From Granulosicoccaceae bacterium (lineage in GTDB: Bacteria > Pseudomonadota > Gammaproteobacteria > Granulosicoccales > Granulosicoccaceae): a stretch of 64,000 bases of DNA. The translations under genes were made by a program, and so were the position numbers. This document shows positions 1 to 64,000 of the stretch, one piece after another. The DNA lies in the NCBI GenBank assembly GCA_020629835.1, contig JAHDCO010000004.1:62001-126000 (forward strand). Reading direction: 5' to 3'. The notes beneath the pieces were generated by a model. The model was not told the DNA's origin. It ran no database searches and saw only the letters and a program-made list of their open reading frames with translations. Numbering within the stretch: position 1 is the stretch's first letter; every line of letters starts with the position of its first letter.

Positions 1-358
1 CTGCGAATAACGTATCGATAACCGCACTTAATAAACGATCACTACGTGGTGGTAGGCGTGAGGTAAAGATATCTACTGCAGCATGGGCACCGCGTAATTG
101 ACATAAGGGCAGAAACGCAAATATGGCAAACGCCATACCGGCTTCCACCAACTCGAAATCCCCATTAATTGGCCCGATGCCCACGGCAAGAAGCGATTCG
201 CTGATTGAAGGTAAGGTTGTTGAAAACCAGTCGCTATGCAAGAGCCCGTTGAGCAAACGTCCCGCAATGGATAAGCAAGTGAGCAATATAAGCGCGGACA
301 AAACCAGCCCGCCCAGCTGCGCAAAGAGTCGCGCAATACGATCAAAAAATCGGTACAT
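1..358 (-). CDS. TRAP transporter small permease (DctQ-type), 3' end outside window
   Basis: The frame is open from an ATG at 358 to the left edge, about 119 residues, so the gene is truncated by the window. It begins MYRFFDRIARLFAQLGG, followed by a hydrophobic stretch (residues ~16-32), a loop, and a second hydrophobic segment around AFAIFAFLPLCQLRGAHAAVD; the last motif resembles the centre of DctQ-like subunits. DctQ proteins are four-helix membrane subunits that bridge the binding protein and the large permease of TRAP transporters, which import carboxylates or sugar acids with sodium. It lies 68 bp downstream of a DctP-type binding protein on the same strand, the usual P-Q order; a DctM gene is expected to the left. 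The substrate cannot be read from the sequence. Confidence 0.8.
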   Translation of the reverse strand, partial: MYRFFDRIARLFAQLGGLVLSALILLTCLSIAGRLLNGLLHSDWFSTTLPSISESLLAVGIGPINGDFELVEAGMAFAIFAFLPLCQLRGAHAAVDIFTSRLPPRSDRLLSAVIDTLFA

Positions 359-426
359 GAGGTGTCGGTTACGGTTGTTATAACCGCCCGCTGATGCGAG
401 CGGCTACATAACCAGTCAGTGGTTTG

Positions 427-1473
427 TTAATAGCTGGACGTAGCGCCCATGCAATCACCACCCATCAACGCTTTCGCCTGATCGATACGCGCCTGGCCAT
501 CGATGCCTTTCTCGTTCATCTCGGCTACCCATTCAGCGTAAATGGGTTGCACGACAGAGCTCCACTCAGCGGTATCGCTTACTGTGACGATGTTGTTTCC
601 GTTATCAACGGCGATCGCTCGTGCCGGGCCATCCGCGTCAGCTTGAGTGCCACCAGCGAAAATAGAGAATTCCAAACCTGAGTTGGCGTCGACGACGGCC
701 TTTAAGTCATCAGGCATAGAATTGTATTTCGCTTCGTTCATCGCCAGCACGAAGGTCAGGGTATATAAGGCGGGTCCTTCGAATTCAGTGTGGTTTTCAA
801 CCAGTTCGGGAATCTTTAACGCTGCCGTCACTTCCCAAGGGATGGTTGTGCCGTCGATAACCCCTTTAGACAATCCTTCAGGAACAGCCGGTACCGGCAT
901 ACCAACAGGTGTTGCACCAGTGAGTTCGAGCAGTTTGTTCACAAGTCGTGAACCACCACGAATCTTCATACCTTCTAAGTCAGCTGGTGTTTCAACAGGG
1001 TCAGCGGTATGGAACATACCTGGGCCGTGAACCCAAGTACCCAGAATCTTTACGCCTTTGAATTCACCGGCTTCCATGTGCTCTTCGAACATGTTCCAGT
1101 AAGCACACGAAGCGGCGCGCGCATCATCCACCATGAATGGAAGTTCAAACACTTCGGTGGTGGGGAAACGACCGGGTGTATAGCCAACGACTGTCCAGAC
1201 CACATCGGCTACACCGTCGATGGCTTGATCCATGAGTTCTGGTGGTGAGCCGCCCAATTGCATTGACGGAAAGCGATCGACTTTGATACGACCTTCTGAA
1301 GCTTCTTCAACTTTGTCTGCCCAAACATCCAACACCAATTTGGGTACGTTGGCTTGTGCTGGCAGGAACTGATGCAGCTTTAAAGTGACTTCCTGAGCCG
1401 AAGCCTGGCTAGCGAGAACGGCTGCTCCTGCAACGCCGATAAGCGCGCGGCACAGCGTTTTTTTGACGGTCAT
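427..1473 (-). CDS. TRAP transporter substrate-binding protein (DctP family)
   Basis: 348 residues with a Sec signal peptide (MTVKKTLCRALIGVAGAAVL, cleavage near ASA-QE), so the mature protein is periplasmic. The body has DctP features: LKLHQFLPAQ at the start, then a WADKVEEASEGRIKVDRFPS segment and a central G-MKIRGGSRLVNKLLELTGA region that contains the conserved arginine which usually contacts a substrate carboxylate. The start is supported by a good ribosome-binding site, GGAGG, 8 bases upstream. It delivers an organic acid to the DctQ/DctM membrane subunits. The nearby KduD-like and zinc dehydrogenases suggest a sugar acid, but this is inference. It is divergent from the ArsR gene across a 399 bp gap. 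Confidence 0.9.
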   Translation of the reverse strand: MTVKKTLCRALIGVAGAAVLASQASAQEVTLKLHQFLPAQANVPKLVLDVWADKVEEASEGRIKVDRFPSMQLGGSPPELMDQAIDGVADVVWTVVGYTPGRFPTTEVFELPFMVDDARAASCAYWNMFEEHMEAGEFKGVKILGTWVHGPGMFHTADPVETPADLEGMKIRGGSRLVNKLLELTGATPVGMPVPAVPEGLSKGVIDGTTIPWEVTAALKIPELVENHTEFEGPALYTLTFVLAMNEAKYNSMPDDLKAVVDANSGLEFSIFAGGTQADADGPARAIAVDNGNNIVTVSDTAEWSSVVQPIYAEWVAEMNEKGIDGQARIDQAKALMGGDCMGATSSY

Positions 1474-1838
1474 AGATATTCCTCCGTTAGGTGCTTTCAG
1501 GTTTTTTGTTTTATTTGGACTGACGAATTTGTACTACTCATCTCAATATGACACACCCTGCCGGGTTTGTCGTGCAGTGAACGCCAAGACGTTGATCCGT
1601 GGGCTTGTCGGCGCCCGTAACCCCATCGGCTTTGCATTGAGGTGCACAAATTAAACGTTGCACAAACACGCGTTGAATCTTCAAGTACGCCCGCGGGGTG
1701 GGTTGCTCCGCACTCATCGTTTCAAGCGGTGCACCCGCTTGGTCTTGCTCAGAGCGGCATTGGCTTACAGATGCAGGTGCCCTACTCGTATCGGGCGGTT
1801 TTACCCGCCAGGACCAGGGTGCTGGCGAGAACGGGTAC
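1474..1838. other. intergenic region between dctP and arsR
   Basis: About 365 bp without a credible gene. It must hold the promoter for the TRAP operon on the minus strand. A short GC-rich hairpin (GGCGG 1794-1798 with CCGCC 1805-1809) and other G/C-rich partially complementary segments suggest a structured leader or attenuator, but I cannot match it to a known riboswitch class. Confidence 0.4.
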
Positions 1839-1886
1839 TTGACATTACGTAAGCTGTCACTTACGGTAAGTCATGACTTACGGTAA
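1839..1886 (+). promoter_or_regulatory. promoter and palindromic operator overlapping the arsR start
   Basis: A TTGACA hexamer (1839-1844) precedes nested dyads: CGTAAG (1848-1853) with CTTACG (1860-1865), and a perfect 16-base palindrome GTAAGTCATGACTTAC (1866-1881) that contains the ATG start at 1873. ACTTACGGTAA also occurs as a direct repeat at 1859-1869 and 1876-1886. ArsR-family repressors bind such dyads, so autoregulation by the downstream gene is likely. No Shine-Dalgarno precedes the ATG, so the message may be leaderless. No good -10 hexamer is visible at 17 bp from TTGACA. Confidence 0.55.
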
Positions 1887-2199
1887 AGATCTGAACATCA
1901 CGCTGTTGGCATTGGCTGATCCAACCCGCAGAGAAATCATCAATAGACTTCGTCACGGTGAACTGGCCGTGGGCGAAATTGCCGCGGGTATGTCTATTAG
2001 TCGGCCCGCGGTCAGTCAGCATCTGCGGGTGCTCTCTGATGCCGGCCTGCTAACCGTAACCCCGATGGGTGCAAAGCGGCTTTACCGCATTGCGCCGGAA
2101 GGTACGCAACCACTACGTCAATACCTGGATGAACTGTGGGATGACGCCCTGACGGCATTTGCAACAAAGGCAGAAGAACAGGCAAAGGAAACTCAATGA
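1873..2199 (+). CDS. ArsR-family winged-helix transcriptional regulator
   Basis: 108 residues with the ArsR/SmtB winged-helix fold: ALADPTRREIINRLRHGEL (helix 1-2), a recognition helix around ISRPAVSQHLRVLSDAGLL, then a beta wing VTPMGAKRLYRI. There are no cysteines, so metal sensing of the classical ArsR type is unlikely. This is the short ArsR subclass usually encoded beside an AHSA1/SRPBCC protein. Its stop overlaps the start of that partner by four bases (ATGA), indicating translational coupling. A perfect palindrome over its own start codon suggests autorepression. Signal and targets are unknown. Confidence 0.88.
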   Translation: MTYGKDLNITLLALADPTRREIINRLRHGELAVGEIAAGMSISRPAVSQHLRVLSDAGLLTVTPMGAKRLYRIAPEGTQPLRQYLDELWDDALTAFATKAEEQAKETQ

Positions 2200-2639
2200 T
2201 TAACCCGATACGCAAGTCCATTACGGTTCCGTTGAACCCAACTGATGCGTTTACTTTATTTACTGAACAAATCCATGAGTGGTGGCCCGGGCACACCTTT
2301 TCGGTATCGGCATACAGTAACGAGGTACCTAAAACCATCGTGTTTGAATCATTTAAAGACGGTGAAATTTTTGAATTGACTGCAGATAACCAGAAACATG
2401 TTTGGGGAAACGTGATCGCCTACGATGTGGGGGCTTACCTGGCTTTTACCTGGTTTCCGGGTCGAACCGCTACTGAAGCAACGGTCGTGACAGTTAGCTT
2501 TAAAGCGGCTGACGGTGGCACGCAATGCGAATTAACGCACGGTGGTTTTGGTGTTCTCGGTGACGACGCCGAGAAAATCTCAAGTAATTACGTAAACGGT
2601 TGGGATGCCGTCTTAGCGCCCTACATAAACGCGGCGTAG
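2196..2639 (+). CDS. SRPBCC / AHSA1-type (START-like) domain protein
   Basis: 147 residues. It opens with the AHSA1-like pattern IRKSITVPLNPTDAFTLFT and a conserved WWPGHTF turn, and ends with the helix FGVLGDDAEKISSNYVNGW and VLAPYINAA typical of this family, whose members have a hydrophobic helix-grip cavity for small ligands. It overlaps the ArsR gene by four bases. ArsR-AHSA1 pairs are widespread, and the AHSA1 partner is usually assigned no proven reaction; ligand binding is plausible. Cytoplasmic, no signal peptide. Confidence 0.85.
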   Translation: MINPIRKSITVPLNPTDAFTLFTEQIHEWWPGHTFSVSAYSNEVPKTIVFESFKDGEIFELTADNQKHVWGNVIAYDVGAYLAFTWFPGRTATEATVVTVSFKAADGGTQCELTHGGFGVLGDDAEKISSNYVNGWDAVLAPYINAA

Positions 2640-2922
2640 GCTTCACAACATCCCGCGTACCGTGGGTAAGCGTGTATGAGTTGAGCTTAAATCGGTGTTG
2701 CGCTTAGTCCAAATAATTTTTTACTAGTTTGGTACGACACAACTGTGCAATGGAACAAAAACACCCGGAGAACGCTGGATGTTTAACCGCAGTGTGTAAC
2801 AATTAAAGGCAACAAGGCTCAGCCTCTGGGACACTTACGTTTTTAGCATTTGCTTTAAATACCCTGACTAAAAACAATAACTAAAAAGTCCACACCTCTT
2901 GGAAACCAGGACATACAAAAGA
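2640..2922. other. intergenic region upstream of the dehydrogenase operon
   Basis: About 280 bp, A/T-rich, without a gene. It should contain the promoter of the adh-kduD-pcd operon. TTTGGTACGACACAA (2728-2742) has weak dyad character such as GntR-type sugar-acid regulators recognise, but the match is too loose to name a regulator. I see no convincing terminator for the SRPBCC gene. Confidence 0.3.
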
Positions 2923-3960
2923 ATGAAAGTAAAAGCGGCCTATTACAAGGGCAATAAACATTTTTCGGTGGAAACCATCACACCGAATGCACCCGAAGCG
3001 GGTGAAGTGCAAATCGCTGTTGCCTACTGTGGCATCTGTGGAACCGATCTTCACGTATACCTCGGGCACATGGACGCGCGCATCGGGAACCATAGAGTGA
3101 TTGGGCACGAGATGTCCGGGACTGTGGTTGCCGTCGGTTCCGGCGTGTCTGACTATTCAGCGGGTGACCGTGTAGTCGTAAGGCCACTGGTTGCGTGTGG
3201 AAAATGCCCTGCTTGCTTGCGCGGTCATGCGCACGTTTGCCAGAACCTGACCTTTCTTGGTTTAGATACTGACGGTGCTTTTCAAGAGCGTTGGAACGTA
3301 CCCGCTCATACGTTACACAAAATTCCGGATAACCTTTCACTTGACGAGGCAGCCTTGATTGAGCCAGTGGCCGTTGCCTGTCACGATGTTAAGCGAGGGA
3401 ATGTTCAAGCCGGTGAAGATGTATTAGTCATCGGAGGTGGTCCTATTGGCATGCTGGTCGCACTTGCCGCCAAGAACGCAGGCGGTAAGGTCACCGTTAG
3501 CGAGATCAATCCGAGCCGTCTGGCCGTTGCAGAAAAGCTTGGAATGAAAACGATCAATCCCAAAGAGACGGATGCGGTTGAAACTATCATGGCCGACACG
3601 AACAACAAAGGCATGGATGTCGTATTCGAGGTTTCAGGGACTCAACCTGGTATTGATCTGATGACGGCGGCTGCGTCTGTACGAGGCCGCATCGTTATGG
3701 TCGCGATTCACGCGACAAAACCTGAGGTCGATGTATTTCAGTTTTTCTGGAAAGAACTGGAAATGATTGGTGCTCGGGTTTATGAACCAGCCGACTACGA
3801 CGATGCGATAGCGTTGGTTGCAGACGGTGGAATACCAGCTAAAGAAATCATCACCGGTGTTGAAGCGCTTGCGAATATAGAGCACGCGTTTTCAGACCTC
3901 AGCGGTAATCCGCAAGCGATGAAAATACTTATCCAATGTGCTGAGGAGACGCCAGCATGA
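2923..3960 (+). CDS. zinc-dependent medium-chain alcohol/polyol dehydrogenase
   Basis: 345 residues from the ATG at 2923, chosen because MKVKAAYYKG fits the family N-terminus; an upstream TTG at 2899 would add eight atypical residues. Catalytic zinc ligands are visible in GICGTDLH and GHEMSGTV, and the structural-zinc cysteines in CGKCPACLRGHAHVC. The Rossmann motif is VLVIGGGPIGMLVALAA. It belongs to the sorbitol/threonine/idonate dehydrogenase branch of the MDR superfamily, which oxidises secondary alcohols with NAD(P). It overlaps the next gene, a KduD-like reductase, by four bases. Together with the TRAP transporter this suggests sugar-acid or polyol oxidation; the substrate is not decidable here. 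Confidence 0.88.
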   Translation: MKVKAAYYKGNKHFSVETITPNAPEAGEVQIAVAYCGICGTDLHVYLGHMDARIGNHRVIGHEMSGTVVAVGSGVSDYSAGDRVVVRPLVACGKCPACLRGHAHVCQNLTFLGLDTDGAFQERWNVPAHTLHKIPDNLSLDEAALIEPVAVACHDVKRGNVQAGEDVLVIGGGPIGMLVALAAKNAGGKVTVSEINPSRLAVAEKLGMKTINPKETDAVETIMADTNNKGMDVVFEVSGTQPGIDLMTAAASVRGRIVMVAIHATKPEVDVFQFFWKELEMIGARVYEPADYDDAIALVADGGIPAKEIITGVEALANIEHAFSDLSGNPQAMKILIQCAEETPA

Positions 3961-4727
3961 GTGTGTTAAACGCATTTGATTTAAGCGGTAAAACCGCACT
4001 GGTAACTGGCTGCAAACGGGGTATCGGTAAAGCAATGGCGTTAGCGCTAGCCGAAGCCGGTGCAGATATTGTTGGCGTATCGGCAAGCCTTGAATCCAGT
4101 GGCAGCCAGGTTGGCAAGGAAGTAGAAGCTCTGGGCAGACGCTTTACCGCCTATCAATGTGACTTTTCCAACCGCGATGCCACCAAGGCGTTCACTCAAA
4201 GCGTTCTGGAGAAGCACGACCGAATTGATATCCTCGTCAATAACGCCGGCACCATCAAGCGTGCGCCAGCGGCAGAGCATCCGGATGAATTCTGGGATGA
4301 GGTGATTGAAGTTAATTTAAACGCGCAGTTTCTGATTACCCGAGCCATTGGTGCGCACATGCTGAAGAACCAATCGGGAAAGATTATCTTTACCGCCTCC
4401 CTACTCACCTTCCAAGGCGGCATTACCGTTCCAGGCTATGCGGCGAGTAAAGGCGGAATTGGTCAGTTAACCATGGCGTTTGCGAACGAATGGGCAGCTC
4501 GCGGTATCAATGTCAATGCCATTGCGCCGGGATACATACGAACCGACAACACTCAGGCGTTACAGGACGATGCAGAACGCAGTGAGTCTATTTTGCAACG
4601 AATTCCCGCAGGACGTTGGGGTGAGCCAGACGACTTTGCCGGCCCTGTTGTGTTCCTGGCATCAAGCGCATCGAATTACATGCACGGCACGGTGCTCACC
4701 GTTGATGGTGGATGGATGGGCCGGTAA
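3957..4727 (+). CDS. KduD-like short-chain dehydrogenase (2-deoxy-D-gluconate 3-dehydrogenase family)
   Basis: 256 residues, classical SDR. Cofactor motif TGCKRGIGKAMALALAEAG near residue 18, NNAG at ~92, catalytic Ser in TASLLTFQGG, YAASKGG with the Tyr-x3-Lys pair, and a C-terminal TVDGGWMGR. The signatures ALGRRF, GRWGEPDD and VFLASSASNYMHG closely follow KduD, which reduces or oxidises 3-keto/2-deoxy hexonates and works in hexuronate breakdown. It is translationally coupled to the upstream zinc dehydrogenase (ATGA overlap) and is followed after four bases by a pterin dehydratase gene. Specificity within the KduD-like group is inferred. Confidence 0.85.
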   Translation: MSVLNAFDLSGKTALVTGCKRGIGKAMALALAEAGADIVGVSASLESSGSQVGKEVEALGRRFTAYQCDFSNRDATKAFTQSVLEKHDRIDILVNNAGTIKRAPAAEHPDEFWDEVIEVNLNAQFLITRAIGAHMLKNQSGKIIFTASLLTFQGGITVPGYAASKGGIGQLTMAFANEWAARGINVNAIAPGYIRTDNTQALQDDAERSESILQRIPAGRWGEPDDFAGPVVFLASSASNYMHGTVLTVDGGWMGR

Positions 4728-4731
4728 TTCC

Positions 4732-5043
4732 ATGCCTCCAAAAACACTTAGCGCGGAGGACATTGCTGGCGCAATGGCTGAACTGCATGCAGATTGGCAA
4801 TACAGCAGCAACACCCACGCTATTAGTCGGGAGTTTAAAACCAGGGATTTTGCTGAAGCGTTATTGGTTACGAATTTGGTTGCTGCGGTCGCTGAGCGTC
4901 ACAACCATCATCCGGATATAAAAATGGGTTGGGGTTATTGCCACATAGAGTTTACTACTCACTCCACTCAGTCATTAACCGAGCTGGATATACGGTGTGC
5001 TAAAAAGTTGGATGGTTTGCATACGTTTTTGATCAGTGAGTAG
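4732..5043 (+). CDS. phhB: pterin-4a-carbinolamine dehydratase (PhhB/DCoH family)
   Basis: 103 residues, the normal length. The active-site motif is clear at about residues 57-61 (HNHHPD), followed by the WGYCHIEFTTHS strand and the C-terminal LTELDIRCAKKLD helix. The enzyme dehydrates 4a-hydroxytetrahydrobiopterin to regenerate the pterin cofactor of aromatic amino acid hydroxylases (EC 4.2.1.96). No hydroxylase gene is in the window, and the gene starts only four bases after the KduD-like dehydrogenase stop, so its pathway role here is unclear; it may act in general pterin recycling. Confidence 0.88.
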   Translation: MPPKTLSAEDIAGAMAELHADWQYSSNTHAISREFKTRDFAEALLVTNLVAAVAERHNHHPDIKMGWGYCHIEFTTHSTQSLTELDIRCAKKLDGLHTFLISE

Positions 5044-5046
5044 AGA

Positions 5047-5090
5047 GGCAATTCCGAGCGGACTATATATACAAAGCCGACGGAATTGCC
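5047..5090. terminator. perfect 10-bp stem-loop between convergent genes
   Basis: GGCAATTCCG (5047-5056) pairs perfectly with CGGAATTGCC (5081-5090) around a 24-base loop, just after the pterin dehydratase stop and before the convergent tmm gene. There is no U tract, so it may be a weak bidirectional terminator or an mRNA-end stabiliser. Confidence 0.5.
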
Positions 5091-5167
5091 CCGATCAAGC
5101 CGCGCTCAACACCTGGGTGCATTTTGCGCTTTGGGTTACACAGAAACCTAAACTGGTAACGGCTTGT

Positions 5168-6514
5168 TTAGGTTTCAGTTTGCAAATATGACTCCAGCGA
5201 ATCATCTAATGCGTCTTTCCATGGTGTGTGGTGCGCTGGTGCCATGGTACCGGTGAGAGCAGATTTGTAACCGTGGTTACGAAACGTCATGATGCCCTGC
5301 TTTTTGTGCTTCTTCCATTCGAAAAATGCCTGGTTTGCGCCTTCAATATCAAACTCAGGGTAATCCGTTAACGCCATAAGGCGAAGCGTGTAGTCACCTT
5401 GAAAGCGAATGGATTCGTAGTCGTCTGCTATAGCGTCCTCCTCAGCCCGCCAGTGATCGATATCCGCTTGCATCTCAGGCTGAGGTGGTAACGCTATACG
5501 CTCTAAGATGACATCTCGGGCGTACCATGCCTGTGCGTCAAACATATTAAAGGTGTACCACTGATCCTGCATGCCCAGATACATCAGCTTGGGATTATGT
5601 TGCCATACCACCCCATTGTATAAGTCAACGGGGTATAGCCGATTATTGGTCTCCAGTCTCAGATCATCGGCCATAAACGGAAAATAATGTTGATAGCCTG
5701 TGCACAGGATTATGGCGTCGATCTTTTTTGTCGTACCGTCTTTAAACGTCGCGGTGCTTCCTTCTACCTGAGTTAGCAGTGGCACTTCTTCCCAATTGTC
5801 AGGCCAGTCGTAGCCCATCGCTGCTGTGCGGTGAGACACGGTGACAGATTTACATCCATACTTCCAACATTGAGAGCCAATATCTTCAGCAGAATAGGAG
5901 GTTCCAATAATCAGCACGTCCCTGTCTTTAAATTCTGTTGCATCTCGAAAGTCGTGTGCATGAAGTATCCGCCCGGGAAAACGATCAAACCCTTCGAACT
6001 CCGGCACGTTAGGGGTTGAGAAGTGGCCCGTCGCCACAATGACGTGGTCGAACTGTTCGGTGTATTGCCTGGCCTCAGGTAGGTTATTCACAGTGACATC
6101 AAACAGACCACGGCTTTCATCAAAGCTAACCTGGCGTACCGCGGTATTAAAACGAATCCAGTCCCTGACGCCGGCCTTTTTAACGCGCCCTTCGATGTAG
6201 TCAAATAGCACAGCGCGTGGCGGATACGACGCGATAGGTTTTCCGAAATGCTCTTCAAACGAGTAGTCTGCAAATTCCAACCCCTCTTTGGGGCCGTTAG
6301 ACCACAAGTACCGATACATACTGCCGTGTACGGGTTCGCCGTATTGATCTATGCCTGTACGCCAGGTGTAGTTCCATAGCCCTCCCCAGTTACTTTGTTT
6401 TTCGAAACAGACAACTTCGGGTATATCAGCACCGGATTGTTGAGCTGACTGGAAGGCGCGGAGTTGTGCAAGACCACTGGGCCCGGCACCGATTATGGCA
6501 ACTCGTTTAGTCAT
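5168..6514 (-). CDS. tmm: trimethylamine monooxygenase
   Basis: 448 residues, the length of characterised bacterial Tmm. It carries the FAD-binding GAGPSG (residues 9-14), the FMO fingerprint [11 protein letters not shown] and the NADPH-site motif [10 protein letters not shown]. Tmm-like stretches are plain: [55 protein letters not shown] and [17 protein letters not shown]. The enzyme oxidises trimethylamine to trimethylamine N-oxide with O2 and NADPH in the cytoplasm. It overlaps the upstream DMT permease gene by four bases and is the last gene of the tmo operon. TMAO demethylase and the TMAO importer in the same direction strongly support the assignment. Confidence 0.96.
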
Positions 6515-7461
6515 GGTAAGAATGCACTCCTCTTGTTCGTAAGTTGATTACGCTGTGTATTCAAATCAATGCAAACGGCCAACACAATAATGCCGCCACC
6601 CAGCATTGATAACATTGTTAGCTCGGTACCGACTAACCATGCTGCGGTACTCGTGGCTACAAGAATTTCAACCATGGTTAGTAAGGCAGCGGTGGGAGCG
6701 GGTATTCGGCGTGCGCCCCAGATCTGTCCTAACATCGACGGAAAAAGAACGGCGGCACCAAAAGCTGCTGCCAACGGGACTGTTTTTAAAAGATCCTTTG
6801 ATTCGTTAACCAAATTGCTTGTTGTGTCGGCACTGTCCCAACTTTGTAATAGGATTGCGCACAGACTTGCCAACAGGCATCCCGCGATGACTGTTGCCGT
6901 CGTACTCGCATAGGCGGGCGTGTCCTGTTTGCCACGCAGCAGAGATAAACTTACGCCCCAGCAAAAGCCGGACGCGATTGCACACCAATCACCAGCATTG
7001 TGTGGCAACGGCAATGCGAATCCGCCTCCAAGCAACAACCAAACACCGATTAGCGCCGCTGCAATGACCCACAGTTGTTGCTGTCGAATGGGTTCTCCGT
7101 AAACCACACGTGCCGAAATAGTTGTCCACAAAGGCAATAGGTAAAACAGAAAGATGGCTCGAATCACATCGGTGTAGAGTACGGCAGTGAAGTACAGCAC
7201 AGTGGCTAAGCCAAGCGCAGCGCCCACGATCCATCCGTCGGGTGTTGCAAGGTCTTTGAATTCGCCTTTTACAACAGTCACACAGAACGCCGGCAAGCCA
7301 GCTGCAGCGAGTACCATTGCGATGGCCCACAATCCCGGTATTCCAGTCTGCTCAAGATAGCGTAGTGGAATCCAGAAAAGTCCCCATATCGCCGCCCCGG
7401 CAATAACCGCCCATGCGCCCGCTTTGTCGGTGCCATTAGCTTGTACCGCGGTGGTACTCAT
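6511..7461 (-). CDS. DMT/EamA-family membrane transporter
   Basis: 316 residues from the ATG at 7461 ([10 protein letters not shown]); a longer reading to 7557 adds 32 polar residues and overlaps the upstream tmoW gene, so the shorter start is preferred. About ten hydrophobic segments in two repeats (for example [20 protein letters not shown] and the final [18 protein letters not shown]) mark the drug/metabolite transporter superfamily. Such proteins usually export amino acids or other small metabolites. Its four-base overlap with tmm and position behind the TMAO importer suggest a role in methylated-amine handling, for example overflow efflux, but this is only context. Confidence 0.8.
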
Positions 7462-7517
7462 AAAGCGCTGCTCGTTTGCTTCAGCACGCGTTTGTATACG
7501 CTGTGACCCATTCTCCC

Positions 7518-9578
7518 TTAATCGATACCTAAGGCTGCTTTTCGTTTGTTGGCCCACGTTCGCAGTATTTGATCTATTGCAAGGCCAATAAACGCTACAC
7601 AGAAGCCAAGAACCAAGCCGTTACCCACGCCTTGTCGATCGGATAATGAACCTAAAATTAATTGGCCTAAATCATCGGTACCGATGAGCGCTCCAATAAT
7701 TACCATGGCGAGTGCGAACACAACCGTTTGATTGATTCCGAGGGCCATATGGGGAAAGGATAACGGCAGCTCGATGGAAAATAATCGTTGAAATCGATTA
7801 ACCCCAGACATGGAACCTGCGTCGTGCAGTTCGCTGGGTACGCTGCGTAAGCCAACGACGGTGTAACGAGCCGCAGGTATAGTCGCGTAGACCACGATAG
7901 CAATCAGCACAGAAGTATCAGTTACACCGAACAACATCATTACCGGTATGAGGTAGATAAACGACGGAAACGTTTGAAAGGTATCGCACCAAGCCAGTAG
8001 GATGCGGGTGGCCGTTGCGTTCTGTGCGCACAGTGTACCGACGACAATACCAATGACTCCGGAAATGAGTACCGCCATCGTCATCAAATAGGAGGTGATC
8101 AATGCCCTGTCCCACCATTCAGTCATCGCAATAAACAGTAGGTATCCGCCAACGATCAGAGCGGATCGGATGCCGCCAACAATAAAGCCGATGCCCATCA
8201 CCAGAGTAAACGTAGCAATCGCAGGCATCGCCAGAAAGGCTTTTTTCACTGGGATAAGCACATCCACAATAAGCCATTCATTAAAGCCTTTGAGCGCGTA
8301 GAAAAACGTATCCCACATCCAGTCCACCCCGGCTTGCCAGAACGGCTCAGTCGTAATGCCTTTGTTGTGCGGTATGAGATACAGATAGTTGAAACCTTCT
8401 TTAAAAATCAACTGACCGATACCTGCGAGCGCGACGCCTGCTGCAAACACACCCGCAAACCAAAGGGTGTATTTGTGTCGTTCTTTAAAGGATTGATCTG
8501 CAAAATAATCGGTTTGCTTATTGGCCCACGCCAACGACAGTCGATCGAGCACAATCGCAATCAATACGATGCACACGCCAATTTCCAACGCTAACCCGAT
8601 CCGCAGGCGGTTTAGCGCGATGAGTAAATCGTTACCGAGGCCTTTGGCGCCGATTAGTGAAGCGATTACTACCATAGCAAGGCACTGCATGATGACCTGG
8701 TTAACGCCCAGCAGGATGTCGCGTCGTGCAGAAGGAATTAATACGCGGCGCATGAGCTGCCAATCGGTGCAGCCATTCATTAGACCCGCCTCAGCTACTT
8801 CAGCGGGTACTTTCTTCAAACCCAGATTTGTCAAACGCACCATTGGCGGGGTGGCAAAGATGATGGTGGCAATGGCCCCCGCATGATCGCCTATTCCAAA
8901 AAACACCATGACGGGTATCAGATACGAGAAGTGCGGCATGATCTGCGCAACGTTCAATATGGGATTCAGTACGGCTTCAACCGTTTTACTTTTGTAACTC
9001 CATACGCCTAAAAGCAGTCCAATCAATATTGCTGTTGGAGCCGCAATCAATACAAACGACAAGGTTTGCATTGACGGTTCCCACTGCCCGAAAACAGCAA
9101 TGTAGGTGAAGGCAAAACCAACAAAGCACGCAAGACCAACACCGCTCAGCGCATAACCCAGGATCACTACACCACCGGTGACGACTGTCCACGGCAAACC
9201 GGGCCAGCGTGCCCAGGGATTCTCCGTTGCCCAGTCCCAACTGGTGAAGGTTACGATGGTCTTGACACCTCCGAGCATCAGTTCACGTACAAATTCAATT
9301 AAGAACAGAACAAACCCGGAAATACTGCGGGTCACCTGACGCATCAGCGGTTTTTCTTCGTATTCCTCAATGTCCGGATCCCAGACATCAATCAGCCACC
9401 AATCGAACATCAGGTAGTCCACCGAGTTATTGATGACGACAGGAAGGCTTTTTAACAACGTGGGAAATCGCCACAGCCAGTTGCCCTCATTGGCGGGTAC
9501 AAGCAGGCACAGCAATATAAATACAACGATCAGCAAGAGCAGTTGTAACGGTTTACTTTTTTGGAGAGTCGCCATCAT
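7518..9578 (-). CDS. tmoW: TMAO ABC transporter, fused double permease
   Basis: 686 residues made of two glycine-betaine-type permease modules in tandem. Each has its own EAA loop (AEAGLMNGCTDWQLMRRV near the middle and HDAGSMSGVNRFQRLFSIEL near the C-terminus) and a following ALAMVVIASLIG / ALAMVIIGALIG helix. An extra N-terminal region with one membrane segment and a WLIDVWDPDIEEYEE loop precedes them. This is the architecture of the TMAO importer subunit TmoW described in marine roseobacters. It overlaps the ATPase gene tmoV by four bases. Specificity for TMAO comes from context with tmm and tdm; glycine betaine or choline cannot be ruled out from the permease alone. Confidence 0.9.
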   Translation of the reverse strand: MMATLQKSKPLQLLLLIVVFILLCLLVPANEGNWLWRFPTLLKSLPVVINNSVDYLMFDWWLIDVWDPDIEEYEEKPLMRQVTRSISGFVLFLIEFVRELMLGGVKTIVTFTSWDWATENPWARWPGLPWTVVTGGVVILGYALSGVGLACFVGFAFTYIAVFGQWEPSMQTLSFVLIAAPTAILIGLLLGVWSYKSKTVEAVLNPILNVAQIMPHFSYLIPVMVFFGIGDHAGAIATIIFATPPMVRLTNLGLKKVPAEVAEAGLMNGCTDWQLMRRVLIPSARRDILLGVNQVIMQCLAMVVIASLIGAKGLGNDLLIALNRLRIGLALEIGVCIVLIAIVLDRLSLAWANKQTDYFADQSFKERHKYTLWFAGVFAAGVALAGIGQLIFKEGFNYLYLIPHNKGITTEPFWQAGVDWMWDTFFYALKGFNEWLIVDVLIPVKKAFLAMPAIATFTLVMGIGFIVGGIRSALIVGGYLLFIAMTEWWDRALITSYLMTMAVLISGVIGIVVGTLCAQNATATRILLAWCDTFQTFPSFIYLIPVMMLFGVTDTSVLIAIVVYATIPAARYTVVGLRSVPSELHDAGSMSGVNRFQRLFSIELPLSFPHMALGINQTVVFALAMVIIGALIGTDDLGQLILGSLSDRQGVGNGLVLGFCVAFIGLAIDQILRTWANKRKAALGID

Positions 9579-10645
9579 GATGCTCGCCCTGCTTCGTGTT
9601 GGTTGTGCCCCCCAAACAGTAGGCTAATGACTTTCGAAGCACGTACCGAACCCACCACCTGTCCAGCATCGTCCACCACGGATACGGGTTTGTCTGAGCT
9701 CAGCACTAACTCAGCGACCGTTTCGATGATGGCATCTTTTTCCACTTTCAGATCGCTCACTTCATGATTGGCTTCCAGTGGTTCCATGACGGTTTCAATC
9801 TTTAAAACTTTTTCACGCGGAACTTCTTCGGTGAACTTTCTAACGTATTCAGAAACCGGGTTTAACACGATGTTGGCCGGAGTATCGAGCTGTTCAATGA
9901 TCCCATCTTTCATAATGGCGATCCGATCGGCCAATCGGAGTGCTTCATCGAAATCGTGTGTGACGAATAAAATGGTTTTACTCAGCACACTTTGCAAACG
10001 CAGAAATTCATCTTGCATCTCTTTTCTGATCAGTGGATCCAGCGCAGAGAATGGTTCATCAAGGAACCAGATGTCCGGTTCAATCGCTAACGAGCGCGCA
10101 ATACCAACGCGCTGTTGTTGCCCTCCGGAAAGTTCGCGTGGAAAGTAGTTTTCGCGCCCGGACAAGCTCACCAATTCGACCATTTCAGCAGCTCGCGCAA
10201 TACTGTCTTTGGTGCTGACGCCCTTAACCTGGAGTGGGAAGGCAATATTTTCCAGGACGGTCTTATGTGGCAGTAACGCAAAGCTTTGAAACACCATGCC
10301 CATTTTACTGCGCCGCAGTTCAATGAGCTTTTTGTTGTTAAGCGAGCGAATGTCCTCACCATCGACGTAGATCTTGCCGACGGTAGCTTCTGTCAGCCGA
10401 GAGATACAGCGAAGTAGCGTGGATTTGCCTGAGCCTGACAGGCCCATGATGATAAGTAACTCACCCGGGTACACTTCAAATGACGCGTTATTGACCCCGA
10501 CAATACAGCCGTTTTCCTGAAACTTTGCGGCATCCACCACTCCGCCGGACGATTGCAGCATGCGTTTGGCATTTTCTCCAAAAATCTTATAAACACCATC
10601 ACAGCGGATAGTGGGATCTGTTGGGTTTGAAGCGGTCGATGACAT
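9575..10645 (-). CDS. tmoV: TMAO ABC transporter ATP-binding protein
   Basis: 356 residues of the ProV/OpuAA type. Walker A GLSGSGKST (~69), Q-loop VFQSFALLPH, ABC signature ELSGGQQQRVGIARSLA and Walker B IWFLDEPFSALD are intact, with the switch histidine in FVTHD. The C-terminal ~80 residues end in one CBS-like unit (DKPVSVVDDAGQVVGSVRASKV), as in osmoprotectant importers, where CBS units can sense ionic strength; here only a single unit is visible. It is coupled to tmoW by a four-base overlap and separated from the binding protein gene by a stem-loop. Confidence 0.9.
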   Translation of the reverse strand: MSSTASNPTDPTIRCDGVYKIFGENAKRMLQSSGGVVDAAKFQENGCIVGVNNASFEVYPGELLIIMGLSGSGKSTLLRCISRLTEATVGKIYVDGEDIRSLNNKKLIELRRSKMGMVFQSFALLPHKTVLENIAFPLQVKGVSTKDSIARAAEMVELVSLSGRENYFPRELSGGQQQRVGIARSLAIEPDIWFLDEPFSALDPLIRKEMQDEFLRLQSVLSKTILFVTHDFDEALRLADRIAIMKDGIIEQLDTPANIVLNPVSEYVRKFTEEVPREKVLKIETVMEPLEANHEVSDLKVEKDAIIETVAELVLSSDKPVSVVDDAGQVVGSVRASKVISLLFGGHNQHEAGRAS

Positions 10646-10709
10646 GGTGGCGGTATCACTCGATTGCCAAGGTCGTTGGCGTGGTGGAAACGTTTTCTGT
10701 AAAAACCAA

Positions 10710-10745
10710 TAAGCCCTCTGGAACTTGGATGAACCAGAGGGCTTA
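10710..10745 (-). terminator. intercistronic stem-loop between tmoX and tmoV
   Basis: TAAGCCCTCTGG (10710-10721) pairs with CCAGAGGGCTTA (10734-10745), a 12-bp perfect stem with a 12-base loop. Read on the minus strand it is followed by TTGGTTTTT, so it can act as a partial terminator and 3' stabiliser. This would keep the binding protein mRNA in excess over the membrane subunits, a known arrangement in ABC operons. Confidence 0.75.
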
Positions 10746-10828
10746 AGTCGTACTCATTAAAGCTTACAAAGCGGCTTCAGCATACTTGAATAGTTACTAA
10801 AGCTATTTGCAATTAACCAACGTTAGCC

Positions 10829-11782
10829 TTACTGCGTCCAGGGCATCCAGACGTCTTCGTTATCTGCTAACCACTTTGCTGCAGCGTCTTTATGGTCCAT
10901 CTTGTCGATATCAACCAATGCCGCCATTTCGCCAATCTGAGTGGTAGTGAAGTCAAGCTTGGAAAACGCCGTGTAGGCTGCGGGGTGAGTCTTTGGGAAC
11001 TTATAGTTAGCTGCTTTCTTCAACCAGCCTTTTGGTGAACCACAGCTGCCGTCACCACCATCTTCTTTACGGCACCCATCGAAATACTCTGGGAATTCGA
11101 TGAAGGTGAAACCATCAGCATCGGTAAAGTTTGGCGTCCAGTTAAAGATAATGGTGCCACGCTTTTCTTTCTTGGCAGAAGCCAGCTCTGTCCACAGTGC
11201 ATCAGCGCCACCTGCGAATTTCACTGTCCACGTATCGGCCAAACCCAAGGCTTCCAAGCGCACAGGCATTAAATCACCGTGCCAGCTTTGTGGCCCTTCC
11301 AGCCAACGTCCTTTACCTTCTGAATCGGCGGTGGCGAAAACCTCAGGGCAATCTTTCAGCGCTTCCCAGCTAGGTAATCCGGGGCAAAGGTTTTCTTCAA
11401 TAACCCAAGTCGGTACACCCATTTCTTCCAGAGTGGTCGCTGAATGGGTACCAGCGTCAATGACGCCGCCTTTAGCCATTGCGTTATAGAACGACTTACC
11501 GAACGTTGACTGCCACACTTCGTGGGAAATGGTGACGTCACCGTTACGAATCGATTCGTAAACGGCCTGCGAATCAGCAGGAACGTATTCAACGTTGCTG
11601 CCCATGCTTTCAAACATACCGCCAATAACGTAAGCCATAACGACTTGGCTTGACCAGTTGTGCAGTGGAATGACGATAGGCTGTGTGCTGTCAGCAGCTT
11701 TTGCCGCGCCGCCCATGGTCATCAGTGAAACACAGCTTGCAGCCGCAAGCGTGCGAAGCATCTTTGGGGATCTAAATTTCAT
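10829..11782 (-). CDS. tmoX: TMAO ABC transporter periplasmic binding protein
   Basis: 317 residues. A Sec signal peptide (LRTLAAASCVSLMTMGGAAKA) is followed by the glycine-betaine-binding (OpuAC) fold: IVIPLHNWSSQVVMAYVIGG, the ADSQAVYESIRNGDVTISHEVW segment and PQSWHGDLM. Many tryptophans (W43, EVW, GPQSW, FNWTP, MPWTQ) are suited to the aromatic cage that holds a quaternary or N-oxide methylamine. Cysteines in NLCPGLPSW, KDCPE, FDGCRKE and GSCGSP could form disulfides. It is the first gene of the tmoXVW block, and a short open leader precedes it. TMAO is the likely ligand given tmm and tdm. Confidence 0.9.
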   Translation of the reverse strand: MKFRSPKMLRTLAAASCVSLMTMGGAAKAADSTQPIVIPLHNWSSQVVMAYVIGGMFESMGSNVEYVPADSQAVYESIRNGDVTISHEVWQSTFGKSFYNAMAKGGVIDAGTHSATTLEEMGVPTWVIEENLCPGLPSWEALKDCPEVFATADSEGKGRWLEGPQSWHGDLMPVRLEALGLADTWTVKFAGGADALWTELASAKKEKRGTIIFNWTPNFTDADGFTFIEFPEYFDGCRKEDGGDGSCGSPKGWLKKAANYKFPKTHPAAYTAFSKLDFTTTQIGEMAALVDIDKMDHKDAAAKWLADNEDVWMPWTQ

Positions 11783-11818
11783 AGTGTAGTCTCTGTTGGT
11801 TCAACGTCTGTTACTTGT

Positions 11819-11851
11819 CTAGTTATATAAAGGCTTTCGGTCTAAATTCAT
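11819..11851 (-). CDS. putative 10-residue leader peptide upstream of tmoX
   Basis: On the minus strand an ATG at 11851 opens MNLDRKPLYN and stops at 11819. It is preceded at five bases by a very strong Shine-Dalgarno, GGAGGAGG (complement of 11856-11863), better than that of tmoX itself, which starts 36 bp downstream. This looks like a translated leader that could control tmoX expression or couple ribosome loading. Function is unproven. Confidence 0.4.
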   Translation of the reverse strand: MNLDRKPLYN

Positions 11852-11961
11852 GAAGCCTCCTCCACATCTTTCATTCGAACGTTCCTGTGCGGTAGAACGC
11901 TATCATTATTCTTTACAGCAAACAAATCCAAATTTCAGAAGCACAAAACGAACGAATGAAG

Positions 11962-11978
11962 TTGCGCCGGTGGCGCAA
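11962..11978 (-). terminator. hairpin after tdm
   Basis: TTGCGCC (11962-11968) pairs with GGCGCAA (11972-11978) across a three-base loop, 6 bp beyond the tdm stop codon. The downstream minus-strand sequence is only moderately T-rich (CTTCATTCG), so termination may be partial. Confidence 0.5.
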
Positions 11979-11984
11979 TTAGAT

Positions 11985-14351
11985 TTAGTAATTTCCTTTT
12001 ACTCGCTCCTTCGTTGGGTCGAACATGGGCGTGGTTACAACCGTTGCACTTAAGCGCTTTTGTTGTCCGTCCAACTGCCCTACTTCAATACGCGTACCCG
12101 GTACGGCGTGCGTTATGTCAATACGTGCCATCGCAATCACTTTACCGAGAATGGGTGATTTTATTGCTGAGGTTATCTCGCCCACCTGAGCTCGTCCGAC
12201 CCGAATGCAATCGCCCGATGTGGGGACTGTCCCCCCGTCGAGTTCTAAGCCCATTAGCTGGCGTTGCGGATGCAATTTTCGTTGCTCCAACACTTCTCTA
12301 CCGACAAAGTCATCTTCTTTCGACTTCAACGGTACGGTAAAGCCAATACCTGCTTCAAATGGATCCGTTCGGTCTGTGAACTCATAACCTGCGAAGATCA
12401 AACCGCTTTCTATTCGCAACATGTCCAGCGCTGCAAGTCCTAAAGGCGCCATGCCCAACGGTTCGCCCGCCTCCCAGATTGCATCAAATACAGCGCGCGC
12501 ATCGTTGGGATGACAAAACACCTCAAAACCAAGTTCACCGGAATAGCCGGTTCGACTTACCACAACCGCTGGTCCGTGAAAGTCGCCTATGCGACCAACA
12601 CAGAAACGAAACCAACCAAGATCTTGTACGGTGGGTTGTACCGGTGCCGTCCAAATGATTTTCGACAAGATCTCTCGTGATAACGGACCTTGTACAGCAA
12701 CGTTACACAGGTGGCTGGTGCTGTTGCGTACCCACGCATTCATGTTATGCGCGGCAGCTAACTCTCGAAGTGCAAGACCACTTTCGTCATTACCACCTAC
12801 CCAGCGGAAGTTTTCATCACCTAACTTGAATACCGTGCCGTCATCAATCATGCCGCCATGCACGTAACACATCGCGGTGTATACCACCTGCCCGATAGCA
12901 AGCTTCTTGATGTTTCTTGTCACAGCAAGTTGCATTAACGCTTCTGCGTCTGGCCCTGTCACCTCATACTTTCTTAATGGGGACAAATCCATAATGGCGG
13001 CTTTTTCACGGCACGCCCAATACTCTGCGGTTGTGCCGTAATTGGTCATGGTATTGGCTAGCCAATACCCGTTGTATTCGATGAAATCTCTTGTGTGTTC
13101 GGCAAAGCAAGCGTGAAAGCCTGTTTCCTGCGTCTGTTCCAAATCTGCCTCCGCCGTTTTTCTAAAACCGATCGATCGTTTAAAAAGTTCTTGTTGCCCA
13201 TATACCCGCGTTTGTATGTCGGTGGGGTTCCAGCCGTTAGCCGCGTCAACGTCACAGGGACAGGCCGTCGCAATACACACAATGTCCGACAGCGCTTTTA
13301 GTAAGACATAGTCGCCCGGGCGTGACCAAGGCTCGTCCATACCCAGTGCATTTGTTTCATCGAGTAAGGTGTTAAAGAAAAAGTTAATCGCAGGCCAACC
13401 ACCGCGCGGCCGGATGCCATAGTTAGCCAGCGAACGGTTCATGTTGCTTGAACAGTTAATGTGGCCCGGGTAACCGAGATCCTCGTAATAACGCGCAGTG
13501 CAAGCCAGCCCAAAGGTATCGTGACGCCCACAGGTATCCTGAACGATCTCTACTAAGGGTTCGTGATCGCTGCTGAAGTATTTTGAATAGATACCCGGTG
13601 CCGGGTATAGCAACCCGCTCAACGAGCGTGTTGTTGTCGGGTCAATGTCTCTTTCCAGGCCTTTATCCAAAGCTCTAGCGGAAAACGCTTGAAAGTCCGA
13701 ACATTCACGGCCCTGTACATCCAGGATTTGAATGTACTGACCGGCTTTAACTTCGAAAGAGAACGCGTTACCGGGCAGGATGTTTTCATCTAGCACGGCA
13801 TCCGCTAAGGGTGCCGGTGGTTGCAGCTTTTCGCCTGTCATTCGGGGCGTCGCACGCTCAATGAACATCACAACGTCCGTGGGTGAATTTTGTTGTTCAG
13901 GCGACATGGGGCCACCGGGTGCTGCAATGCAGAACAAGCCACCCGCCATAACCGTAAGGCTTCGAATTTCGCCTGCGTAAGATTCACCGTTGAACAACAC
14001 GACAGAGTCCGCGTTTGCCAACGAAAAACCTGCGTTCTCCAATACGCCCAATACCCGTTGGCCGCTAGCGCCGCCAGATCGCAGAGTATTTAGTAGCCCA
14101 TTAGCGTTCGGATCCCCTACTGCGCCGAGTCTTGCCGCATCAGAGATGCCATCGGGCGTGAAGTGCACACACTCAACCGCTTGCAAACCTTCGGTGTCCT
14201 GAACATTGATGACGTCGCCTGCCTCGACCTCCAGTGCGCGTGAGCCGCCGCCTGGGATGACGTGACGCTCAACGTTATCGGGCAATACAGGCAGGCCTGG
14301 CACGGTAATCCCTGATCGGGAGAACGGGGCTGGTGTTACTGGCGCATTCAT
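11985..14351 (-). CDS. tdm: trimethylamine N-oxide demethylase
   Basis: 788 residues, the size of characterised Tdm. The N-terminal half contains a DUF1989 domain (FEVKAGQYIQILDVQGRE at ~200, and ATACPCDVDAANGW, whose cysteines are candidate metal ligands), preceded by what looks like a second, decayed copy (LEVEAGDVINVQDTEGLQ at ~40). The C-terminal half (~415-788) is a GcvT-type tetrahydrofolate-binding module: MDLSPLRKYEVTGPDA, VVVSRTGYSGELGFEVF and GLAALDMLRIESGLIFAG. The enzyme splits TMAO into dimethylamine and formaldehyde, and the GcvT module can pass the one-carbon unit to tetrahydrofolate. The ATG at 14351 has an AGAGG ribosome-binding site. Confidence 0.95.
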   Translation of the reverse strand: MNAPVTPAPFSRSGITVPGLPVLPDNVERHVIPGGGSRALEVEAGDVINVQDTEGLQAVECVHFTPDGISDAARLGAVGDPNANGLLNTLRSGGASGQRVLGVLENAGFSLANADSVVLFNGESYAGEIRSLTVMAGGLFCIAAPGGPMSPEQQNSPTDVVMFIERATPRMTGEKLQPPAPLADAVLDENILPGNAFSFEVKAGQYIQILDVQGRECSDFQAFSARALDKGLERDIDPTTTRSLSGLLYPAPGIYSKYFSSDHEPLVEIVQDTCGRHDTFGLACTARYYEDLGYPGHINCSSNMNRSLANYGIRPRGGWPAINFFFNTLLDETNALGMDEPWSRPGDYVLLKALSDIVCIATACPCDVDAANGWNPTDIQTRVYGQQELFKRSIGFRKTAEADLEQTQETGFHACFAEHTRDFIEYNGYWLANTMTNYGTTAEYWACREKAAIMDLSPLRKYEVTGPDAEALMQLAVTRNIKKLAIGQVVYTAMCYVHGGMIDDGTVFKLGDENFRWVGGNDESGLALRELAAAHNMNAWVRNSTSHLCNVAVQGPLSREILSKIIWTAPVQPTVQDLGWFRFCVGRIGDFHGPAVVVSRTGYSGELGFEVFCHPNDARAVFDAIWEAGEPLGMAPLGLAALDMLRIESGLIFAGYEFTDRTDPFEAGIGFTVPLKSKEDDFVGREVLEQRKLHPQRQLMGLELDGGTVPTSGDCIRVGRAQVGEITSAIKSPILGKVIAMARIDITHAVPGTRIEVGQLDGQQKRLSATVVTTPMFDPTKERVKGNY

Positions 14352-14520
14352 AGCAATACCTCTGGCGAATTAACATCGCCGCCAATTCCGCATTGCGTAT
14401 GGAAATCGGTAATCACGCGGTAGACCTAAAAGCGAGACTTTCGTCAACGCCGCTACCTTACACTAGATTTTCCTGTAATGAAAATAATGTAACTGGCCTT
14501 AAATCAGTCTAAAACGATTT

Positions 14521-15222
14521 TTAAGATTCTACGGCTGATGTTTTCGACGTTGGATAGGCGATGATGCAAACGTATTTGGCTGGCAGGTCTATGAGTTTGG
14601 TGGGCCCGTGAGGCGCATCGGCATCAAAGAACAACGAGTCACCGGGTTCCATGATGAACACTTTGTCGGCATGACGGTATTCGACGCTCCCCTCCAGAAA
14701 GTAGAGAAACTCAATGCCATCGTGCTGAAACGTTTCAAACACGTCGGACTCGTCGGTTAGTGTGATCATGTAGGGCTCGCCGATCACGCCGCTGCTGTTT
14801 GCACCAAGATAACCCAGCAGTTGATATTGATGCCCAGCTCGTGTGCCACGTCGTTCGGCTGAGACGCCCGCTCCGCTTTTAACCTGCACGGCCATACGTT
14901 CTTGTTCGTACCGCGCCAACAACTGCGAAATCGGTACACCGAGAGCGTTCGATAATGACTGCAGCGTGGTCAGCGATGGCGAAGTCATGCCGTTTTCGAT
15001 TTTGGACAACATGCCTACCGATAAACCGCTGCTTTCGGCCATTTCTGCCACGGTAATACCCAATTGACGTCGGATGGCTCGAACCTCACGGCCAATCGCC
15101 ACCTCCAGTTTACGTTCGGTATTGTCGCGGAGTGAATGCGGGTCCTGCTTCAGCGGCAACGTCACCTCAGGTGCCCCGACTACAGGCTCATCGGCAGCAG
15201 CTTTGGTTGGTGATTTGCTCAT
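14521..15222 (-). CDS. XRE-family regulator with cupin sensor domain
   Basis: 233 residues: a disordered N-terminus, an XRE helix-turn-helix at ~33-90 (EVRAIRRQLGITVAEMAESS, LSVGMLSKIENGMTSPSLTT), and a C-terminal cupin (~155-225: FQHDGIEFLYFLEGSVEYRH, EPGDSLFFDADAPHGP). This class senses small ligands in the cupin barrel and controls amine or amino acid catabolism genes. It sits upstream of tdm in the same orientation and divergent from mgsA, so it is the prime candidate regulator of both arms of the methylamine island. The 218 bp divergent region 15223-15440 must hold its own promoter and the mgs promoter. Confidence 0.88.
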   Translation of the reverse strand: MSKSPTKAAADEPVVGAPEVTLPLKQDPHSLRDNTERKLEVAIGREVRAIRRQLGITVAEMAESSGLSVGMLSKIENGMTSPSLTTLQSLSNALGVPISQLLARYEQERMAVQVKSGAGVSAERRGTRAGHQYQLLGYLGANSSGVIGEPYMITLTDESDVFETFQHDGIEFLYFLEGSVEYRHADKVFIMEPGDSLFFDADAPHGPTKLIDLPAKYVCIIAYPTSKTSAVES

Positions 15223-15440
15223 AACGGCTTGATTTCGGCAAGATTTGTAGTCAGAGTCTACATGCTCTGTCTTGGTGCGTTGGGTAAGTTTTTGTGCTCA
15301 CTGAGTGTTTTTGAACGAACTGTCAGCCACGTATGCAGGGCATCAAAATATTATTCAGAAGAAAATATCATTCCTTTCTTGAATATCCGATGGTTCGGTG
15401 ATACCGTTTTGCGACTTGTTACCAACCAGTGTGCAACACC

Positions 15441-16394
15441 ATGTGCGGAATTGTCGGTTTGTATCTGAAAAACGAAGCGTTGTATTCACAGCTTGGCGCG
15501 TTGTTCAAGCCAATGCTTGTGGAAATGACCAGTCGAGGCCCCGATTCGGCCGGTGTTGCGATCTACCGTGATCCGGTGCCAAGCGATCAGGTGAAATTTT
15601 CCTTAGCCCACGATAGCAATCAGTTTGACTGGAAGTCGCTGGCAAGTGACCTGTCGCAAGCTCTGGACTGCAGTGCTGACGTTTCACAACGAGACACGCA
15701 TGGCATCCTGGTGACCTCTGGTGATGAGAAGGCAGTGCAAACCTGGCTTGCTGAAAACGCACCGGACGTTCGCGTTGTGGGTAGTGGGAGCAGCGTAGAA
15801 ATATACAAAGAAACCGGTTTACCCGAGGACGTATATGAACGCTTTGGATTAGAGAACGCCGAAGGCCGACACATGATTGGTCATACCCGCATGGCCACCG
15901 AAAGTGCGGTAACCACTGCGGGTTCTCACCCTTTTGCAACCGGTGCGGATCTTTGTCTTGTGCACAACGGGTCGTTGTCTAACCACAACCGGTTACGAGA
16001 AGAACTTAAACGTAAAGGCGTAACGTTTGGCAGTCAGAACGACTCTGAAGTGGCAGCGGCTTACCTTACGTGGAAGTTGCGTCAAGGTGTATCGCTAAAA
16101 GATGCACTTGAACAAGCGTTGGACGATTTGGATGGGTTCTTTACGTTCTGCATCGGTACCAGCGACGGATTTGCGGTTCTTAGAGATCCGATCGCGTGTA
16201 AGCACGCTGTGCTAGCTGAAACCGATGATTGGGTTGCTATGGCTACTGAGTATCGCGCTATCGCCACACTGCCGGGTGCAGCCCAGGCGAAAGTGTGGGA
16301 ACCTCGGCCCTCGACGGTGTATGCCTGGGGTGCAGAAACGCTTGATGGGCAAGCGGCCAACGCTTTTGAACACGCTGATAAGGGTGCTGCGTAA
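15441..16394 (+). CDS. mgsA: N-methylglutamate synthase subunit A (class II glutamine amidotransferase-like)
   Basis: 317 residues from the ATG at 15441, so that Cys2 of MCGIVGLYL becomes the N-terminal nucleophile after Met removal; a GTG twelve bases upstream would bury this cysteine. Further Ntn-amidotransferase motifs: MTSRGPDSAG, IGHTRMATESAVT, HPFATGADLCLVHNGSLSNH and QNDSEVAAAYLTWKL. In the N-methylglutamate pathway MgsABC converts gamma-glutamylmethylamide and 2-oxoglutarate to N-methylglutamate and glutamate, and subunit A transfers the methylamine. It overlaps mgsB by one base. Confidence 0.93.
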   Translation: MCGIVGLYLKNEALYSQLGALFKPMLVEMTSRGPDSAGVAIYRDPVPSDQVKFSLAHDSNQFDWKSLASDLSQALDCSADVSQRDTHGILVTSGDEKAVQTWLAENAPDVRVVGSGSSVEIYKETGLPEDVYERFGLENAEGRHMIGHTRMATESAVTTAGSHPFATGADLCLVHNGSLSNHNRLREELKRKGVTFGSQNDSEVAAAYLTWKLRQGVSLKDALEQALDDLDGFFTFCIGTSDGFAVLRDPIACKHAVLAETDDWVAMATEYRAIATLPGAAQAKVWEPRPSTVYAWGAETLDGQAANAFEHADKGAA

Positions 16395-17077
16395 TGAACG
16401 TCATGGATTTCCAGGAAGTTGGTTTACGTGAAATCAACAGCACACTGCAATCACTTGAGCCACTGTCCAACAACCGCGAATGGGTCATTGATAACCCAAT
16501 GGGGCAGCACGCTATCGCATGTGGTCTTAACGCGCCTTTGTCTGTACATATCAGAGGCAACGTTGGGTTCTACTGTGCGGGTATGAATCAGCAAGCCGAA
16601 GTCACGATTGATGGTCATGCAGGCGTTGGACTGGCGGAAAACATGATGAGTGGCATTGTTCGAGTCAAAGGCAATGCCAGTCAGTCGGCGGGTGCAACCG
16701 GGCACGGTGGTCTGCTGGTTATTGAAGGGGATGCCTCTTCACGTTGCGGTATCTCGATGAAAGGTATCGACATTGTAGTTGGTGGCTCTGTTGGCCACAT
16801 GTCAGCGTTTATGGGCCAGGTTGGTCATTTGGTCGTGTGTGGGAACGCCGGTGAGGCATTAGGCGATTCCATTTACGAAGCGAAATTGTATGTGGCGGGT
16901 TCGGTAGAGAGCTTGGGCGCTGATTGCATAGAAAAGGAAATGACTGCAGAACATGAACAAACGTTGGCTGATCTGTTGGAGCGTGCTCAGATCAACAAAG
17001 ACGTCAAAACGTTTCGCCGTTATGGCTCAGCGCGAAAGTTATATAACTTTGATATTGACCACGCTGATGAGTACTGA
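16394..17077 (+). CDS. mgsB: N-methylglutamate synthase subunit B (GXGXG beta-helix protein)
   Basis: 227 residues, mostly a right-handed beta-helix like the C-terminal GltB domain: repeating turns such as NPMGQHAIACGLNAPLSVHI, GSVGHMSAFMGQVGHLVVCG and GNAGEALGDSIYEAKLYVAG. It is the structural middle part of the split glutamate-synthase-like N-methylglutamate synthase. The start ATG overlaps the mgsA TAA by one base. Cytoplasmic. Confidence 0.92.
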   Translation: MNVMDFQEVGLREINSTLQSLEPLSNNREWVIDNPMGQHAIACGLNAPLSVHIRGNVGFYCAGMNQQAEVTIDGHAGVGLAENMMSGIVRVKGNASQSAGATGHGGLLVIEGDASSRCGISMKGIDIVVGGSVGHMSAFMGQVGHLVVCGNAGEALGDSIYEAKLYVAGSVESLGADCIEKEMTAEHEQTLADLLERAQINKDVKTFRRYGSARKLYNFDIDHADEY

Positions 17078-17170
17078 TGACGTGACAGTGCACGAGCTAG
17101 TGACCTTACCTTTTGTTTTACTTGAATCAACCTTGAGCTTTTCGCTCACATTAAACGGCTTGAACGCATA

Positions 17171-18499
17171 ATGGATGAGAACACACCACGGGTTACCCCT
17201 CGGGAGTCGGCTACGTTTGATGAGTACACGCGCTCTGAGATTCGTCGTGCAGCGAGTACCGGCATCTACGATATTCGCGGTGGTGGCGCAAAACGGCATT
17301 TGCCGAATTTTGATGATCTGCTGTTTTTGGGAGCCTCTATTTCGCGTTATCCGTTAGAGGGCTACCGTGAGCGGTGCGGGACTGATGTCACCCTTGGCGG
17401 GTTGAACGCTTCGAAACCACTCGAATTAAAGATACCCATTACGGTTGCGGGTATGAGTTTTGGGTCGCTCTCTGGGCAGGCTAAGGAATCCTTGGGGCGC
17501 GGTGCAAATTTAGCCGGCACCTCTACCACAACCGGTGATGGCGGTATGACACCGGAAGAACGCGGCCACTCAAAGCAGTTGGTGTATCAATATCTCCCTT
17601 CCCGTTATGGCATGAACCCGGATGACTTGCGCAAAGCCGATGCCATTGAAATTGTCGTCGGTCAAGGTGCAAAGCCAGGTGGTGGTGGCATGCTCATGGG
17701 ACAAAAAATTAACGATCGCGTTGCTGAAATGCGTTCGCTTCCGAAAGGTATTGATCAACGCTCGGCGTGTCGGCATCCGGATTGGACAGGCCCGGATGAC
17801 CTTGAGATCAAAATTTTAGAGTTACGGGAAATCACTAATTGGGAAAAACCGATCTACGTAAAGATCGCTGGTTCCCGCCCCTATTACGACACAGCGCTTG
17901 CGGTTAAATCCGGTGCGGACGTTGTGGTACTCGATGGCATGCAAGGCGGAACGGCAGCCACACAAAATGTGTTCATTGAGCATGTTGGACAGCCAACACT
18001 TGCGTGTGTGCGCCCTGCAGTTCAGGCACTGCAGGAGTTGGATATGCACCGCAAGGTGCAGCTCATCGTATCCGGTGGCATTCGTAACGGCGCGGATGTG
18101 GCCAAAGCGATGGCATTAGGTGCTGACGCAGTTGCTGTAGGCAGCGCGGCCTTAATAGCCCTGGGTGATAACGATCCGCGTTGGGAAGCCGAGTACAACG
18201 AGCTTGGTTCCACGGCCGGTGCCTATGACGCTTGGCATTTGGGTAAAGACCCGGCAGGTATTACCACCCAAGAGCCGGAGCTTGCCCAGCGGCTTGATCC
18301 GGAAGTTGCCGGACGCCGGCTTGCCAATTACCTTAAGGTGATGACTCTTGAAGCTCAAACCATTGCGCGCGCGTGTGGTAAGAATCACCTACACAACTTA
18401 GAGCCTGAAGATTTGTGTGCGCTTACCGTGGAAGCGGCTGCGATGGCGGGTGTGCCATTAGCAGGTACATCATGGATTCCCGGGCAAACGCCCTACTGA
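17171..18499 (+). CDS. mgsC: N-methylglutamate synthase subunit C (FMN glutamate-synthase domain)
   Basis: 442 residues homologous to the FMN-binding synthase domain of GltB. Visible hallmarks: PITVAGMSFGSLSGQAKESL, TTTGDGGM, GQGAKPGGGGMLMGQK (loop for the 2-oxoglutarate site), VVLDGMQGGTAATQNVF and IVSGGIRNGADVAKAMALGA for flavin phosphate binding. It performs the reductive condensation that forms N-methylglutamate with subunits A and B. A 93-base gap without a clear ribosome-binding site separates it from mgsB; the ATG at 17171 fits the family start. Confidence 0.93.
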   Translation: MDENTPRVTPRESATFDEYTRSEIRRAASTGIYDIRGGGAKRHLPNFDDLLFLGASISRYPLEGYRERCGTDVTLGGLNASKPLELKIPITVAGMSFGSLSGQAKESLGRGANLAGTSTTTGDGGMTPEERGHSKQLVYQYLPSRYGMNPDDLRKADAIEIVVGQGAKPGGGGMLMGQKINDRVAEMRSLPKGIDQRSACRHPDWTGPDDLEIKILELREITNWEKPIYVKIAGSRPYYDTALAVKSGADVVVLDGMQGGTAATQNVFIEHVGQPTLACVRPAVQALQELDMHRKVQLIVSGGIRNGADVAKAMALGADAVAVGSAALIALGDNDPRWEAEYNELGSTAGAYDAWHLGKDPAGITTQEPELAQRLDPEVAGRRLANYLKVMTLEAQTIARACGKNHLHNLEPEDLCALTVEAAAMAGVPLAGTSWIPGQTPY

Positions 18500-18552
18500 A
18501 GTCAGCATGTAACCACTTTACGCTTCGATCAATCATAGGAGTTGCAGTCAGC

Positions 18553-19860
18553 ATGGCATTGGACTTAACCGATTACGCAGAAAAGAACGGCATTAAGTTT
18601 TTTCTTTTCAATTTCACCGATATCGCTGGAACCCAGCGCGCCAAGTTGGTACCTGCGGGACAAGCCAGCAAAATACAAAAAGCCGGTGCCGGGTTCGCCC
18701 CGTTTGCAAGCTGGCTTGATTACAGCCCATCTGATGCTGACATGTTGGTTATTCCCGACACCGATTCCTTAATTCAGTTGCCGTGGAAACCTGAGATCGC
18801 GTGGATGGCCGGTGATTGCTGGATGGATGGGGAGTTGGTGGGCCAGGCCCCGCGCAACGTACTCAAAAAATTAATGGCCGAATCCGCTGAACATGATTTG
18901 TTAATGAAAGCGGGTGTTGAGCCAGAGTTTCACATAATCACCGCCGACGGCACCGCCATTTCTGATGAGCGTGATGTGCAAATGAAGCCTTGCTACGATC
19001 AGTCAACGATCATGCGGCGTATTGATGTAATTGCAGAGATCAGCTCTACCATGACGGAACTGGGTTGGAACCCTTATCAATGCGACCATGAAGATGCAAA
19101 TGGTCAATACGAAATCAATTGGGATTTCAGCAATGCACTTACCTGCGCAGATCAGCTTGCGTTCTTTAAGTTCATGGTCAAGTCAATTGCTGAAAAACAC
19201 GGGTTGCGCGCCACGTTTATGCCCAAGCCGTTCTCCCATTTGACAGGTAACGGCTGTCACGTGCACATCTCCATGTGGTCTAACGATGAGAAGACCAATA
19301 AGTTCTCCGATGCGGACGGTGAATTAGGCTTATCGGATGTGGCTTATCACTTCATCGGTGGTTTGTTAGAACACGCAGAATCCTTAGCGGCTATTACAAA
19401 CCCTACCGTTAACTCCTACAAACGCATCAATGCGCCTCCAACTTTGTCCGGCGCCACGTGGTCGCCTAGCTCGATAACCTACGGTGGCAACAATCGAACA
19501 CACATGATTCGTATTCCTGATGAGGGGCGCATTGAACATCGCTTGCCGGACGGTTCAGCTAACCCGTACCTCCTCATGTCTGGGTTACTGGCCGCGGGAC
19601 TGCACGGCATTCAAAACAAAACAGCTAGCGGTGAACGGTTGGATATCAACATGTACACCCACGGTCACACCGTTGAAAATGTTCGAAAGCTTCCGTTGAA
19701 TCTGCTGGATGCGATCCGCTTATTCGATTCCAATGCGGGACTGAAGTCGGTACTCGGTGATGATTTCAGTCAGGCTTACGTGAATTTGAAAAATGATGAG
19801 TGGAATCGTTATGCGTGTTCATTGTCGGCTTGGGAACGCGAACACACACTCGACTGTTAG
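18553..19860 (+). CDS. gmaS: gamma-glutamylmethylamide synthetase
   Basis: 435 residues from the ATG at 18553, which has AGGAG 11 bases upstream; longer in-frame readings run into mgsC. It is a glutamine-synthetase-fold ligase: AGVEPEFHII, DHEDANGQYEINW, GNGCHVHISMW (metal and glutamate site), RIEHRLPDGSANPYL. In place of ammonium it ligates methylamine to glutamate with ATP, giving gamma-glutamylmethylamide, the first step of the N-methylglutamate pathway and a marker gene for methylamine use. Immediately follows mgsABC. Confidence 0.94.
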   Translation: MALDLTDYAEKNGIKFFLFNFTDIAGTQRAKLVPAGQASKIQKAGAGFAPFASWLDYSPSDADMLVIPDTDSLIQLPWKPEIAWMAGDCWMDGELVGQAPRNVLKKLMAESAEHDLLMKAGVEPEFHIITADGTAISDERDVQMKPCYDQSTIMRRIDVIAEISSTMTELGWNPYQCDHEDANGQYEINWDFSNALTCADQLAFFKFMVKSIAEKHGLRATFMPKPFSHLTGNGCHVHISMWSNDEKTNKFSDADGELGLSDVAYHFIGGLLEHAESLAAITNPTVNSYKRINAPPTLSGATWSPSSITYGGNNRTHMIRIPDEGRIEHRLPDGSANPYLLMSGLLAAGLHGIQNKTASGERLDINMYTHGHTVENVRKLPLNLLDAIRLFDSNAGLKSVLGDDFSQAYVNLKNDEWNRYACSLSAWEREHTLDC

Positions 19861-19990
19861 AAAAAAACTAACGCGGCGAACCTGGCAATGGGTGAACCGC
19901 ATGTTGTTACCGCGGCCTTCGACGCACTGTAAAACCAAGTAATTGTGTCTGCTTTAATCAGACGTTCAATGAACCACCAGGAGAGATATC

Positions 19991-21124
19991 ATGACTGCAA
20001 GCTGGCGTTTTTCAACACTGGCCGATCGACACCGTGCGATGGGCTCAGAACTTGAAGACTGGAGTGGGATGGGAACGGCCTGGACCTACGACAAGGATCA
20101 GGAAGAAGAGTACCTGGCCATCCGCACCAAAGCAGGTTTTATGGATGTATCGGGTCTGAAGAAAGTGCACGTTACGGGTCCGCATGCCTCTCACGTTATT
20201 GATCGCGCCACGACTCGCGATGTTGAGAAAATCTCACCAGGGCGTGCATCCTACGCTTGCATGTTAAATGATGCGGGTAAGTTTATTGATGATTGTGTTA
20301 TCTACCGTACCGGCGCGAATTCCTTCATGGTCGTTCACGGTTCGGGTGAAGGGCATGAGCAACTCACACGAGCTGCTATGGGACGTGATGTGTCGGTTCG
20401 GTTCGACGATAACCTACACGACATTTCGTTACAGGGCCCACTAGCGGTTGATTTCCTTGAAAAGCATGTCGAAGGCATCCGCCAGCTGAATTATTTCGGC
20501 ATCATGCCCACGCGCTTGTTTGGCCATCCTGTGACCATCACACGCACCGGTTATACCGGTGAGCGAGGTTATGAGATTTTCTGTCGTGGTCAGGATGCAC
20601 CGAATATCTGGGATACGCTGGTTGAAGAAGGCGCACCCATGGGTATCATCCCTACCCGTTTCACCACGCTCGACTTACTGCGTGCTGAAAGTTACCTGCT
20701 GTTCTTCCCATACGATAACTCAGAAATGTACCCGTTCGAAGACGATGTAACCGGTGATACGCTCTGGGAGCTGGGCTTAGACTTTACCGTCAGTGAAGGA
20801 AAAACCGGGTTTCGGGGTGCTGAAGAGCACTACCGTTTGAAAGGTCGTGAGCGATTCAAGATTTACGGCGTGAAGTTGGAAGGTACCGAAGCGGCTGAGG
20901 AAGGTGCACCGCTGATGCGCGATGGCGAACAAGTTGGCGTTGTGACCATTGGCATGTATTCTTCGCTAAACAAACATAATGTGGGTATTGCTCGCATGCC
21001 TGTGGATTGCGCCACACCAGGCACCAAGTTGCAGGTTAAAAACGCATCAGGCCTTATCGATTGCGAAACTGCGCCAATGCCTTTTTATGACGTTAACAAG
21101 GATCGCCGAACTGCCAAGGGGTAA
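19991..21124 (+). CDS. dmmD: dimethylamine monooxygenase-associated GcvT-like methyltransferase
   Basis: 377 residues of the aminomethyltransferase (GcvT) family: FMDVSGLKKVHVTGPHAS, TTRDVEKISPGRASYACMLN, TITRTGYTGERGYEIFCRG and FTTLDLLRAESYLLFFPYDN. These proteins bind tetrahydrofolate and accept one-carbon units, so DmmD probably captures the formaldehyde-level carbon released from dimethylamine. The ATG has a strong AGGAGAG ribosome-binding site. It leads the dmmDABC group, in the same gene order as in roseobacters. A 130 bp spacer after gmaS may hold an extra promoter. Confidence 0.9.
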   Translation: MTASWRFSTLADRHRAMGSELEDWSGMGTAWTYDKDQEEEYLAIRTKAGFMDVSGLKKVHVTGPHASHVIDRATTRDVEKISPGRASYACMLNDAGKFIDDCVIYRTGANSFMVVHGSGEGHEQLTRAAMGRDVSVRFDDNLHDISLQGPLAVDFLEKHVEGIRQLNYFGIMPTRLFGHPVTITRTGYTGERGYEIFCRGQDAPNIWDTLVEEGAPMGIIPTRFTTLDLLRAESYLLFFPYDNSEMYPFEDDVTGDTLWELGLDFTVSEGKTGFRGAEEHYRLKGRERFKIYGVKLEGTEAAEEGAPLMRDGEQVGVVTIGMYSSLNKHNVGIARMPVDCATPGTKLQVKNASGLIDCETAPMPFYDVNKDRRTAKG

Positions 21125-21127
21125 ACG

Positions 21128-21742
21128 ATGAGTTCCATCCGGTACGCCGAATTTAAAAGTCGACCTTATTATGGGGTGTTAGAACCTGCATCCGCTTTGG
21201 AGCATTTGATTGTTGCCGAAGGCGAAGGTGCACACGCTGTGATGGAGCTGGTAGCAAAAGCGCCGGCTGGCTTTACCAGTCAGGCGACGCTTTTGTATGC
21301 AGAAGGCCCGTATTCCCCAGACAATGGGAATACGGAAGCCTTGCGCGAATTGGGATTTGCACGCTTTCACACCAGTGCTACAGCCGCGGCTGCCGTACCC
21401 AGACTGGAAGGGGCCTTGGAGCGATTAAAGATGAGCACCGAGGTATACCTAACCGGCAGCGAATCCGCACTGAGCATATTTGTTAAAGCGTGCACTGATG
21501 CTGGGCTCGATTATCAGGGTTTGCAGACCGAACACCGAGGTAGCCTTGCGCGTCGCGTTCAGTGTGTGCACTGCAAGGGCATAACAGAAAACGTCACAAC
21601 GCAGCCTGCAACCTGTGCACATTGCGGATTGTTGCTGTTGGTCCGAGATCATTACTCACGGCGTATTGGCGCTTTCCAGGGCGTCAACATCAATGCTGAA
21701 GATCCTTCTGACATTCCTGCCAAAGAGGAGATGTTTCGTTGA
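21128..21742 (+). CDS. dmmA: dimethylamine monooxygenase subunit A
   Basis: 204 residues. The N-terminus SIRYAEFKSRPYYGVLEP starts a Rossmann-like region (VYLTGSESALSIFVKACTDA), and the C-terminus carries two CxxC pairs (CVHCKG at ~147 and CAHCGLLLL at ~164) that form a likely rubredoxin-like or zinc-ribbon knuckle. This pattern is that of DmmA, a required component of the dimethylamine monooxygenase. It starts three bases after dmmD and overlaps dmmB by four (TTGA). Its electron-transfer or structural role is not settled from sequence. Confidence 0.9.
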   Translation: MSSIRYAEFKSRPYYGVLEPASALEHLIVAEGEGAHAVMELVAKAPAGFTSQATLLYAEGPYSPDNGNTEALRELGFARFHTSATAAAAVPRLEGALERLKMSTEVYLTGSESALSIFVKACTDAGLDYQGLQTEHRGSLARRVQCVHCKGITENVTTQPATCAHCGLLLLVRDHYSRRIGAFQGVNINAEDPSDIPAKEEMFR

Positions 21743-22701
21743 GTACCCCTGCTGCAATTGACGTCGTTGTCTCTGAAGTGGTTGAAGTTAACTCACTGAT
21801 TAAGCGCTTTCATTTCAAACGACCAGACGGCGCACCACTACCTGCATTCTCTGGTGGTGCCCATATCATCATAGAAATGCAAGATGGTGATCAGACTCGC
21901 CGTGTGCCCTACTCGTTAATGAGTTCACCGTTAGACACCAGCGACTATCAATGCAGTATTCGTCGTGACGACGAAGGCCGTGGTGGTTCGTTGTATATGC
22001 ATAGAGAAGTGGTGCCGGGTATGCAAATGACCATTAGCCCACCGGCTAATCTGTTTGCGCTTGACTTGCGAGCCAATAAACACTTAATGATTGCGGGTGG
22101 TATTGGTATTACGCCATTCTTAGCGCAAAGCAGTCAGCTTGAACGGACCGGTGGGCAGTACGAATTGCACTATGGCGTTCGTAGCCGAGAGTTGGGTGCG
22201 TATATAGATGAGCTGCAGGATCGTTTACAACACCGCTTGCACATGTACTACGACGAGCATAACGAAGCGATGGACTTCGACACGCTGTTAAGCACACAAC
22301 CGGCCGGAACCCATCTCTACGTGTGTGGCCCTGCCCCGATGATTGAAAAAGTCCTGGACACCGCACGAGCAGCGGGTTGGCCTGAATCGCACGTTCACTT
22401 TGAGCACTTTTCCAAAGCGCCTCCTGGTGAAGCCTTTAGCGCAGAGTTATCAGAGAGTGGCATTAGCGTGGAGGTGGCACGTGAACAAACGCTATTGGAA
22501 GCTATGGAAGCGGCGGGTGTGGATGCGCCGTATTTATGCCGCGGCGGTGCCTGCGGACAGTGCGAAACCGATGTAGTGGAATGCGACGGTGAGATCATGC
22601 ACGAAGACTTTTGGTTAGAAGATGATGAACGTGCCAGTGGCAAGAAAATCATGCCCTGTGTGTCCCGTTTTCGCGGCAAACGTTTAGTGATTGCTCGATA
22701 A
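21739..22701 (+). CDS. dmmB: dimethylamine monooxygenase reductase subunit (PDR/VanB type)
   Basis: 320 residues with a TTG start at 21739 (GAGGAG eight bases upstream). Domains in order: flavin domain with RRVPYSLMSSPLD (RxYS-like motif), NAD domain with MIAGGIGITPFLAQ and YVCGPAPMIEKVLDTA, and a C-terminal plant-type 2Fe-2S ferredoxin with CRGGACGQC and a distant CVSR. This is a phthalate-dioxygenase-reductase-like electron chain from NAD(P)H to the oxygenase. It fits the reductase of DmmABC, which oxidises dimethylamine to methylamine and formaldehyde. Confidence 0.93.
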   Translation: MSTPAAIDVVVSEVVEVNSLIKRFHFKRPDGAPLPAFSGGAHIIIEMQDGDQTRRVPYSLMSSPLDTSDYQCSIRRDDEGRGGSLYMHREVVPGMQMTISPPANLFALDLRANKHLMIAGGIGITPFLAQSSQLERTGGQYELHYGVRSRELGAYIDELQDRLQHRLHMYYDEHNEAMDFDTLLSTQPAGTHLYVCGPAPMIEKVLDTARAAGWPESHVHFEHFSKAPPGEAFSAELSESGISVEVAREQTLLEAMEAAGVDAPYLCRGGACGQCETDVVECDGEIMHEDFWLEDDERASGKKIMPCVSRFRGKRLVIAR

Positions 22702-22759
22702 CCAACGCGTGAAAACACGTGCTCTTTTACCTTTTTTATAACTAACGCCGAGGTTCATC

Positions 22760-23815
22760 ATGGGTAGCACCGCTAGCCTTCCGACATTTAAAGACGGAAC
22801 TTACCGCGACGATTTTAGCTTCAAGAATTCTCCTGAAACCGTAGTCCGTGCACCGTTTCCGTTTGATAAAGACGAGTACATGTACGCAGTGAATATGGAG
22901 CTGCATAAGGACGGCCGAAAGGGTACGGCTTATGAAGAGCCTATTGATATGGACGAGCATTATCTGGCCGAGATGCGTGACAGAGCTCTGGTGCTTGATG
23001 AGGATCCCTTGCGCTGCCAGTCGCTACCTCATATGGAAATGGCCGGATGGGATACCCTGGAATTGCTGATGGAGTGTAAAGCGGCAAGCTTTCCAGAGGC
23101 GTTCTCATTAGAGCGTGACGGTGATCAATGGCACTGGATAAACCGCCCGATGGGTATTGATCAGCACTTTACGTTTGGTGATGCCACAACACTGCCCTAT
23201 GGTCCGCTGGAGTACATCACGCGACAGGCGCAAGGCGACTTTGTTGTATTGGATGAACGTGATGGCAATCTGTGGATGGACGCAGGTATGGTGACCACGC
23301 AAGCCGACTGGTCACTGGATTTTGATATTGGAATGAATTTTTTCGAATGGCATGCACCGGTTCCGCTGGCGCACGAGAAAGGCATTTTTCAACGTGCACT
23401 GAAGTACTTATTGGCCGTTCAACAAAGCAACCCCGCCAGGCGTTTGAATTGGACCATGACGGTAAATCCGAGGTTGGATACCAGCCCGGAGAATTACCAT
23501 CAATGGGGGCCAGAGAATACCCACATCACACCGGAAAACGTAGCGGACAAACTGTTTCTGCGAATAGAGCTACAAAGCTTCTGGCGGCTACCGCGCTCTA
23601 ACGCGATCCTGTTCCCTATTCGGTGCTACTTGCTCAGTATGCGGGACTTATCAACCGTACCTAAGTGGGCCACGCGTATGCATCGAGTGCTTAAGTCACT
23701 GCCACCGGAATTGTCATCGTACAAGGGCCTGGACAATTTCCGAGAGATAGCAATTGATTGGTTGTCAGAGTATGACGACGGCTCTCCAACTACTCCGGGG
23801 CCTTTCCCCGACTAG
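22760..23815 (+). CDS. dmmC: dimethylamine monooxygenase, heme-dependent oxidative N-demethylase subunit (DUF3445)
   Basis: 351 residues of the DUF3445 family, the likely oxygenase component of DmmABC. Recognisable stretches: NMELHKDGRKGTAYEEP-like region near residue 50, LLMECKAASFPEAFSLERDG, QADWSLDFDIGMNFFEWHAP, NPARRLNWTMTVNPRLDTSP and LRIELQSFWRLPRSNAILFP. A GAGG ribosome-binding site precedes the ATG. It is the last gene of the mgs-gmaS-dmm block and is followed by a strong terminator. Histidine or cysteine heme ligands cannot be assigned by eye. Confidence 0.92.
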   Translation: MGSTASLPTFKDGTYRDDFSFKNSPETVVRAPFPFDKDEYMYAVNMELHKDGRKGTAYEEPIDMDEHYLAEMRDRALVLDEDPLRCQSLPHMEMAGWDTLELLMECKAASFPEAFSLERDGDQWHWINRPMGIDQHFTFGDATTLPYGPLEYITRQAQGDFVVLDERDGNLWMDAGMVTTQADWSLDFDIGMNFFEWHAPVPLAHEKGIFQRALKYLLAVQQSNPARRLNWTMTVNPRLDTSPENYHQWGPENTHITPENVADKLFLRIELQSFWRLPRSNAILFPIRCYLLSMRDLSTVPKWATRMHRVLKSLPPELSSYKGLDNFREIAIDWLSEYDDGSPTTPGPFPD

Positions 23816-23837
23816 CCAAGATGGCTGTTTAAAAAGT

Positions 23838-23873
23838 AAAGCGGGGGCGTCCTAAGACGCCCCCGCTTTTTTT
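23838..23873 (+). terminator. strong rho-independent terminator after dmmC
   Basis: AAAGCGGGGGCGTC (23838-23851) pairs perfectly with GACGCCCCCGCTTT (23856-23869) around a CTAA loop, followed by a run of T. It ends the mgsABC-gmaS-dmmDABC transcript. Confidence 0.95.
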
Positions 23874-23978
23874 ATGTCTTGGAAAACTGCGGCGAAATTA
23901 CCGCGAGAACTGCGGGTTTACGACCAACTTTAGGTTGTAAACCCGCCGAGTGTAGACATACCCTCGCCTCGAATATCT

Positions 23979-24152
23979 TCAGTCCTTCTTACTGTAAGAC
24001 TGACTTTCGTGGCGTGCACCAACAAGTAGCGCGACCACACACAAGATGATGGAGATGATCAGCCAAACCGCTTCGCCGCCACCGTGGCCGACGTAGTAAG
24101 CAGCATCGGTCATGCTGTTCCACGATCCATCTTCTACGGGTGAACCAAACAT
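23979..24152 (-). CDS. 57-residue single-span membrane protein coupled to amt
   Basis: The ATG at 24152 lies 10 bp beyond the amt stop codon and has an AGGAG ribosome-binding site overlapping the end of amt. The protein reads MFGSPVEDGSWNSMTDAAYY, a GHGGGEAVW turn, then a hydrophobic helix (LIISIILCVVALLVGA) and a charged tail RHESQSYSKKD. One membrane segment, N-terminus probably outside. I recognise no family. Position suggests a small accessory of the ammonium transporter or of amine metabolism. Confidence 0.75.
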   Translation of the reverse strand: MFGSPVEDGSWNSMTDAAYYVGHGGGEAVWLIISIILCVVALLVGARHESQSYSKKD

Positions 24153-24162
24153 AATGTGCTCC

Positions 24163-25554
24163 TTATGAACTGTGTGCTGTGTGAGTGGCTGAACCTGTCA
24201 GGCCTTCGGGATAAGCGCTGGAGGGCACTTTCGTCGCATCTAAACCCGCGACTTCGGCATGCTCAGGCACACGTAACTGACCGATAACACGCAAAATCAA
24301 CGATAAGACATAGCCCGGTATGAAGCCCAGAGCAAGCATGGCGACTACGCCAACGAATTGCCCAAAGAAGCTAGTCAGCGGAACGCCTGCATCGCCACTT
24401 ACCGCGGGGTAACCTGAAGCAAAGATACCCACGGCTAACACACCCCAGATACCTAACACGCCGTGCACACTCACCGCACCAACCGCATCGTCAATGCCCA
24501 TTTTCTCTATGGCTTTGGCTGCGTAAGGCATGATGCAAGCGCCGATAAATCCAATGGCGAAAGCCATCGGTGGCCACCATAAGTCAAGACCCGCTGCGCA
24601 GGAGATGATGCCACCCAACGCGCCGGACATCATCCAGAACGGATCTCTGGTTACCATCCATGCGCCAATAATGCCGCCTGCAAAACCCATCAAAATGTTG
24701 AAGGCAAGGGCCGATAAGGTAACGGGTGTGCCGTAAATGGTGGAGAACTCTAACGTCGACCACGACCAGGCTTCACCGGGGAAGATGACACACGCCATGA
24801 GAAAGCCCCAAAACCCGACAATGATCAACATCAAGCCCACGAGCGTTAGCGGTAAGCTGTGGCCCGGAAGGTCATTTGCTGAACCATCGCTGTTGTATTT
24901 TCCTATGCGAGGTCCGAGGTTGATCAGTACGCCTAACGCAAAAAAGCCTGCAACCATGTGTACAACGCCAGCGGCGCCGAAGTCATGAAAGCCGTACTTT
25001 GTGACTAACCAACCATCCGCATGCCAGCCCCATGCAGCTGCAATGACCCAGGCAACCGCGCCCAGTGCAATCGCGAGAATGATAAAGCCGAATAACTTTA
25101 TGCGTTCGATAACAGCACCCGACATGATTGAGGCTGTGGTGGCCGCGAACAAGGTGAAAGCGCCCCAAAAAACACCTGACGCGTTGTCGCCTAGGTGAGG
25201 CCCCATGACCTCTGAGGCTGGGTTTGCCACTGCAGCAGCGTACTCTGCGCCACTGATGCCGTTAGGCCCTGCTGATAAATCAAACCCGGTTGGGAACGCC
25301 CAGTAGATGTACCACCCCACGTAGTAAAACGTAGGAACAAGAAACGCAAACGCCAGAATGTTTTTGATGCCAGACGCTAAGACATTCTTACTGCGTGAAG
25401 CCCCCATCTCATAGGCAAGGAATCCCGCGTGAATCAGCACCATCAAGGGAATCGTCAGGTAGTAGTACATCTCCGCTAATACGGTGTTGTTGGTTACCGC
25501 TGCAGCCTTCATGGCGGCGAAGTCAGCGGTGAGTTGCGCAAGTTCAGCTTCCAT
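24163..25554 (-). CDS. amt: ammonium transporter (Amt family)
   Basis: 463 residues with eleven hydrophobic segments. Conserved Amt stretches: MVLIHAGFLAYEMGASRSKN, ATTASIMSGAVIERIKLFGF, AWGWHADGWL, GAAGVVHMVAGFFAL, and the twin-histidine pore residues in that segment and in VSVHGVLGIWGVLAVG. It has an N-terminal polar extension (MEAELAQLTADFAAMKAAA). It imports ammonium or methylammonium across the inner membrane. Between dmmC and the mgd genes, it may recapture the ammonium set free by methylamine breakdown. The upstream region 25555-25788 should hold its promoter; no sigma-54 element is evident. Confidence 0.94.
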   Translation of the reverse strand: MEAELAQLTADFAAMKAAAVTNNTVLAEMYYYLTIPLMVLIHAGFLAYEMGASRSKNVLASGIKNILAFAFLVPTFYYVGWYIYWAFPTGFDLSAGPNGISGAEYAAAVANPASEVMGPHLGDNASGVFWGAFTLFAATTASIMSGAVIERIKLFGFIILAIALGAVAWVIAAAWGWHADGWLVTKYGFHDFGAAGVVHMVAGFFALGVLINLGPRIGKYNSDGSANDLPGHSLPLTLVGLMLIIVGFWGFLMACVIFPGEAWSWSTLEFSTIYGTPVTLSALAFNILMGFAGGIIGAWMVTRDPFWMMSGALGGIISCAAGLDLWWPPMAFAIGFIGACIMPYAAKAIEKMGIDDAVGAVSVHGVLGIWGVLAVGIFASGYPAVSGDAGVPLTSFFGQFVGVVAMLALGFIPGYVLSLILRVIGQLRVPEHAEVAGLDATKVPSSAYPEGLTGSATHTAHSS

Positions 25555-25740
25555 TCGCCACTCCTTGTTGAGACGTGTCTTGAAGGGTTTTCATTGGAAC
25601 GGTTCTCCTGAATAGGTCAGTTTTTGTACACGCCCGGAATCTCTCGCGTAGTGGGCTAGGTTGAAAAGGTTCTGTAAAGTTTCTTCTAAGTGAAAAAATT
25701 TTCTGAAAGGTACAACCACGTCCGAGGGTAAATCAAAATG

Positions 25741-25769
25741 TGACTACTCACAAGTCTTGCGAGTAGTCA
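25741..25769 (-). terminator. long dyad, terminator of the AraC-type regulator
   Basis: TGACTACTC (25741-25749) pairs with GAGTAGTCA (25761-25769), and the interior CAAG-T-CTTG extends the dyad with one mismatch. On the minus strand it follows the regulator stop by 20 bases and is followed by CATTTTGATTT, a weak U tract. Confidence 0.6.
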
Positions 25770-25788
25770 ATGTGCTGTCACTTTTTCT

Positions 25789-26772
25789 TTACAGTGGCTC
25801 GCCTTTTTTTCCCTTTGAGCGCACACGACTCGGTGAACAGCCGAACTTTCTGTTAAAGCTCCGGCTGAAATGTGCGTTGTCAAAGAAACCACAGGTAATT
25901 GCAATTTCTGAAACGGACATGGATGTTTGCTTTAGCAAATTAGCCGCTTTATCTAACCTCAAATCGCGATAGAAGCTGATAGGCGTGACGTTCAGTTGAT
26001 CACTGAATAACCGGTTCAGTTGCCGGCTACTGAGCCCCGCGACTTTAGCGAGCTGCGCCATATCCATGGGGTCGCCAATGTGGTTCTCCATCAGTTCGAT
26101 AACGGTCAAAATCGCTTTGTTGTGCACATTGAATCGTTCTGGCAATCCGGCTCTTTGAGCATCTTCTGAGCGACGAATCTCTGTGTGTAAAAACCAATCA
26201 CTGACTTCAGTGGCAAATCGTGCGCTGTGCTGCCGCGATAGCAAGGCGTGCAACATATCCAAAGCGGCGGTACCACCAGCACAGGTCAATCGGTTTCTAT
26301 CCATGACGTACCGAGAACGTTCCAGCAGTAATTCAGGATGCTGTTCACGCAACACCTCGGCGTGGTCCCAATGGATTGTCATGCGCCTCTGCGCCATGAC
26401 GCCGGCCTTTGCCAATATGGCTGGCCCGCCAGAGACGCCGGCAAGCAGCGGTACCTGCCGCGATTGTTTTTTAAGCCAATCAAACATGGCTTTATCGTTA
26501 AATGCTAACAGTGGCTGATCGCCTACTTCACCGCCAGCAACAATCAGCAGCATGTCTACTGACAGAGCGTCGCCGATTTTATGGTCGGCTTTGACAAGCG
26601 CGCGACCAGAACTCTCAGCAAACTCACCTGCAGAGACAAAGCTCACCGCGTACAGCGGTTCACTCGCCAGTAAATTTGCTGCCCTGAATGGTTCAACGGC
26701 TGCGGCAAACGATAAGGTGGCGAAACCATCCAACAACACAACACCCACCCGAAAAGGTGCATTGTTACTCAT
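25789..26772 (-). CDS. GlxA-type AraC-family regulator (DJ-1/PfpI + AraC HTH)
   Basis: 327 residues. The N-terminal ~190 form a class-I-glutaminase-like DJ-1 domain (FRVGVVLLDGFATLSFAAAV, LLAGVSGGPAILAKAG), and the C-terminal ~95 an AraC DNA-binding domain with two helix-turn-helices (MDMAQLAKVAGLSSRQLNRL; MSVSEIAITCGFFDNAHFSR). In pseudomonads related proteins such as GbdR control glycine betaine and dimethylglycine catabolism. Here it is divergent from mgdA across 94 bp, which points to regulation of the N-methylglutamate dehydrogenase operon by a methylated amine or amino acid. Confidence 0.9.
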   Translation of the reverse strand: MSNNAPFRVGVVLLDGFATLSFAAAVEPFRAANLLASEPLYAVSFVSAGEFAESSGRALVKADHKIGDALSVDMLLIVAGGEVGDQPLLAFNDKAMFDWLKKQSRQVPLLAGVSGGPAILAKAGVMAQRRMTIHWDHAEVLREQHPELLLERSRYVMDRNRLTCAGGTAALDMLHALLSRQHSARFATEVSDWFLHTEIRRSEDAQRAGLPERFNVHNKAILTVIELMENHIGDPMDMAQLAKVAGLSSRQLNRLFSDQLNVTPISFYRDLRLDKAANLLKQTSMSVSEIAITCGFFDNAHFSRSFNRKFGCSPSRVRSKGKKGEPL

Positions 26773-26866
26773 AGCATGTCCGCTTTATACAAATATACGG
26801 CATTCGTATACCATGAATTTGCCGTCGTAAGGGGCATAGTGTGGCTACCGACCAGGGAAATTGCTG

Positions 26867-28117
26867 ATGCGCTACTCCGCTCTAAAAATTCTCAAAGAAG
26901 GGTTATCCGGTAACAAAGGCTGGAAGCCTGCGTGGCGAGAACCAGAACCCAAAACTGAATACGATGTGGTGATCGTTGGCGGTGGTGGCCATGGCCTGGC
27001 AACCGCCCACTATCTGGCAAAAGAGCACAACATCACCAATGTGGCGGTGCTTGAAAAAGGCTGGGTAGGTTCAGGCAACGTCGGGCGCAACACAACCATT
27101 GTGCGTTCCAACTATCTCCTGCCAGGTAACCAACCGTTTTATGAGCTATCCATGAAACTGTGGGAAGGTCTTGAACAAGACTTCAATTACAACGCCATGG
27201 TGTCGCAACGTGGTGTGCTGAACTTATGCCACAGCGATGCGCAGCGTGATGCATACATTCGTCGCGGCAACGGCATGAGAATGTCGGGTGCGGATGCCGT
27301 GCTTCTCGATGAGGCTGGCGTTAAAGAGATGTGTCCATTCCTCAACTTCGACAACGCACGCTTTCCTATTAAAGGTGGCTTGTGGCAACCCCGTGGGGGC
27401 ACGGTTCGCCATGATGCTGTGGCTTGGGGATACGCCCGTGGCGCGGATTCACGCGGCGTGGATATTCTGCAGCAATGCGAAGTTACCGGTTTTCAAATGG
27501 ACAACGGAACTTGCGTTGGCGTTTATACCTCACGAGGTTCCATTAAAGCGAAGAAAGTAGCCGTGTGTGTAGCCGGCTCTTCCAGTCGTGTCATGGAGAA
27601 AGCTGGCCTGCGTTTGCCAATTGAAAGCCACGTTTTGCAAGCGTTTGTATCCGAAGGGTTGAAGCCCGTGATACCCGGGGTAGTGACCTTTGGTGCTGGG
27701 CACTTTTATATCAGCCAATCTGATAAAGGCGGGCTCGTGTTCGGTGGGGACATAGACGGCTATAACAGCTACGCACAACGCGGTAATTTACCGGTTGTGG
27801 AAGATGTGTGCGAAGGCGGAATGGCCGTCATGCCAATGATCGGTCGTGCGCGTCTATTGCGTATGTGGGGCGGCATCATGGATATGTCTATGGATGGTTC
27901 TCCATTCATCGATAAAACCGACGTTCCCGGGCTCTACTTTAATGGGGGTTGGTGTTACGGCGGATTCAAAGCAACGCCTGCCAGTGGATGGTGCTACGCA
28001 CATCTATTGGCAACAGATACGCCACATGAAGTGGCTACCGCAATGCGGCTTGACCGATTTATGACTGGTCGAATGATTGATGAAAAAGGCATGGGTGCAC
28101 AACCCAATTTGCATTGA
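26867..28117 (+). CDS. mgdA: N-methylglutamate dehydrogenase subunit A (SoxB-like)
   Basis: 416 residues from the ATG at 26867 (AGGGA seven bases upstream); a TTG six bases earlier is possible. FAD-dependent amine oxidase of the sarcosine oxidase beta type: DVVIVGGGGHGLATAHYLAK dinucleotide fold, VAVLEKGWVGSGNVGRNTT, IRSNYL-like VRSNYLLPGN, and a C-terminal GLYFNGGWCYGGFKATPASG flavin motif. It oxidises the N-methyl group of N-methylglutamate, giving glutamate and a methylene unit. First gene of mgdABCD. Confidence 0.93.
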   Translation: MRYSALKILKEGLSGNKGWKPAWREPEPKTEYDVVIVGGGGHGLATAHYLAKEHNITNVAVLEKGWVGSGNVGRNTTIVRSNYLLPGNQPFYELSMKLWEGLEQDFNYNAMVSQRGVLNLCHSDAQRDAYIRRGNGMRMSGADAVLLDEAGVKEMCPFLNFDNARFPIKGGLWQPRGGTVRHDAVAWGYARGADSRGVDILQQCEVTGFQMDNGTCVGVYTSRGSIKAKKVAVCVAGSSSRVMEKAGLRLPIESHVLQAFVSEGLKPVIPGVVTFGAGHFYISQSDKGGLVFGGDIDGYNSYAQRGNLPVVEDVCEGGMAVMPMIGRARLLRMWGGIMDMSMDGSPFIDKTDVPGLYFNGGWCYGGFKATPASGWCYAHLLATDTPHEVATAMRLDRFMTGRMIDEKGMGAQPNLH

Positions 28118-28163
28118 TGATACCCAATAAAACGATGAATCCAGTTAGAAGGAATCGCCTGCC

Positions 28164-28451
28164 ATGATGATCAACCATCCCCTACTCGGCTTACGCGATG
28201 CGGCGGAGTTTGTGTACCTGGGCGACGCGTCTTTAATAAACCGTCCAGACCGTGATGCGCCGGATGCAGCGGCAGCGTTTTATGAATACCTACATCTCAG
28301 AGATAACCCCGCAGGTACCCACCGTGAACTTTGGTATCACGAGCAAGGTGATCGCTCATGGTTGGTTGTTACGCGCAATACGCTAACTCACGACATTGAA
28401 TCTGTAGAGCTGGCCTCTGACGTGGCACGACAACAAGGGCGCGATGTATGA
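28164..28451 (+). CDS. mgdB: N-methylglutamate dehydrogenase subunit B (SoxD-like)
   Basis: 95 residues, size of the sarcosine oxidase delta subunit. It keeps the SoxD pattern GLRDAAEFVYLGDA, LRDNPAGTHRELWYHEQGDR and SWLVVTRNTLTHDI. The N-terminal region, where heterotetrameric sarcosine oxidases have zinc-binding cysteines (CPxCG), reads INHPLLGLR with no cysteine. An AAGGA site precedes two tandem ATG codons at 28164 and 28167. It overlaps mgdC by four bases (ATGA). Confidence 0.9.
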   Translation: MMINHPLLGLRDAAEFVYLGDASLINRPDRDAPDAAAAFYEYLHLRDNPAGTHRELWYHEQGDRSWLVVTRNTLTHDIESVELASDVARQQGRDV

Positions 28452-31414
28452 GCACCGAACAATCACAGCGCAGCCAACGTAATCGCGTCGATGGTGGGTT
28501 AATTGATCGTTCTGATACCCGCACGTTTGAGTTTAATAATAAGTTGCTAACAGGCTTTGCCGGTGACACTCTGGCGTCTGCGCTACTGGCTAACGGGCAA
28601 CGGTTGGTGGGTCGATCGTTCAAATATCACAGGCCACGCGGAATCGTTTCCGCCGGTGTTGAAGAAGCCAACGCACTTGTAGAGCTTAGAAGCGGTAACC
28701 TCACCGAGCCGAATACACGGGCAACGGTCACCGAACTGTTTGATGGATTGGTAGCCAAAAGTCAAAATCACAAAGGCCCGCTGGCCTTCGATGTCATGGC
28801 CGTTAACGATGCGCTGGCTCCGTTTCTTTCGGCGGGGTTTTACTACAAGACGTTTATGTGGCCAAAAGCTTTTTGGGAAAAACTCTATGAGCCGGTGATA
28901 AGAGCTGCCGCCGGCCTGGGTTCGTTATCGGGTGAAGAAGATCCGGATGTTTACGATAAAGGATTTATCCATTGCGACGTATTAGTCGTGGGTGGTGGCC
29001 CGGCGGGGTTATGGTCTGCGTTGATGGCTGGGCGTGCGGGAGCGCGCGTTGTTTTAGCCGATGAAGACTTTCAACTAGGTGGCCGACTTAATGCGGAGAC
29101 CCACACGTTAAATGATCAATCAGGGGCATCGTGGGCGCAGCAACTCATCGCTGAACTGGAATCGTTACCCAATGTGCGAGTCATGCCTCGAACGACGGTA
29201 TATGGGGCCTTTGATCATGGTGTATACGGCGCTCTGGAACGAAAGACTGATCATCTTCGGTTGAGTGAAGGCAAACCTCGGCAAGTGCTGTGGCGGGTTT
29301 ACACCAAGCGCACCGTACTGGCCAGCGGCGCCACTGAACGTTCAATAGCGTTTGGCAACAATGATCGTCCGGGGGTGATGTTAGCGGGCGCGGTCAGAAC
29401 CTATCTGAATCGATTTGCCGTCACGCCGGGTCAACACGTCGCGGTCTTTACCAACAACAATGATGGTTGGCAAACAGCCAAAGACCTGGTTAATAAAAAT
29501 ATCAACGTTACCGCGGTAATTGACAGCCGTGATACTGATGCACCGTTCGAACTGAACGGCGTCCAAGCGTGCATGGGCGCACAGGTAGCCAGCACCTCAG
29601 GCAGATTGGGTTTAAAACGCATCACGCTAACCTCAGGTAAATCCTTTGAGGCTGACTGCCTGGCAGTATCCGGGGGCTGGAGCCCTAACGTGCATTTAAC
29701 GTGTCACCAACGCGGACGGCCGGTTTGGAACGATACGATTGCAGCCTTTGTTCCAGGGGCTGATTTACCTTCGGGGATGCTGGTTGCGGGCGCTGCAAAC
29801 GGTGAACTGTCATTGTCTGATGCCTTGCGATCTGCACAGCGTGTTGTCAACGAAGTACTTAACGACCTGGGTCTAAGTGCCCCAGCGGAAGCATTGCCAA
29901 CTACAAGCGACAGTACGGTAGACATCACCGCGTTCTGGCATGTCAAAGAAAGTAAGGGGCGTGCCTGGGTCGATTGGCAAAACGATGTCACCACTAAGGA
30001 TGTTGCGCAAGCGCACTTGGAAGGTTTTCATGCGGTGGAGCATTTAAAACGTTACACCACATTGGGAATGGCGACAGATCAAGGTAAGACGGCGAATGTC
30101 CTCGGGCTTGCCATCATGGCGGAATACTCGGGCAAATCGATACCAGAGACTGGCACAACGATATTTCGTCCACCGTATACACCGGTACCCATCGCTGCCT
30201 TTGCCGGACGATCCAGAGGCAAGAACTTTCGCCCTACGCGTTTAACCCCCAGTCATGATTGGGCCACAGAGCTTGGTGCTCAGTTTGTGGAAGTTGGCCC
30301 GTGGCTTAGAGCGCAATGGTTTCCACGTGCGGGCGAATCGCATTGGCGTGAAAGCGTGGACCGGGAAGTTCTGCAAACCCGCGCATCGGTGGGAATTTGT
30401 GATGTCACCACGCTTGGAAAAATTGATATACAAGGCGCGGACGCCGGCGTCTTTCTGGATCGCGTATATGCAAACACATTTTCAAGCCTGGCTGTAGGCA
30501 AAGTGCGTTACGGATTGATGTTGCGCGAAGATGGCATTGCGATGGACGACGGTACGACTGCCCGTTTAGGTGAACACCACTATGTGATGACCACAACCAC
30601 CGCGAATGCGGTATCTGTTTTTCGGCATATGGAATTTTGCCGACAGTGTTTATGGCCAAATCTTGATGTGCACTTGATATCGGCCACAGATCAATGGGCT
30701 CAGTATGCGGTCGCAGGCCCTAATTCCCGATCGTTATTGCAGAAGATTGTTGACGATATTGATTTGAGTAATGAGGCGTTTGCGTTTATGGCATGCGCTG
30801 AAATTACGGTTTGCGGTGGTACACCAGCGCGACTGTTTCGTATTTCGTTTTCGGGTGAACTGGCGTACGAGATCGCGGTACCTACTCGTTACGGCGACAG
30901 TATGATTCGAGAACTGATGCAAGCGGGTGAAGAGTTTGATGTGGTGCCCTATGGAACAGAAGCGCTAGGCGTTATGCGTATTGAAAAGGGGCATGCGGCG
31001 GGTAATGAACTGATCGGTACAACAACCGCTGCCAACATTGGTTTGGGCCGAATGGTGTCGAAGAAGAAGGACAGCATTGGCAATGTACTGTCCGAACGTG
31101 AGGGCCTGAACTCTGAATCCGATAATCGCCTGGTGGGGTTCATTCCGGTGGATAAATCCAGGGAACTTCAAGCCGGGTCGCACTTTGTGCAAACCGGTCA
31201 TGCAGTGGTTACCGAAAACGACCAAGGCTGGATGAGCTCAGTGTGCTACTCACCAACTCTCGGCCATTCTATTGGGATTGGTTATTTGCAACGCGGTCAG
31301 GATCGAATGGGCGAGGTGCTGGATGCCGTAAGTCCGCTAACAGATAGCTCGGTTGCAGTGGAAGTGGTATCACCCCATTTTGTTGATCCTGAAGGGGAGC
31401 GTCTCCGTGGTTAA
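28448..31414 (+). CDS. mgdC: N-methylglutamate dehydrogenase subunit C (SoxA-like)
   Basis: 988 residues, sarcosine oxidase alpha type. Order: N-terminal ferredoxin-like region (~20-100: TFEFNNKLLTGFAGDTLASA, GRSFKYHRPRGIVSAGVEE), FAD/NAD domain (~175-480: VLVVGGGPAGLWSALMAGRA, TVLASGATERSIAFGNNDRP), then a GcvT-like tetrahydrofolate domain (~600-988: SVGICDVTTLGKIDIQGADA, RISFSGELAYEIAVPTRYG, GVMRIEKGHAAGNELIGTTT). The folate domain receives the methylene group to form 5,10-methylene-THF. Coupled to mgdB and mgdD by overlaps. Confidence 0.93.
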   Translation: MSTEQSQRSQRNRVDGGLIDRSDTRTFEFNNKLLTGFAGDTLASALLANGQRLVGRSFKYHRPRGIVSAGVEEANALVELRSGNLTEPNTRATVTELFDGLVAKSQNHKGPLAFDVMAVNDALAPFLSAGFYYKTFMWPKAFWEKLYEPVIRAAAGLGSLSGEEDPDVYDKGFIHCDVLVVGGGPAGLWSALMAGRAGARVVLADEDFQLGGRLNAETHTLNDQSGASWAQQLIAELESLPNVRVMPRTTVYGAFDHGVYGALERKTDHLRLSEGKPRQVLWRVYTKRTVLASGATERSIAFGNNDRPGVMLAGAVRTYLNRFAVTPGQHVAVFTNNNDGWQTAKDLVNKNINVTAVIDSRDTDAPFELNGVQACMGAQVASTSGRLGLKRITLTSGKSFEADCLAVSGGWSPNVHLTCHQRGRPVWNDTIAAFVPGADLPSGMLVAGAANGELSLSDALRSAQRVVNEVLNDLGLSAPAEALPTTSDSTVDITAFWHVKESKGRAWVDWQNDVTTKDVAQAHLEGFHAVEHLKRYTTLGMATDQGKTANVLGLAIMAEYSGKSIPETGTTIFRPPYTPVPIAAFAGRSRGKNFRPTRLTPSHDWATELGAQFVEVGPWLRAQWFPRAGESHWRESVDREVLQTRASVGICDVTTLGKIDIQGADAGVFLDRVYANTFSSLAVGKVRYGLMLREDGIAMDDGTTARLGEHHYVMTTTTANAVSVFRHMEFCRQCLWPNLDVHLISATDQWAQYAVAGPNSRSLLQKIVDDIDLSNEAFAFMACAEITVCGGTPARLFRISFSGELAYEIAVPTRYGDSMIRELMQAGEEFDVVPYGTEALGVMRIEKGHAAGNELIGTTTAANIGLGRMVSKKKDSIGNVLSEREGLNSESDNRLVGFIPVDKSRELQAGSHFVQTGHAVVTENDQGWMSSVCYSPTLGHSIGIGYLQRGQDRMGEVLDAVSPLTDSSVAVEVVSPHFVDPEGERLRG

Positions 31415-31967
31415 TAACAGGTTAAGCCCCCGCCCTGCGTTAGGCGGATATGAGTTAACGCACGCTGGAATACAGGTAAAAGAACGTGTTGATACCGAGG
31501 TGTTTTCGTTAGCGTGTCGCGAAAGCGAAAAAGCATCCGTTAACGACGGTTTGCAATCCTCTTTGGGGGTTGTTTGGCCCGAAGTGGGATCCTGTTCAGT
31601 CTCAACCGATTCGTCGGTTCGCGTTTTGGGCCTGCAGCGGGATCAGGTTTTTGTTGTGTTGAATTCCAGTCAAGTAACTGATGGTTTGTTAAACGCTTTA
31701 ACTAACGTTGCTTGGTGCACCCAGCAATCAGACAGTTGGGCAACCTTGGAAATTTCTGGCCCGAACCAATATCAGGTGCTCGAATGCACGTGCCCGATCG
31801 ATCTATCTCCTTCGGTGTTCACCGAACATCATGTTGCCCGAACGAGCATGGAACATCTGTCAAGCATCATCTATCGAAACAATGATTCGTTCGTCTTGAT
31901 GACACCCACGTCATCGGCTCGAGGCTTTTTGCATATGATCGAAGAATCTATTCAGTTTGTTGATTGA
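31407..31967 (+). CDS. mgdD: N-methylglutamate dehydrogenase subunit D (SoxG-like)
   Basis: 186 residues from a GTG start at 31407, with GGGGAG seven bases upstream and an 8-base overlap with mgdC. SoxG-type features: an early VFSLACR segment, QVFVVLN, VAWCTQQSDSWATLEISGP and the C-terminal ECTCPIDLSP, ARTSMEHLSSIIYR and SARGFLHMIEES. This gamma subunit is weakly conserved and structurally related to the GcvT fold. Its 3' end overlaps the convergent Fic gene by 16 bp. Confidence 0.85.
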   Translation: MVNNRLSPRPALGGYELTHAGIQVKERVDTEVFSLACRESEKASVNDGLQSSLGVVWPEVGSCSVSTDSSVRVLGLQRDQVFVVLNSSQVTDGLLNALTNVAWCTQQSDSWATLEISGPNQYQVLECTCPIDLSPSVFTEHHVARTSMEHLSSIIYRNNDSFVLMTPTSSARGFLHMIEESIQFVD

Positions 31968-33154
31968 CGAATTGGGTTAACAATCGAGGTATCGTGGGTT
32001 TCATTGCACAACGCATAGCGGGTGCTACGACCTCCTCCTGGTAGTTTTGTCAGGCAACCTTTGGCTACTAAATCCGACAGTTCGCGTGTTGATGTGGCCT
32101 TACTGACCCGCCCTACTTTGCCGTACTTACTGGCGTTTATCCCGTCGATAAAATCTTCGCCCCAGCTATCCAGTAAGCGGTTTAGTACCTTTATCTGACG
32201 CGCGGTTAAGGGTGTTTGTGCGTGCACTTGCCAGAACCGAGCCTTACGCACCACACGGTCGAAGCGATGTTGCCCCTGTTTCATTGCATCCAGCAAGACG
32301 TCTAAAAACCATTCCAGCCAAGTGGTTATGTCCAGCGATCCGCGTTGAGTGGATTCCAGAATGTCGTAATACTCTTTTCGGCGCTTCATGATGGCAGCGC
32401 TTAATGAATAGTATCGAGCACTGATGCCTTCGGCTTGCGCCAGCGCTCTATCCGTTAACGCTCGCGCAACTCGGCCATTACCGTCATCAAAAGGATGTAA
32501 CGTGATAAACCATAAATGCGCTATGCCCGCACGTACAAACGGATTAAGTTCATCAGACCCTGTATTAAACCACTGGTTAAATCGTGAGAGTTCCTTAGCT
32601 AATTCCTGCCCGGGAGGCGCTTCGAAATGCACAGTGGGCCGATCAATGCGCCCTGAGACAACCTGCATTTTGTCGTTGCCCCGGAGTTTTCCTATACGTA
32701 GCCCCGCGTGTTGTTCTGGGTCTGGAAATAACGCGGATTGCCATCGACATAGCTGTGCGGTACTCATGGCTTGATGGATGTCGTTTGTCGCGCTGAGTAG
32801 TAACTGCACCAGGGCATCCGTTTGCTGCGTGCCATTGTTTTTGTGTTGATGTACACCGCCTCGATCCAACCCTAGCTGGGTAACCACCGATGAACGCAGC
32901 GAAGAGACGTCCAGATGCTCTCCTTCGATTTCACTACTGCGCAGCGCAGATGCCACCACCGCATCAATATGCGCAGCGGTAAGTTCTTCGCTGAGTTTGC
33001 CGGTTGGGTTTGCTCTATCCAGTGATTGGTGGCGTTCCAACAAGTGTGTCTGGTGGTGCTCCAGTTCGGACAGTTGGGCACGAACGGCGTCTGAACCCCA
33101 GTCAAACTGCGGTTCCTGATCGGTTTTCCAGCCGGGTAATTCCCAGATATACAT
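31952..33154 (-). CDS. Fic family protein (DUF4172-Fic-winged helix)
   Basis: 400 residues. N-terminal DUF4172-type region (MYIWELPGWKTDQEPQFDW), an inhibitory-helix-like SSEIEG (~72-77) that marks class II Fic proteins, and the catalytic motif HPFDDGNGR (~218-226). The C-terminal ~80 residues look like a winged helix (LTARQIKVLNRLLDSWGE, SKATSTRELSDLVAKGCL). Fic enzymes transfer AMP from ATP to target proteins; the intact inhibitory glutamate implies regulated activity. Dyad repeats lie directly upstream, so the winged helix may bind its own promoter. Targets are unknown. Confidence 0.9.
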   Translation of the reverse strand: MYIWELPGWKTDQEPQFDWGSDAVRAQLSELEHHQTHLLERHQSLDRANPTGKLSEELTAAHIDAVVASALRSSEIEGEHLDVSSLRSSVVTQLGLDRGGVHQHKNNGTQQTDALVQLLLSATNDIHQAMSTAQLCRWQSALFPDPEQHAGLRIGKLRGNDKMQVVSGRIDRPTVHFEAPPGQELAKELSRFNQWFNTGSDELNPFVRAGIAHLWFITLHPFDDGNGRVARALTDRALAQAEGISARYYSLSAAIMKRRKEYYDILESTQRGSLDITTWLEWFLDVLLDAMKQGQHRFDRVVRKARFWQVHAQTPLTARQIKVLNRLLDSWGEDFIDGINASKYGKVGRVSKATSTRELSDLVAKGCLTKLPGGGRSTRYALCNETHDTSIVNPIRQSTN

Positions 33155-33180
33155 GGCCGTTTTGCTCGCATCTCAGAGAA

Positions 33181-33241
33181 TGAGCCGAATAAATCGCTCT
33201 ATTCGGCTCAAAATATGAGCCAAATACTAGCAAATATTCGG
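33181..33241 (-). promoter_or_regulatory. inverted-repeat operator array upstream of fic
   Basis: TGAGCCGAATA (33181-33191) pairs perfectly with TATTCGGCTCA (33200-33210). A further half site TGAGCCAAATA (33216-33226) and an opposite half site TATTCGGCC (33235-33243) repeat the pattern. The array lies 27 bp upstream of the fic start and probably spans its promoter. Confidence 0.65.
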
Positions 33242-33285
33242 CCCAACGGCCCAAACTCCCTATTTAATAGTCCACGGGTGTGGGA

Positions 33286-35814
33286 TCAACCAGGCATTGC
33301 TCGCTGCAACGCATCCAGCAAATCCGCACGGGATACCGGTTTAGACAATCGTTCAAAAAACGTATCTTGCCCCATGGTCTCAAAATCCACTGGGTTACCG
33401 GATAAGGCGATTACTGAAGGTACTGACTCAATGTCAGACTGAGAAAGCATGTCCAACAGATTGTGTGCTCGTCCATCGGGTAAGTTTAAGTCCGTTAATA
33501 CCACGTTAGGCTGGTGCAAAGAACTGAGCAGTAGCGCTTCTTCAATTCGCGACGCCGTTATGACAGACCATCCGTCCAATGATAATGTTCGGGTCAATGC
33601 ATAGCGCGTGTCCGCATCATCCTCAAGAATCAGTACGAGCCCCTTCGACTCTGTTGGCGCTGTCCGAAGCGCGCTTCGCACTTGAGTTCTCGTTTCGGCA
33701 ACTTCTTTACCTGTGGGGGGATTCAGCTGAGCCTCGGATTTATGAGGAGGATTTGTATCGCTATTGCTAGCTTCGGATAGTGTGTAGCCTGCTACTACCT
33801 CTATTAGCTTTGCCTGCTTGACTGGTTTAGATAAAAATTCATTGCACCCGGCGTCAATGCACTGCTGCTGTTCTTCGGGTAATACTGACGCAGTTAACGC
33901 AATAATCGGCTTATCAAAACCCGCCTTTCTCAGTCTGCGCGTAGTGTCAAACCCGTCGAGACCTGGCATACGCATGTCCATAATGACGAGGTCAAAATCG
34001 TTGGCGGCTGATTGCACATGCGTAATGTTGTCTAAAGCTGTTTGACCGTCCGCCATGGCCACCACGGTAGCGCCCGCGGTTTCTAAGTGCCATTGCAAAA
34101 AGCTTCGAATATCTGGCCGATCATCCACCACCAGAACATTGGCTGTGATTGGAAAAACGGTGGCCGGTTGCATTTCTGGTAACGTGGCTTTGCGCTTGAC
34201 CGGTTCGATAAGCGTGGATGATGCGTCGGAGTCTACGGGTAAGTGGAATGAGAAGATACTTCCTTTTCCGGGCTCACTGATTAAACTCATTCGGCCACCC
34301 AGTAATGAGGCGAGACGTCGACAAATCGACAACCCCAAACCGGTTCCTTCATCGCGATCGCTACCATCGGTGTTGAGTTGCACAAAAGGTTTGAATAAAT
34401 CCTCCTGCTGGGCACCGCTGATTCCGATGCCGTGATCTATGACGTCAAAAGTGAGCGTTTGACTATCTGTTTTACCAAAACTCACCCGCAATTGAATATC
34501 GTAGGCCTGCGAAAAATTAGGACGGGTAAATTTAACCGCATTGCTGAGTAGATTGATCAGAATCTGACGAATTTTTACCGCGTCGCTAACAATCACTTCA
34601 GGTACCGCCGACGTGTATTCAACGTCAAAACGTAAATTATTCGATTCAGCTTTCAGTTCCATTAGTGTCGAAACGTCGCTTATCAAAGATTGCAAATCGG
34701 TCTCACTACGTTTAACTGGAAGCTTACCTGCCTCAATTTTCGCAAGGTCCAACACATCGGCTACGATAGCTTCCAGGTATTCGACGTTTTGACGTATTAC
34801 TGACGTGGCATGCAAATCATCGGGATCGGTAAGCGTGTGTTCCAGAATTTCTGCAAATCCGAGAATAGCAGCCAAAGGCGTCCTCACTTCATGGCTCATA
34901 CTCGCTAAGAAACTGCTCTTGGATCGGCTTTCTGCAACTGCCGCGGCTTGCGAAAGCTTCGCTCTGTCGATGGCTTCGTGTACGCGGTTCTGTTCTCGTT
35001 TGCGATCGGTGATATCGGAAAACGCGAACGCCACGCAGTTTGGCCCAATGTCGCCATAGCGAAACGCGTGTACGTCAAACCAGCGGTCGCCTAACGCCGG
35101 TGAATGTTCTTCAAAACGTACGGGTTCGTTCGTAGCTACCACATCAGCAAATCGAGCTAACCAATGGTGTTCTATGTCTGGAAGCACTTCTTTGATACGT
35201 TTTCCTTTAACGTTAGCAAGATGCGCCTGAGCCTCGAAATGGCTGTTGGTCACCAGGTACAGCCAATCTACTGCTTTGCCCTTTTCATCGAATATCAGCT
35301 CCACCACAGCGAAGCCAAAATCAAAGGATTCGAATAGATCTTTGGACTCTGCTTTGTGCTCTTCCAGATTGGCGATTAAGTTTATGCGCGCAGTAATATC
35401 GTTGGTAACGGCAACATAATGAGAAAGCTCTCCGTGCCGATCGAACATCGGTGAGAGTCGCAAATCGTTCCAAAACGGCTCTCCATTGGCTCTGTAATTA
35501 AGCACGGTGACGTTGCAGCTGGTTTTGCGATCGATTGCATCGCGTATCTTTGCAACGGCTTCAGGGTCAGTGTCCTTGCCTTGCAAAAATCGACAATTCT
35601 GACCGGTGATCTCGTCGCTCGAGTAACCCGTCATTTGCTCAAACGACTGATTGACATACGTTAGTGGTTGATCCGGTTTCCGGGCGTCTGAAATCAGCAC
35701 ACCGTCACGGATCGCTGTAAGCGCACTTGCCTGCCATCGCACCATGGCGAGCAATTCGTCTTGGCTCAAGCGATTTAAATTGGTCAATTTCAGTTTGTTT
35801 TTTCCGTTGTCCAT
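33286..35814 (-). CDS. LOV-domain hybrid histidine kinase with two receiver domains
   Basis: 842 residues from the ATG at 35814 (a GTG two codons upstream is possible). Order: LOV domain (~35-145) with the flavin-adduct motif GQNCRFLQG and NGEPFWNDLRLSP; second PAS (~160-285); HisKA with SHEVRTPLAAILGFAEIL (His ~308); HATPase (NLLSNAVKF, DEGTGLGLSICRRL); REC1 (phospho-Asp in VIMDMRMPG, ~611); REC2 (VLTDLNLPD, ~771). The LOV cysteine that forms the photo-adduct with FMN is present, so blue-light sensing is likely. The usual flavin-contacting glutamine near the end of LOV (GVQTD) reads AVTND here. No transmembrane segment; cytoplasmic. Confidence 0.9.
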   Translation of the reverse strand: MDNGKNKLKLTNLNRLSQDELLAMVRWQASALTAIRDGVLISDARKPDQPLTYVNQSFEQMTGYSSDEITGQNCRFLQGKDTDPEAVAKIRDAIDRKTSCNVTVLNYRANGEPFWNDLRLSPMFDRHGELSHYVAVTNDITARINLIANLEEHKAESKDLFESFDFGFAVVELIFDEKGKAVDWLYLVTNSHFEAQAHLANVKGKRIKEVLPDIEHHWLARFADVVATNEPVRFEEHSPALGDRWFDVHAFRYGDIGPNCVAFAFSDITDRKREQNRVHEAIDRAKLSQAAAVAESRSKSSFLASMSHEVRTPLAAILGFAEILEHTLTDPDDLHATSVIRQNVEYLEAIVADVLDLAKIEAGKLPVKRSETDLQSLISDVSTLMELKAESNNLRFDVEYTSAVPEVIVSDAVKIRQILINLLSNAVKFTRPNFSQAYDIQLRVSFGKTDSQTLTFDVIDHGIGISGAQQEDLFKPFVQLNTDGSDRDEGTGLGLSICRRLASLLGGRMSLISEPGKGSIFSFHLPVDSDASSTLIEPVKRKATLPEMQPATVFPITANVLVVDDRPDIRSFLQWHLETAGATVVAMADGQTALDNITHVQSAANDFDLVIMDMRMPGLDGFDTTRRLRKAGFDKPIIALTASVLPEEQQQCIDAGCNEFLSKPVKQAKLIEVVAGYTLSEASNSDTNPPHKSEAQLNPPTGKEVAETRTQVRSALRTAPTESKGLVLILEDDADTRYALTRTLSLDGWSVITASRIEEALLLSSLHQPNVVLTDLNLPDGRAHNLLDMLSQSDIESVPSVIALSGNPVDFETMGQDTFFERLSKPVSRADLLDALQRAMPG

Positions 35815-36142
35815 CGTCACACGAAACTACGCACCTGAAATATCAGGCTTGGTCAGAGTTATACAGCTGGGTGGGTCCGGTACCTTGTAAATATGAGTCA
35901 GGCGGCTGGGTGCCGGGCGGACCGTGGGATTACTTCTTTTACGCGTGGTGCTAATTTGAGATCACCACCGTTTGTCAACACATTTGTGCTTTTTACAAAA
36001 ACACTTATGTCTTTTTCGTCTCTTGAAATTAAGGCATTGGCAAGAACCGAGCATCTCTGTGTAAATATCACAAACCGTACATCCTTATTGCGTGGCTTGA
36101 TAAGTTTACCCAACCACTACGATCCTCGCCCAGGTGACGCCT
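35815..36142. other. divergent intergenic region between LOV kinase and sigma-like gene
   Basis: About 330 bp without a convincing gene. It must carry the promoters of the two divergent genes, consistent with coregulation by light or stress. I see no clear operator. Confidence 0.35.
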
Positions 36143-36520
36143 GTGTTAAACAATCCCGAAAATGCAACAGACCATGAAGCGCATGGACGCATTGACCAGT
36201 GCTTACGGCAATTGTCTATGGGCGAGGATGTCGAAATTTTCTCAGAAATTTATGACTACTATGCAGGACGGGTATTGACTCTGTTGCATTCGCGCGGGAT
36301 TCAGTCCGTTGACGCAGAACATTACATGCAAGACATCATGCTCCAGGTTTGGCGCTCGGCAAGGTTGTACGACGCGAACACCGTGTCATCCAGCACTTGG
36401 ATTTTTGGGCTAGCGCGAGATTATCTACTAGAGAACGTGCGTGGAGAACCTCGAGTGGAATGTGATTTTGCATCTCAATCGGACACTTTATGTTCTGGCC
36501 GACCGACAAACGCAGTCTGA
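36143..36520 (+). CDS. sigma-70 region-2-like protein lacking region 4
   Basis: 125 residues from the GTG at 36143 (AGGTG six bases upstream). The core resembles ECF sigma region 2: FSEIYDYYAGRVLTLLHSRG, AEHYMQDIMLQVWRSARLYD and TWIFGLARDYLLENVRGEP. After that the reading frame ends within ~25 residues, with no region 4 helix-turn-helix. The 3' 46 bp overlap the convergent udgX gene, so the downstream half may have been lost by fusion of the two loci. It may be a vestige, or a region-2-only protein that binds core polymerase. Confidence 0.6.
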   Translation: MLNNPENATDHEAHGRIDQCLRQLSMGEDVEIFSEIYDYYAGRVLTLLHSRGIQSVDAEHYMQDIMLQVWRSARLYDANTVSSSTWIFGLARDYLLENVRGEPRVECDFASQSDTLCSGRPTNAV

Positions 36521-38070
36521 AGGTCCTGCTCGAATGTTCGCCGCGCTAATTTTCTGACGTCCTGGTCTTTCGTTCGAAGAATGGCTGAGGGATGGTTAGT
36601 GATGAAAACGGGTACATCGAAAGGCCCCCGTTCCCACGTGCCCCGTTTACCGTTAATTGATACGTCGTAGCCTTGTAGTGATTTTGCAGCACTGCGTCCT
36701 AACGCAACGATACGCTGAGGTTGAATAAGACGGATTTCATCGATAAGCCAGGGCCGACAGTTGTTTATAGAAGATTCGGTGGGCCGGGCGTGCAGCCGGC
36801 GTTTACCTTTTACTGAGTACTTAAAATGCTTTACCGCATTAGTAAAGTAAAGAGTCCAACCTTCAATGGCTGTTTCTTGTAACACATGACGCAACAAGGT
36901 TCCCGCGGGGCCTTGAAATGGAAGGCCTGAGAGATCTTCAGTGTCACCGGGTTGTTCACCCACTATCATCACGACGTTCTGTTGATTTTCGCGACCAATA
37001 GTACCTATTTCATCGTTAATGACACGAGACGATGGGGTATTCATGCGAACAGTTTGGAATTGCCCGAATACAGACTGCGTGGCCTTTGAGGCGTGTTCGC
37101 ACAGCTCACAGGCAGACACTTGCTTTGCCAGCTGTATCAGCGACGTTGCTTGAGACTTTTCGGTTAACGGCGCACGGCTTTTCGATCGATCGACCGCTTT
37201 TTCTGCAAATTTTGGGGCTGAAGTTCCCTCTCGATTCAACATAGACTGCGTACGAACATGCGAGTTGTGTATTAATTCAGCGATGAGCGGTGCTTCGGGG
37301 AGATTCTTCCAGTACTTCACGGGCATTTCGCTTTGCATGGCATCAATGCGCAGCCGTGCTGGGTTAAAGGTATTGGCGAAATAACTGCACCAAAGATTCT
37401 CCATGCCTTCAGCATCCGGTAACGTATCTTTTGCACCGCCAGCGCCAAACACGATGCGTTCGCCGTTCCAATGAGCACTGTCCTCGGGTGTATAGATCGA
37501 CCAGTTCATGTTGGTAAAGCGCTTCATAAAGAAATCACTGGTTAATCGTAAGATGTGATGATCCGGTTCAAACCACGCGATGTACTGCTCAGGCTCCTCT
37601 GTCGAGGTCCGCTCATAACCATCTACCTGTGCTTGATTTTCCAGCTTTCTAAATCGCACAAACGCCGTCATCTTGTGCCGGTCTCTTGATACTGATCGAC
37701 GTAAGTTGTGAGCCCGATGAACATCGTCATCACACGGGTTTTTAAGTAAGTCCGGTTCACCGTGGGTCATGCGCCATAGAATGCGATACAACAACGCGAA
37801 CCGGGTGGGTTCGTTATGGCACACCACGTACTGACTCAATCGAATAAAGTCATGTGGTACCGAAAACGTCGCTCTTGATACGTTGGAAGACTGAGTAGGA
37901 ATTTCTTTTTTATAAGGTGTATCGCTGCTGATATCACCAAACAGATCGCCTGACTCTAAACCGGCCAACCACACGACATCCTCCGGTGGGGTGCCATCAT
38001 GCAGTAAGGCTCGAGCCTTGTTACGCCAGCCATCGAAATCAGCCGGGTGTGCAAGTTGGATTTGCTGCAT
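36475..38070 (-). CDS. udgX: UdgX-family uracil-DNA-binding protein fused to DUF4130-type domain
   Basis: 531 residues. The N-terminal ~290 match the TIGR03915/DUF4130 partner (LLYRILWRMTHG, RRSVSRDRHKMTAFVRFRKL, YIAWFEPDHHILRLTSDFF). The C-terminal part is a family-4-like uracil DNA glycosylase: Fe-S cysteines in CELCEHA and NNCRPWL, catalytic-site GEQPGDTED, PFQGPAGTLL, and the UdgX-specific loop GKRRLH with histidine at about 427. In characterised UdgX that histidine forms a covalent bond with the uracil site in DNA. Its start overlaps the radical-SAM stop by one base, and the operon begins with a LexA box. Confidence 0.92.
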   Translation of the reverse strand: MQQIQLAHPADFDGWRNKARALLHDGTPPEDVVWLAGLESGDLFGDISSDTPYKKEIPTQSSNVSRATFSVPHDFIRLSQYVVCHNEPTRFALLYRILWRMTHGEPDLLKNPCDDDVHRAHNLRRSVSRDRHKMTAFVRFRKLENQAQVDGYERTSTEEPEQYIAWFEPDHHILRLTSDFFMKRFTNMNWSIYTPEDSAHWNGERIVFGAGGAKDTLPDAEGMENLWCSYFANTFNPARLRIDAMQSEMPVKYWKNLPEAPLIAELIHNSHVRTQSMLNREGTSAPKFAEKAVDRSKSRAPLTEKSQATSLIQLAKQVSACELCEHASKATQSVFGQFQTVRMNTPSSRVINDEIGTIGRENQQNVVMIVGEQPGDTEDLSGLPFQGPAGTLLRHVLQETAIEGWTLYFTNAVKHFKYSVKGKRRLHARPTESSINNCRPWLIDEIRLIQPQRIVALGRSAAKSLQGYDVSINGKRGTWERGPFDVPVFITNHPSAILRTKDQDVRKLARRTFEQDLQTAFVGRPEHKVSD

Positions 38071-39404
38071 TAGCTAAAAAGATCTAACTGCGCTGACGGC
38101 AATAAAAGCTGCTGTTTAAGTAAATCGCTATCGGGTGAGGTTTTCGGATACCAATCGGCGGTAACAACAAACGGCAACATACGAGATACCGAACGAGACA
38201 TCTTTTTTAAATCGGCAAGGCGAACTGGGGACACGCGGCGAGCGTTAAGAATGCGAAACACGCCTTTGATGCCAAGGCCCGGTACTCGAAGGAGTTGGTG
38301 TTTGTCTGCTCGATTAACATCGACGGGAAACCACTCACGATGTTTTAACGCCCATGCAAGCTTGGGATCAATGTCGGGTTCTAACATGCCCTGCTCACCA
38401 CCTGCCACGATCTCCGGCACACTAAAATCGTAAAAACGCATGAGCCAGTCAGCTTGATACAGACGGTGCTCTCGATTTAAATTGGCCGGCGTTAAAGGCA
38501 ACTGTTGGCTCGAGTCCGGTATGGGGCTGAACGCTGAATAAAACACCCGTTTGAGACGGTAGGAGCCGTACAAAGATTCACTGCAGGCCAGCAACTCGCC
38601 ATCGTCGGATTCATCCGCACCCACAATCATTTGTGTACTTTGCCCGCCTCGCGCAAAGGAAGCAGGCGCTGCGCCGGAATGGCTTTTGTCTCGGCTTTCG
38701 TCCAGTTTCACTCGGATGGCTGCCATGGATTTGCGGATACTCGGCGCGTCTTTTTGTGGTGCAAGCTGTTGCAAACTTTTTCGGTTTGCCAGTTCGATAT
38801 TGATAGACAAGCGATCGGCGTACCGCCCTGCTTCGGTGAGTAAATCATCGCTTGCCTCAGGAATCGTTTTTAAATGAATGTATCCCCGAAAGTGATGCTG
38901 CTGTCTTAATCGCCGAGCCACTTCAACCACTTGTTCCATCGTGTAGTCGGGAGATTGAATAATTCCTGAGGACAGAAACAGCCCTTCGATGTAATTACGC
39001 TTATAGAACGACAGCGTAAGCTTGATTACCTCATCTATCGAAAATCGAGCGCGTGGCACATTGCTGGACACCCGGTTTACGCAATACAAGCAATCAAATG
39101 TACAAAAATTGGTGAGAAGGATTTTCAGCAGAGAAATGCACCGCCCGTCGGGTGCGTACGAATGACAAATTCCTGCACCACCTGAGGAACCGATGCCCGC
39201 TTTGTTCAAGGAATTTCGGTGTTCGGAGCCGCTGGACGAGCATGACGCATCGTACTTTGCTGCATCGGCAAGGATAGCCAGTTTGTTCTGTAATCGTATG
39301 GGTAACGCCGGAGGGTGACTGAATCCAGCATCGTTCGAACGGCTTGGTGCGGACGAGGATGGTTTAGGACGTGTTTCAGTATTGATCTTAGCGATACTGT
39401 TCAT
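38070..39404 (-). CDS. UDG-linked radical SAM protein (putative DNA modification/repair)
   Basis: 444 residues from the ATG at 39404; a GTG at 39422 is an alternative. The radical SAM cluster motif is CTFDCLYC (about residues 101-108), preceded by DGRCISLLKILLTN. The fold continues with GLFLSSGI, HLKTIPEAS and RLSINIELA; a C-terminal helix-hairpin-helix (RVPGLGIKGVFRIL) implies DNA binding. This is the partner almost always found beside UdgX/DUF4130 genes (TIGR03916). The reaction is unknown. A LexA operator covers the start codon. Confidence 0.92.
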   Translation of the reverse strand: MNSIAKINTETRPKPSSSAPSRSNDAGFSHPPALPIRLQNKLAILADAAKYDASCSSSGSEHRNSLNKAGIGSSGGAGICHSYAPDGRCISLLKILLTNFCTFDCLYCVNRVSSNVPRARFSIDEVIKLTLSFYKRNYIEGLFLSSGIIQSPDYTMEQVVEVARRLRQQHHFRGYIHLKTIPEASDDLLTEAGRYADRLSINIELANRKSLQQLAPQKDAPSIRKSMAAIRVKLDESRDKSHSGAAPASFARGGQSTQMIVGADESDDGELLACSESLYGSYRLKRVFYSAFSPIPDSSQQLPLTPANLNREHRLYQADWLMRFYDFSVPEIVAGGEQGMLEPDIDPKLAWALKHREWFPVDVNRADKHQLLRVPGLGIKGVFRILNARRVSPVRLADLKKMSRSVSRMLPFVVTADWYPKTSPDSDLLKQQLLLPSAQLDLFS

Positions 39405-39414
39405 AATTACAGTA
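39395..39414 (-). promoter_or_regulatory. LexA (SOS) operator at the radical-SAM/udgX operon
   Basis: TACTGT-N8-ACAGTA: both hexamers match the gammaproteobacterial LexA consensus exactly (39395-39400 and 39409-39414). It overlaps the ATG at 39404. A -10-like TATACT on the minus strand ends six bases before that ATG, so the transcript may be leaderless and repression would block initiation directly. Confidence 0.85.
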
Positions 39415-39529
39415 TACAACACTAAAGATCAAACAGGCACATCTGCTGCGCCTGAAACGCTTGCTCGGGTCTAGATCTGCTTTGTCGACTCGTAAAGTGT
39501 CAAGGCTGCCCCGGCAGGTCTGCTAACCA

Positions 39530-39727
39530 TCAGTCATTATCTTTGGCGGGGCCGTTTATCTCTGCCAAAACCGAATCATCGTCATCCTTCGAGCGTTTAT
39601 TGTCGGTATCTACGTCCTCACCAACGGGCTTTCTGGAACTTTTATTCAAATCAGAAATCGCGCTGGTGTCTTCTGGTTCAGTGTCATTACTGTTGCGAGT
39701 GTCAGCCTGAGTGATGTCGTTATTCAT
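39530..39727 (-). CDS. small acidic, probably disordered protein
   Basis: 65 residues, rich in Asp, Asn, Ser and Lys with almost no hydrophobic core (MNNDITQADTRNSNDTEPED; KRSKDDDDSVLAEI). A GGAAG ribosome-binding site precedes the ATG. I recognise no family; it resembles small hydrophilic stress proteins in composition, similar to the acidic protein at 45576-45800. Confidence 0.55.
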   Translation of the reverse strand: MNNDITQADTRNSNDTEPEDTSAISDLNKSSRKPVGEDVDTDNKRSKDDDDSVLAEINGPAKDND

Positions 39728-39967
39728 TGTCTTAGCTCTTCCTTATTAAGATTTCCCGTGCTCAATGGTAGGCCGACTCGATGGTGGGTCACTTCATGGA
39801 TGAAAAAATTACGTTCGCAGCCAGTGGTCGGTGATTTGTAGACACTCTATGAATCATTGGTTAGGTAAAGTACTGGATGGACCTGCGTCGAGCTCTTTTT
39901 GCGTAGGATTTCCGTAAAGGGTTTCATTAAGACCGTTTCCGCAACAAAAATCCTTGGATAGATCGGT

Positions 39968-41212
39968 ATGAACACATTTGATAAGCGACATTTAAACCGT
40001 TTGTTGACGGTGCTTGCCACCGCGGGTTTAGCGTGCTGCTCGGTCATTAACTCATCGGCCTCAGAAGGCAGCTATTCAGAGACGAGCGACGGCTTGGTTA
40101 TTACTGGCAGCGACGGACAAGTGCTCGTTGGCGAGGTATTAGAAACGTTCAGTTCGCCCTGGGCTATGACTTTTCTGCCCTCGGGTGAAGCGTTGGTTAC
40201 CGAAAAAGGCGGCAGCTTATGGCTACTCGATGCACAGGGTAAAAAAATGGCTGAAATAGCCAATGTGCCGGACGTCGTGGCGCGTGGTCAGGGAGGCTTG
40301 GGAGACGTCGTGCTTCATCCGGGCTTTGGTAAAGCCGGTGATGGGGAAAACGTTGTTTTCATCAGCTACGTCGAACGTGATAGCAGCGATCGTTCTTTGA
40401 GTGGTGCTGTGGTAGAGCGAGCCGTACTTGACCGGGGGCAATTAGCCCTGACTGATCGTCGAATTATTTGGACGCAGTTGCCCAAAGTGTCCGGTAACGG
40501 ACACTACAGCCATCGCATCGCGTTTAGCCCAGCCGGTGAGCTATTCATTGGGTCTGGTGAGCGACAAAAGTTTACCCCGGCGCAGGATATGGATGCCAAT
40601 TTGGGCAAGATCTTACGCCTTGATGAGAACGGTGCTGCGCTACCGTCAAATCCGTTTTTTGGTGATGGCGCGGTGACTGATCAAATTTGGACCTTGGGTC
40701 ACCGCAACATATTAGGCATCGATTTCGATGCGGATGGGCAACTTTGGGCACATGAGATGGGCCCCAAAGGTGGCGACGAACTGAATCGAATCGTGCGTTC
40801 GGAAAACTATGGGTACCCAGAGGTTTCTAACGGTTCGCATTACTCGGGTAGATCCATACCTGACCACAGTTCAAATCCAGACTTCACTAAACCTGCCCTG
40901 TCGTGGAATCCTTCTATCAGTCCTTCGGGGTTTGTAATTTACGATGGAGATCGATTCGACGGCTGGCAAGGCAACGGGTTAATGGGTGGTCTCAGTTCCA
41001 GAGCGTTAATTCGTGTGACGCTTAGCTCTGCCAATGATGCAACATCGAATGCTGTGAAATCCTCAAACGGATCGGATTCAGGGCTAGCTGAGGAAGCCGC
41101 ACGGTACAGCTGGGGAAAGCGTATTCGCGAAGTTGAACAAAGCGCCGACGGATATCTATACGTTTTGGAGGATGGCGATGGGGCGCGACTGATTCGTCTG
41201 CAACCCCGTTAA
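39968..41212 (+). CDS. PQQ-dependent aldose/sorbosone-type dehydrogenase (YliI-like)
   Basis: 414 residues with a Sec signal peptide (LLTVLATAGLACCSVINSSA). Beta-propeller of the glucose/sorbosone dehydrogenase family: FSSPWAMTFLPSGEALVTEK, GQGGLGDVVLHPGF, NGHYSHRIAFSPAGELFIGS, WTLGHRNILGIDFDADGQLW, HEMGPKGGDELNRI and NYGYPEVSNG. The His/Arg/Gly pattern around these loops binds PQQ in this family. It oxidises sugars in the periplasm with soluble electron acceptors; no PQQ synthesis genes are seen here. Possibly a lipoprotein, but the lipobox is imperfect. An insert rich in Ser/Asn lies near residue 360. Confidence 0.87.
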   Translation: MNTFDKRHLNRLLTVLATAGLACCSVINSSASEGSYSETSDGLVITGSDGQVLVGEVLETFSSPWAMTFLPSGEALVTEKGGSLWLLDAQGKKMAEIANVPDVVARGQGGLGDVVLHPGFGKAGDGENVVFISYVERDSSDRSLSGAVVERAVLDRGQLALTDRRIIWTQLPKVSGNGHYSHRIAFSPAGELFIGSGERQKFTPAQDMDANLGKILRLDENGAALPSNPFFGDGAVTDQIWTLGHRNILGIDFDADGQLWAHEMGPKGGDELNRIVRSENYGYPEVSNGSHYSGRSIPDHSSNPDFTKPALSWNPSISPSGFVIYDGDRFDGWQGNGLMGGLSSRALIRVTLSSANDATSNAVKSSNGSDSGLAEEAARYSWGKRIREVEQSADGYLYVLEDGDGARLIRLQPR

Positions 41213-41232
41213 GCCGCTCAGCGACTGCTGAG

Positions 41233-41931
41233 TTACTCGTCAGAATCGATTTCGGGCGTGGGCAAAACCATCAGTTCGTGTATATCGACTGACGCAGGCT
41301 GGGACAACGAAAACAGGACGGTACGTGCTACGTCTTCCGGTCTTAGCATGGTGGGCATCGGCTCATCGAAAAATGGCGTGTCAACAGGTCCTGGCTCAAT
41401 CAGCGTGACCCGCACGCCGGTTCCACGCAGTTCTTCTCTCAATCCGTAGCCAATCGCTGAGACGGCCCACTTGGAAACCGAATACATGGAGCCTGCTAAT
41501 GTGCGTCGCCCAGCGACTGAGCCTGTGATAACCACATGCCCTCGGTCTCGTTTTAACGTTTTTAAGCTTGCTCTAAGCGTGTAGGCTGCACCGAGAATAT
41601 TGACGTTTACGAGTTTTTCCCATGATTCCACTGGTGCGCTGGAGAAGCCTCCTTGTACGCCGCCAACGCCGGCATTAACGAAGACCGCATCGATGCGATG
41701 AAAATCCAAATCGATTTGTCTTACAACGTTGTCGAGCGCGTCGTAGTCGGTCACATCGCATGGGTAGGCGGATACGGCGTCTTTACCCAATGAATCAACC
41801 ATTTCATCCAATTTATCGGCTGACCGTGCAACCAACGCTAAGCGCCAACCAGCCTTGCGGGCGGCCTCTGCGGTGGCTTTTCCAATGCCGCTGGTAGCGC
41901 CGGTTATGAGTAAAACTTTTTCATCCGTCAT
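41233..41931 (-). CDS. short-chain dehydrogenase/reductase (YdfG-like)
   Basis: 232 residues from the ATG at 41931; a longer frame exists but its first 51 residues are not SDR-like. Motifs: LLITGATSGIGKATAEAARK, DAVFVNAGVG (NAG), VVITGSVAGRRTLAGSMYSVSKW with catalytic Ser, Tyr and Lys. Such serine/threonine dehydrogenase-like SDRs reduce small carbonyls or oxidise hydroxy acids with NADP. Convergent with the sugar dehydrogenase; a short hairpin CTCAGC-GACT-GCTGAG (41217-41232) separates them. Substrate unknown. Confidence 0.87.
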   Translation of the reverse strand: MTDEKVLLITGATSGIGKATAEAARKAGWRLALVARSADKLDEMVDSLGKDAVSAYPCDVTDYDALDNVVRQIDLDFHRIDAVFVNAGVGGVQGGFSSAPVESWEKLVNVNILGAAYTLRASLKTLKRDRGHVVITGSVAGRRTLAGSMYSVSKWAVSAIGYGLREELRGTGVRVTLIEPGPVDTPFFDEPMPTMLRPEDVARTVLFSLSQPASVDIHELMVLPTPEIDSDE

Positions 41932-42124
41932 ATCAAGAGTAATCCTTTTAAAAAATCGTAGATTTGCTTTGTAAGCAAAGCAAGCGTTTGAGGGTACGCG
42001 ATACGTCAGCGCGTGCGCAGCGTATGGATAAATTTGCAAATCCACAGAACCTTTGTACAAATCGCCCGTAGAAAACGCATACATTCATTCAGGCTAAAAG
42101 ACCCTTACAACCGTAGATTGAGTT

Positions 42125-42874
42125 ATGAAAGCGCTATTATTCGGATCGATCGGCACTGTGTGTGAAACTTCGCCCATTCAGTTGGCGGGATACAACACGG
42201 CCTTTAAAACCATTGGGCTCGACTGGTATTGGAGTGAGTCGGTGTACCGAGACTTGCTTACGGTAACTGGTGGACAGGCACGCCTGCACCATTATGCTGA
42301 GTCGCAGCACACAGACCTGAGCGATGCGGCAGTGACTGACATTCACGCGTTAAAAACCCAGTACTTCACCGAGCAACTGCAGCAAGGGTTCATACCTTTG
42401 CGACCAGGTGTATCGAGGCTGGTTCATAGTGCTCGTGAGTTCGGTGCACGGGTTGGCTTTATCACAACGACCGAGCCTGACAACGTAAGCGCGTTGTTGA
42501 AGAACAGTGACGCGCTGAGCCGCGCTGATTTTGATTTAATCACCACACGAGGTGTCGTGAAACGCGACAAGCCAAACCCGGATGTATATAGCTACGCATT
42601 GCAGACGCTGGGCCTGGATGCAAGCGAGACGATCGCGATCGAAGATACCGCCGATTGCGTTAACGCGTCTGTTAAAGCTGGCATCGCGACCCTGGCTACG
42701 CCGCACGGTTTCTCTGCTGATCAGTCCTTTGCAAACGCAGCCTCTGTGGTAACGAGCTTAGGCGATGAAAAAAGTCCCGCGCGCCACCAGTCAGGGGTTC
42801 GAGTCTTGAAAGACGGTATTGTCACCATCGCGTCTCTTCGCACCCTGCTGACGGTAGATGCGCATGTAGCCTGA
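42125..42874 (+). CDS. HAD-superfamily protein (CbbY-like fold) without nucleophile Asp
   Basis: 249 residues with the haloacid dehalogenase fold and CbbY-like cap. Motif II (ARVGFITTTE), motif III lysine (VVKRDKPNPDVYSYALQTLG) and motif IV acids (TIAIEDTADCVNAS, AGIATLATPHG) are present. Motif I, normally DxDGT, reads FGSIGTVCET, so the catalytic aspartate and the acid two residues later are replaced by Gly and Ile. It is probably not a phosphatase by the classical mechanism. It lies 33 bp upstream of the exonuclease-ligase pair. Confidence 0.82.
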   Translation: MKALLFGSIGTVCETSPIQLAGYNTAFKTIGLDWYWSESVYRDLLTVTGGQARLHHYAESQHTDLSDAAVTDIHALKTQYFTEQLQQGFIPLRPGVSRLVHSAREFGARVGFITTTEPDNVSALLKNSDALSRADFDLITTRGVVKRDKPNPDVYSYALQTLGLDASETIAIEDTADCVNASVKAGIATLATPHGFSADQSFANAASVVTSLGDEKSPARHQSGVRVLKDGIVTIASLRTLLTVDAHVA

Positions 42875-42907
42875 TTTATAGTCAGCTTATCAGAATGGGA
42901 AAAGACG

Positions 42908-43936
42908 TTGGTAGCGCTACTTGAGCCTAAAGACGGTGGACTAATCTGTAAGCCCGGTGGGTTTGCTATAGACCCGTGGGAGCCAGCAGAGCTTGCATTA
43001 ATTACCCATGCGCATGCTGACCATGCCCGCCCAGGTTCGCAACAGTACATCGCCGCCGATAGCTGTGTTCCGTTACTTAGAAAACGATTGGGTGAGGACA
43101 TCGATATAAAAGGTGTGCCTTTTGGCGAGCCGCTTACCTTTGGGGATACAACAGTTTCCTTTCACCCGGCAGGTCACGTCTTGGGTTCTGCACAAATCCG
43201 TGTAGAACACCAAGGCGAGGTTTGGGTGTTTACTGGAGATTTCAAACGAGATAACGATCCAACAGCAGAAGCGTTTGAACTAGTCCCTTGTAATACGCTC
43301 ATCACTGAAGCAACGTTCGCCCTGCCAATCTACAAATGGGAAAGTGGCCACGCGGTTGCACAGCAAATCTTTCAGTGGTGGCAGGCCATGAAAGCAGAAG
43401 GTCGACCTGCGGTTTTATTTGCTTATTCGCTTGGGAAGGCGCAGCGGGTGCTTGCAGAACTCATGCACTTTACGGACGAATCGGTCTACTTGCATGGAGC
43501 CGTTGCAAATATGACGGATGTGTATCGCCGGCAAGGCGTGCCCATGCTACCCACTCACCCAATTGATTTAGACGACAAGTCGAAAGACTATGCGGGCCAA
43601 TTGATTATTGCGCCCCCTGGTGCAAGCGGTTCTGCGTGGATGCGTCGGTTTAAGAATGCATCGACGGGTTTTTGTTCAGGATGGATGCGGGTACGTGGTA
43701 ATCGTCGTCGGCGAGGCTACGATCGCGGGTTTGTGTTGTCTGACCATGCAGATTGGCCTGCACTTTTAAAGACGGTTGAACAGTGTGGAGCGCAACAGGT
43801 GCTTACTACCCATGGGCGGGGCGATACGTTTGTAAAGTTTTTAAAAGAACAGGGGTATGTGGCAGAGGAACTATCAACTCGCTTCGCAGGCGAAGCAGAT
43901 GTAGATACGGGAAGCGAGTCCAGGGGTAGTGCTTAA
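42908..43936 (+). CDS. ligase-associated DNA exonuclease (metallo-beta-lactamase/beta-CASP)
   Basis: 342 residues from a TTG start. HAHADHA (about 35-41) is the di-metal motif; PAGHVLGSAQI, FTGDFKRDNDPT and ATFALPIYKW follow, with beta-CASP-like FAYSLGKAQRVLAEL and the C-terminal FVLSDHADWPALLKTVE. This family (TIGR04122) is found beside ATP-dependent ligases and is thought to trim DNA ends. The ligase gene starts on the next base after its stop codon, so the pair is cotranscribed. Confidence 0.92.
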   Translation: MVALLEPKDGGLICKPGGFAIDPWEPAELALITHAHADHARPGSQQYIAADSCVPLLRKRLGEDIDIKGVPFGEPLTFGDTTVSFHPAGHVLGSAQIRVEHQGEVWVFTGDFKRDNDPTAEAFELVPCNTLITEATFALPIYKWESGHAVAQQIFQWWQAMKAEGRPAVLFAYSLGKAQRVLAELMHFTDESVYLHGAVANMTDVYRRQGVPMLPTHPIDLDDKSKDYAGQLIIAPPGASGSAWMRRFKNASTGFCSGWMRVRGNRRRRGYDRGFVLSDHADWPALLKTVEQCGAQQVLTTHGRGDTFVKFLKEQGYVAEELSTRFAGEADVDTGSESRGSA

Positions 43937-45571
43937 ATGGAAGCGTTCGAGCAATTATATGTAGCGCTGGATAACACAACGTCTACAAACCGAAAAGTTC
44001 AGGCCATGTCGGCTTACTTTGCGAAGGCCGCTTCCAGTGACGCGGCTTGGGCGGTATATTTTCTTTCTGGCCGGCGTTTGAAAAGCGTGGTTCCTTCAAG
44101 CGTACTGAGGTTGTGGTTGGTTGAATGCAGTGAACTGCCGACGTGGTTGGTCGAGGAAACCTATGAGAGCGTTGGAGACCTAGCTGAGACGATCGCACTA
44201 TTGGTATCCGAGCCAGACGGTCATCGTGCTGGCGCTATCAGAGAAGTGTCGTTAACTAACTGGGTCAATGAACGCATTGAAGGCCTTCGGAATACCGATG
44301 TTTACACACAAAATCAACGCGTAAAGCACTGGTGGAAGAGCCTGCCCTACGGCCAGTGCTATGTAGTGAATAAGTTACTGACTGGCGGGCTGCGGGTTGG
44401 CGTCTCACAAGCACTGCTGGCAAGAAGTATCGCACAACACGCGTCACTCGATCGTGCGGTTGTGCTTCACCGTTTGATGGGTGATTGGTCACCCAATGCT
44501 GACTTCTGGGAGCAACTGATTGCCAAAGATGAAGGCGAAACGCTCAGCTCCCGACCCTACCCATTCTGTCTCGCTTCGCCACTCACAGAGCCGCCAGAAG
44601 CCTTAGGCGATGTAAATGAGTGGTTGGCGGAATGGAAATGGGATGGCGTGCGCGCCCAGGTCATTCGGCGCGACGGTCAAACCTATATCTGGTCACGCGG
44701 TGAAGAGCTAATAACTGAGCGATTTCCTGAAGTAGCGTCTGCCGCTTCGCAGCTACCGGACGGCACAGTACTCGATGGCGAAATTCTAGCCTGGGATGCC
44801 AATGGGGTATTGCCGTTTAGCGCATTACAAAGGCGCATAGGCCGAAAGAAAGTGGGTAAAAAGCTTTTGACCGAAGTCCCGTGCTGTTTGCTTGTCTACG
44901 ATCAGATGGAGCAAGGAAACACCGACATTCGACAGCAACCCATGAATCACCGTCGGGCTGTACTAGAAAGTACGCTCAAACGTTGGGCGCAGGAGTCTTC
45001 GGATTCTGTGGCCGCTGCCCTACCCGGTTTGCGAATTTCTGTACAGCACAAGGTGAGCAGTTGGGATGAGTTGCATGCCATACGAGCCGAATCACGCGTT
45101 GAGCGGGTAGAAGGACTGATGCTTAAGCATTACAGCGCCTTATACGAGACGGGACGTAAGCGCGGCTTATGGTGGAAATGGAAAGTGGAGCCCTACACGG
45201 TAGACGCCGTGCTACTTTATGCTCAAGCTGGACACGGACGCCGTTCTAATCTTTACACCGATTACACATTCGGAGTTTGGAACGACGATGAATTAGTTCC
45301 GGTGGCCAAAGCGTATTCGGGGCTAAACAACGATGAAATAAACACGCTGGATAAATGGATACGCAAAAACACGCTCGAGAAATTCGGCCCTGTGCGAGCG
45401 GTGGAAAAGCATCATGTATTTGAACTGGCGTTCGAAGGCATCAATGCCTCGACCCGCCATAAGTCAGGTATTGCCGTTCGCTTCCCACGTATTGTCCGCT
45501 GGCGGCATGACAAAAGTGTGCGTGATGCTGACAGCCTGGATGATGTTCGAAAACTCATGGATCCTGCATGA
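43937..45571 (+). CDS. ATP-dependent DNA ligase (bacterial LigB/LigD-like, exonuclease-linked)
   Basis: 544 residues. N-terminal ligase domain (KVQAMSAYFAKAASSDAAWA, NKLLTGGLRVGVSQALLARS), adenylation domain with catalytic lysine in EWKWDGVRAQV (~234), GEILAW (motif III), FSALQRRIGRKK, GLMLKHYSALYETGRKRGLW (motif IV) and the WWKWKVEPYTVDAVLLYAQ motif V, then an OB-fold domain. It seals nicks or ends with ATP. With the adjacent exonuclease it forms a known two-gene repair module that is separate from the NAD ligase. Confidence 0.94.
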   Translation: MEAFEQLYVALDNTTSTNRKVQAMSAYFAKAASSDAAWAVYFLSGRRLKSVVPSSVLRLWLVECSELPTWLVEETYESVGDLAETIALLVSEPDGHRAGAIREVSLTNWVNERIEGLRNTDVYTQNQRVKHWWKSLPYGQCYVVNKLLTGGLRVGVSQALLARSIAQHASLDRAVVLHRLMGDWSPNADFWEQLIAKDEGETLSSRPYPFCLASPLTEPPEALGDVNEWLAEWKWDGVRAQVIRRDGQTYIWSRGEELITERFPEVASAASQLPDGTVLDGEILAWDANGVLPFSALQRRIGRKKVGKKLLTEVPCCLLVYDQMEQGNTDIRQQPMNHRRAVLESTLKRWAQESSDSVAAALPGLRISVQHKVSSWDELHAIRAESRVERVEGLMLKHYSALYETGRKRGLWWKWKVEPYTVDAVLLYAQAGHGRRSNLYTDYTFGVWNDDELVPVAKAYSGLNNDEINTLDKWIRKNTLEKFGPVRAVEKHHVFELAFEGINASTRHKSGIAVRFPRIVRWRHDKSVRDADSLDDVRKLMDPA

Positions 45572-45575
45572 CTAG

Positions 45576-45800
45576 TTAGTCTTTTGTTGTAGCTGAGACG
45601 GAGCCTGTCTCACTGTTTTCTTCCCCGCCTGTGCTGTTTTCAGATTTTACATCTTCTACACCACCTTCTACCCCGACTTTATGAAGCGGAACACTCTTGT
45701 CTATTGCTTCGGTTTCCCAATAGCCATCGCGTGGGTACGCGCTCTCATCTTTACCAGCAGGCTGTGCTGCTGGTTTATTCATTTTATCTTCGCTCGACAT
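45576..45800 (-). CDS. small acidic hydrophilic protein
   Basis: 74 residues from the ATG at 45800 (MSSEDKMNKPAAQPAGKDES); a downstream ATG at 45782 is possible. Rich in Glu, Asp, Lys, Ser and Gly with no hydrophobic segment, so probably disordered. Family unknown. Tail-to-tail with the ligase, four bases away. Confidence 0.5.
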   Translation of the reverse strand: MSSEDKMNKPAAQPAGKDESAYPRDGYWETEAIDKSVPLHKVGVEGGVEDVKSENSTGGEENSETGSVSATTKD

Positions 45801-45836
45801 CAATAGTATATTCCGCTCTAAAGGTTGATGGGTTTA

Positions 45837-46385
45837 TCAGGCTTCTTCTGCTAGTGCCTGTTTTGCCAAGACATGAGATGTCAGGCGGTCGTACAAAGAT
45901 CCGTGTGTGTCGAAAAAGCCTGACCGCCAATCCTGCTGAACCTTATCGATAACAGCGGTTGAGGGTGCGCTGTATAGGTTCTTGCTGATAGCTGTCAACG
46001 AGCTATCAAACATAGACAGTGGATCATACTGTTGGTAGAAGCCAGCCAATTCGCGCACCGCTGAAGCGGGTAATTGATCAAGGTAGTCGAGCACAACAGA
46101 TTTACGTAACGACGCACTGCGCAGCAATGCATCGACGTTTGTGTCACTGATCAAACGTTCTTCCGGGCCTTCACGGCTACCAATAGGCTGCCGAGTCAAA
46201 CAGTCCAGTACACCGAGGATTAATATGGCTCGTGAGGCGTGCAAACGATGCGTCGAAGCCGCCACTGCCAGTTCAATGATTTCCAAGTCAGCGGGACTAA
46301 CGTTTTCTGTACGCGATTGTGAGTGCGTTTCTGAATCATCGATGGGCGCTTGATTCTGCGTGATTTGCGATTGTGATGTTTCCAT
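45837..46385 (-). CDS. hypothetical helical protein
   Basis: 182 residues. After a polar N-terminus (QSQITQNQAPIDDSETHSQS) the rest is predicted helical: LEIIELAVAASTHRLHASRA, ILILGVLDCLTRQP, LLRSASLRKSVVLDYLDQL, AGFYQQYDPLSMFDSS and DRLTSHVLAKQALAEEA. No signal peptide and no known motif. A GGGGCAGG ribosome-binding site lies upstream. I do not recognise a family. Confidence 0.65.
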   Translation of the reverse strand: METSQSQITQNQAPIDDSETHSQSRTENVSPADLEIIELAVAASTHRLHASRAILILGVLDCLTRQPIGSREGPEERLISDTNVDALLRSASLRKSVVLDYLDQLPASAVRELAGFYQQYDPLSMFDSSLTAISKNLYSAPSTAVIDKVQQDWRSGFFDTHGSLYDRLTSHVLAKQALAEEA

Positions 46386-46779
46386 ATAACCTGCCCCTTT
46401 GCTAGCGAGTTAGACTAATAATTCGCGTTCATTACCGATTAACGGGTTGGTACTGTTGGACGATCAGTTGCCTTACACGATCAGGTACTTTAGACGTAGA
46501 GGTTATTCGCATTGGCTTCAGAATATAAAATTTGGCCAAGCGCTAACCTTGAGGCCACGGTAGCTCAGTGATCCTTGTTTAATTAGGTAGTTGGTAAAAT
46601 TACTCCGATGATCGTAAAAAATACAAAAAACGCTGCTGAGTATGTGTGAGTCGATCTTGAGGAGAGGGATTCGGCTGGCCGTTCAGAAAAAGTTACACAC
46701 CCGATTATCTGTGCAAACCCGATGCTTCATACTTCAACCAAACCTGGCGCAACAGCCGGGCAAAGAATGGAGATTTGCT
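46386..46779. other. intergenic region before DUF1328 gene
   Basis: About 390 bp without a supported gene. It should hold the divergent promoters of the hypothetical gene and the DUF1328 gene. A segment around 46558 (GGTAGCTCAGTGATCC) looks like a tRNA D-arm fragment, but no acceptor, anticodon or T arms follow. Confidence 0.4.
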
Positions 46780-46938
46780 ATGTTAAGTTGGGCAGTTACA
46801 TTTTTTATTATTGCGATCATTGCCGCCGTATTAGGTTTCGGTGGTATCGCTGGTTCCGCCTCATCCATTGCACAAATTTTGTTTGTTGTTTTCTTAATTG
46901 TTGCGGTGTTTTCGTTTATTCGCGGGCGGAGTACGTAG
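46780..46938 (+). CDS. DUF1328 (UPF0391, YtjA-like) small membrane protein
   Basis: 52 residues from the ATG at 46780, with GGAG eight bases upstream. [50 protein letters not shown] is the standard DUF1328 pattern: two membrane helices separated by GGIAGSA. These very small inner-membrane proteins occur in stress-responsive loci; molecular function is unknown. Confidence 0.92.
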
Positions 46939-46966
46939 GTTACTCCTGTTTTAAACAGCGCCGTGA

Positions 46967-46988
46967 GCCCTCAGCAACTGCTGAGGGC
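46967..46988. terminator. stem-loop between DUF1328 and hemerythrin genes
   Basis: GCCCTCAGC (46967-46975) pairs with GCTGAGGGC (46980-46988) around an AACT loop. It lies between convergent genes. No U run follows on either strand, so its strength as a terminator is uncertain. Confidence 0.6.
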
Positions 46989-47012
46989 CCATGGCCAAAT
47001 CAAAACAGAAAT

Positions 47013-47456
47013 TTAGGCGTGTTCCAGCTCCTGCGATTTTCTGTCCTCGAATACACCCAACATATTTTCAATTTCAGTGTCTTTCATTTCCTTTCGAACA
47101 GCGTCAAAAACACTCGATTCTTCCTCTTCCATATGATGCTCGTTCTCGTCGGCTAATTTCTTGAACGTCGATAACCACTCTTCGTCCGAAACATTGAGCT
47201 TCTCTAGCTCCTCCAAAAGTTCAATTGCATCATGATGTTCAGCCACACTGTGGCGTGATTGATCGGTTGTTTCACTGTTTTCAAGCATTGGCGCGTAGAA
47301 CGATTCTTCTTCAGCTGCCGCATGCGCTCTGAATTCAACTCTGAATTCATCGAATAATTGCTGCCGTTCTGAAACTGAAGTATTCTCATTAAGGATGCCG
47401 TTCATTAATTCGCGTTGCTTTTTATGGTCGTGCTCAATTTTCTCAAAGATATCCAT
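47013..47456 (-). CDS. hemerythrin HHE-domain protein
   Basis: 147 residues from the ATG at 47456 (GGAG at eight bases); a longer frame upstream lacks support. HHE motifs: EKIEHDHKKQRELMNGIL, FRVEFRAHAAAEEESFYAPM, AEHHDAIELLEELEKL and ADENEHHMEEEESSVFDAV place His/Glu residues on four helices for a di-iron centre. Such cytoplasmic proteins sense or scavenge oxygen, NO or other reactive species. Belongs to the cluster of stress-type genes here. Confidence 0.92.
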   Translation of the reverse strand: MDIFEKIEHDHKKQRELMNGILNENTSVSERQQLFDEFRVEFRAHAAAEEESFYAPMLENSETTDQSRHSVAEHHDAIELLEELEKLNVSDEEWLSTFKKLADENEHHMEEEESSVFDAVRKEMKDTEIENMLGVFEDRKSQELEHA

Positions 47457-47692
47457 CTGCAGGTCTCCTGGTTGGAGACCGGATAATACGGTTGTACAGA
47501 TCCACTCAATAGACACTTGAAAGATTGCATCGCTAGCCGTGTAATATCGTTAACGCTGATTGGCAGGCTGTAGGTGTCACCGTCGTCTGCAGGGTTTTGA
47601 CTGCTTGCAATAATTACAGGAGCAAGACACTTCCTGTGCTTGCACCCGTAACCTATTCCCTTCCAAAGAATATCCAAAAAGGCACCTACATT

Positions 47693-47962
47693 ATGGAAAC
47701 AGTCAAAGTACAGGAACAAACCGATGCTGCGAAGGAAGCCGCAGAAAAGGTAAACGCGACGTTATCCGACGTCAGTAACCGGATTGAAAACGCTTCGGCC
47801 GAAGCTGCCCTGAATGCAGAGATCATGGCTGAAGAGGCGCAAAAAAAAGCAGCCGACACAATCAAAACCGTTGAGCGATATGTTCAGGAAAAACCATTGC
47901 AAGCTGCCGGCATTGTCTTCGCTGCAGGCATATTAACAGCTGTACTCTTACGCAAAAAGTAG
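47693..47962 (+). CDS. DUF883 / ElaB-YqjD-like membrane-anchored protein
   Basis: 89 residues. A long amphipathic alanine-rich helix (KEAAEKVNATLSDVSNRIEN, ALNAEIMAEEAQKKAADTIK) is followed by VQEKPLQAAGIVFAAGILTA and a basic LLRKK end. In E. coli relatives the C-terminal helix anchors the protein in the inner membrane and the N-terminal part contacts ribosomes in stationary phase. A paralogue-like gene with the same C-terminal pattern lies at 63143-63436. Confidence 0.87.
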   Translation: METVKVQEQTDAAKEAAEKVNATLSDVSNRIENASAEAALNAEIMAEEAQKKAADTIKTVERYVQEKPLQAAGIVFAAGILTAVLLRKK

Positions 47963-47976
47963 TGTTTATTTGGTCT

Positions 47977-48001
47977 GGGTGGTCGCGTAAGGCGACCACC
48001 C
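47977..48001. terminator. 10-bp stem-loop between convergent genes
   Basis: GGGTGGTCGC (47977-47986) pairs perfectly with GCGACCACCC (47992-48001) around GTAAG, between the DUF883 gene and the convergent response-regulator gene. The flanks are poor in T, so this is a candidate bidirectional terminator. Confidence 0.65.
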
Positions 48002-48013
48002 TTATAAGCAGTT

Positions 48014-49441
48014 CTACTGTACAGCCTTCAGTCGGTTATACAGCGTTTTAAGACTGACACCCAAAAGCTTCGATGCTTTTTGCTTGTTGCCGTTCACCGA
48101 TTCCAACGTTGCAAACATCAGTTTGCGCTCTAAATCCCAGAAACTTTCTCCCACAAAACTGTTGATTGCTGAATCAGCCGTGGATTGAAGGTTAGGAAGC
48201 AGCCGGGAATTCATAACCATTTCTTCACCATCCTCTGTTGCCGTGTAGGAGGTAAGCAACACGTTTTTGAACTCGGTGAAGTTACCTGGCCATGCGTATT
48301 TTTCCAGACATTGTTTAAGTTCGGCGGATACGGATTTTTCCGAACCAAACAGGTGATTCATTTCAGCAACTGCCACGTCAATCAATGAGCTGATATCGCC
48401 ACCGCGCTCTCTTAAAGGCGGCACAGCAATCTCGTTGCGAGCCAGTAAGTAATACAATTCGGGTAACAATCTTCCGCTGTTCAAAGCGGTCTCGGCAGGT
48501 TCTCTTAATACTGCCAGAATTACCAAAGCAGACTTCGAGGCATTCAACGCTCCATTAGGTCGATACTGTCCCGTTCTCAGGTAATCCAGTATTGCCGATT
48601 GCAAGTGCTTAGGTAGGTGCGTAAGGTCGTCCAAAAGCAACGAACCTTTCCCCGCTCTTTGAAAGTACCCTTCCTCAATGTTTGCCTCAGTTTTTGTGTG
48701 ATTCGCTTCAGAGGGTGCTTGCCCAAAAAATCGGGTTGTCGCCAACGCATCGTTCTCTACACCGCAGTTTACATAAATAAGCGGTTGATCAGAATACCGA
48801 TGCTTGTGCACCAATGAGGCGATCTCTGGTTTTAGTACACCGGGTTCGCCGGTCACCAGCGTGTGCATGAACGTCGATCTTGCCGCACTTTTAATCGAAG
48901 ATCTCAAAACACAGCTTTCCTTAGAATCTCCGTTCAGGCCGATGACTCGTGACGGCATCTCGAACATTTCATCATAGTAGTGAATGCGTTGCCTGCTTTC
49001 TGCGCGAGTAATTCGGTTTAACGACCCAATGAGTTCCTGAGCACTGACGGGTTTCTGTAAATAATCGAAAGCGCCCGCCCGCAAACAGTCCAGTGTCGTG
49101 TCCATGTTTTGAGAGCCGGTCACTACAATGATATTCCTGACGTTGTATTCGCCCAGCGTTTGTATGAGACTAACTCCACCTCCATCTGGTAAACCAAGAT
49201 CGACTAAAGCGATGCTCGGAGGAGAAATCCTGACGGCCTCTTGCGCTTCACTAATGGAATAGCAAGCTGATGCGTTATACCCCGCCCGCTGGATGATCTT
49301 GCACAGTAAGTCTGCGGTATCCCGATTGTCTTCAACGACTAAAATTGAATGAGAAGCCCGAGTATCAGATGGTGTTTTCCGCTGATTTTGTTTGCTTTGA
49401 ACACGACCGGTCTGTGGGGTAACCTCGATTGAGGAAATCAT
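48014..49441 (-). CDS. NtrC-like response regulator with degenerate AAA domain (paralogue 1)
   Basis: 475 residues. REC domain (~32-150; phospho-Asp in IALVDLGLPDG, Lys in DYLQKPVS), then an NtrC-type AAA-like domain (~165-405) and a Fis-type helix-turn-helix (KASKLLGVSLKTLYNRLKAV). The Walker A equivalent is TGEPGVLKPE, the Walker B equivalent LLLDDL, and there is no GAFTGA loop: that region reads FGQAPSEANHTKTEANIEEG. Sigma-54 activation is therefore unlikely; it probably acts as a sigma-70-type regulator or scaffold. Eleven bases downstream of a second paralogue on the same strand. Confidence 0.88.
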   Translation of the reverse strand: MISSIEVTPQTGRVQSKQNQRKTPSDTRASHSILVVEDNRDTADLLCKIIQRAGYNASACYSISEAQEAVRISPPSIALVDLGLPDGGGVSLIQTLGEYNVRNIIVVTGSQNMDTTLDCLRAGAFDYLQKPVSAQELIGSLNRITRAESRQRIHYYDEMFEMPSRVIGLNGDSKESCVLRSSIKSAARSTFMHTLVTGEPGVLKPEIASLVHKHRYSDQPLIYVNCGVENDALATTRFFGQAPSEANHTKTEANIEEGYFQRAGKGSLLLDDLTHLPKHLQSAILDYLRTGQYRPNGALNASKSALVILAVLREPAETALNSGRLLPELYYLLARNEIAVPPLRERGGDISSLIDVAVAEMNHLFGSEKSVSAELKQCLEKYAWPGNFTEFKNVLLTSYTATEDGEEMVMNSRLLPNLQSTADSAINSFVGESFWDLERKLMFATLESVNGNKQKASKLLGVSLKTLYNRLKAVQ

Positions 49442-49452
49442 TAAAACATCCT

Positions 49453-50793
49453 TTATTGGTAGGCGTTAATGCGGTTGTATAAGGTTTTTAAACTGATACC
49501 CAGCATTTTGGCGGTCGCTCGTTTGTCGCCGGCATGATGGTCCAAAGTGGCCAGAAGCAGCTGTTTTTCCAGCTGCCAAAACGAAGTCCCCACCAATTGG
49601 TCGATATCACGTACCTGCTCATCTTCTTGAGGAGCGTTGGTGAGTAAATGGGTAATTTCCGATTCGTTTTCGGCCATATCCGCGGCTGCTGTATCGAGTG
49701 CCATAGATAGCTCCAGGACGTTGTTAGGCCAACTGTGTTTAGCGATTAGATCTTCCGCCTCGGCAGAGAGCTTGATCGCTCTGTCATGCTTTTGCGATAA
49801 CACCTGACAGTAATATCGAGAAAATCGAATGGCATCGTCGATACACTGCCGTAAGGCAGGAACTCGGAGGGTGTATTGGGCCAGGTGAAAATACAGATCT
49901 GACCGGAGCGATTCGGATTCTAAAATATTGGTGGATTGTTCCTGACAGATGCTCACGGTGGCGACTGATACCCCAATTCCGTTTCGGCCATTCACACGTC
50001 GAAATCGTCCGGTTTTCATGAAAGACAGTAGTCTCGATTGTAGGGACGGGTGTAGCTCGGTAATGTCGTCGATGACCAAGGTGCCTCCTGCGGCCTGTTC
50101 CAGATAGCCTTTGTGCAGGCAGTCGCCGGTTTCGGGGTCCTCCAGGCCAAATAAACGTTCAGTTACTCGAGCATCATTTTCTGCAGCGCAGTTCATTCGC
50201 ACCAGTGGCCCACCTCGGCGACTGCGTTCGTGGATAAGTTCGGCAACCGAAAACTTTTGTGTTCCGCTTTCGCCCTCGATCAAAACATGACTGGTTGGGT
50301 GGGATGCAACCCGACCGATCATGATTTTTAGTTGCTGCAACACTGGCGAGTGCCCCACTTCAACCCAAGACGTGATTTCGTTGCTACTTGGGTCGTTAGC
50401 CGCTTCGTTGATGAGCTCGTTTTGCTGCGTGCGGGGTTGTATCGCACGCTTTAGCTGTGCAAGGTCCACGGGTTTTACGAGTACGTCCCTGGCTCTGCAC
50501 TTGATGCTTTTTATGACGGATTGTTGGGAAGTGTTACCGCTGATAACGATAAATCGGTCTTTTGTGGAATTGTTCAATTCCGCCATGAGGTCCAGCCCAT
50601 TTCCGTCGGGAAGGTCTATGTCTACCAGCATGAGTTTGGGTGCTTTTTCGAGGATAATCCGGCGCGCATCCGCGACGCGATGTGCGGTCGACACCTCATA
50701 GCCCTGTGACTGAAGCACTTGAGAGAACAGACCGGATAACGCCAAATCATCATCGAGTACGAGTGCAGAAGGCGGTTCGAATGGAGTAGCCAT
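49453..50793 (-). CDS. NtrC-like response regulator with degenerate AAA domain (paralogue 2)
   Basis: 446 residues: REC (phospho-Asp in LMLVDIDLPDGNG, Lys in VLVKPVD), AAA-like domain and Fis-type HTH (ATAKMLGISLKTLYNRINAY). Walker A is nearly normal but reads EGESGTQKF, Walker B is LVIDDI, and the GAFTGA segment is replaced by FGLEDPETGDCLHKGYLEQA. The layout and C-terminus LVGTSFWQLEKQLLLATLDH match paralogues 1 and 3. Cotranscribed with paralogue 1. Target genes unknown; neighbouring stress genes are candidates. Confidence 0.88.
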   Translation of the reverse strand: MATPFEPPSALVLDDDLALSGLFSQVLQSQGYEVSTAHRVADARRIILEKAPKLMLVDIDLPDGNGLDLMAELNNSTKDRFIVISGNTSQQSVIKSIKCRARDVLVKPVDLAQLKRAIQPRTQQNELINEAANDPSSNEITSWVEVGHSPVLQQLKIMIGRVASHPTSHVLIEGESGTQKFSVAELIHERSRRGGPLVRMNCAAENDARVTERLFGLEDPETGDCLHKGYLEQAAGGTLVIDDITELHPSLQSRLLSFMKTGRFRRVNGRNGIGVSVATVSICQEQSTNILESESLRSDLYFHLAQYTLRVPALRQCIDDAIRFSRYYCQVLSQKHDRAIKLSAEAEDLIAKHSWPNNVLELSMALDTAAADMAENESEITHLLTNAPQEDEQVRDIDQLVGTSFWQLEKQLLLATLDHHAGDKRATAKMLGISLKTLYNRINAYQ

Positions 50794-51056
50794 GGTGGAA
50801 GGGCCCTATGGAATGAGTCAGTTAGCCAATTTAGCGAGCTTAAAGTCGCATCAGAAACGCTGATATCAGGCAGGATAGTGTTGGCTTTCGGATGAATCTC
50901 CACGCTTGTCATTTTTACAACGACAGCGCCACTGAACCCTGTAAGGTCAAATACTCAAGCTCTACAGGGAAAATCCGCGCCCGTGATGGGGGCGGATCTA
51001 CTTAGCAAACAGGCATCAGAGAATGCACAGGATTTAAAGACAGCGAGTGCATTACT
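50794..51056. other. divergent promoter region with two dyads
   Basis: About 260 bp between paralogue 2 and the CheB gene. CCCTGTA (50937-50943) pairs with TACAGGG (50963-50969), and ATCCGC (50973-50978) with GCGGAT (50992-50997) plus an inner CCC/GGG. These could be operators or a structured leader of the cheB-like gene; no start or promoter can be fixed. Confidence 0.4.
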
Positions 51057-51671
51057 ATGAGCGAAGAGAAGCGACCACACGGCCAGATCATAATTATCGG
51101 AGCGTCCGCCGGAGGGCTCGAACCACTGCAGACTATCTTCAGCCAGCTGCCCGCTGATTTCTCTATCCCGATTGTTGTCGTACGCCACTCGCTGCCCTCC
51201 AGGCCCTCGTTGCTGACAGACGTACTTGGAGCCTCGAGTAATTTAGCGGTTCGTACCATCAAACACGACTCATTCATTACCCCAGCCGCCGTTCATGTTG
51301 TGCCCTCATCACACAACGTAGCTTTCAAGGCCGCCGAAGACGGCGAGATAAAGTTTGTGTTGGTCGAGCAGGAGCGTGAGCTGGGGCCCACACCGAACAT
51401 TGATTTGACCATTGTGTCTGCCGCTCAGCATTTTGGGAGCAATTGCACAGCCGTTATACTCAGTGGTTACTTGGATGACGGGACTGAAGGCGCTAAATTT
51501 TTGGCTAAAGTTGGCGGCACAACAATTGTGCAGTCGCCGGATGATGCGCAGCACGATTCCATGCCGCTAAACATTGTGTGGCGTGATTCTCCTGAACACA
51601 TTACCCATCAGCAACAGATCGCTAAATTGTTATTGGATCTGGAGCACCGAGCCGCACATTCTGCAGCGTGA
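51057..51671 (+). CDS. stand-alone CheB-type methylesterase domain
   Basis: 204 residues with no receiver domain. Catalytic features of CheB: IIIIGASAGGLEPLQTIFSQ (Ser), VVVRHSLPSRP (His, normally QH), VVPSSHNVAF and the aspartate in ILSGYLDDGTEGAKF. CheB removes methyl groups from chemoreceptor glutamates. No chemoreceptor gene is nearby; it directly precedes a giant kinase that has its own CheB domain and may be a partner of it. Confidence 0.87.
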   Translation: MSEEKRPHGQIIIIGASAGGLEPLQTIFSQLPADFSIPIVVVRHSLPSRPSLLTDVLGASSNLAVRTIKHDSFITPAAVHVVPSSHNVAFKAAEDGEIKFVLVEQERELGPTPNIDLTIVSAAQHFGSNCTAVILSGYLDDGTEGAKFLAKVGGTTIVQSPDDAQHDSMPLNIVWRDSPEHITHQQQIAKLLLDLEHRAAHSAA

Positions 51672-51727
51672 TCCGAGCTGCTATACGAACGAATAACGTT
51701 GTTAAAAGAATACTGTCATAGGTAACG

Positions 51728-54700
51728 ATGAAAAGAATTGTAGGAATCGGGGCTTCCGCCGGTGGATTGGAAGCATTAGAAGATCTGTTTGCCAACATGC
51801 CCGAAAAATCGGGCTACGCCTTCGTTATCGTGCAGCACTTATCGCCTGACTTCAAGAGCCATATGGATGAGCTCATTCGTCGGGTTACGAATATCCCTGT
51901 TCATGTTGCTACCGAGAATATGGAGGTTCATAAGGACAACATTTATCTGATCCCAGCCAAGAAGGTCATGGTGATATCCAACAATAAGTTGCATCTCACC
52001 GATCGGCCGCGTGAAGATGTTTTAACGCACCCCATCGATCAGTTTTTTCGTGCACTTGCCAACGATATGGGCAAAGATGCGGTGGCCATTGTTTTATCCG
52101 GCACGGGTAGTGATGGCTCGAGAGGGGTTCAGGCTATTGCTGCGGCGCATGGTTTGGTTATCAGCCAGGACGACACATCTGCCCGGTTCGATGGCATGCC
52201 GCTGAATGCGCAAGCTACTGGCTGTGTGCATGCGGTTATGGCGCCAGGGGAAATGCCCGAGGCACTCACGCTGTATCGGCAAAAATCTTTAACTCCTCGG
52301 CAGCTAAAAGCGGAAATTTCTTCAGACGACACAGCGGTATTGGCAACGATTTTTGACGCTGTAAAAAGTAAACGCGGCGTTGACTTCAGCAACTATAAAC
52401 CCAGCACGGTGGGTCGGCGGATTGAGCGTCGAATGGGACTTTTGCACATAGACGATATCGGTGAATACGCGCGCCGTGTTGAGGCCGATCCGCAAGAAGC
52501 TGAGGATCTGTACAAAGATCTTTTGATCGGTGTGACGCGATTTTTTCGGGATTCGGATGCGTTTAAAATTGTCGAAGACACTATCCTTCCGGACCTTATT
52601 GATCGAGCCCTGTCGACGAACACAATTCGAATATGGGTTGCCGGATGTGCGTCGGGTGAAGAAGTGTATTCCATCGCGATGATGTTGCATGAGCAGCTAC
52701 CCTCTTCCAGCGAAATCGAAGTAAAGATTTTTGCCACCGATATTCATCAAGGCTCGCTGGACACGGCAGCTCGAGGAATTTACCCTGAAGATGCGGTAAA
52801 GGAGCTGTCGGATGATCGCCGCGAACGGTATTTTCAGAAGAACAAGTTAGGCTGGCAGGTGTCGCCTGCGTTGCGCGACATGGTGGTCTTCGCCTCTCAC
52901 AATGTATTCAGCGATGCGCCCTTCACACAACTTGACTTGGTGTCGTGCAGAAACCTGTTGATCTACCTAAACCCGCAGGCTCAGAAAAAAGCCTTGTCGT
53001 TGTTTCACTTTGCGCTTAAGAGCGGCGGGTACCTGTTCTTAGGCCCCAGTGAAACCCCAGGTGAGATTGATGATGAATTTACGACGGTGGATGGGCGTCG
53101 GCGCATTTACCGAAAGCGTCGCGATGTGCGTTTGCCGCTGGACTCACGCATGCCGTTTCATGCGGGCACCACCGTTCCCCAAATGCCGCGTGGCTCCACA
53201 CGTAGGGCTACTGTTACAGACACTCGCCCTGATATGTCGTTGCTGGCCATATACGACCGTCTGCTCGATGAGTACATGCCCGCATCCATTCTGGTTGATG
53301 AAAGTTATCGAATTCTGCATACCTTTGGTGGCGCTCAGAAATACCTTGAATTTAAAGCCGGCCGGCTGGATGTGAGCGTTGTGGAGGTGATTGCGCCTGA
53401 ACTTAAAACAACGCTATCTGGTGCGCTGCAGCACACCATCAGAGAACAAAACGAAGTGCACTATACCTGTCAGATCAATGGGCAGGAGGATGGCTCTGAC
53501 GAACCCTATACGCTGCATATCATTGCAAAGCCGATTGTTGATCAACGTACGCATATTTTAAATATCCTGGTTACGTTGAGGCGTGAAGATCGCGTTATGG
53601 ATGCGAAAGCATCCGAACCGGAGGCTACCGTAGTCAGCGTTAACGAGATGGACAAAGCTCGTATCGCATCACTAGAAGCTGAGCTTAGGTACTCAAGAGA
53701 GAACCTGCAGGCCACGATTGAAGAACTGGAAACGTCCAATGAAGAGCTGCAAGCTGCGAATGAAGAAATGCTTGCCAGTAATGAAGAGCTAAACAGTACC
53801 AACGAAGAAATTCAGTCGGTTAACGAAGAACTGTTTACGGTAAATACTGAGCATCAGAAAAAGATCCATGAACTTTCGGTGGCAACCGATGACATGGACA
53901 ACCTGCTCAACCTGACAAAAGTGGGCGTAATCTTCATCGATGATGACTTGTGCATCCGTCGGTTTACGCCTGAAATTGGTAAGACGTTTAATTTGGTGAC
54001 ACATGATGTCGGTCGGCCAATCGACGGTTTCTTACATAATTTCAGAAAAGAGAACATTGACGACTCCATACGTTCGGTTATACACACGGGTTCGAAAATC
54101 GAACGTACGGTGTTTGATGAGCGCTCCAGACCCTTTTTGATGCGCATGTCGCCTTACAACCGCACAGAAGGTGCTTCTGGTGTGGTCATGTTTATCACTG
54201 ACATAAGCTCGGTCCTGAATACCGAAAATGATTTAGCGCTGCACCGTTACATGACTGAACAAGCCCGTGACGGTCAGGCACTGTTGGATCGAGAAGGTAA
54301 CTTCATTTACGTTAATCCTGCTTACGCCACGATGACAGGCTATGCGGTTGACGAGCTTTTAGAAATGAAAGTGTCAGACGTTGATCTGATACATGACAAA
54401 AGCTTGTACCGAGATGTGTTTGAGCGCAGCGCGGCGGATGACATCAGCATGTTCCCATCAAGGTTACGGCGTAAAACCGGTGAAATTGTTGAAACCGAAA
54501 TTACGGTAAATACGATCGAGTTACAGGGCACCCAGCACCTCTTTGCCGCGATACGCGACGTCACTCGGTACAAGGCCGCACGTCAGAGCCTTGCTAACAG
54601 TGAAAGTCTGGTCCAAACCTTGGTGGGGTCTGCTGCTATTGGAATTTTTGTTGTAAGCGACACCGGGATTCTTACCTACTGCAATCCAGAAATGCTGCGC

Positions 54701-56488
54701 TTACTCGGTTATGACACCAGCGCTAACTTCATTGGGGTGAACATACGTAGCGTTGTAAAAGCCGACTCTGAAGGGGCGTCAGAGTTTCTCGATAATATTG
54801 ATCAGCAGTTGTCTGTTCGTAATCGTCAGGTAGAGTTTGTTTGTGAAAACGGCGACAGCATACCTGTCGAGTACAACGCTGAGGCTATTCAATCTGATAA
54901 GGCGAATCCTGGATACGTTGTGTCTTTTGAAGATATCTCTCATCGCTTTGAATCGCAAAATGCGTTGGTTCAAGCCACCGCTCGTGCGGAGATGGCAAAT
55001 AAAGCCAAGAGCGAATTTCTGGCAAATATGAGTCACGAAATCAGAACCCCGTTGACTGCGATCATGGGCCATATCGACTTGATGCGAACCAACTTAAATA
55101 CCGAGGAAGAAATCGCTGGCGCGACAGCGATAAAACGTAACGCGATTCATTTACTCGACGTGGTCAACGACATACTTGACCTATCCAAAATCGAAAATAA
55201 CACATTAGAAATTGTTCATGAGAAAGTCTCAGTTCCTGAGCTCATCGCTGATCTTTACCAAATGATGTTAGTGCGAGTGGAAGAAAAGAATCTGTATTTT
55301 GATGTGAAAATGGATACACCAATTCCAGAGTTTATCGAGACAGACCGACTCAGATTGCGTCAAGTACTCATAAATCTTACTGCCAACGCAATCAAGTTCA
55401 CCCCTTCGGGTGGTGTAACGATTCGCTTAAGGCATTGGGTTGATCAACTCACCATTTCGGTGGCGGATACGGGTATAGGCATCCAGAAATCCTCGTTAGA
55501 AAATTTGTTCCAGCCGTTCGTTCGTGGTGGCACGCAGATTGTGGCGGAAGGCACCGGCCTCGGGCTGAGTATTTGCCGACGACTGATGGATCAAATGGAA
55601 GGAGAGATCTCGGTTACCAGTCAGCCTGGCAAAGGCAGTGTATTTTCAGTGACTTTGCCGGCTAAAAACGACCACGGGTCAAGGATGATTAATTCCATTA
55701 CGCTTGACACACATGAGGAATCAGAGCGTACTGACAAAGATGATAGCTTTGTATCGCTTAAAGGTAGCATTCTAATCGTTGAGGACGTTCCGGATATCGT
55801 GAACGTCATACGTTCACTGATGGAACAATCCGGGGCCACGGTATCCGTTGCAAACGACGGTGAAGAGGCGGTGAAAAAAGTGTTGGAAAACCCGTCGCTG
55901 TATGATTTGTTATTGATGGATGTGCAGATGCCCAATAAAGATGGACTAACTGCCGTACGTGAATTGCGGGAACAGGGTTACGACAAACCGATTATAGCGC
56001 TCACCGCTCAAGCCATGATTGGTGACTACCAACGATGCATTGAAGCCGGTTACACCGACTATATTTCCAAGCCCATCGATTTAAAGGCACTTACCAGTAA
56101 GATTCAGTTGTTTCTTCAACCGGATACGGTTAACACTAAAAAACTATTGTTTGTGGAAGATCATTTTGCAAGTGCAGAGGTGATGAAACGCATTGCGGTG
56201 CGGTCCGGGCAGTTGTCGGAGTTTGCATTGAAGGGGCAGGATGCGTTGGAGATTGCCCATTACTTCAATCCGGATATCTGTGTTATCGACATTAACCTCC
56301 CGGATATGACTGGACATGAGTTATTAAAAGCGTTTAAACAGATACCAGCGCTTTCGAATACCAAATTTGTCGCGCTAACCGGGCAGGAGCCAGAGAATGG
56401 CATGGAGCAATACATCAGGGCTGGCTTCGACGATGCTTTGCTCAAACCTGTGGACGCCGCATCATTGAGAAAGATATGGACAGAGTAA
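51728..56488 (+). CDS. CheB-CheR-PAS-histidine kinase-REC-REC hybrid sensor
   Basis: 1586 residues, no transmembrane segment. Order: CheB (~1-190; GIGASAGGLEAL, VQHLSPDF, LSGTGSDGSRG), CheR methyltransferase (~200-470; SAM motif WVAGCASGEEVYSIAMM, SCRNLLIYL), PAS-like region, a coiled coil with repeating NEEL units (~660-715), PAS domains (~720-1080), HisKA with SHEIRTPLTAI (His ~1102), HATPase (NLTANAIKF, EGTGLGLSICRRL), REC1 (Asp ~1396, LLLMDVQMPNKDG) and REC2 (Asp ~1519, ICVIDINLPDMTG). It is thought that the CheB/CheR parts modify the sensor or partners. Probably the hub of this signalling island. Confidence 0.92.
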   Translation: MKRIVGIGASAGGLEALEDLFANMPEKSGYAFVIVQHLSPDFKSHMDELIRRVTNIPVHVATENMEVHKDNIYLIPAKKVMVISNNKLHLTDRPREDVLTHPIDQFFRALANDMGKDAVAIVLSGTGSDGSRGVQAIAAAHGLVISQDDTSARFDGMPLNAQATGCVHAVMAPGEMPEALTLYRQKSLTPRQLKAEISSDDTAVLATIFDAVKSKRGVDFSNYKPSTVGRRIERRMGLLHIDDIGEYARRVEADPQEAEDLYKDLLIGVTRFFRDSDAFKIVEDTILPDLIDRALSTNTIRIWVAGCASGEEVYSIAMMLHEQLPSSSEIEVKIFATDIHQGSLDTAARGIYPEDAVKELSDDRRERYFQKNKLGWQVSPALRDMVVFASHNVFSDAPFTQLDLVSCRNLLIYLNPQAQKKALSLFHFALKSGGYLFLGPSETPGEIDDEFTTVDGRRRIYRKRRDVRLPLDSRMPFHAGTTVPQMPRGSTRRATVTDTRPDMSLLAIYDRLLDEYMPASILVDESYRILHTFGGAQKYLEFKAGRLDVSVVEVIAPELKTTLSGALQHTIREQNEVHYTCQINGQEDGSDEPYTLHIIAKPIVDQRTHILNILVTLRREDRVMDAKASEPEATVVSVNEMDKARIASLEAELRYSRENLQATIEELETSNEELQAANEEMLASNEELNSTNEEIQSVNEELFTVNTEHQKKIHELSVATDDMDNLLNLTKVGVIFIDDDLCIRRFTPEIGKTFNLVTHDVGRPIDGFLHNFRKENIDDSIRSVIHTGSKIERTVFDERSRPFLMRMSPYNRTEGASGVVMFITDISSVLNTENDLALHRYMTEQARDGQALLDREGNFIYVNPAYATMTGYAVDELLEMKVSDVDLIHDKSLYRDVFERSAADDISMFPSRLRRKTGEIVETEITVNTIELQGTQHLFAAIRDVTRYKAARQSLANSESLVQTLVGSAAIGIFVVSDTGILTYCNPEMLRLLGYDTSANFIGVNIRSVVKADSEGASEFLDNIDQQLSVRNRQVEFVCENGDSIPVEYNAEAIQSDKANPGYVVSFEDISHRFESQNALVQATARAEMANKAKSEFLANMSHEIRTPLTAIMGHIDLMRTNLNTEEEIAGATAIKRNAIHLLDVVNDILDLSKIENNTLEIVHEKVSVPELIADLYQMMLVRVEEKNLYFDVKMDTPIPEFIETDRLRLRQVLINLTANAIKFTPSGGVTIRLRHWVDQLTISVADTGIGIQKSSLENLFQPFVRGGTQIVAEGTGLGLSICRRLMDQMEGEISVTSQPGKGSVFSVTLPAKNDHGSRMINSITLDTHEESERTDKDDSFVSLKGSILIVEDVPDIVNVIRSLMEQSGATVSVANDGEEAVKKVLENPSLYDLLLMDVQMPNKDGLTAVRELREQGYDKPIIALTAQAMIGDYQRCIEAGYTDYISKPIDLKALTSKIQLFLQPDTVNTKKLLFVEDHFASAEVMKRIAVRSGQLSEFALKGQDALEIAHYFNPDICVIDINLPDMTGHELLKAFKQIPALSNTKFVALTGQEPENGMEQYIRAGFDDALLKPVDAASLRKIWTE

Positions 56489-56585
56489 ACTGCACAAGTG
56501 CTACAGCTGAAAATTTAGTTACGGTTCTGTTTGCATGTTTGGCTGGCGATGAGGACTTTATGGCGCGACCGAGGAAAATGCCGCG

Positions 56586-56783
56586 ATGAACGATTCAACC
56601 GAAATCTCATTGCAGGATAGATTGGATCAGCTGATGCACGATATACGCACACCGCTTCAAGCAGCCAAACTTCGAACTGAACTTCTGTTGTTGGACTGCA
56701 GCGATGGAGAATTGGAAGAACAGCTAAACGGAATACTTGATTCCATCGACGACGCCGTGAGCCTTGTTCAAAAGCATGATTAA
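56586..56783 (+). CDS. stand-alone histidine-phosphoacceptor (HisKA-only) mini-protein
   Basis: 65 residues that are almost entirely a kinase dimerisation/phosphoacceptor hairpin: LDQLMHDIRTPLQAAKLRTE with the phospho-His at residue 18, then a second helix LEEQLNGILDSIDDAVSLVQ. There is no ATPase domain and no remnant of one before the stop. GAGGAAAA precedes the ATG. The TPLQAA motif is shared with the kinase at 61825-63009. It could serve as an HPt-like relay or as a dimerisation inhibitor. Follows the giant kinase by 97 bp. Confidence 0.7.
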   Translation: MNDSTEISLQDRLDQLMHDIRTPLQAAKLRTELLLLDCSDGELEEQLNGILDSIDDAVSLVQKHD

Positions 56784-56805
56784 ATCTGATTGATCTTAAT
56801 AAGGA

Positions 56806-58149
56806 TCAATCGGGTAGTGCATTGAGCCGGTTGTACAGTGTTTTCAAGCTGATACCGAGGGTTTCTGCTGCCTTTGCTTTGTCGCCATGTACCGCGTCTA
56901 ACGTCAGAAGCATGAGGTGGTTTTCTACCTCTCGGAACGTCTTACCTACCAGTGAGTTCAAAGACTTTCGTTGTTCGGCAACCGAACTACTCAGTGCAAG
57001 GCGTTGCGCATCAATACAGACTGACGCTGTGGCACCAAAAAAACTTTGAGCCACAGCGTTCTCCAGTTCGGTTAGGTTGCCTGGCCACAGGTAATTTTCG
57101 ATTAAGTCGTCATCGATGGTGTCCAGAGATTTCCTCATCCCATGTCGCTTGTTCAGCTGAGTTACCGACAACTCCGCCATGGCAGTAATATCCGATCTCC
57201 GTTCTCGCAGAGCAGGCACATCAATTCGGATTACGGCGAGCGTATGGAAGCTCTCAGAATCCAAAGTGCCATCATCAATCGCCACTTGCCAATGCACCGG
57301 TATTGACAGAATCAACTGTGCGTTAGGCTCACCCTTGGAATGCGTGTTGGCTGCCTGTTCGTTTAGCACCTCAGCAAATACAGACTGCGCCACCTGCCCT
57401 AGTTTTGTAATGTCATCAATGAAAACGGTGCCGCCTGCGCCGGCTTCCAGCAGTTGCGCGATGTCTGTTCTGAGCTGCGCTACGTCGGCGGAACTTGCAG
57501 AAGTCTCAGCTTTCGCAAACAGTGAGGCGTGCGCATACAAGAATTGCCCGGTGCGCTTTGACAGTCTGTGTATTGCGACGGCTAGCCCTGCTTTGTCAGT
57601 CCCTGGTTCACCGTAGATCAAGCAACTATTCGTTGTCATGGCGATCCTGGCGGCCTTGGCTCTGAGCTCCTGAGCAGCCTGTGAATGCCCTTCCAGTACG
57701 AGGGTGGTTTCGCGCGATGGGACGACGCTGTAGCCAGGGGTCGCATTACTTGGTTCTGACGAGGCTGAAGCATCCATTGCGGCATTGATAAAAGGTTTTG
57801 ATAGGCTGCGCTTGAGTTGGTCCAAAGATACCGGCTTACTGAGAAAGTCGACCGCGTTTGCGCGGAAGCTATCGACCGCAGCGCTTTGGCTTTGGTTGCC
57901 TGTTATAACGATAAATCTCGGGGGTCGGTTGGCGCCTGTGGCGTACTGGGTGAGTATGTCCAGACCGTCACCATCAGGCAGGCCCAGATCCAGCAGCACC
58001 AGTTCAAAACTCGACTCTCCGAGGCTGTCCTTTGCCGCCTGGAATGTACTGACGCGTGTTGGTACGAACCCCATTGAAGCCATCACGCGGCAGTAGGCCT
58101 CAGCGGAAGCTGCGTCGTCCTCTACAACTAGGGCTTGTCGTTCCGTCAC
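56806..58149 (-). CDS. NtrC-like response regulator with degenerate AAA domain (paralogue 3)
   Basis: 447 residues with the same plan as paralogues 1 and 2: REC (LVLLDLGLPDGDG, DFLSKPVS), AAA-like domain and Fis-type HTH (AAETLGISLKTLYNRLNA). Walker A reads YGEPGTDKAG, Walker B VFIDDI; no GAFTGA motif, and the segment between contains alanine- and serine-rich sequence. VPALRERRSDITAMAEL preserves the sensor-side helix. Convergent with the HisKA-only gene 22 bp away. Likely a sigma-54-independent transcription factor of the island. Confidence 0.88.
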   Translation of the reverse strand: MTERQALVVEDDAASAEAYCRVMASMGFVPTRVSTFQAAKDSLGESSFELVLLDLGLPDGDGLDILTQYATGANRPPRFIVITGNQSQSAAVDSFRANAVDFLSKPVSLDQLKRSLSKPFINAAMDASASSEPSNATPGYSVVPSRETTLVLEGHSQAAQELRAKAARIAMTTNSCLIYGEPGTDKAGLAVAIHRLSKRTGQFLYAHASLFAKAETSASSADVAQLRTDIAQLLEAGAGGTVFIDDITKLGQVAQSVFAEVLNEQAANTHSKGEPNAQLILSIPVHWQVAIDDGTLDSESFHTLAVIRIDVPALRERRSDITAMAELSVTQLNKRHGMRKSLDTIDDDLIENYLWPGNLTELENAVAQSFFGATASVCIDAQRLALSSSVAEQRKSLNSLVGKTFREVENHLMLLTLDAVHGDKAKAAETLGISLKTLYNRLNALPD

Positions 58150-58300
58150 GTTTTAAGCTTCTGACTAATTTTGCGGTGCCGGTCTGGCGTAGTCGAGAGT
58201 ATTACACAAACAATTCTTGGTTTGTAGCTAGCACAATCCTGGAGTTTGGTAGGTTGGCAGCTCTGATTTTTGTGGCGTCAGCGTTGCAGGATTTTAAGGC

Positions 58301-59161
58301 TCATCGTTCCTGGTCTTGTGTGTCCAAAAATGCCAGGATTGCACTTCGAGTGTCATTTAGGAATGACAACGGTGTAGCAACCCCCGCCATGATGTCAGTA
58401 TGTCCGACATCCTTTAACAGCTCTAGAGTTGCAGGTACGTTGTTAGCGACCAGTGCCCTGTAGTATCGTCTTGAGTGCAGTACATCCACCCTATCGTCGC
58501 CGGTGCCGTGTATGAGCAGTGTTCTGGGGTGCGACAGCGTGATATTTCGAATGGGCTTAACGGAATCTGGATTTTCCACGTTTGGAAACACGTCGGCCAC
58601 TTCTTCCAATTCGATTGGCAAGTCGTACGGCCCAGAGATGCCTATTAAAGCCTTCACTGTACTGTCGTCCCGATAGTAGCGTGCTTTACTGGTTAACATT
58701 GCGGCAGCGTGCGCCCCTGACGAGTGCCCGATAAGGATGAATTCATTGGTGTTGGAGGTAATGCCTAAATTTTCGGTCTTTAGAAATTCTATGGCTAGCG
58801 CCACGTCGTCGATGATGGCCGGGTACTGAACCATGGGATACAGGCGGTAGTCTGGAATCACCACGGTGTAACCTTCTTCGGTCAGGGATTGTGCAACGAA
58901 TTCATAGTCGTCTTTAGAGCCCATACGCCAGGCTCCGCCATAAATAAATATCACCGTTTCGCCATTAGCGCCCTCAGTCGGTTCGTATATGTCGAGTTTT
59001 AATCGATCCAGAGGACCGAACGAGATGTCTTTACGCAACGAGTACGTGCTGTCGGTAGCCACCGCGTTAAGCACATCGACAGGTTTTATCACTTGGCAAG
59101 CGACTAAAACGGTGGTCACTACACCTAAGGAAACTAGAACGTTTACAAATTTTGATGGCAT
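58301..59161 (-). CDS. alpha/beta-hydrolase lipoprotein (BD-FAE/esterase-like)
   Basis: 286 residues from the ATG at 59161; an ATG at 59215 would add 18 basic residues. The shorter start gives a normal lipoprotein signal, MPSKFVNVLVSLG then LVAC with Cys22 as the lipidated residue. Hydrolase motifs: VIFIYGGAWRMGSKDDYEF (oxyanion loop), LIGHSSGAHAAAML (Ser), IHGTGDDRVDVLHSRRYY (Asp) and DVGHTDI (His). It is an envelope-bound esterase of unknown substrate. The segment 58150-58300 before paralogue 3 is non-coding. Confidence 0.82.
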   Translation of the reverse strand: MPSKFVNVLVSLGVVTTVLVACQVIKPVDVLNAVATDSTYSLRKDISFGPLDRLKLDIYEPTEGANGETVIFIYGGAWRMGSKDDYEFVAQSLTEEGYTVVIPDYRLYPMVQYPAIIDDVALAIEFLKTENLGITSNTNEFILIGHSSGAHAAAMLTSKARYYRDDSTVKALIGISGPYDLPIELEEVADVFPNVENPDSVKPIRNITLSHPRTLLIHGTGDDRVDVLHSRRYYRALVANNVPATLELLKDVGHTDIMAGVATPLSFLNDTRSAILAFLDTQDQER

Positions 59162-59264
59162 ATGTTGGCGCGTTTTGATTGCGGTTATTCGTCGTGATCG
59201 TGAAGCCGCAATCATTTGTTAACTGGGAATTAAACACGAACAACGAGTGGCTAAGCCGTTAAAA

Positions 59265-59299
59265 GCTGCCCGTAGTCGGGAGGATGAACCACGGGCAGC
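59265..59299 (-). terminator. terminator of the BON-domain gene
   Basis: GCTGCCCGT (59265-59273) pairs with ACGGGCAGC (59291-59299). On the minus strand the stem is followed by TTTTAA, as in a rho-independent terminator, 22 bases after the BON gene stop. Confidence 0.7.
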
Positions 59300-59320
59300 G
59301 TTGTTGCTTACTTAAAGCGT

Positions 59321-59596
59321 TTATACGCCTTGCAAAGTACTGGTTACTTTTGTTACCCCTTCCATGCCATTCACCGTGTTCTCGATACGTATTATTGCGC
59401 CTGATTCCACGTCCCCTGATAGGAAAACGTGACCATCCTCCTGAACATCAACTTTTACCAGTTCCGGGCCGTACCCCATTTCTTTCAGCGCGGTATCGAT
59501 TTTTTCTTTTAAACCCATGGTTCCTGCGATAGCACCGGCAACGAGTGTTGCGGAAAGTGCTAATGAAGTTAATGCGACTTTTAATACCTTAATCAT
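59321..59596 (-). CDS. secreted BON-domain protein
   Basis: 91 residues: signal peptide (LKVALTSLALSATLVAGAIA) and one BON domain (KEKIDTALKEMGYGPELVKV, VDVQEDGHVFLSGDVESGAI, MEGVTKVTSTLQ). BON domains bind phospholipid; OsmY-like proteins are periplasmic and induced by osmotic or stationary stress. One of two BON proteins in this cluster. Confidence 0.85.
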   Translation of the reverse strand: MIKVLKVALTSLALSATLVAGAIAGTMGLKEKIDTALKEMGYGPELVKVDVQEDGHVFLSGDVESGAIIRIENTVNGMEGVTKVTSTLQGV

Positions 59597-60220
59597 TTAG
59601 AAGTACCTTATCTAATCTTATCCAGTGGGACATCCACAACCTGCAGAGTACGTGGCACAAGCAGCAGAATGTTGGCCATTGCAAAACCTTCGATTTACCT
59701 GTCTTATTTACAAATTACCGTGTGTATTGAATAAGGTTTATGTGGGTTTCTTCATGATTTAGGTGGCATAGCACATAGCTAAACCCTGGAAAAAATGGTG
59801 TACCTCTATTCCTGAATTGAAACTGGTTCAATTACGGGATGAATATAAATATCGATTGGCTAAGTTCGGTCTTGATGTGGACTTAACTGATGTTGGATAT
59901 CGCTAAAACCCGATGTTTTTAAGGTGTTTTAGCGTAAAAAGTACAAAGCCAGTGGTCGTATCAATTGCCCTACTTATACTTGCTCGCGACGTACAGGTAT
60001 CTGTTTAAATTTTCGAAAAATTCGAACAATGCCAAGTAGTTGTTGATGCTTAAAAACGATTTCATATCGAAGAGCTATCAAAGTGGCGGTGCATATAGAG
60101 GTCAGTGGTAACCTAGATAACTTTTGTTTTTTTATTTTGGAGTTATGAAAGATTATCGCACGAAAATTTATACAGACTCACGCTACAACAGACACAAATT
60201 AATCAATAAAGGAGTCATAA
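59597..60220. other. 624 bp intergenic region before csbD
   Basis: AT-rich and without a gene I can support. It carries the BON gene promoter (minus) and the csbD promoter (plus). An ATG at 60145 with GGAG upstream opens a 36-codon frame that overlaps the csbD start; it could be a translated leader but has no other support. Confidence 0.4.
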
Positions 60221-60421
60221 ATGAATTGGGATCAAGTAAAAGGAAAGTGGGATGAAATGCAAGGCAAAGCCAAAGAACAGTGGGGCGACCTAACTGACGA
60301 TGACGTAGCTGAAGCCGCAGGCCAGCGCGAACAGCTCACTGCCAAAATCCAACAGCGGTATGGCAAGACCAAAGAAGAAGCTGAGCGTGAAGTGGACGAG
60401 TGGGTTGCGCAATTCAATTAA
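60221..60421 (+). CDS. csbD: CsbD-like stress protein
   Basis: 66 residues with the whole CsbD/YjbJ signature: MNWDQVKGKWDEMQGKAKEQ, WGDLTDDDVAEAAGQREQL and KIQQRYGKTKEEAEREVDEW. AAAGGAG precedes the ATG. Such small hydrophilic proteins are abundant in stationary and osmotic stress; function is unproven. Terminator directly downstream. Confidence 0.95.
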   Translation: MNWDQVKGKWDEMQGKAKEQWGDLTDDDVAEAAGQREQLTAKIQQRYGKTKEEAEREVDEWVAQFN

Positions 60422-60441
60422 CGCTTTGGGAGAGAGCGGTA

Positions 60442-60466
60442 GGCACCGTTGAGCGGTGCCTTTTTC
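60442..60466 (+). terminator. rho-independent terminator after csbD
   Basis: GGCACCG (60442-60448) pairs with CGGTGCC (60454-60460), loop TTGAG, then TTTTTCT. Confidence 0.92.
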
Positions 60467-60520
60467 TCTCTCTCTTATTCTCTGCTTCTTTTGACTATTC
60501 ATGACAGGCTGGTTCAGACA

Positions 60521-60883
60521 ATGACGACGTTTTATTTATCCACCCCGCACCCTGTGCCCCCGGTGAATCCGACCCCATTACCAGGTGGTCCCGATAGGCC
60601 TGATAATCCGGATAGTCCCAACCCGGAAGCGCCCAAACCTCCGACCCCGCCCACTCCACCGATCACAACGCCGCCATCACCAGCGCCATCGGGACCTGAG
60701 AATCCGAAGCTTCCACCTGAATTGCCACCTGAACCCATCCAACCGGAGCAACCGACTGGGCCTGAAGTGCATGCGTTCGGTGGTGGCTATCCGACAAAGC
60801 CACCGGTGTGCGAAACGTCGCAGCGATCCGCGTGCTTGGCTCATCTTTTTCTTTGCACGACTCCGCTGTCAGCCTCAGGCTGA
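60521..60883 (+). CDS. small proline-rich protein
   Basis: 120 residues from the ATG at 60521. After MTTFYLSTPHPVPPVNPTPL it is dominated by Pro with Asp/Asn/Glu (GPDRPDNPDSPNPEAPKPPT, ELPPEPIQPEQPTGPE), then a short C-terminal part with three cysteines. No signal peptide or membrane helix; probably extended and disordered. No clear ribosome-binding site, so translation is uncertain. A hairpin GTCAGCC-TCA-GGCTGAC spans its stop (60868-60884). I do not recognise the family. Confidence 0.5.
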   Translation: MTTFYLSTPHPVPPVNPTPLPGGPDRPDNPDSPNPEAPKPPTPPTPPITTPPSPAPSGPENPKLPPELPPEPIQPEQPTGPEVHAFGGGYPTKPPVCETSQRSACLAHLFLCTTPLSASG

Positions 60884-60904
60884 CCCGAAAAAGTTGCCCA
60901 TACT

Positions 60905-61264
60905 ATGTCCCTTACGATCATGATCGTGGAAGACTATCAACCGTTATTGCAGGCCATGGTTCAAGCTCTTGAACCATTGGCAGAGTCGATCGTGCAAATC
61001 GACAACCCGGTCAATGCGTTGGAGTCAATTGAGAAAAATACTCCGGATATGTTAATCACCGACTGGGACCTCCAGAGTCATCTCAACGGTGGCGATATGG
61101 CGAGGTTTGCACTGCAAACCTGTGCTGATATAAAGGTCGTCATCATATCCGGCAAAGAGCTGTCGAAAATTATGGCTGCAACGGACGATGTTGATGTATT
61201 CAGGTACGTGGCCAAGCCGTTTGCATTAAAAGAACTGCGCCAGCTTGTGAAAGAATGCCAGTAA
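60905..61264 (+). CDS. single-domain response regulator (REC only)
   Basis: 119 residues, one receiver domain: IMIVEDYQPLLQAMVQALE (acid pair), phospho-Asp in MLITDWDLQS (~56), Ser/Thr-type switch in IISGKELS, and RYVAKPFALKEL (Lys). No output domain, so it may act as a phosphate shuttle or sink like CheY or Spo0F. The kinases and HisKA-only protein nearby are possible partners. Confidence 0.88.
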   Translation: MSLTIMIVEDYQPLLQAMVQALEPLAESIVQIDNPVNALESIEKNTPDMLITDWDLQSHLNGGDMARFALQTCADIKVVIISGKELSKIMAATDDVDVFRYVAKPFALKELRQLVKECQ

Positions 61265-61365
61265 TCAGGCGTGTACAGAATCTGTGTTTTCCTTATATCA
61301 CCACAAGTTGTGAACCTTCCCTGGTTCACGACTTGTGCCGAATGGTTCACTGCGACTCGTATGAT

Positions 61366-61677
61366 CTACGACTTGACCACCAATGCGTTTTTTACCTTAG
61401 CAACGCCATTGACATCAGCCGCGATTCGTTCTGCGGCGATGCGCTCCGCTTCGCTATCAACGAAACCGCTTAGGATAACCAAATCCTTATAGGTCTCTAC
61501 ATCAATTTGTAATGCGCTGGTTTCATCAGCCAGAGCCAATTCGGTTTTCACTTTGGCGGTAATTGCCGCACTGTCGATGTATTCACCTGTGCTTAAATTG
61601 TTTCCGCTTCCCGCACATGCAGTCAGTGAGACTGCAAAAACTAAAGCCATAAAAATTTTTGCGCTTGTAAGTTTCAT
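61366..61677 (-). CDS. BON-domain lipoprotein
   Basis: 103 residues from the ATG at 61677 (GAGGATCC just upstream); a longer frame lacks a signal. Lipoprotein signal MKLTSAKIFMALVFAVSLTA with lipobox LTAC. One BON domain: DSAAITAKVKTELALADETS, LQIDVETYKDLVILSGFVDS and ERIAADVNGVAKVKNALVV. Outer-envelope stress protein, second BON member of the cluster. Confidence 0.9.
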   Translation of the reverse strand: MKLTSAKIFMALVFAVSLTACAGSGNNLSTGEYIDSAAITAKVKTELALADETSALQIDVETYKDLVILSGFVDSEAERIAAERIAADVNGVAKVKNALVVKS

Positions 61678-61824
61678 TGGATCCTCTTCTGTTAAATCGA
61701 AATAATGTACAAGTGATGCACTTACACTGCACATGCTAGAAGAGCCGGTCTGGATTCGGTAGCGACTTATAAAAAGTACTGGTGAATTGGAAATCGTTAC
61801 ATTACTAGAAATGTCTGGGAACGA

Positions 61825-63009
61825 TCAATTCCTGGGAAACAACAACGTAATACGCGTCCCTTCTCCGACGTTGGACGTCAGTTCAATCGTACCGCCAAGA
61901 TCCGTAATGGCCTCTTTCACCAGGTACAGGCCCATGCCGTACCCGGTAACGTTCAGCTGTGCGTCCTGGGATTCATGCGCGCGAACACGGAGTTTGAATA
62001 CTTCGTTCAGCATGTCTTCCTCTATTCCCAAGCCGTTATCCTCAATCACTATCCCTGCTTGGTCATCCTGATGATTCGTTGCCCGCTTGATCTGTATTTT
62101 TCGAGAGTCTTTCTTTGGGTCCCGGTACTTAACCGCGTTGCTAATCAGGTTTGTCATGATGAGCCTCAGCTTGGCTGTTTCGGTATTGATCTCCCCTAGA
62201 TCCTCATCGCAGTGTATGTCCACATCCCGTAGGTTGAGCGTATCGCTTAACTGACCAATAACGTCTTGAACCAAATCGTGAACGTTGACCACTTGCCGGT
62301 TAGGCACGTCCTGCATCGGGTGATCAGAATTAGCAATCAAGTTTTCAATATTGACCAATAATGAAGACGCGTTCTGAATCGATGTTTGTATCATCAGAAG
62401 TTCTTTAGCATCGTCCGCACTGGCGTCTTTGTTTTCCATCAACAGCTCCATATTGAGCTGCGCCGCTTGTAAGGGTGTTTTTAGCTCGTGCGATATGAAC
62501 TGGTTAAACGACACGATCTTATCGGTTTGATCTTTGATCGTGGTCATGTACTTATCCACGAATGAATCTACTGTAGATTGCAGAATGGTGCGAACAATTC
62601 TTGCTACCGCGGCCATTAGCCCGATGCTTTGTTTGGCACTAACGGGTTTGTCGTAAAGCTCCGATTGTTTGACAATAAATTCTTCAAGTACCTCGGACAA
62701 AAGATCGTACTCGCGTAGCAACTGATTGACACTGGCTTTCTGTTGATGGCGCAGAGTTCCCAATTGAGCGGCTTTTCGCTCTAGCAATGAGTTTGTGAGT
62801 GCCAAATCTTCGTCATTGTTTTCCAGGATCTCTGCCAGCTCGTCGAGCATGGCGGGAATATGATCAAGATATTGTTCGGTGGGGAAAATATCCCGCGTGT
62901 CTTCATTAACTACATTCTGCAGTTGAACCAGCCAGTGGTCAGCTAGGAGCTGAGAATGTTGTGAGATACAGGAAGCAATGAACAGCCGGTAGTCGTCGTC
63001 AGTTTTCAT
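61825..63009 (-). CDS. soluble histidine kinase with RsbRD-like helical sensor
   Basis: 394 residues. N-terminal ~150 all-helical region (RLFIASCISQHSQLLADHWL, LGTLRHQQKASVNQLLREYD) resembles RsbR/RsbRD N-terminal globin-like domains, then HisKA with FISHELKTPLQAAQLNMELL (His ~171) and a HATPase domain (MTNLISNAVKYRD, IEDNGLGIEE, GYGMGLYLVKEAITDLGG). No membrane segment, so the signal is cytoplasmic. Its H-box is close to that of the 65-residue HisKA-only protein. Confidence 0.85.
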   Translation of the reverse strand: MKTDDDYRLFIASCISQHSQLLADHWLVQLQNVVNEDTRDIFPTEQYLDHIPAMLDELAEILENNDEDLALTNSLLERKAAQLGTLRHQQKASVNQLLREYDLLSEVLEEFIVKQSELYDKPVSAKQSIGLMAAVARIVRTILQSTVDSFVDKYMTTIKDQTDKIVSFNQFISHELKTPLQAAQLNMELLMENKDASADDAKELLMIQTSIQNASSLLVNIENLIANSDHPMQDVPNRQVVNVHDLVQDVIGQLSDTLNLRDVDIHCDEDLGEINTETAKLRLIMTNLISNAVKYRDPKKDSRKIQIKRATNHQDDQAGIVIEDNGLGIEEDMLNEVFKLRVRAHESQDAQLNVTGYGMGLYLVKEAITDLGGTIELTSNVGEGTRITLLFPRN

Positions 63010-63142
63010 AATTCAGCGTGGTATGTCGCTTGGGTTTCAGGGTGGTGCTTGGCGATAACTCGCAATTCCTCATTGCAAATATTACACGCTGCTCTCGAAT
63101 TCCGGTGATCTGGAATAGATTAAATGAAAACTGGAGGTAGTA

Positions 63143-63436
63143 ATGTTGGACGTTGAATTGGCCAAGATGGACCCCGAATTAGCAAGAAAAGTTGGAAATC
63201 GCCTACACGACGCCGTCGATCGATTCGAGGGTGTCCTGGCCGATGCAGAAACTGAACTGCGTAAAACAAGAAATCAAGCGGCACTTAACGTGAACACGGC
63301 CACATCGGATGCGCAGAATAAGCTCATGGCAAGAGCGGAAAGGGTCGACAACTTCCTTAACGAAAAGCCCGCCCAAGCTGCCGGTATAGCGTTTGCCGCG
63401 GGTGTTCTGACTGCGCTGTGGTTGAAACGAGGCTAG
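63143..63436 (+). CDS. DUF883 / ElaB-like membrane-anchored protein (second copy)
   Basis: 97 residues with a GGAGG ribosome-binding site. Charged helix (VGNRLHDAVDRFEGVLADAE, TELRKTRNQAALNVNTATSD), then NEKPAQAAGIAFAAGVLTAL and a basic WLKRG end. The C-terminal pattern KP-QAAGI-FAAG-LTA is the same as in 47693-47962, though the N-terminal parts differ. First gene of a small operon with the holin-X-like protein. Confidence 0.85.
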   Translation: MLDVELAKMDPELARKVGNRLHDAVDRFEGVLADAETELRKTRNQAALNVNTATSDAQNKLMARAERVDNFLNEKPAQAAGIAFAAGVLTALWLKRG

Positions 63437-63438
63437 CC

Positions 63439-63825
63439 GTGAACGCCAACCAACCCGCTCAACCACCGGTAGAAGAGACTACGGCGTTTTCTGCGGCGAG
63501 TGAGTTTGTGCTGAGCCACATCGATTTGGTGAAGGACTCGTCTAGAGTGGTCGCATCTGATGCGCGACTCGCGGTGGCAAGTGTCGTCCAGGTGCTGTTG
63601 CTGGGAACATTGGCCCTACTTCTCCTGTTCAGTTTATGGTGTTTGGTGGTCTTCTCTTTAGCTCAAACTGTGCTATGGCTGGGACTCCCGGTACCATTGA
63701 TGTTACTCACCTTAGTAATACTGCATCTGTTAGCAATTGCAGCGCTTGCCCTGGCAATCCGCTCTACGTTCGCTGGCCTTCGCTTTCAAAACACCCAAGG
63801 TCTTTTCCAAAAGACCGCGGAGTAA
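63439..63825 (+). CDS. holin-X / DUF1469-like two-helix membrane protein
   Basis: 128 residues from a GTG at 63439 (GAGG six bases upstream), two bases after the preceding stop. A cytoplasmic N-terminus (FVLSHIDLVKDSSRVVASDA) is followed by two hydrophobic segments (SVVQVLLLGTLALLLLFSLW and PVPLMLLTLVILHLLAIAAL). This is the usual partner of ElaB/DUF883 proteins (YqjE-like). Function unknown. Confidence 0.8.
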   Translation: MNANQPAQPPVEETTAFSAASEFVLSHIDLVKDSSRVVASDARLAVASVVQVLLLGTLALLLLFSLWCLVVFSLAQTVLWLGLPVPLMLLTLVILHLLAIAALALAIRSTFAGLRFQNTQGLFQKTAE

Positions 63826-63831
63826 TACTTG

Positions 63832-64000
63832 ATGTTTCGCACACCGATTACAAAAGACGCCATTGAACGGTGCGAACAACACCGTAGCAAGGCCGTGATA
63901 TCCAAAGCACGCTCGTCCCAAGCAACTCAGCGCATGAAAGACTTAGCGCCGGTATTGGCAACGATTCGGGCTGTTCCGGTTTGGTCATTTGCCATCGGCT
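63832..64000 (+). CDS. partial gene, third member of the ElaB-holin-X operon
   Basis: Open frame from the ATG at 63832 to the right edge, 56 residues seen. It begins MFRTPITKDAIERCEQHRSK and continues through a basic region (KARSSQATQRMKDLAPVL) into a possible membrane segment at the edge (AVPVWSFAIG). By position it may be a YqjK-like protein; not identifiable from the fragment. Confidence 0.6.
   Translation, partial: MFRTPITKDAIERCEQHRSKAVISKARSSQATQRMKDLAPVLATIRAVPVWSFAIG

What the first reader, a model, noticed from the sequence alone, without database searches (positions are those of the whole stretch)
33286..35814. LOV hybrid kinase with altered flavin-contacting residue
GQNCRFLQG proves a LOV core with the photoactive cysteine, yet the position usually occupied by the signalling glutamine reads Thr or Asn (AVTND). 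The photocycle or signal output may be unusual.
Basis: partly seen in the sequence, partly recalled or inferred. Interest (0 to 1): 0.5.

Follow-up and report, generated by a model that had tools for sequence, protein, structure and literature searches.

The report
Blue-light kinase lacking its usual glutamine
A bacterial gene encodes a blue-light-sensing kinase in which the amino acid usually thought to pass on the light signal is replaced by threonine; such natural replacements are already known and the sensor most likely still works.

Summary
The ORF is on the MINUS strand (35814 to 33286, 842 aa) and encodes LOV–PAS-like–HisKA–HATPase–REC–REC. The adduct cysteine is C74. The residue at the position of the signalling glutamine is Thr137; the neighbouring Asn138 is not the site. 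Gap-free sequence alignments and a confident AlphaFold model (pLDDT 92.7) put Thr137 exactly where CrLOV1 and phot2-LOV2 carry Gln, and no other Gln lies on strand Iβ. The rest of the flavin pocket and the kinase and receiver motifs are intact.

"LOV-deltaQ" receptors are published (Dietler 2022, PMC9098866: about 350, some with Thr). An engineered LOV kinase tolerated most of the 19 substitutions, and a natural one responded to light. I therefore expect a working, blue-shifted, probably slower-recovering photoreceptor.

Two additions. Among 52 strict LOV domains from a phylum-level sample, 7 lack the Gln. In the window's own genus 9 of 10 Cys-bearing LOVs lack it (Thr, Ala, Leu, Ile, Met), in at least three gene lineages; 6 of 6 from the rest of the family keep it. 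This kinase is the only LOV domain in its genome, and no BLUF or phytochrome was found. New member of a known kind; modest interest.

The parts
33286..35814 (-). LOV-PAS-HisKA-HATPase-REC-REC hybrid histidine kinase, 842 aa (alternative GTG start at 35820)
35389..35706 (-). LOV domain (PAS_9, residues 37-142)
35593..35595 (-). adduct-forming cysteine C74 (TGT) in GQNCRFLQG
   Evidence: collinear structure alignment
35404..35406 (-). Thr137 (ACC) at the position of the conserved signalling Gln, strand I-beta
34996..35250 (-). PAS_4-like second PAS domain between LOV and kinase (residues about 189-273, below Pfam's cut-off)
   Evidence: 20.2 bits against a cut-off of 23.1
34876..34896 (-). HisKA H-box SHEVRTP
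34330..34554 (-). HATPase N-box, DHGIGI and GTGLGL motifs
33793..34137 (-). first receiver domain (residues 560-674) with the DD/D/T/K pattern
33328..33630 (-). second receiver domain: ILEDDAD, VLTDLNLPDG, LSGN and LSKPVSR present
   Evidence: (two Response_reg stretches)

Best explanation
This is a soluble blue-light hybrid histidine kinase of the LOV-deltaQ type. Flavin is bound in an otherwise canonical pocket. Blue light makes the C74-flavin adduct and protonates N5. Without Gln, the change reaches the beta-sheet through water that enters the pocket or through the small polar Thr137 side chain, then passes through the C-terminal helix and the second PAS-like domain to HisKA, changing autophosphorylation and relay through the two receiver domains to an unknown partner. 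Shown: domain order, residue identity, intact motifs, fold prediction. Inferred: flavin binding, photocycle, signal path, output, solubility.
For: C74 and every other LOV hallmark except Gln are present: 9 of 9 residues in the census, and N73, R75, L77, Q78, N106, N116 as in nearly all reference LOVs. The AlphaFold model has pLDDT 92.7 and aligns to 9vf7_C at Z 21.7, rmsd 1.1 over 137 residues. Kinase and receiver motifs are intact. Full-length relatives in three congeneric genomes (40% identity) also lack Gln (Ile, Leu, Leu) yet keep Cys, R, FLQ, N, N, and their kinase cores group with this one (100/97 support). Published experiments show most substitutions leave signalling working (PMC9098866).
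Against: No experiment on this protein. Thr at this site is not described individually in the text: Q123T and Q513T have no occurrence. The three full-length relatives carry Asp instead of Asn before the Cys, and other LOV copies in the genus have lost the Cys as well (Pro or Ser; L033, L150, L151), so relaxed constraint in this lineage is possible. The LOV-domain tree does not group this LOV with those relatives, although one clade is not rejected (p-AU 0.446).
Confidence: 0.75

Rival explanations
1. The LOV domain still forms the adduct, but coupling to the kinase is lost or minimal. The protein now senses something else (redox, or via the second PAS), and Gln loss is a step in decay of light sensing.
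For: In the same genus several LOV copies without Gln have also lost the Cys: L150 (Pro, Met at the Gln site), L151 (Ser, Met); L033 lost Cys but kept Gln. The Gln position varies freely (T/I/L/L) among full-length relatives.
Against: The Cys and the flavin-contacting N, R and Q residues are all kept in this protein and its three full-length relatives, apart from Asn to Asp before the Cys in those three. Published deltaQ proteins mostly still signal.
Confidence: 0.15
2. Thr137 directly replaces Gln by hydrogen bonding to flavin O4/N5, giving a near-normal spectrum and signalling.
For: Thr is polar and sits at the Gln site of the same strand by structure alignment.
Against: The Thr side chain is shorter than Gln; relatives have non-polar Leu or Ile at this site, so polarity is not conserved. 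The structure model has no flavin, so no distance was measured.
Confidence: 0.07
3. A sequencing or assembly error produced the Thr.
For: Draft genome of 149 contigs.
Against: Thr (ACC) differs from a Gln codon (CAA or CAG) at more than one base; the ORF is open over 842 codons; independent congeneric genomes also lack Gln.
Confidence: 0.02

Closest known systems
LOV-deltaQ receptors (Dietler et al. 2022, PMC9098866)
   Same: Cys and other LOV hallmarks present, Gln replaced; Thr is named among natural replacements
   Different: The tested natural example is a Met-bearing LOV-GGDEF from Mesorhizobium loti; this one is a Thr-bearing hybrid kinase with two receivers
Meiothermus ruber Mrub_1259 LOV histidine kinase (PDB 9vf7, 9vf8)
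   Same: Closest solved LOV by sequence and fold (E 5e-37; Z 21.7)
   Different: Has Gln (GIQSD) where this has Thr
Brucella abortus LOV-HK (PDB 6ph4, 6pps)
   Same: LOV-PAS-HK order; soluble blue-light kinase (recalled)
   Different: Its deposited construct is LOV-PAS-HK, without receiver domains; recalled: it has the Gln and an HWE-type kinase
YF1 / Bacillus subtilis YtvA (PDB 4gcz, 2pr5)
   Same: LOV fold with about 40-44% identity; the YF1 Gln-to-X series is the direct experimental precedent
   Different: Native Gln123; engineered kinase with a separate response regulator

Membership tests
LOV photoreceptor domain | PAS fold with GxNCRFLQ and adduct Cys | tested here: met
   C74 collinear with chain position 57 of 1n9l and 426 of 4eer
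LOV photoreceptor domain | conserved Gln on strand I-beta | tested here: not met
   Thr137 at the site, no other Gln on the strand; hence filed under LOV-deltaQ, where this feature is absent by definition
LOV-deltaQ (Dietler 2022 definition) | at least 8 of 9 named LOV residues, Gln absent | tested here: met
   9 of 9 present, Thr at the Gln site; definition read
LOV photoreceptor domain | flavin binding and blue-light adduct photocycle | not testable with these tools
   needs purified protein and spectra
hybrid histidine kinase | HisKA H-box, HATPase N/G boxes, receiver Asp | tested here: met
any NCBIfam equivalog (TorS, ArcB, YtvA_fam, BluLightHisKinLov) | score above the curated cut-off | tested here: not met
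   all 25 families shown, of 163 matched, are below cut-off

The most novel reading that the evidence does not exclude
In the window's genus (name not verified) Gln-free LOV domains have become the rule in hybrid kinases: at least three gene lineages lost the Gln, the residue then drifted (Thr, Ala, Leu, Ile, Met), and the adduct Cys was usually kept. This would be a natural lineage in which LOV signalling has moved permanently to a Gln-independent relay, perhaps selected for slow recovery in dim light.
Probability: 0.3. Interest if true: 0.45.

Novelty: new member of a known kind. Interest (0 to 1): 0.22.

Why it matters
It adds a natural Thr-bearing hybrid kinase to a small set of Gln-free LOV receptors, of which one natural member was tested in the paper read. 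As the only LOV domain found in its genome, with no BLUF or phytochrome, it offers a clean test of whether Gln-free LOV signalling has a physiological role. The genus-wide pattern gives a set of natural replacements for comparing adduct lifetime and signal strength.

Tried and rejected
1. Asn138 as the altered residue: rejected, it lies one residue after the Gln site.

2. A compensating Gln elsewhere on the strand: none.

3. A compensating Gly-to-Ala change two residues before the Gln site. It looked strong on the first set: non-Gly in 8 of 107 Gln-bearing against 9 of 17 Gln-less. It faded on the larger set: 34 of 152 against 11 of 24 (Fisher p 0.022), because a separate Gln-bearing group (FFASQ) also has Ala. 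The tree-aware test was not significant (median p 1, one pair on starred branches). Dropped.

4. Conserved gene neighbourhood: no shared neighbours by eye around the relatives L164-L166 and the window; not tested formally.

5. Operon with the Fic-domain gene downstream: a terminator-like hairpin lies between them at 33245-33216, but the number of such hits in the region (5) is no more than in shuffles (mean 4.2), so this is left open.

6. A Fisher test used 6 of 51 for the phylum sample because I took the one Thr there for the window's own; it is L212. Corrected to 7 of 52 (p 5e-6 against 9 of 10). Rows are related, so neither p is a true probability.

8. Paper searches: Granulosicoccus with LOV, blue light or photoreceptor (at least 2 of 4 terms; 14,869 papers, 15 listed): none of the 15 listed holds the genus name. 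Gln-free LOV searches led to PMC9098866 as the one paper on the subject that I opened.

Full report
What is there. The finding's coordinates hold one ORF on the minus strand, ATG at 35814 and stop ending at 33286, 842 residues (the plus strand reading of the same stretch has many stops). Pfam finds PAS_9 at 37-142, HisKA 299-363, HATPase_c 411-528 and Response_reg in two stretches. A second PAS-like stretch at about 189-273 scores below Pfam's cut-off. The H-box, N-box, G-boxes and the DD/D/T(S)/K residues of both receivers are present. No NCBIfam cut-off is reached by the 25 families shown.

The residue. GQNCRFLQG gives C74. The best solved relatives by sequence, 9vf7/9vf8 and the Chlamydomonas LOV1 chains, align without gaps through the end of the domain, and their Gln (GIQSD, GVQVD) pairs with Thr137 (the first search was cut before that site). 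An AlphaFold model built on 37 sequences has mean pLDDT 92.7 and places Thr137 (model residue 130) in the last strand, 123-132. VIA-align gives collinear, gap-free alignments that put model C67 and T130 on positions 57 and 120 of 1n9l and on 426 and 489 of 4eer; that these are the known Cys and Gln positions is recalled numbering consistent. There is no Gln in the strand.

The rest of the pocket is ordinary. Of positions mapped from AsLOV2 numbering (offset by Cys450 = C74; list recalled), N73, R75, L77, Q78, R91, N106, N116 and L118 are the majority residue of 144 Gln-bearing reference LOVs. Gly at the place of AsLOV2 N414 is also the commonest residue there, 95 of 144.

How common. I counted LOV domains that keep the Cys and at least 8 of 9 hallmark residues. 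A codon pattern for NCRFLQ...WN found 54 places in 398 genomes drawn from the window's phylum (35 genomes with a match). One is the window's own; one more, L196, gave no counted row (it is the same place in G409 as class locus L132). That leaves 52: 45 Gln, 4 Leu, 2 Ile, 1 Thr (L212). The 29 best class-level loci, of about 70 places listed, gave 28 at 7 or more hallmarks with the Cys, all Gln; L125 and L145 lack the Cys and L144 gave two. The last two sets were chosen by likeness to the window.

The window's own family. Of 48 genomes (further stretches), 16 distinct LOV domains had the Cys and at least 7 hallmarks: 7 Gln, 3 Leu, 2 Met, 2 Ala, 1 Ile, 1 Thr. Split by genus by hand with the tables: the window's genus has 9 without Gln and 1 with (L027, a distant row), the rest of the family 0 without and 6 with (L013, L015, L017-L020). 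Against the phylum sample (7 of 52) Fisher gives 5e-6, but rows are related. Rows dropped: L034 has Cys but only 6 hallmarks (Leu at the site); L033, L150, L151, L035, L037 and L029 lack the Cys. Three of these, L033, L150 and L151, are from the genus and near the Leu/Met group; they show that Cys loss also happens there.

Lineages. The 187-row LOV tree needs at least 19 changes between Gln and not-Gln; it has few columns and 77 of 184 inner branches open. In it the window's LOV sits beside Gln-bearing Roseibium LOVs (support 88), not beside its full-length relatives. Those are in G043, G044 and G045 (40% identity over about 830 residues), with Leu, Leu, Ile. By kinase core the four form a clade (100/97), and the LOV data do not reject them as one clade (p-AU 0.446). 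So either one old Gln loss followed by drift, or separate losses. The Ala pair (L010/L014; full-length L168/L167) groups by kinase core with the CheB-CheR kinase of the window's genome, L002, a different lineage; the Leu/Met group (L011, L012, L149) is a third.

Mechanism. Published work (PMC9098866: sections 6 and 9 read, other passages seen) replaced this Gln by all 19 residues in the LOV kinase YF1; Pro, His, Trp, Tyr and Arg are named as abolishing the response. It found about an 8 nm blue shift, 10-fold slower recovery for Q123L, and weaker responses in some assays, and proposed water as the relay. About 350 natural Gln-free LOVs were listed, Thr among the replacements, and one with Met responded to light. 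The present protein fits that class, and I expect the same behaviour. Flavin binding, photocycle and output are not shown here.

Context. The own genome (97% complete) holds one LOV domain, no BLUF, no PHY and two places matching the photolyase family.

Verdict. Confirmed residue change, known category, ordinary expected function; the genus pattern is the only new element and rests on few, related sequences.

Noticed in passing
36134-36520 (+): Short ORF, divergent from the kinase gene, that matches only sigma-70 region 2 (Pfam 34.8 bits) and ends within an opposing gene; looks like a truncated ECF sigma factor.
   Followed up: partly
36475-39422 (-): Adjacent UdgX-family uracil-DNA binding protein fused to a TIGR03915 domain, and its linked radical SAM protein TIGR03916, all above their NCBIfam cut-offs: a putative DNA-repair pair.
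   Followed up: partly
48014-58149: Cluster of three NtrC-type regulators (receiver, sigma-54 domain, Fis HTH) around a 1586-aa CheB-CheR-PAS-kinase-REC-REC protein. Two of their receivers are among the genome's matches to the second receiver of the LOV kinase.
   Followed up: partly
31952-33154 (-): DUF4172-Fic domain protein directly downstream of the LOV kinase on the same strand.
   Followed up: partly
L033, L150, L151: Congeneric LOV-like domains in which the adduct Cys is Pro or Ser while other hallmarks remain; two of the three also lack Gln.
   Followed up: partly

Follow-up and report, generated by a model that had tools for sequence, protein, structure and literature searches.

A gene for a bare DHp hairpin in a marine Granulosicoccus bacterium and its ATPase-less relatives

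Gene content of the locus

We analyzed a stretch of 64 000 nt (the window) from a marine Granulosicoccus bacterium, focusing on a small open reading frame (the ORF) downstream of a giant hybrid kinase. The features of the locus, with the basis of each assignment in brackets, are:

48014–49441, minus strand: NtrC-like response regulator, same module as 56806–58149 (relatives)
49453–50793, minus strand: NtrC-like response regulator, same module as 56806–58149 (Pfam, relatives)
51057–51671, plus strand: CheB methylesterase-like protein, encoded separately 5′ of the giant kinase (Pfam)
51728–56488, plus strand: giant hybrid kinase CheB-CheR-PAS-HisKA-HATPase-REC-REC, 1586 aa, 97 nt upstream of the ORF (Pfam)
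56571–56575, plus strand: GAGGA, possible ribosome-binding site, 10 nt 5′ of the ATG of the ORF (sequence)
56586–56783, plus strand: the ORF, a HisKA/DHp-only protein of 65 aa (ATG start, Pfam, AlphaFold2, codon usage)
56784–56815, no strand assigned: stem of 14 pairs with a 4-nt loop between the convergent genes, terminator-like without a T-run (folding)
56806–58149, minus strand: NtrC-like response regulator (REC-AAA-Fis HTH), convergent with the ORF (Pfam, relatives)
60905–61264, plus strand: single-domain receiver; similar receivers recur in the modules of relatives (Pfam, relatives)
61825–63009, minus strand: RsbRD_N-HisKA-HATPase kinase, the complete kinase closest to the ORF hairpin (Pfam, search, trees)

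We observed that the region 45000–64000 is a stress-type island of hemerythrin-like, DUF883-like, CsbD-like and BON proteins and YqjE-like genes, together with the three NtrC-like regulators, the free receiver and two kinases; parts of this island recur in several Granulosicoccaceae. The separate CheB-like methylesterase (51057–51671) directly precedes the CheB-CheR kinase, and in genome G021 (L057:3008–10685) two large CheB-CheR proteins of 1046 and 1499 aa are convergent and 37 nt apart. None of the three NtrC-like regulators (48014–49441, 49453–50793 and 56806–58149) has a recognizable GAFTGA loop and their Walker A motifs are altered (e.g. GEPGTDK, GESGTQK); for this reason, judging from sequence, conventional sigma54 activation by these proteins seems improbable.

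No sigma70-type promoter was matched within 56400–56900, which includes the 97-nt gap between the giant kinase and the ORF, and a classical terminator was not found after the ORF. The stem at 56784–56815 begins at the first base past the stop of the ORF (−17 kcal/mol, z −3.1, 0 of 200 shuffles). Since no promoter was matched in the gap and the hairpin and the convergent regulator follow, the simplest reading is that the ORF would be the final gene of the giant-kinase transcription unit, and it is probably co-transcribed with this kinase. The coding sequence stops with the DHp hairpin, 23 nt short of where the convergent gene ends, and no lost ATPase domain can be located 3′ of the ORF. A frame of 37 codons (56476–56589) begins inside the 3′ end of the giant kinase and closes with an ATGA that overlaps the start codon of the ORF, to which it could be translationally coupled; considered as part of the ORF gene, this frame has a coding score of 0.05.

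A real gene encoding a bare DHp hairpin

The ORF starts with ATG and encodes 65 residues (MNDSTEISLQDRLDQLMHDIRTPLQAAKLRTELLLLDCSDGELEEQLNGILDSIDDAVSLVQKHD), as a preliminary description of this DNA had given it. HisKA (Pfam PF00512) matches residues 13–62 with 33 bits (cut-off 26.9, E 6.1e-8), covering profile positions 6–55 of 66, and within this match we found the complete H-box of that description, H18-D19-x-x-T22-P23 (HDIRTP), with H18 as candidate phosphoacceptor. The ORF stops ~11 profile positions short of the HisKA end, helix 2 is correspondingly short and the DLS(K/R)xEAG linker toward the ATPase is missing as well. The earlier claim that the protein contains nothing but HisKA also held, as neither a second Pfam domain (Pfam scan, E ≤ 1) nor a match to an NCBIfam model was found. 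HATPase_c is absent, so that the protein does not count as a histidine kinase, and the Hpt profile (PF01627) was neither matched in the Pfam scan at E ≤ 1 nor did the ORF appear in a whole-genome Hpt search.

AlphaFold2, supplied with seven aligned sequences, predicted helices at residues 2–36 and 41–63 with a mean pLDDT of 91, in agreement with the two-helix hairpin proposed beforehand. The closest solved hairpin, the DHp of GacS (7n0e_A), superposes on this model with 0.8 Å over 54 columns, and the VIA-align rows were mostly unrelated helical hairpins. Because helical hairpins resemble many proteins, the HisKA assignment rests on sequence and not on the fold. The codon log-odds of the ORF is 0.195 per codon, compared to a mean of 0.150 (sd 0.088) for the real genes in the window, and exceeds that of all 155 shadow ORFs. 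The ORF is a real gene, and it encodes a bare DHp hairpin.

ATPase-less orphan relatives in Granulosicoccus

Proteins of ~205 aa with a HisKA hairpin at the C-terminus and no ATPase (hereafter orphans) were found in six species (G006, G011, G013, G018, G023 and G024; proteins L051–L056), and a seventh, divergent orphan of 190 aa with the box H-E-L-T-S-P occurs in G002. The genomes of the relatives are mostly metagenome assemblies, and ORF calls in them were mechanical, some starts (e.g. L053, L055) probably being too far upstream. Along the HisKA profile the orphans break off where the ORF does, and they have the TPLQ motif in common with it. Between the three closest species pN is ~0.05 for the hairpin versus ~0.33 for the N-terminal part, with synonymous sites saturated, and TLQHEIRTPLQGALL is invariant in all six ~205-aa orphans, which together indicate that an ATPase-less DHp is kept under strong purifying selection in the genus. 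Within the orphans, constraint is strongest in helix 1, which carries the H-box and the regulator-facing side, and this conservation favours a receiver-directed role, which the ORF may share.

The N-terminus of the orphans is predicted to be globin-like, of the stressosome type, with 3pmd, 3pmc and 3zta as best Foldseek rows (probability 0.99–1.00, E-values 0.16–0.54). These best rows for L051–L056 correspond to a stressosome protein and to sporulation inhibitors that are stand-alone sensor domains. Against the RsbRD_N kinases, the orphan profile is aligned from about position 50 through the end, with the pairwise profile comparison covering the C-terminal 89 columns only. The orphans adjoin DUF883/YqjE/YqjK genes, and the spot beside these genes is occupied by the orphan in orphan genomes and by the kinase in G015, G026, G030 and the window.

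Only one genome is known to carry the 65-aa form, which has no close orthologue: none was found in a pattern scan of 84,980 genomes, in 57 relatives or in 369 genomes of the class searched with an alignment profile (E ≤ 1e-9 outside the genus). The preliminary description had raised the conservation of HisKA-only ORFs after CheB-CheR kinases, and this expectation was not borne out, as no such ORF lies beside the nearest homologues of the giant kinase in G011, G024 and G023; the homologue in G018 is uninformative, since its contig ends 86 nt past the kinase. Both the restriction to one genome and a long branch in the trees (see below) would fit a drifting remnant of a longer orphan or kinase that has lost its N-terminal and ATPase parts. 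The RsbRD_N N-terminal part is indeed missing, and the MATE locus of the ORF's own genome contains no orphan gene, which is consistent with loss or relocation. However, the H-box is intact, the hairpin is confidently predicted, the codon usage is gene-like, a possible ribosome-binding site precedes the gene and the stem follows directly after the stop; moreover, the strongly constrained orphans end at the same HisKA point. We therefore regard a vestigial fragment as unlikely. Because it groups with ATPase-less relatives on which selection acts in sister species, the ORF is probably functional, as a relay, a phosphatase or an antagonist component, and not debris.

Ancestry of the hairpin

The TPLQAA motif that the preliminary description saw in both the ORF and the 61825–63009 kinase is present in both, and apart from the ORF itself this kinase is the genome's best match (44% over 46 aa). 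In a tree of 47 rows the ORF groups with the orphans (support 99/99), and this group is nested in the HisKA clade of the RsbRD_N-HisKA-HATPase kinases (100/99); a smaller tree gives the same grouping of ORF and orphans (99/99). In AU tests a grouping of the ORF with the full RsbRD_N kinases was compatible with the data (p 0.18). What these comparisons show firmly is that the ORF is related to the RsbRD_N-kinase class and not to the giant kinase. The exact place of the ORF in the tree is uncertain, because the trees rest on ~65 columns and the branch of the ORF is long (2.3–2.8). The group of ORF and orphans appears to derive from a globin-sensor (RsbRD_N) HisKA-HATPase stress kinase, represented here by 61825–63009.

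A fresh truncation of a longer kinase, which had been named beforehand as one of the findings that would refute the proposed relay, was considered for the giant kinase and rejected: its HisKA lies elsewhere in the tree, and a joint grouping with the ORF was rejected by the AU test (p 0.015). Decay of the ORF copy itself is possible.

The common DHp lineage of the ORF and the 61825–63009 kinase also bears on a reading in which the ORF would pair with the DHp of this (or another) kinase and displace its homodimer interface, so that kinase autophosphorylation would be blocked or tuned and the histidine chemistry of the ORF itself would not be needed. There is a precedent in RetS, which inhibits GacS through a heterodimeric DHp–DHp interface (PMC12148439), and it is the GacS DHp that provides the solved hairpin nearest to the ORF. 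An intact RsbRD_N kinase is retained in three of the six species with ~205-aa orphans (G006, G013 and G023), but at the thresholds used G024, G011 and G018 yielded no full kinase of this class. The orphans conserve the H-box and the regulator-facing side most, neither of which would be needed for pure dimerization. An antagonist or adaptor of this kind seems to us somewhat unlikely.

Candidate donors and targets

Searching the genome (4.34 Mb, 97% complete), we found 39 HisKA matches, of which the ORF is the only one outside a frame of at least 388 aa. All 45 HATPase_c matches lie inside frames of at least 388 aa, the shortest being 388 aa, and no stand-alone HATPase or ATPase-only partner was found in this 97%-complete genome. 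The phosphate donor for the ORF would therefore be a receiver or a full kinase. This inventory also bears on a split histidine kinase, in which the ORF would supply the phosphoacceptor and an ATPase-only partner would phosphorylate it, in the way that CheA4 phosphorylates CheA3. A HisKA without HATPase that keeps H-D/E-x-x-N/T is the pattern proposed for split bifunctional kinases (PMC3591291), but with every HATPase_c match in a long frame a trans-acting full kinase would be required, and we consider this arrangement very improbable. The giant hybrid kinase itself has no Hpt according to Pfam. Ordinary Hpt domains occur in the genome, including one in a frame of 139 aa, so that the ORF would not be the only relay available.

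The preliminary description had linked the ORF to the three regulators, and a conserved module connects the related kinase class with such regulators: orthologues of the 61825 kinase adjoin NtrC-like regulators of the types seen in the window in five relatives (G014, G030, G028, G026 and G015), and in G014, G030 and G028 the regulator beside the RsbRD_N kinase is of the 56806–58149 type. The orthologues also lie near single receivers and DUF883/YqjE/YqjK-type, CsbD or BON genes, and in G002 a distance of 3.2 kb separates the divergent orphan from an NtrC-like regulator. Given the regulators beside the kinase orthologues and near the G002 orphan, this DHp lineage is likely to act on regulators of the NtrC-like class.

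We further compared the residues at the positions corresponding to T250, L254 and A255 of EnvZ, which are specificity-setting contact positions (PMC2991266), counting from the histidine in each HisKA domain. The triads are Q/L/R in the ORF, Q/L/N in the 61825 kinase, Q/L/T in the orphans and T/G/H in the giant kinase. Thus, Q25 and L29 of the ORF match the 61825 kinase and not the giant kinase (T, G), and among 30 HisKA domains read from this genome, that of the 61825 kinase is the only one sharing Q at the first contact position. Phosphorylation of the ORF by the giant kinase, presumably via its receiver domains, is possible; the evidence for it is the adjacency of the two genes.

Discussion

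Our preferred reading, to which we give a probability of roughly 0.45, is a DHp protein working as a dimer, which either passes phosphoryl groups to and from NtrC-like receivers or dephosphorylates them. Two hairpins would pair into a four-helix bundle, and His18 would accept a phosphoryl group from a phosphorylated receiver of the probably co-transcribed giant kinase or, alternatively, from the ATPase domain of a full kinase acting in trans. In EnvZ, the HisKA and ATPase domains stay active on separate polypeptides (PMC3591291). The phosphoryl group on His18 may then be exchanged with the NtrC-like regulators of the island, with both the direction and the particular target being presumptive. 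The H-D-x-x-T motif, cited as a kinase/phosphatase motif (PMC3591291), could also allow the ORF to dephosphorylate these regulators. Tentatively, and with some doubt, we further suggest that the ORF is a natural bare HisKA hairpin that acts as a dimeric histidine phosphotransferase in place of Hpt and forms the end point of a series of ATPase loss within the genus, from a full kinase over a sensor with a DHp to a DHp alone.

HisKA proteins without HATPase have been catalogued, with proposed roles as phosphoacceptor, in phosphotransfer or as phosphatase (PMC5847659, PMC3591291, PMC1183210), and are labelled ‘possible incomplete histidine kinase’ (P2CS) or ‘HisKA, no HATPase’ (PMC5847659). They make up 1556 of 42417 HisKA proteins (3.66%), 711 of them keeping H-E/D-x-x-N/T (PMC3591291); the archaeal survey proposes roles for them and reports no test of these (PMC5847659). 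Members of this class share with the ORF the C-terminal HisKA, the conserved histidine and the missing ATPase. However, the described members carry N-terminal PAS, GAF or other sensors, whereas the ORF is a bare hairpin. The same holds for the ~205-aa orphans, which agree with the ORF in end point, TPLQ, lack of ATPase and clade (99/99) but have the globin-like N-terminal domain and lie beside DUF883/YqjE/YqjK genes and not beside a CheB-CheR kinase. Domain A of EnvZ and the DHp of GacS are HisKA hairpins of ~60–67 residues able to fold and function when detached from the ATPase domain, but these are laboratory fragments while the ORF is a natural gene. Hpt (PF01627) would perform the same relay step with a different helical bundle. 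Spo0B and ChpT carry out histidine phosphotransfer via a kinase-like dimeric DHp bundle, which for the ORF is a prediction. Spo0B keeps a degenerate ATPase-like C-terminal domain. ChpT is likewise described as keeping one (PMC3433190). In the ORF no such domain follows the DHp and the protein ends with the hairpin.

We found no papers on Granulosicoccus kinases or natural DHp-only proteins in the open-access literature. The HATPase-less HisKA class was already known; the novelty lies in a form reduced to the hairpin and in a series, within one genus, in which the ATPase is lost under constraint. If the ORF works, it would be among the smallest natural two-component signalling proteins and would show a kinase becoming a phosphotransfer protein through the shedding of domains. 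HATPase-less HisKA proteins are a little-studied class, and the Granulosicoccus series of intact kinase, ATPase-less orphan and bare hairpin makes their function directly testable.
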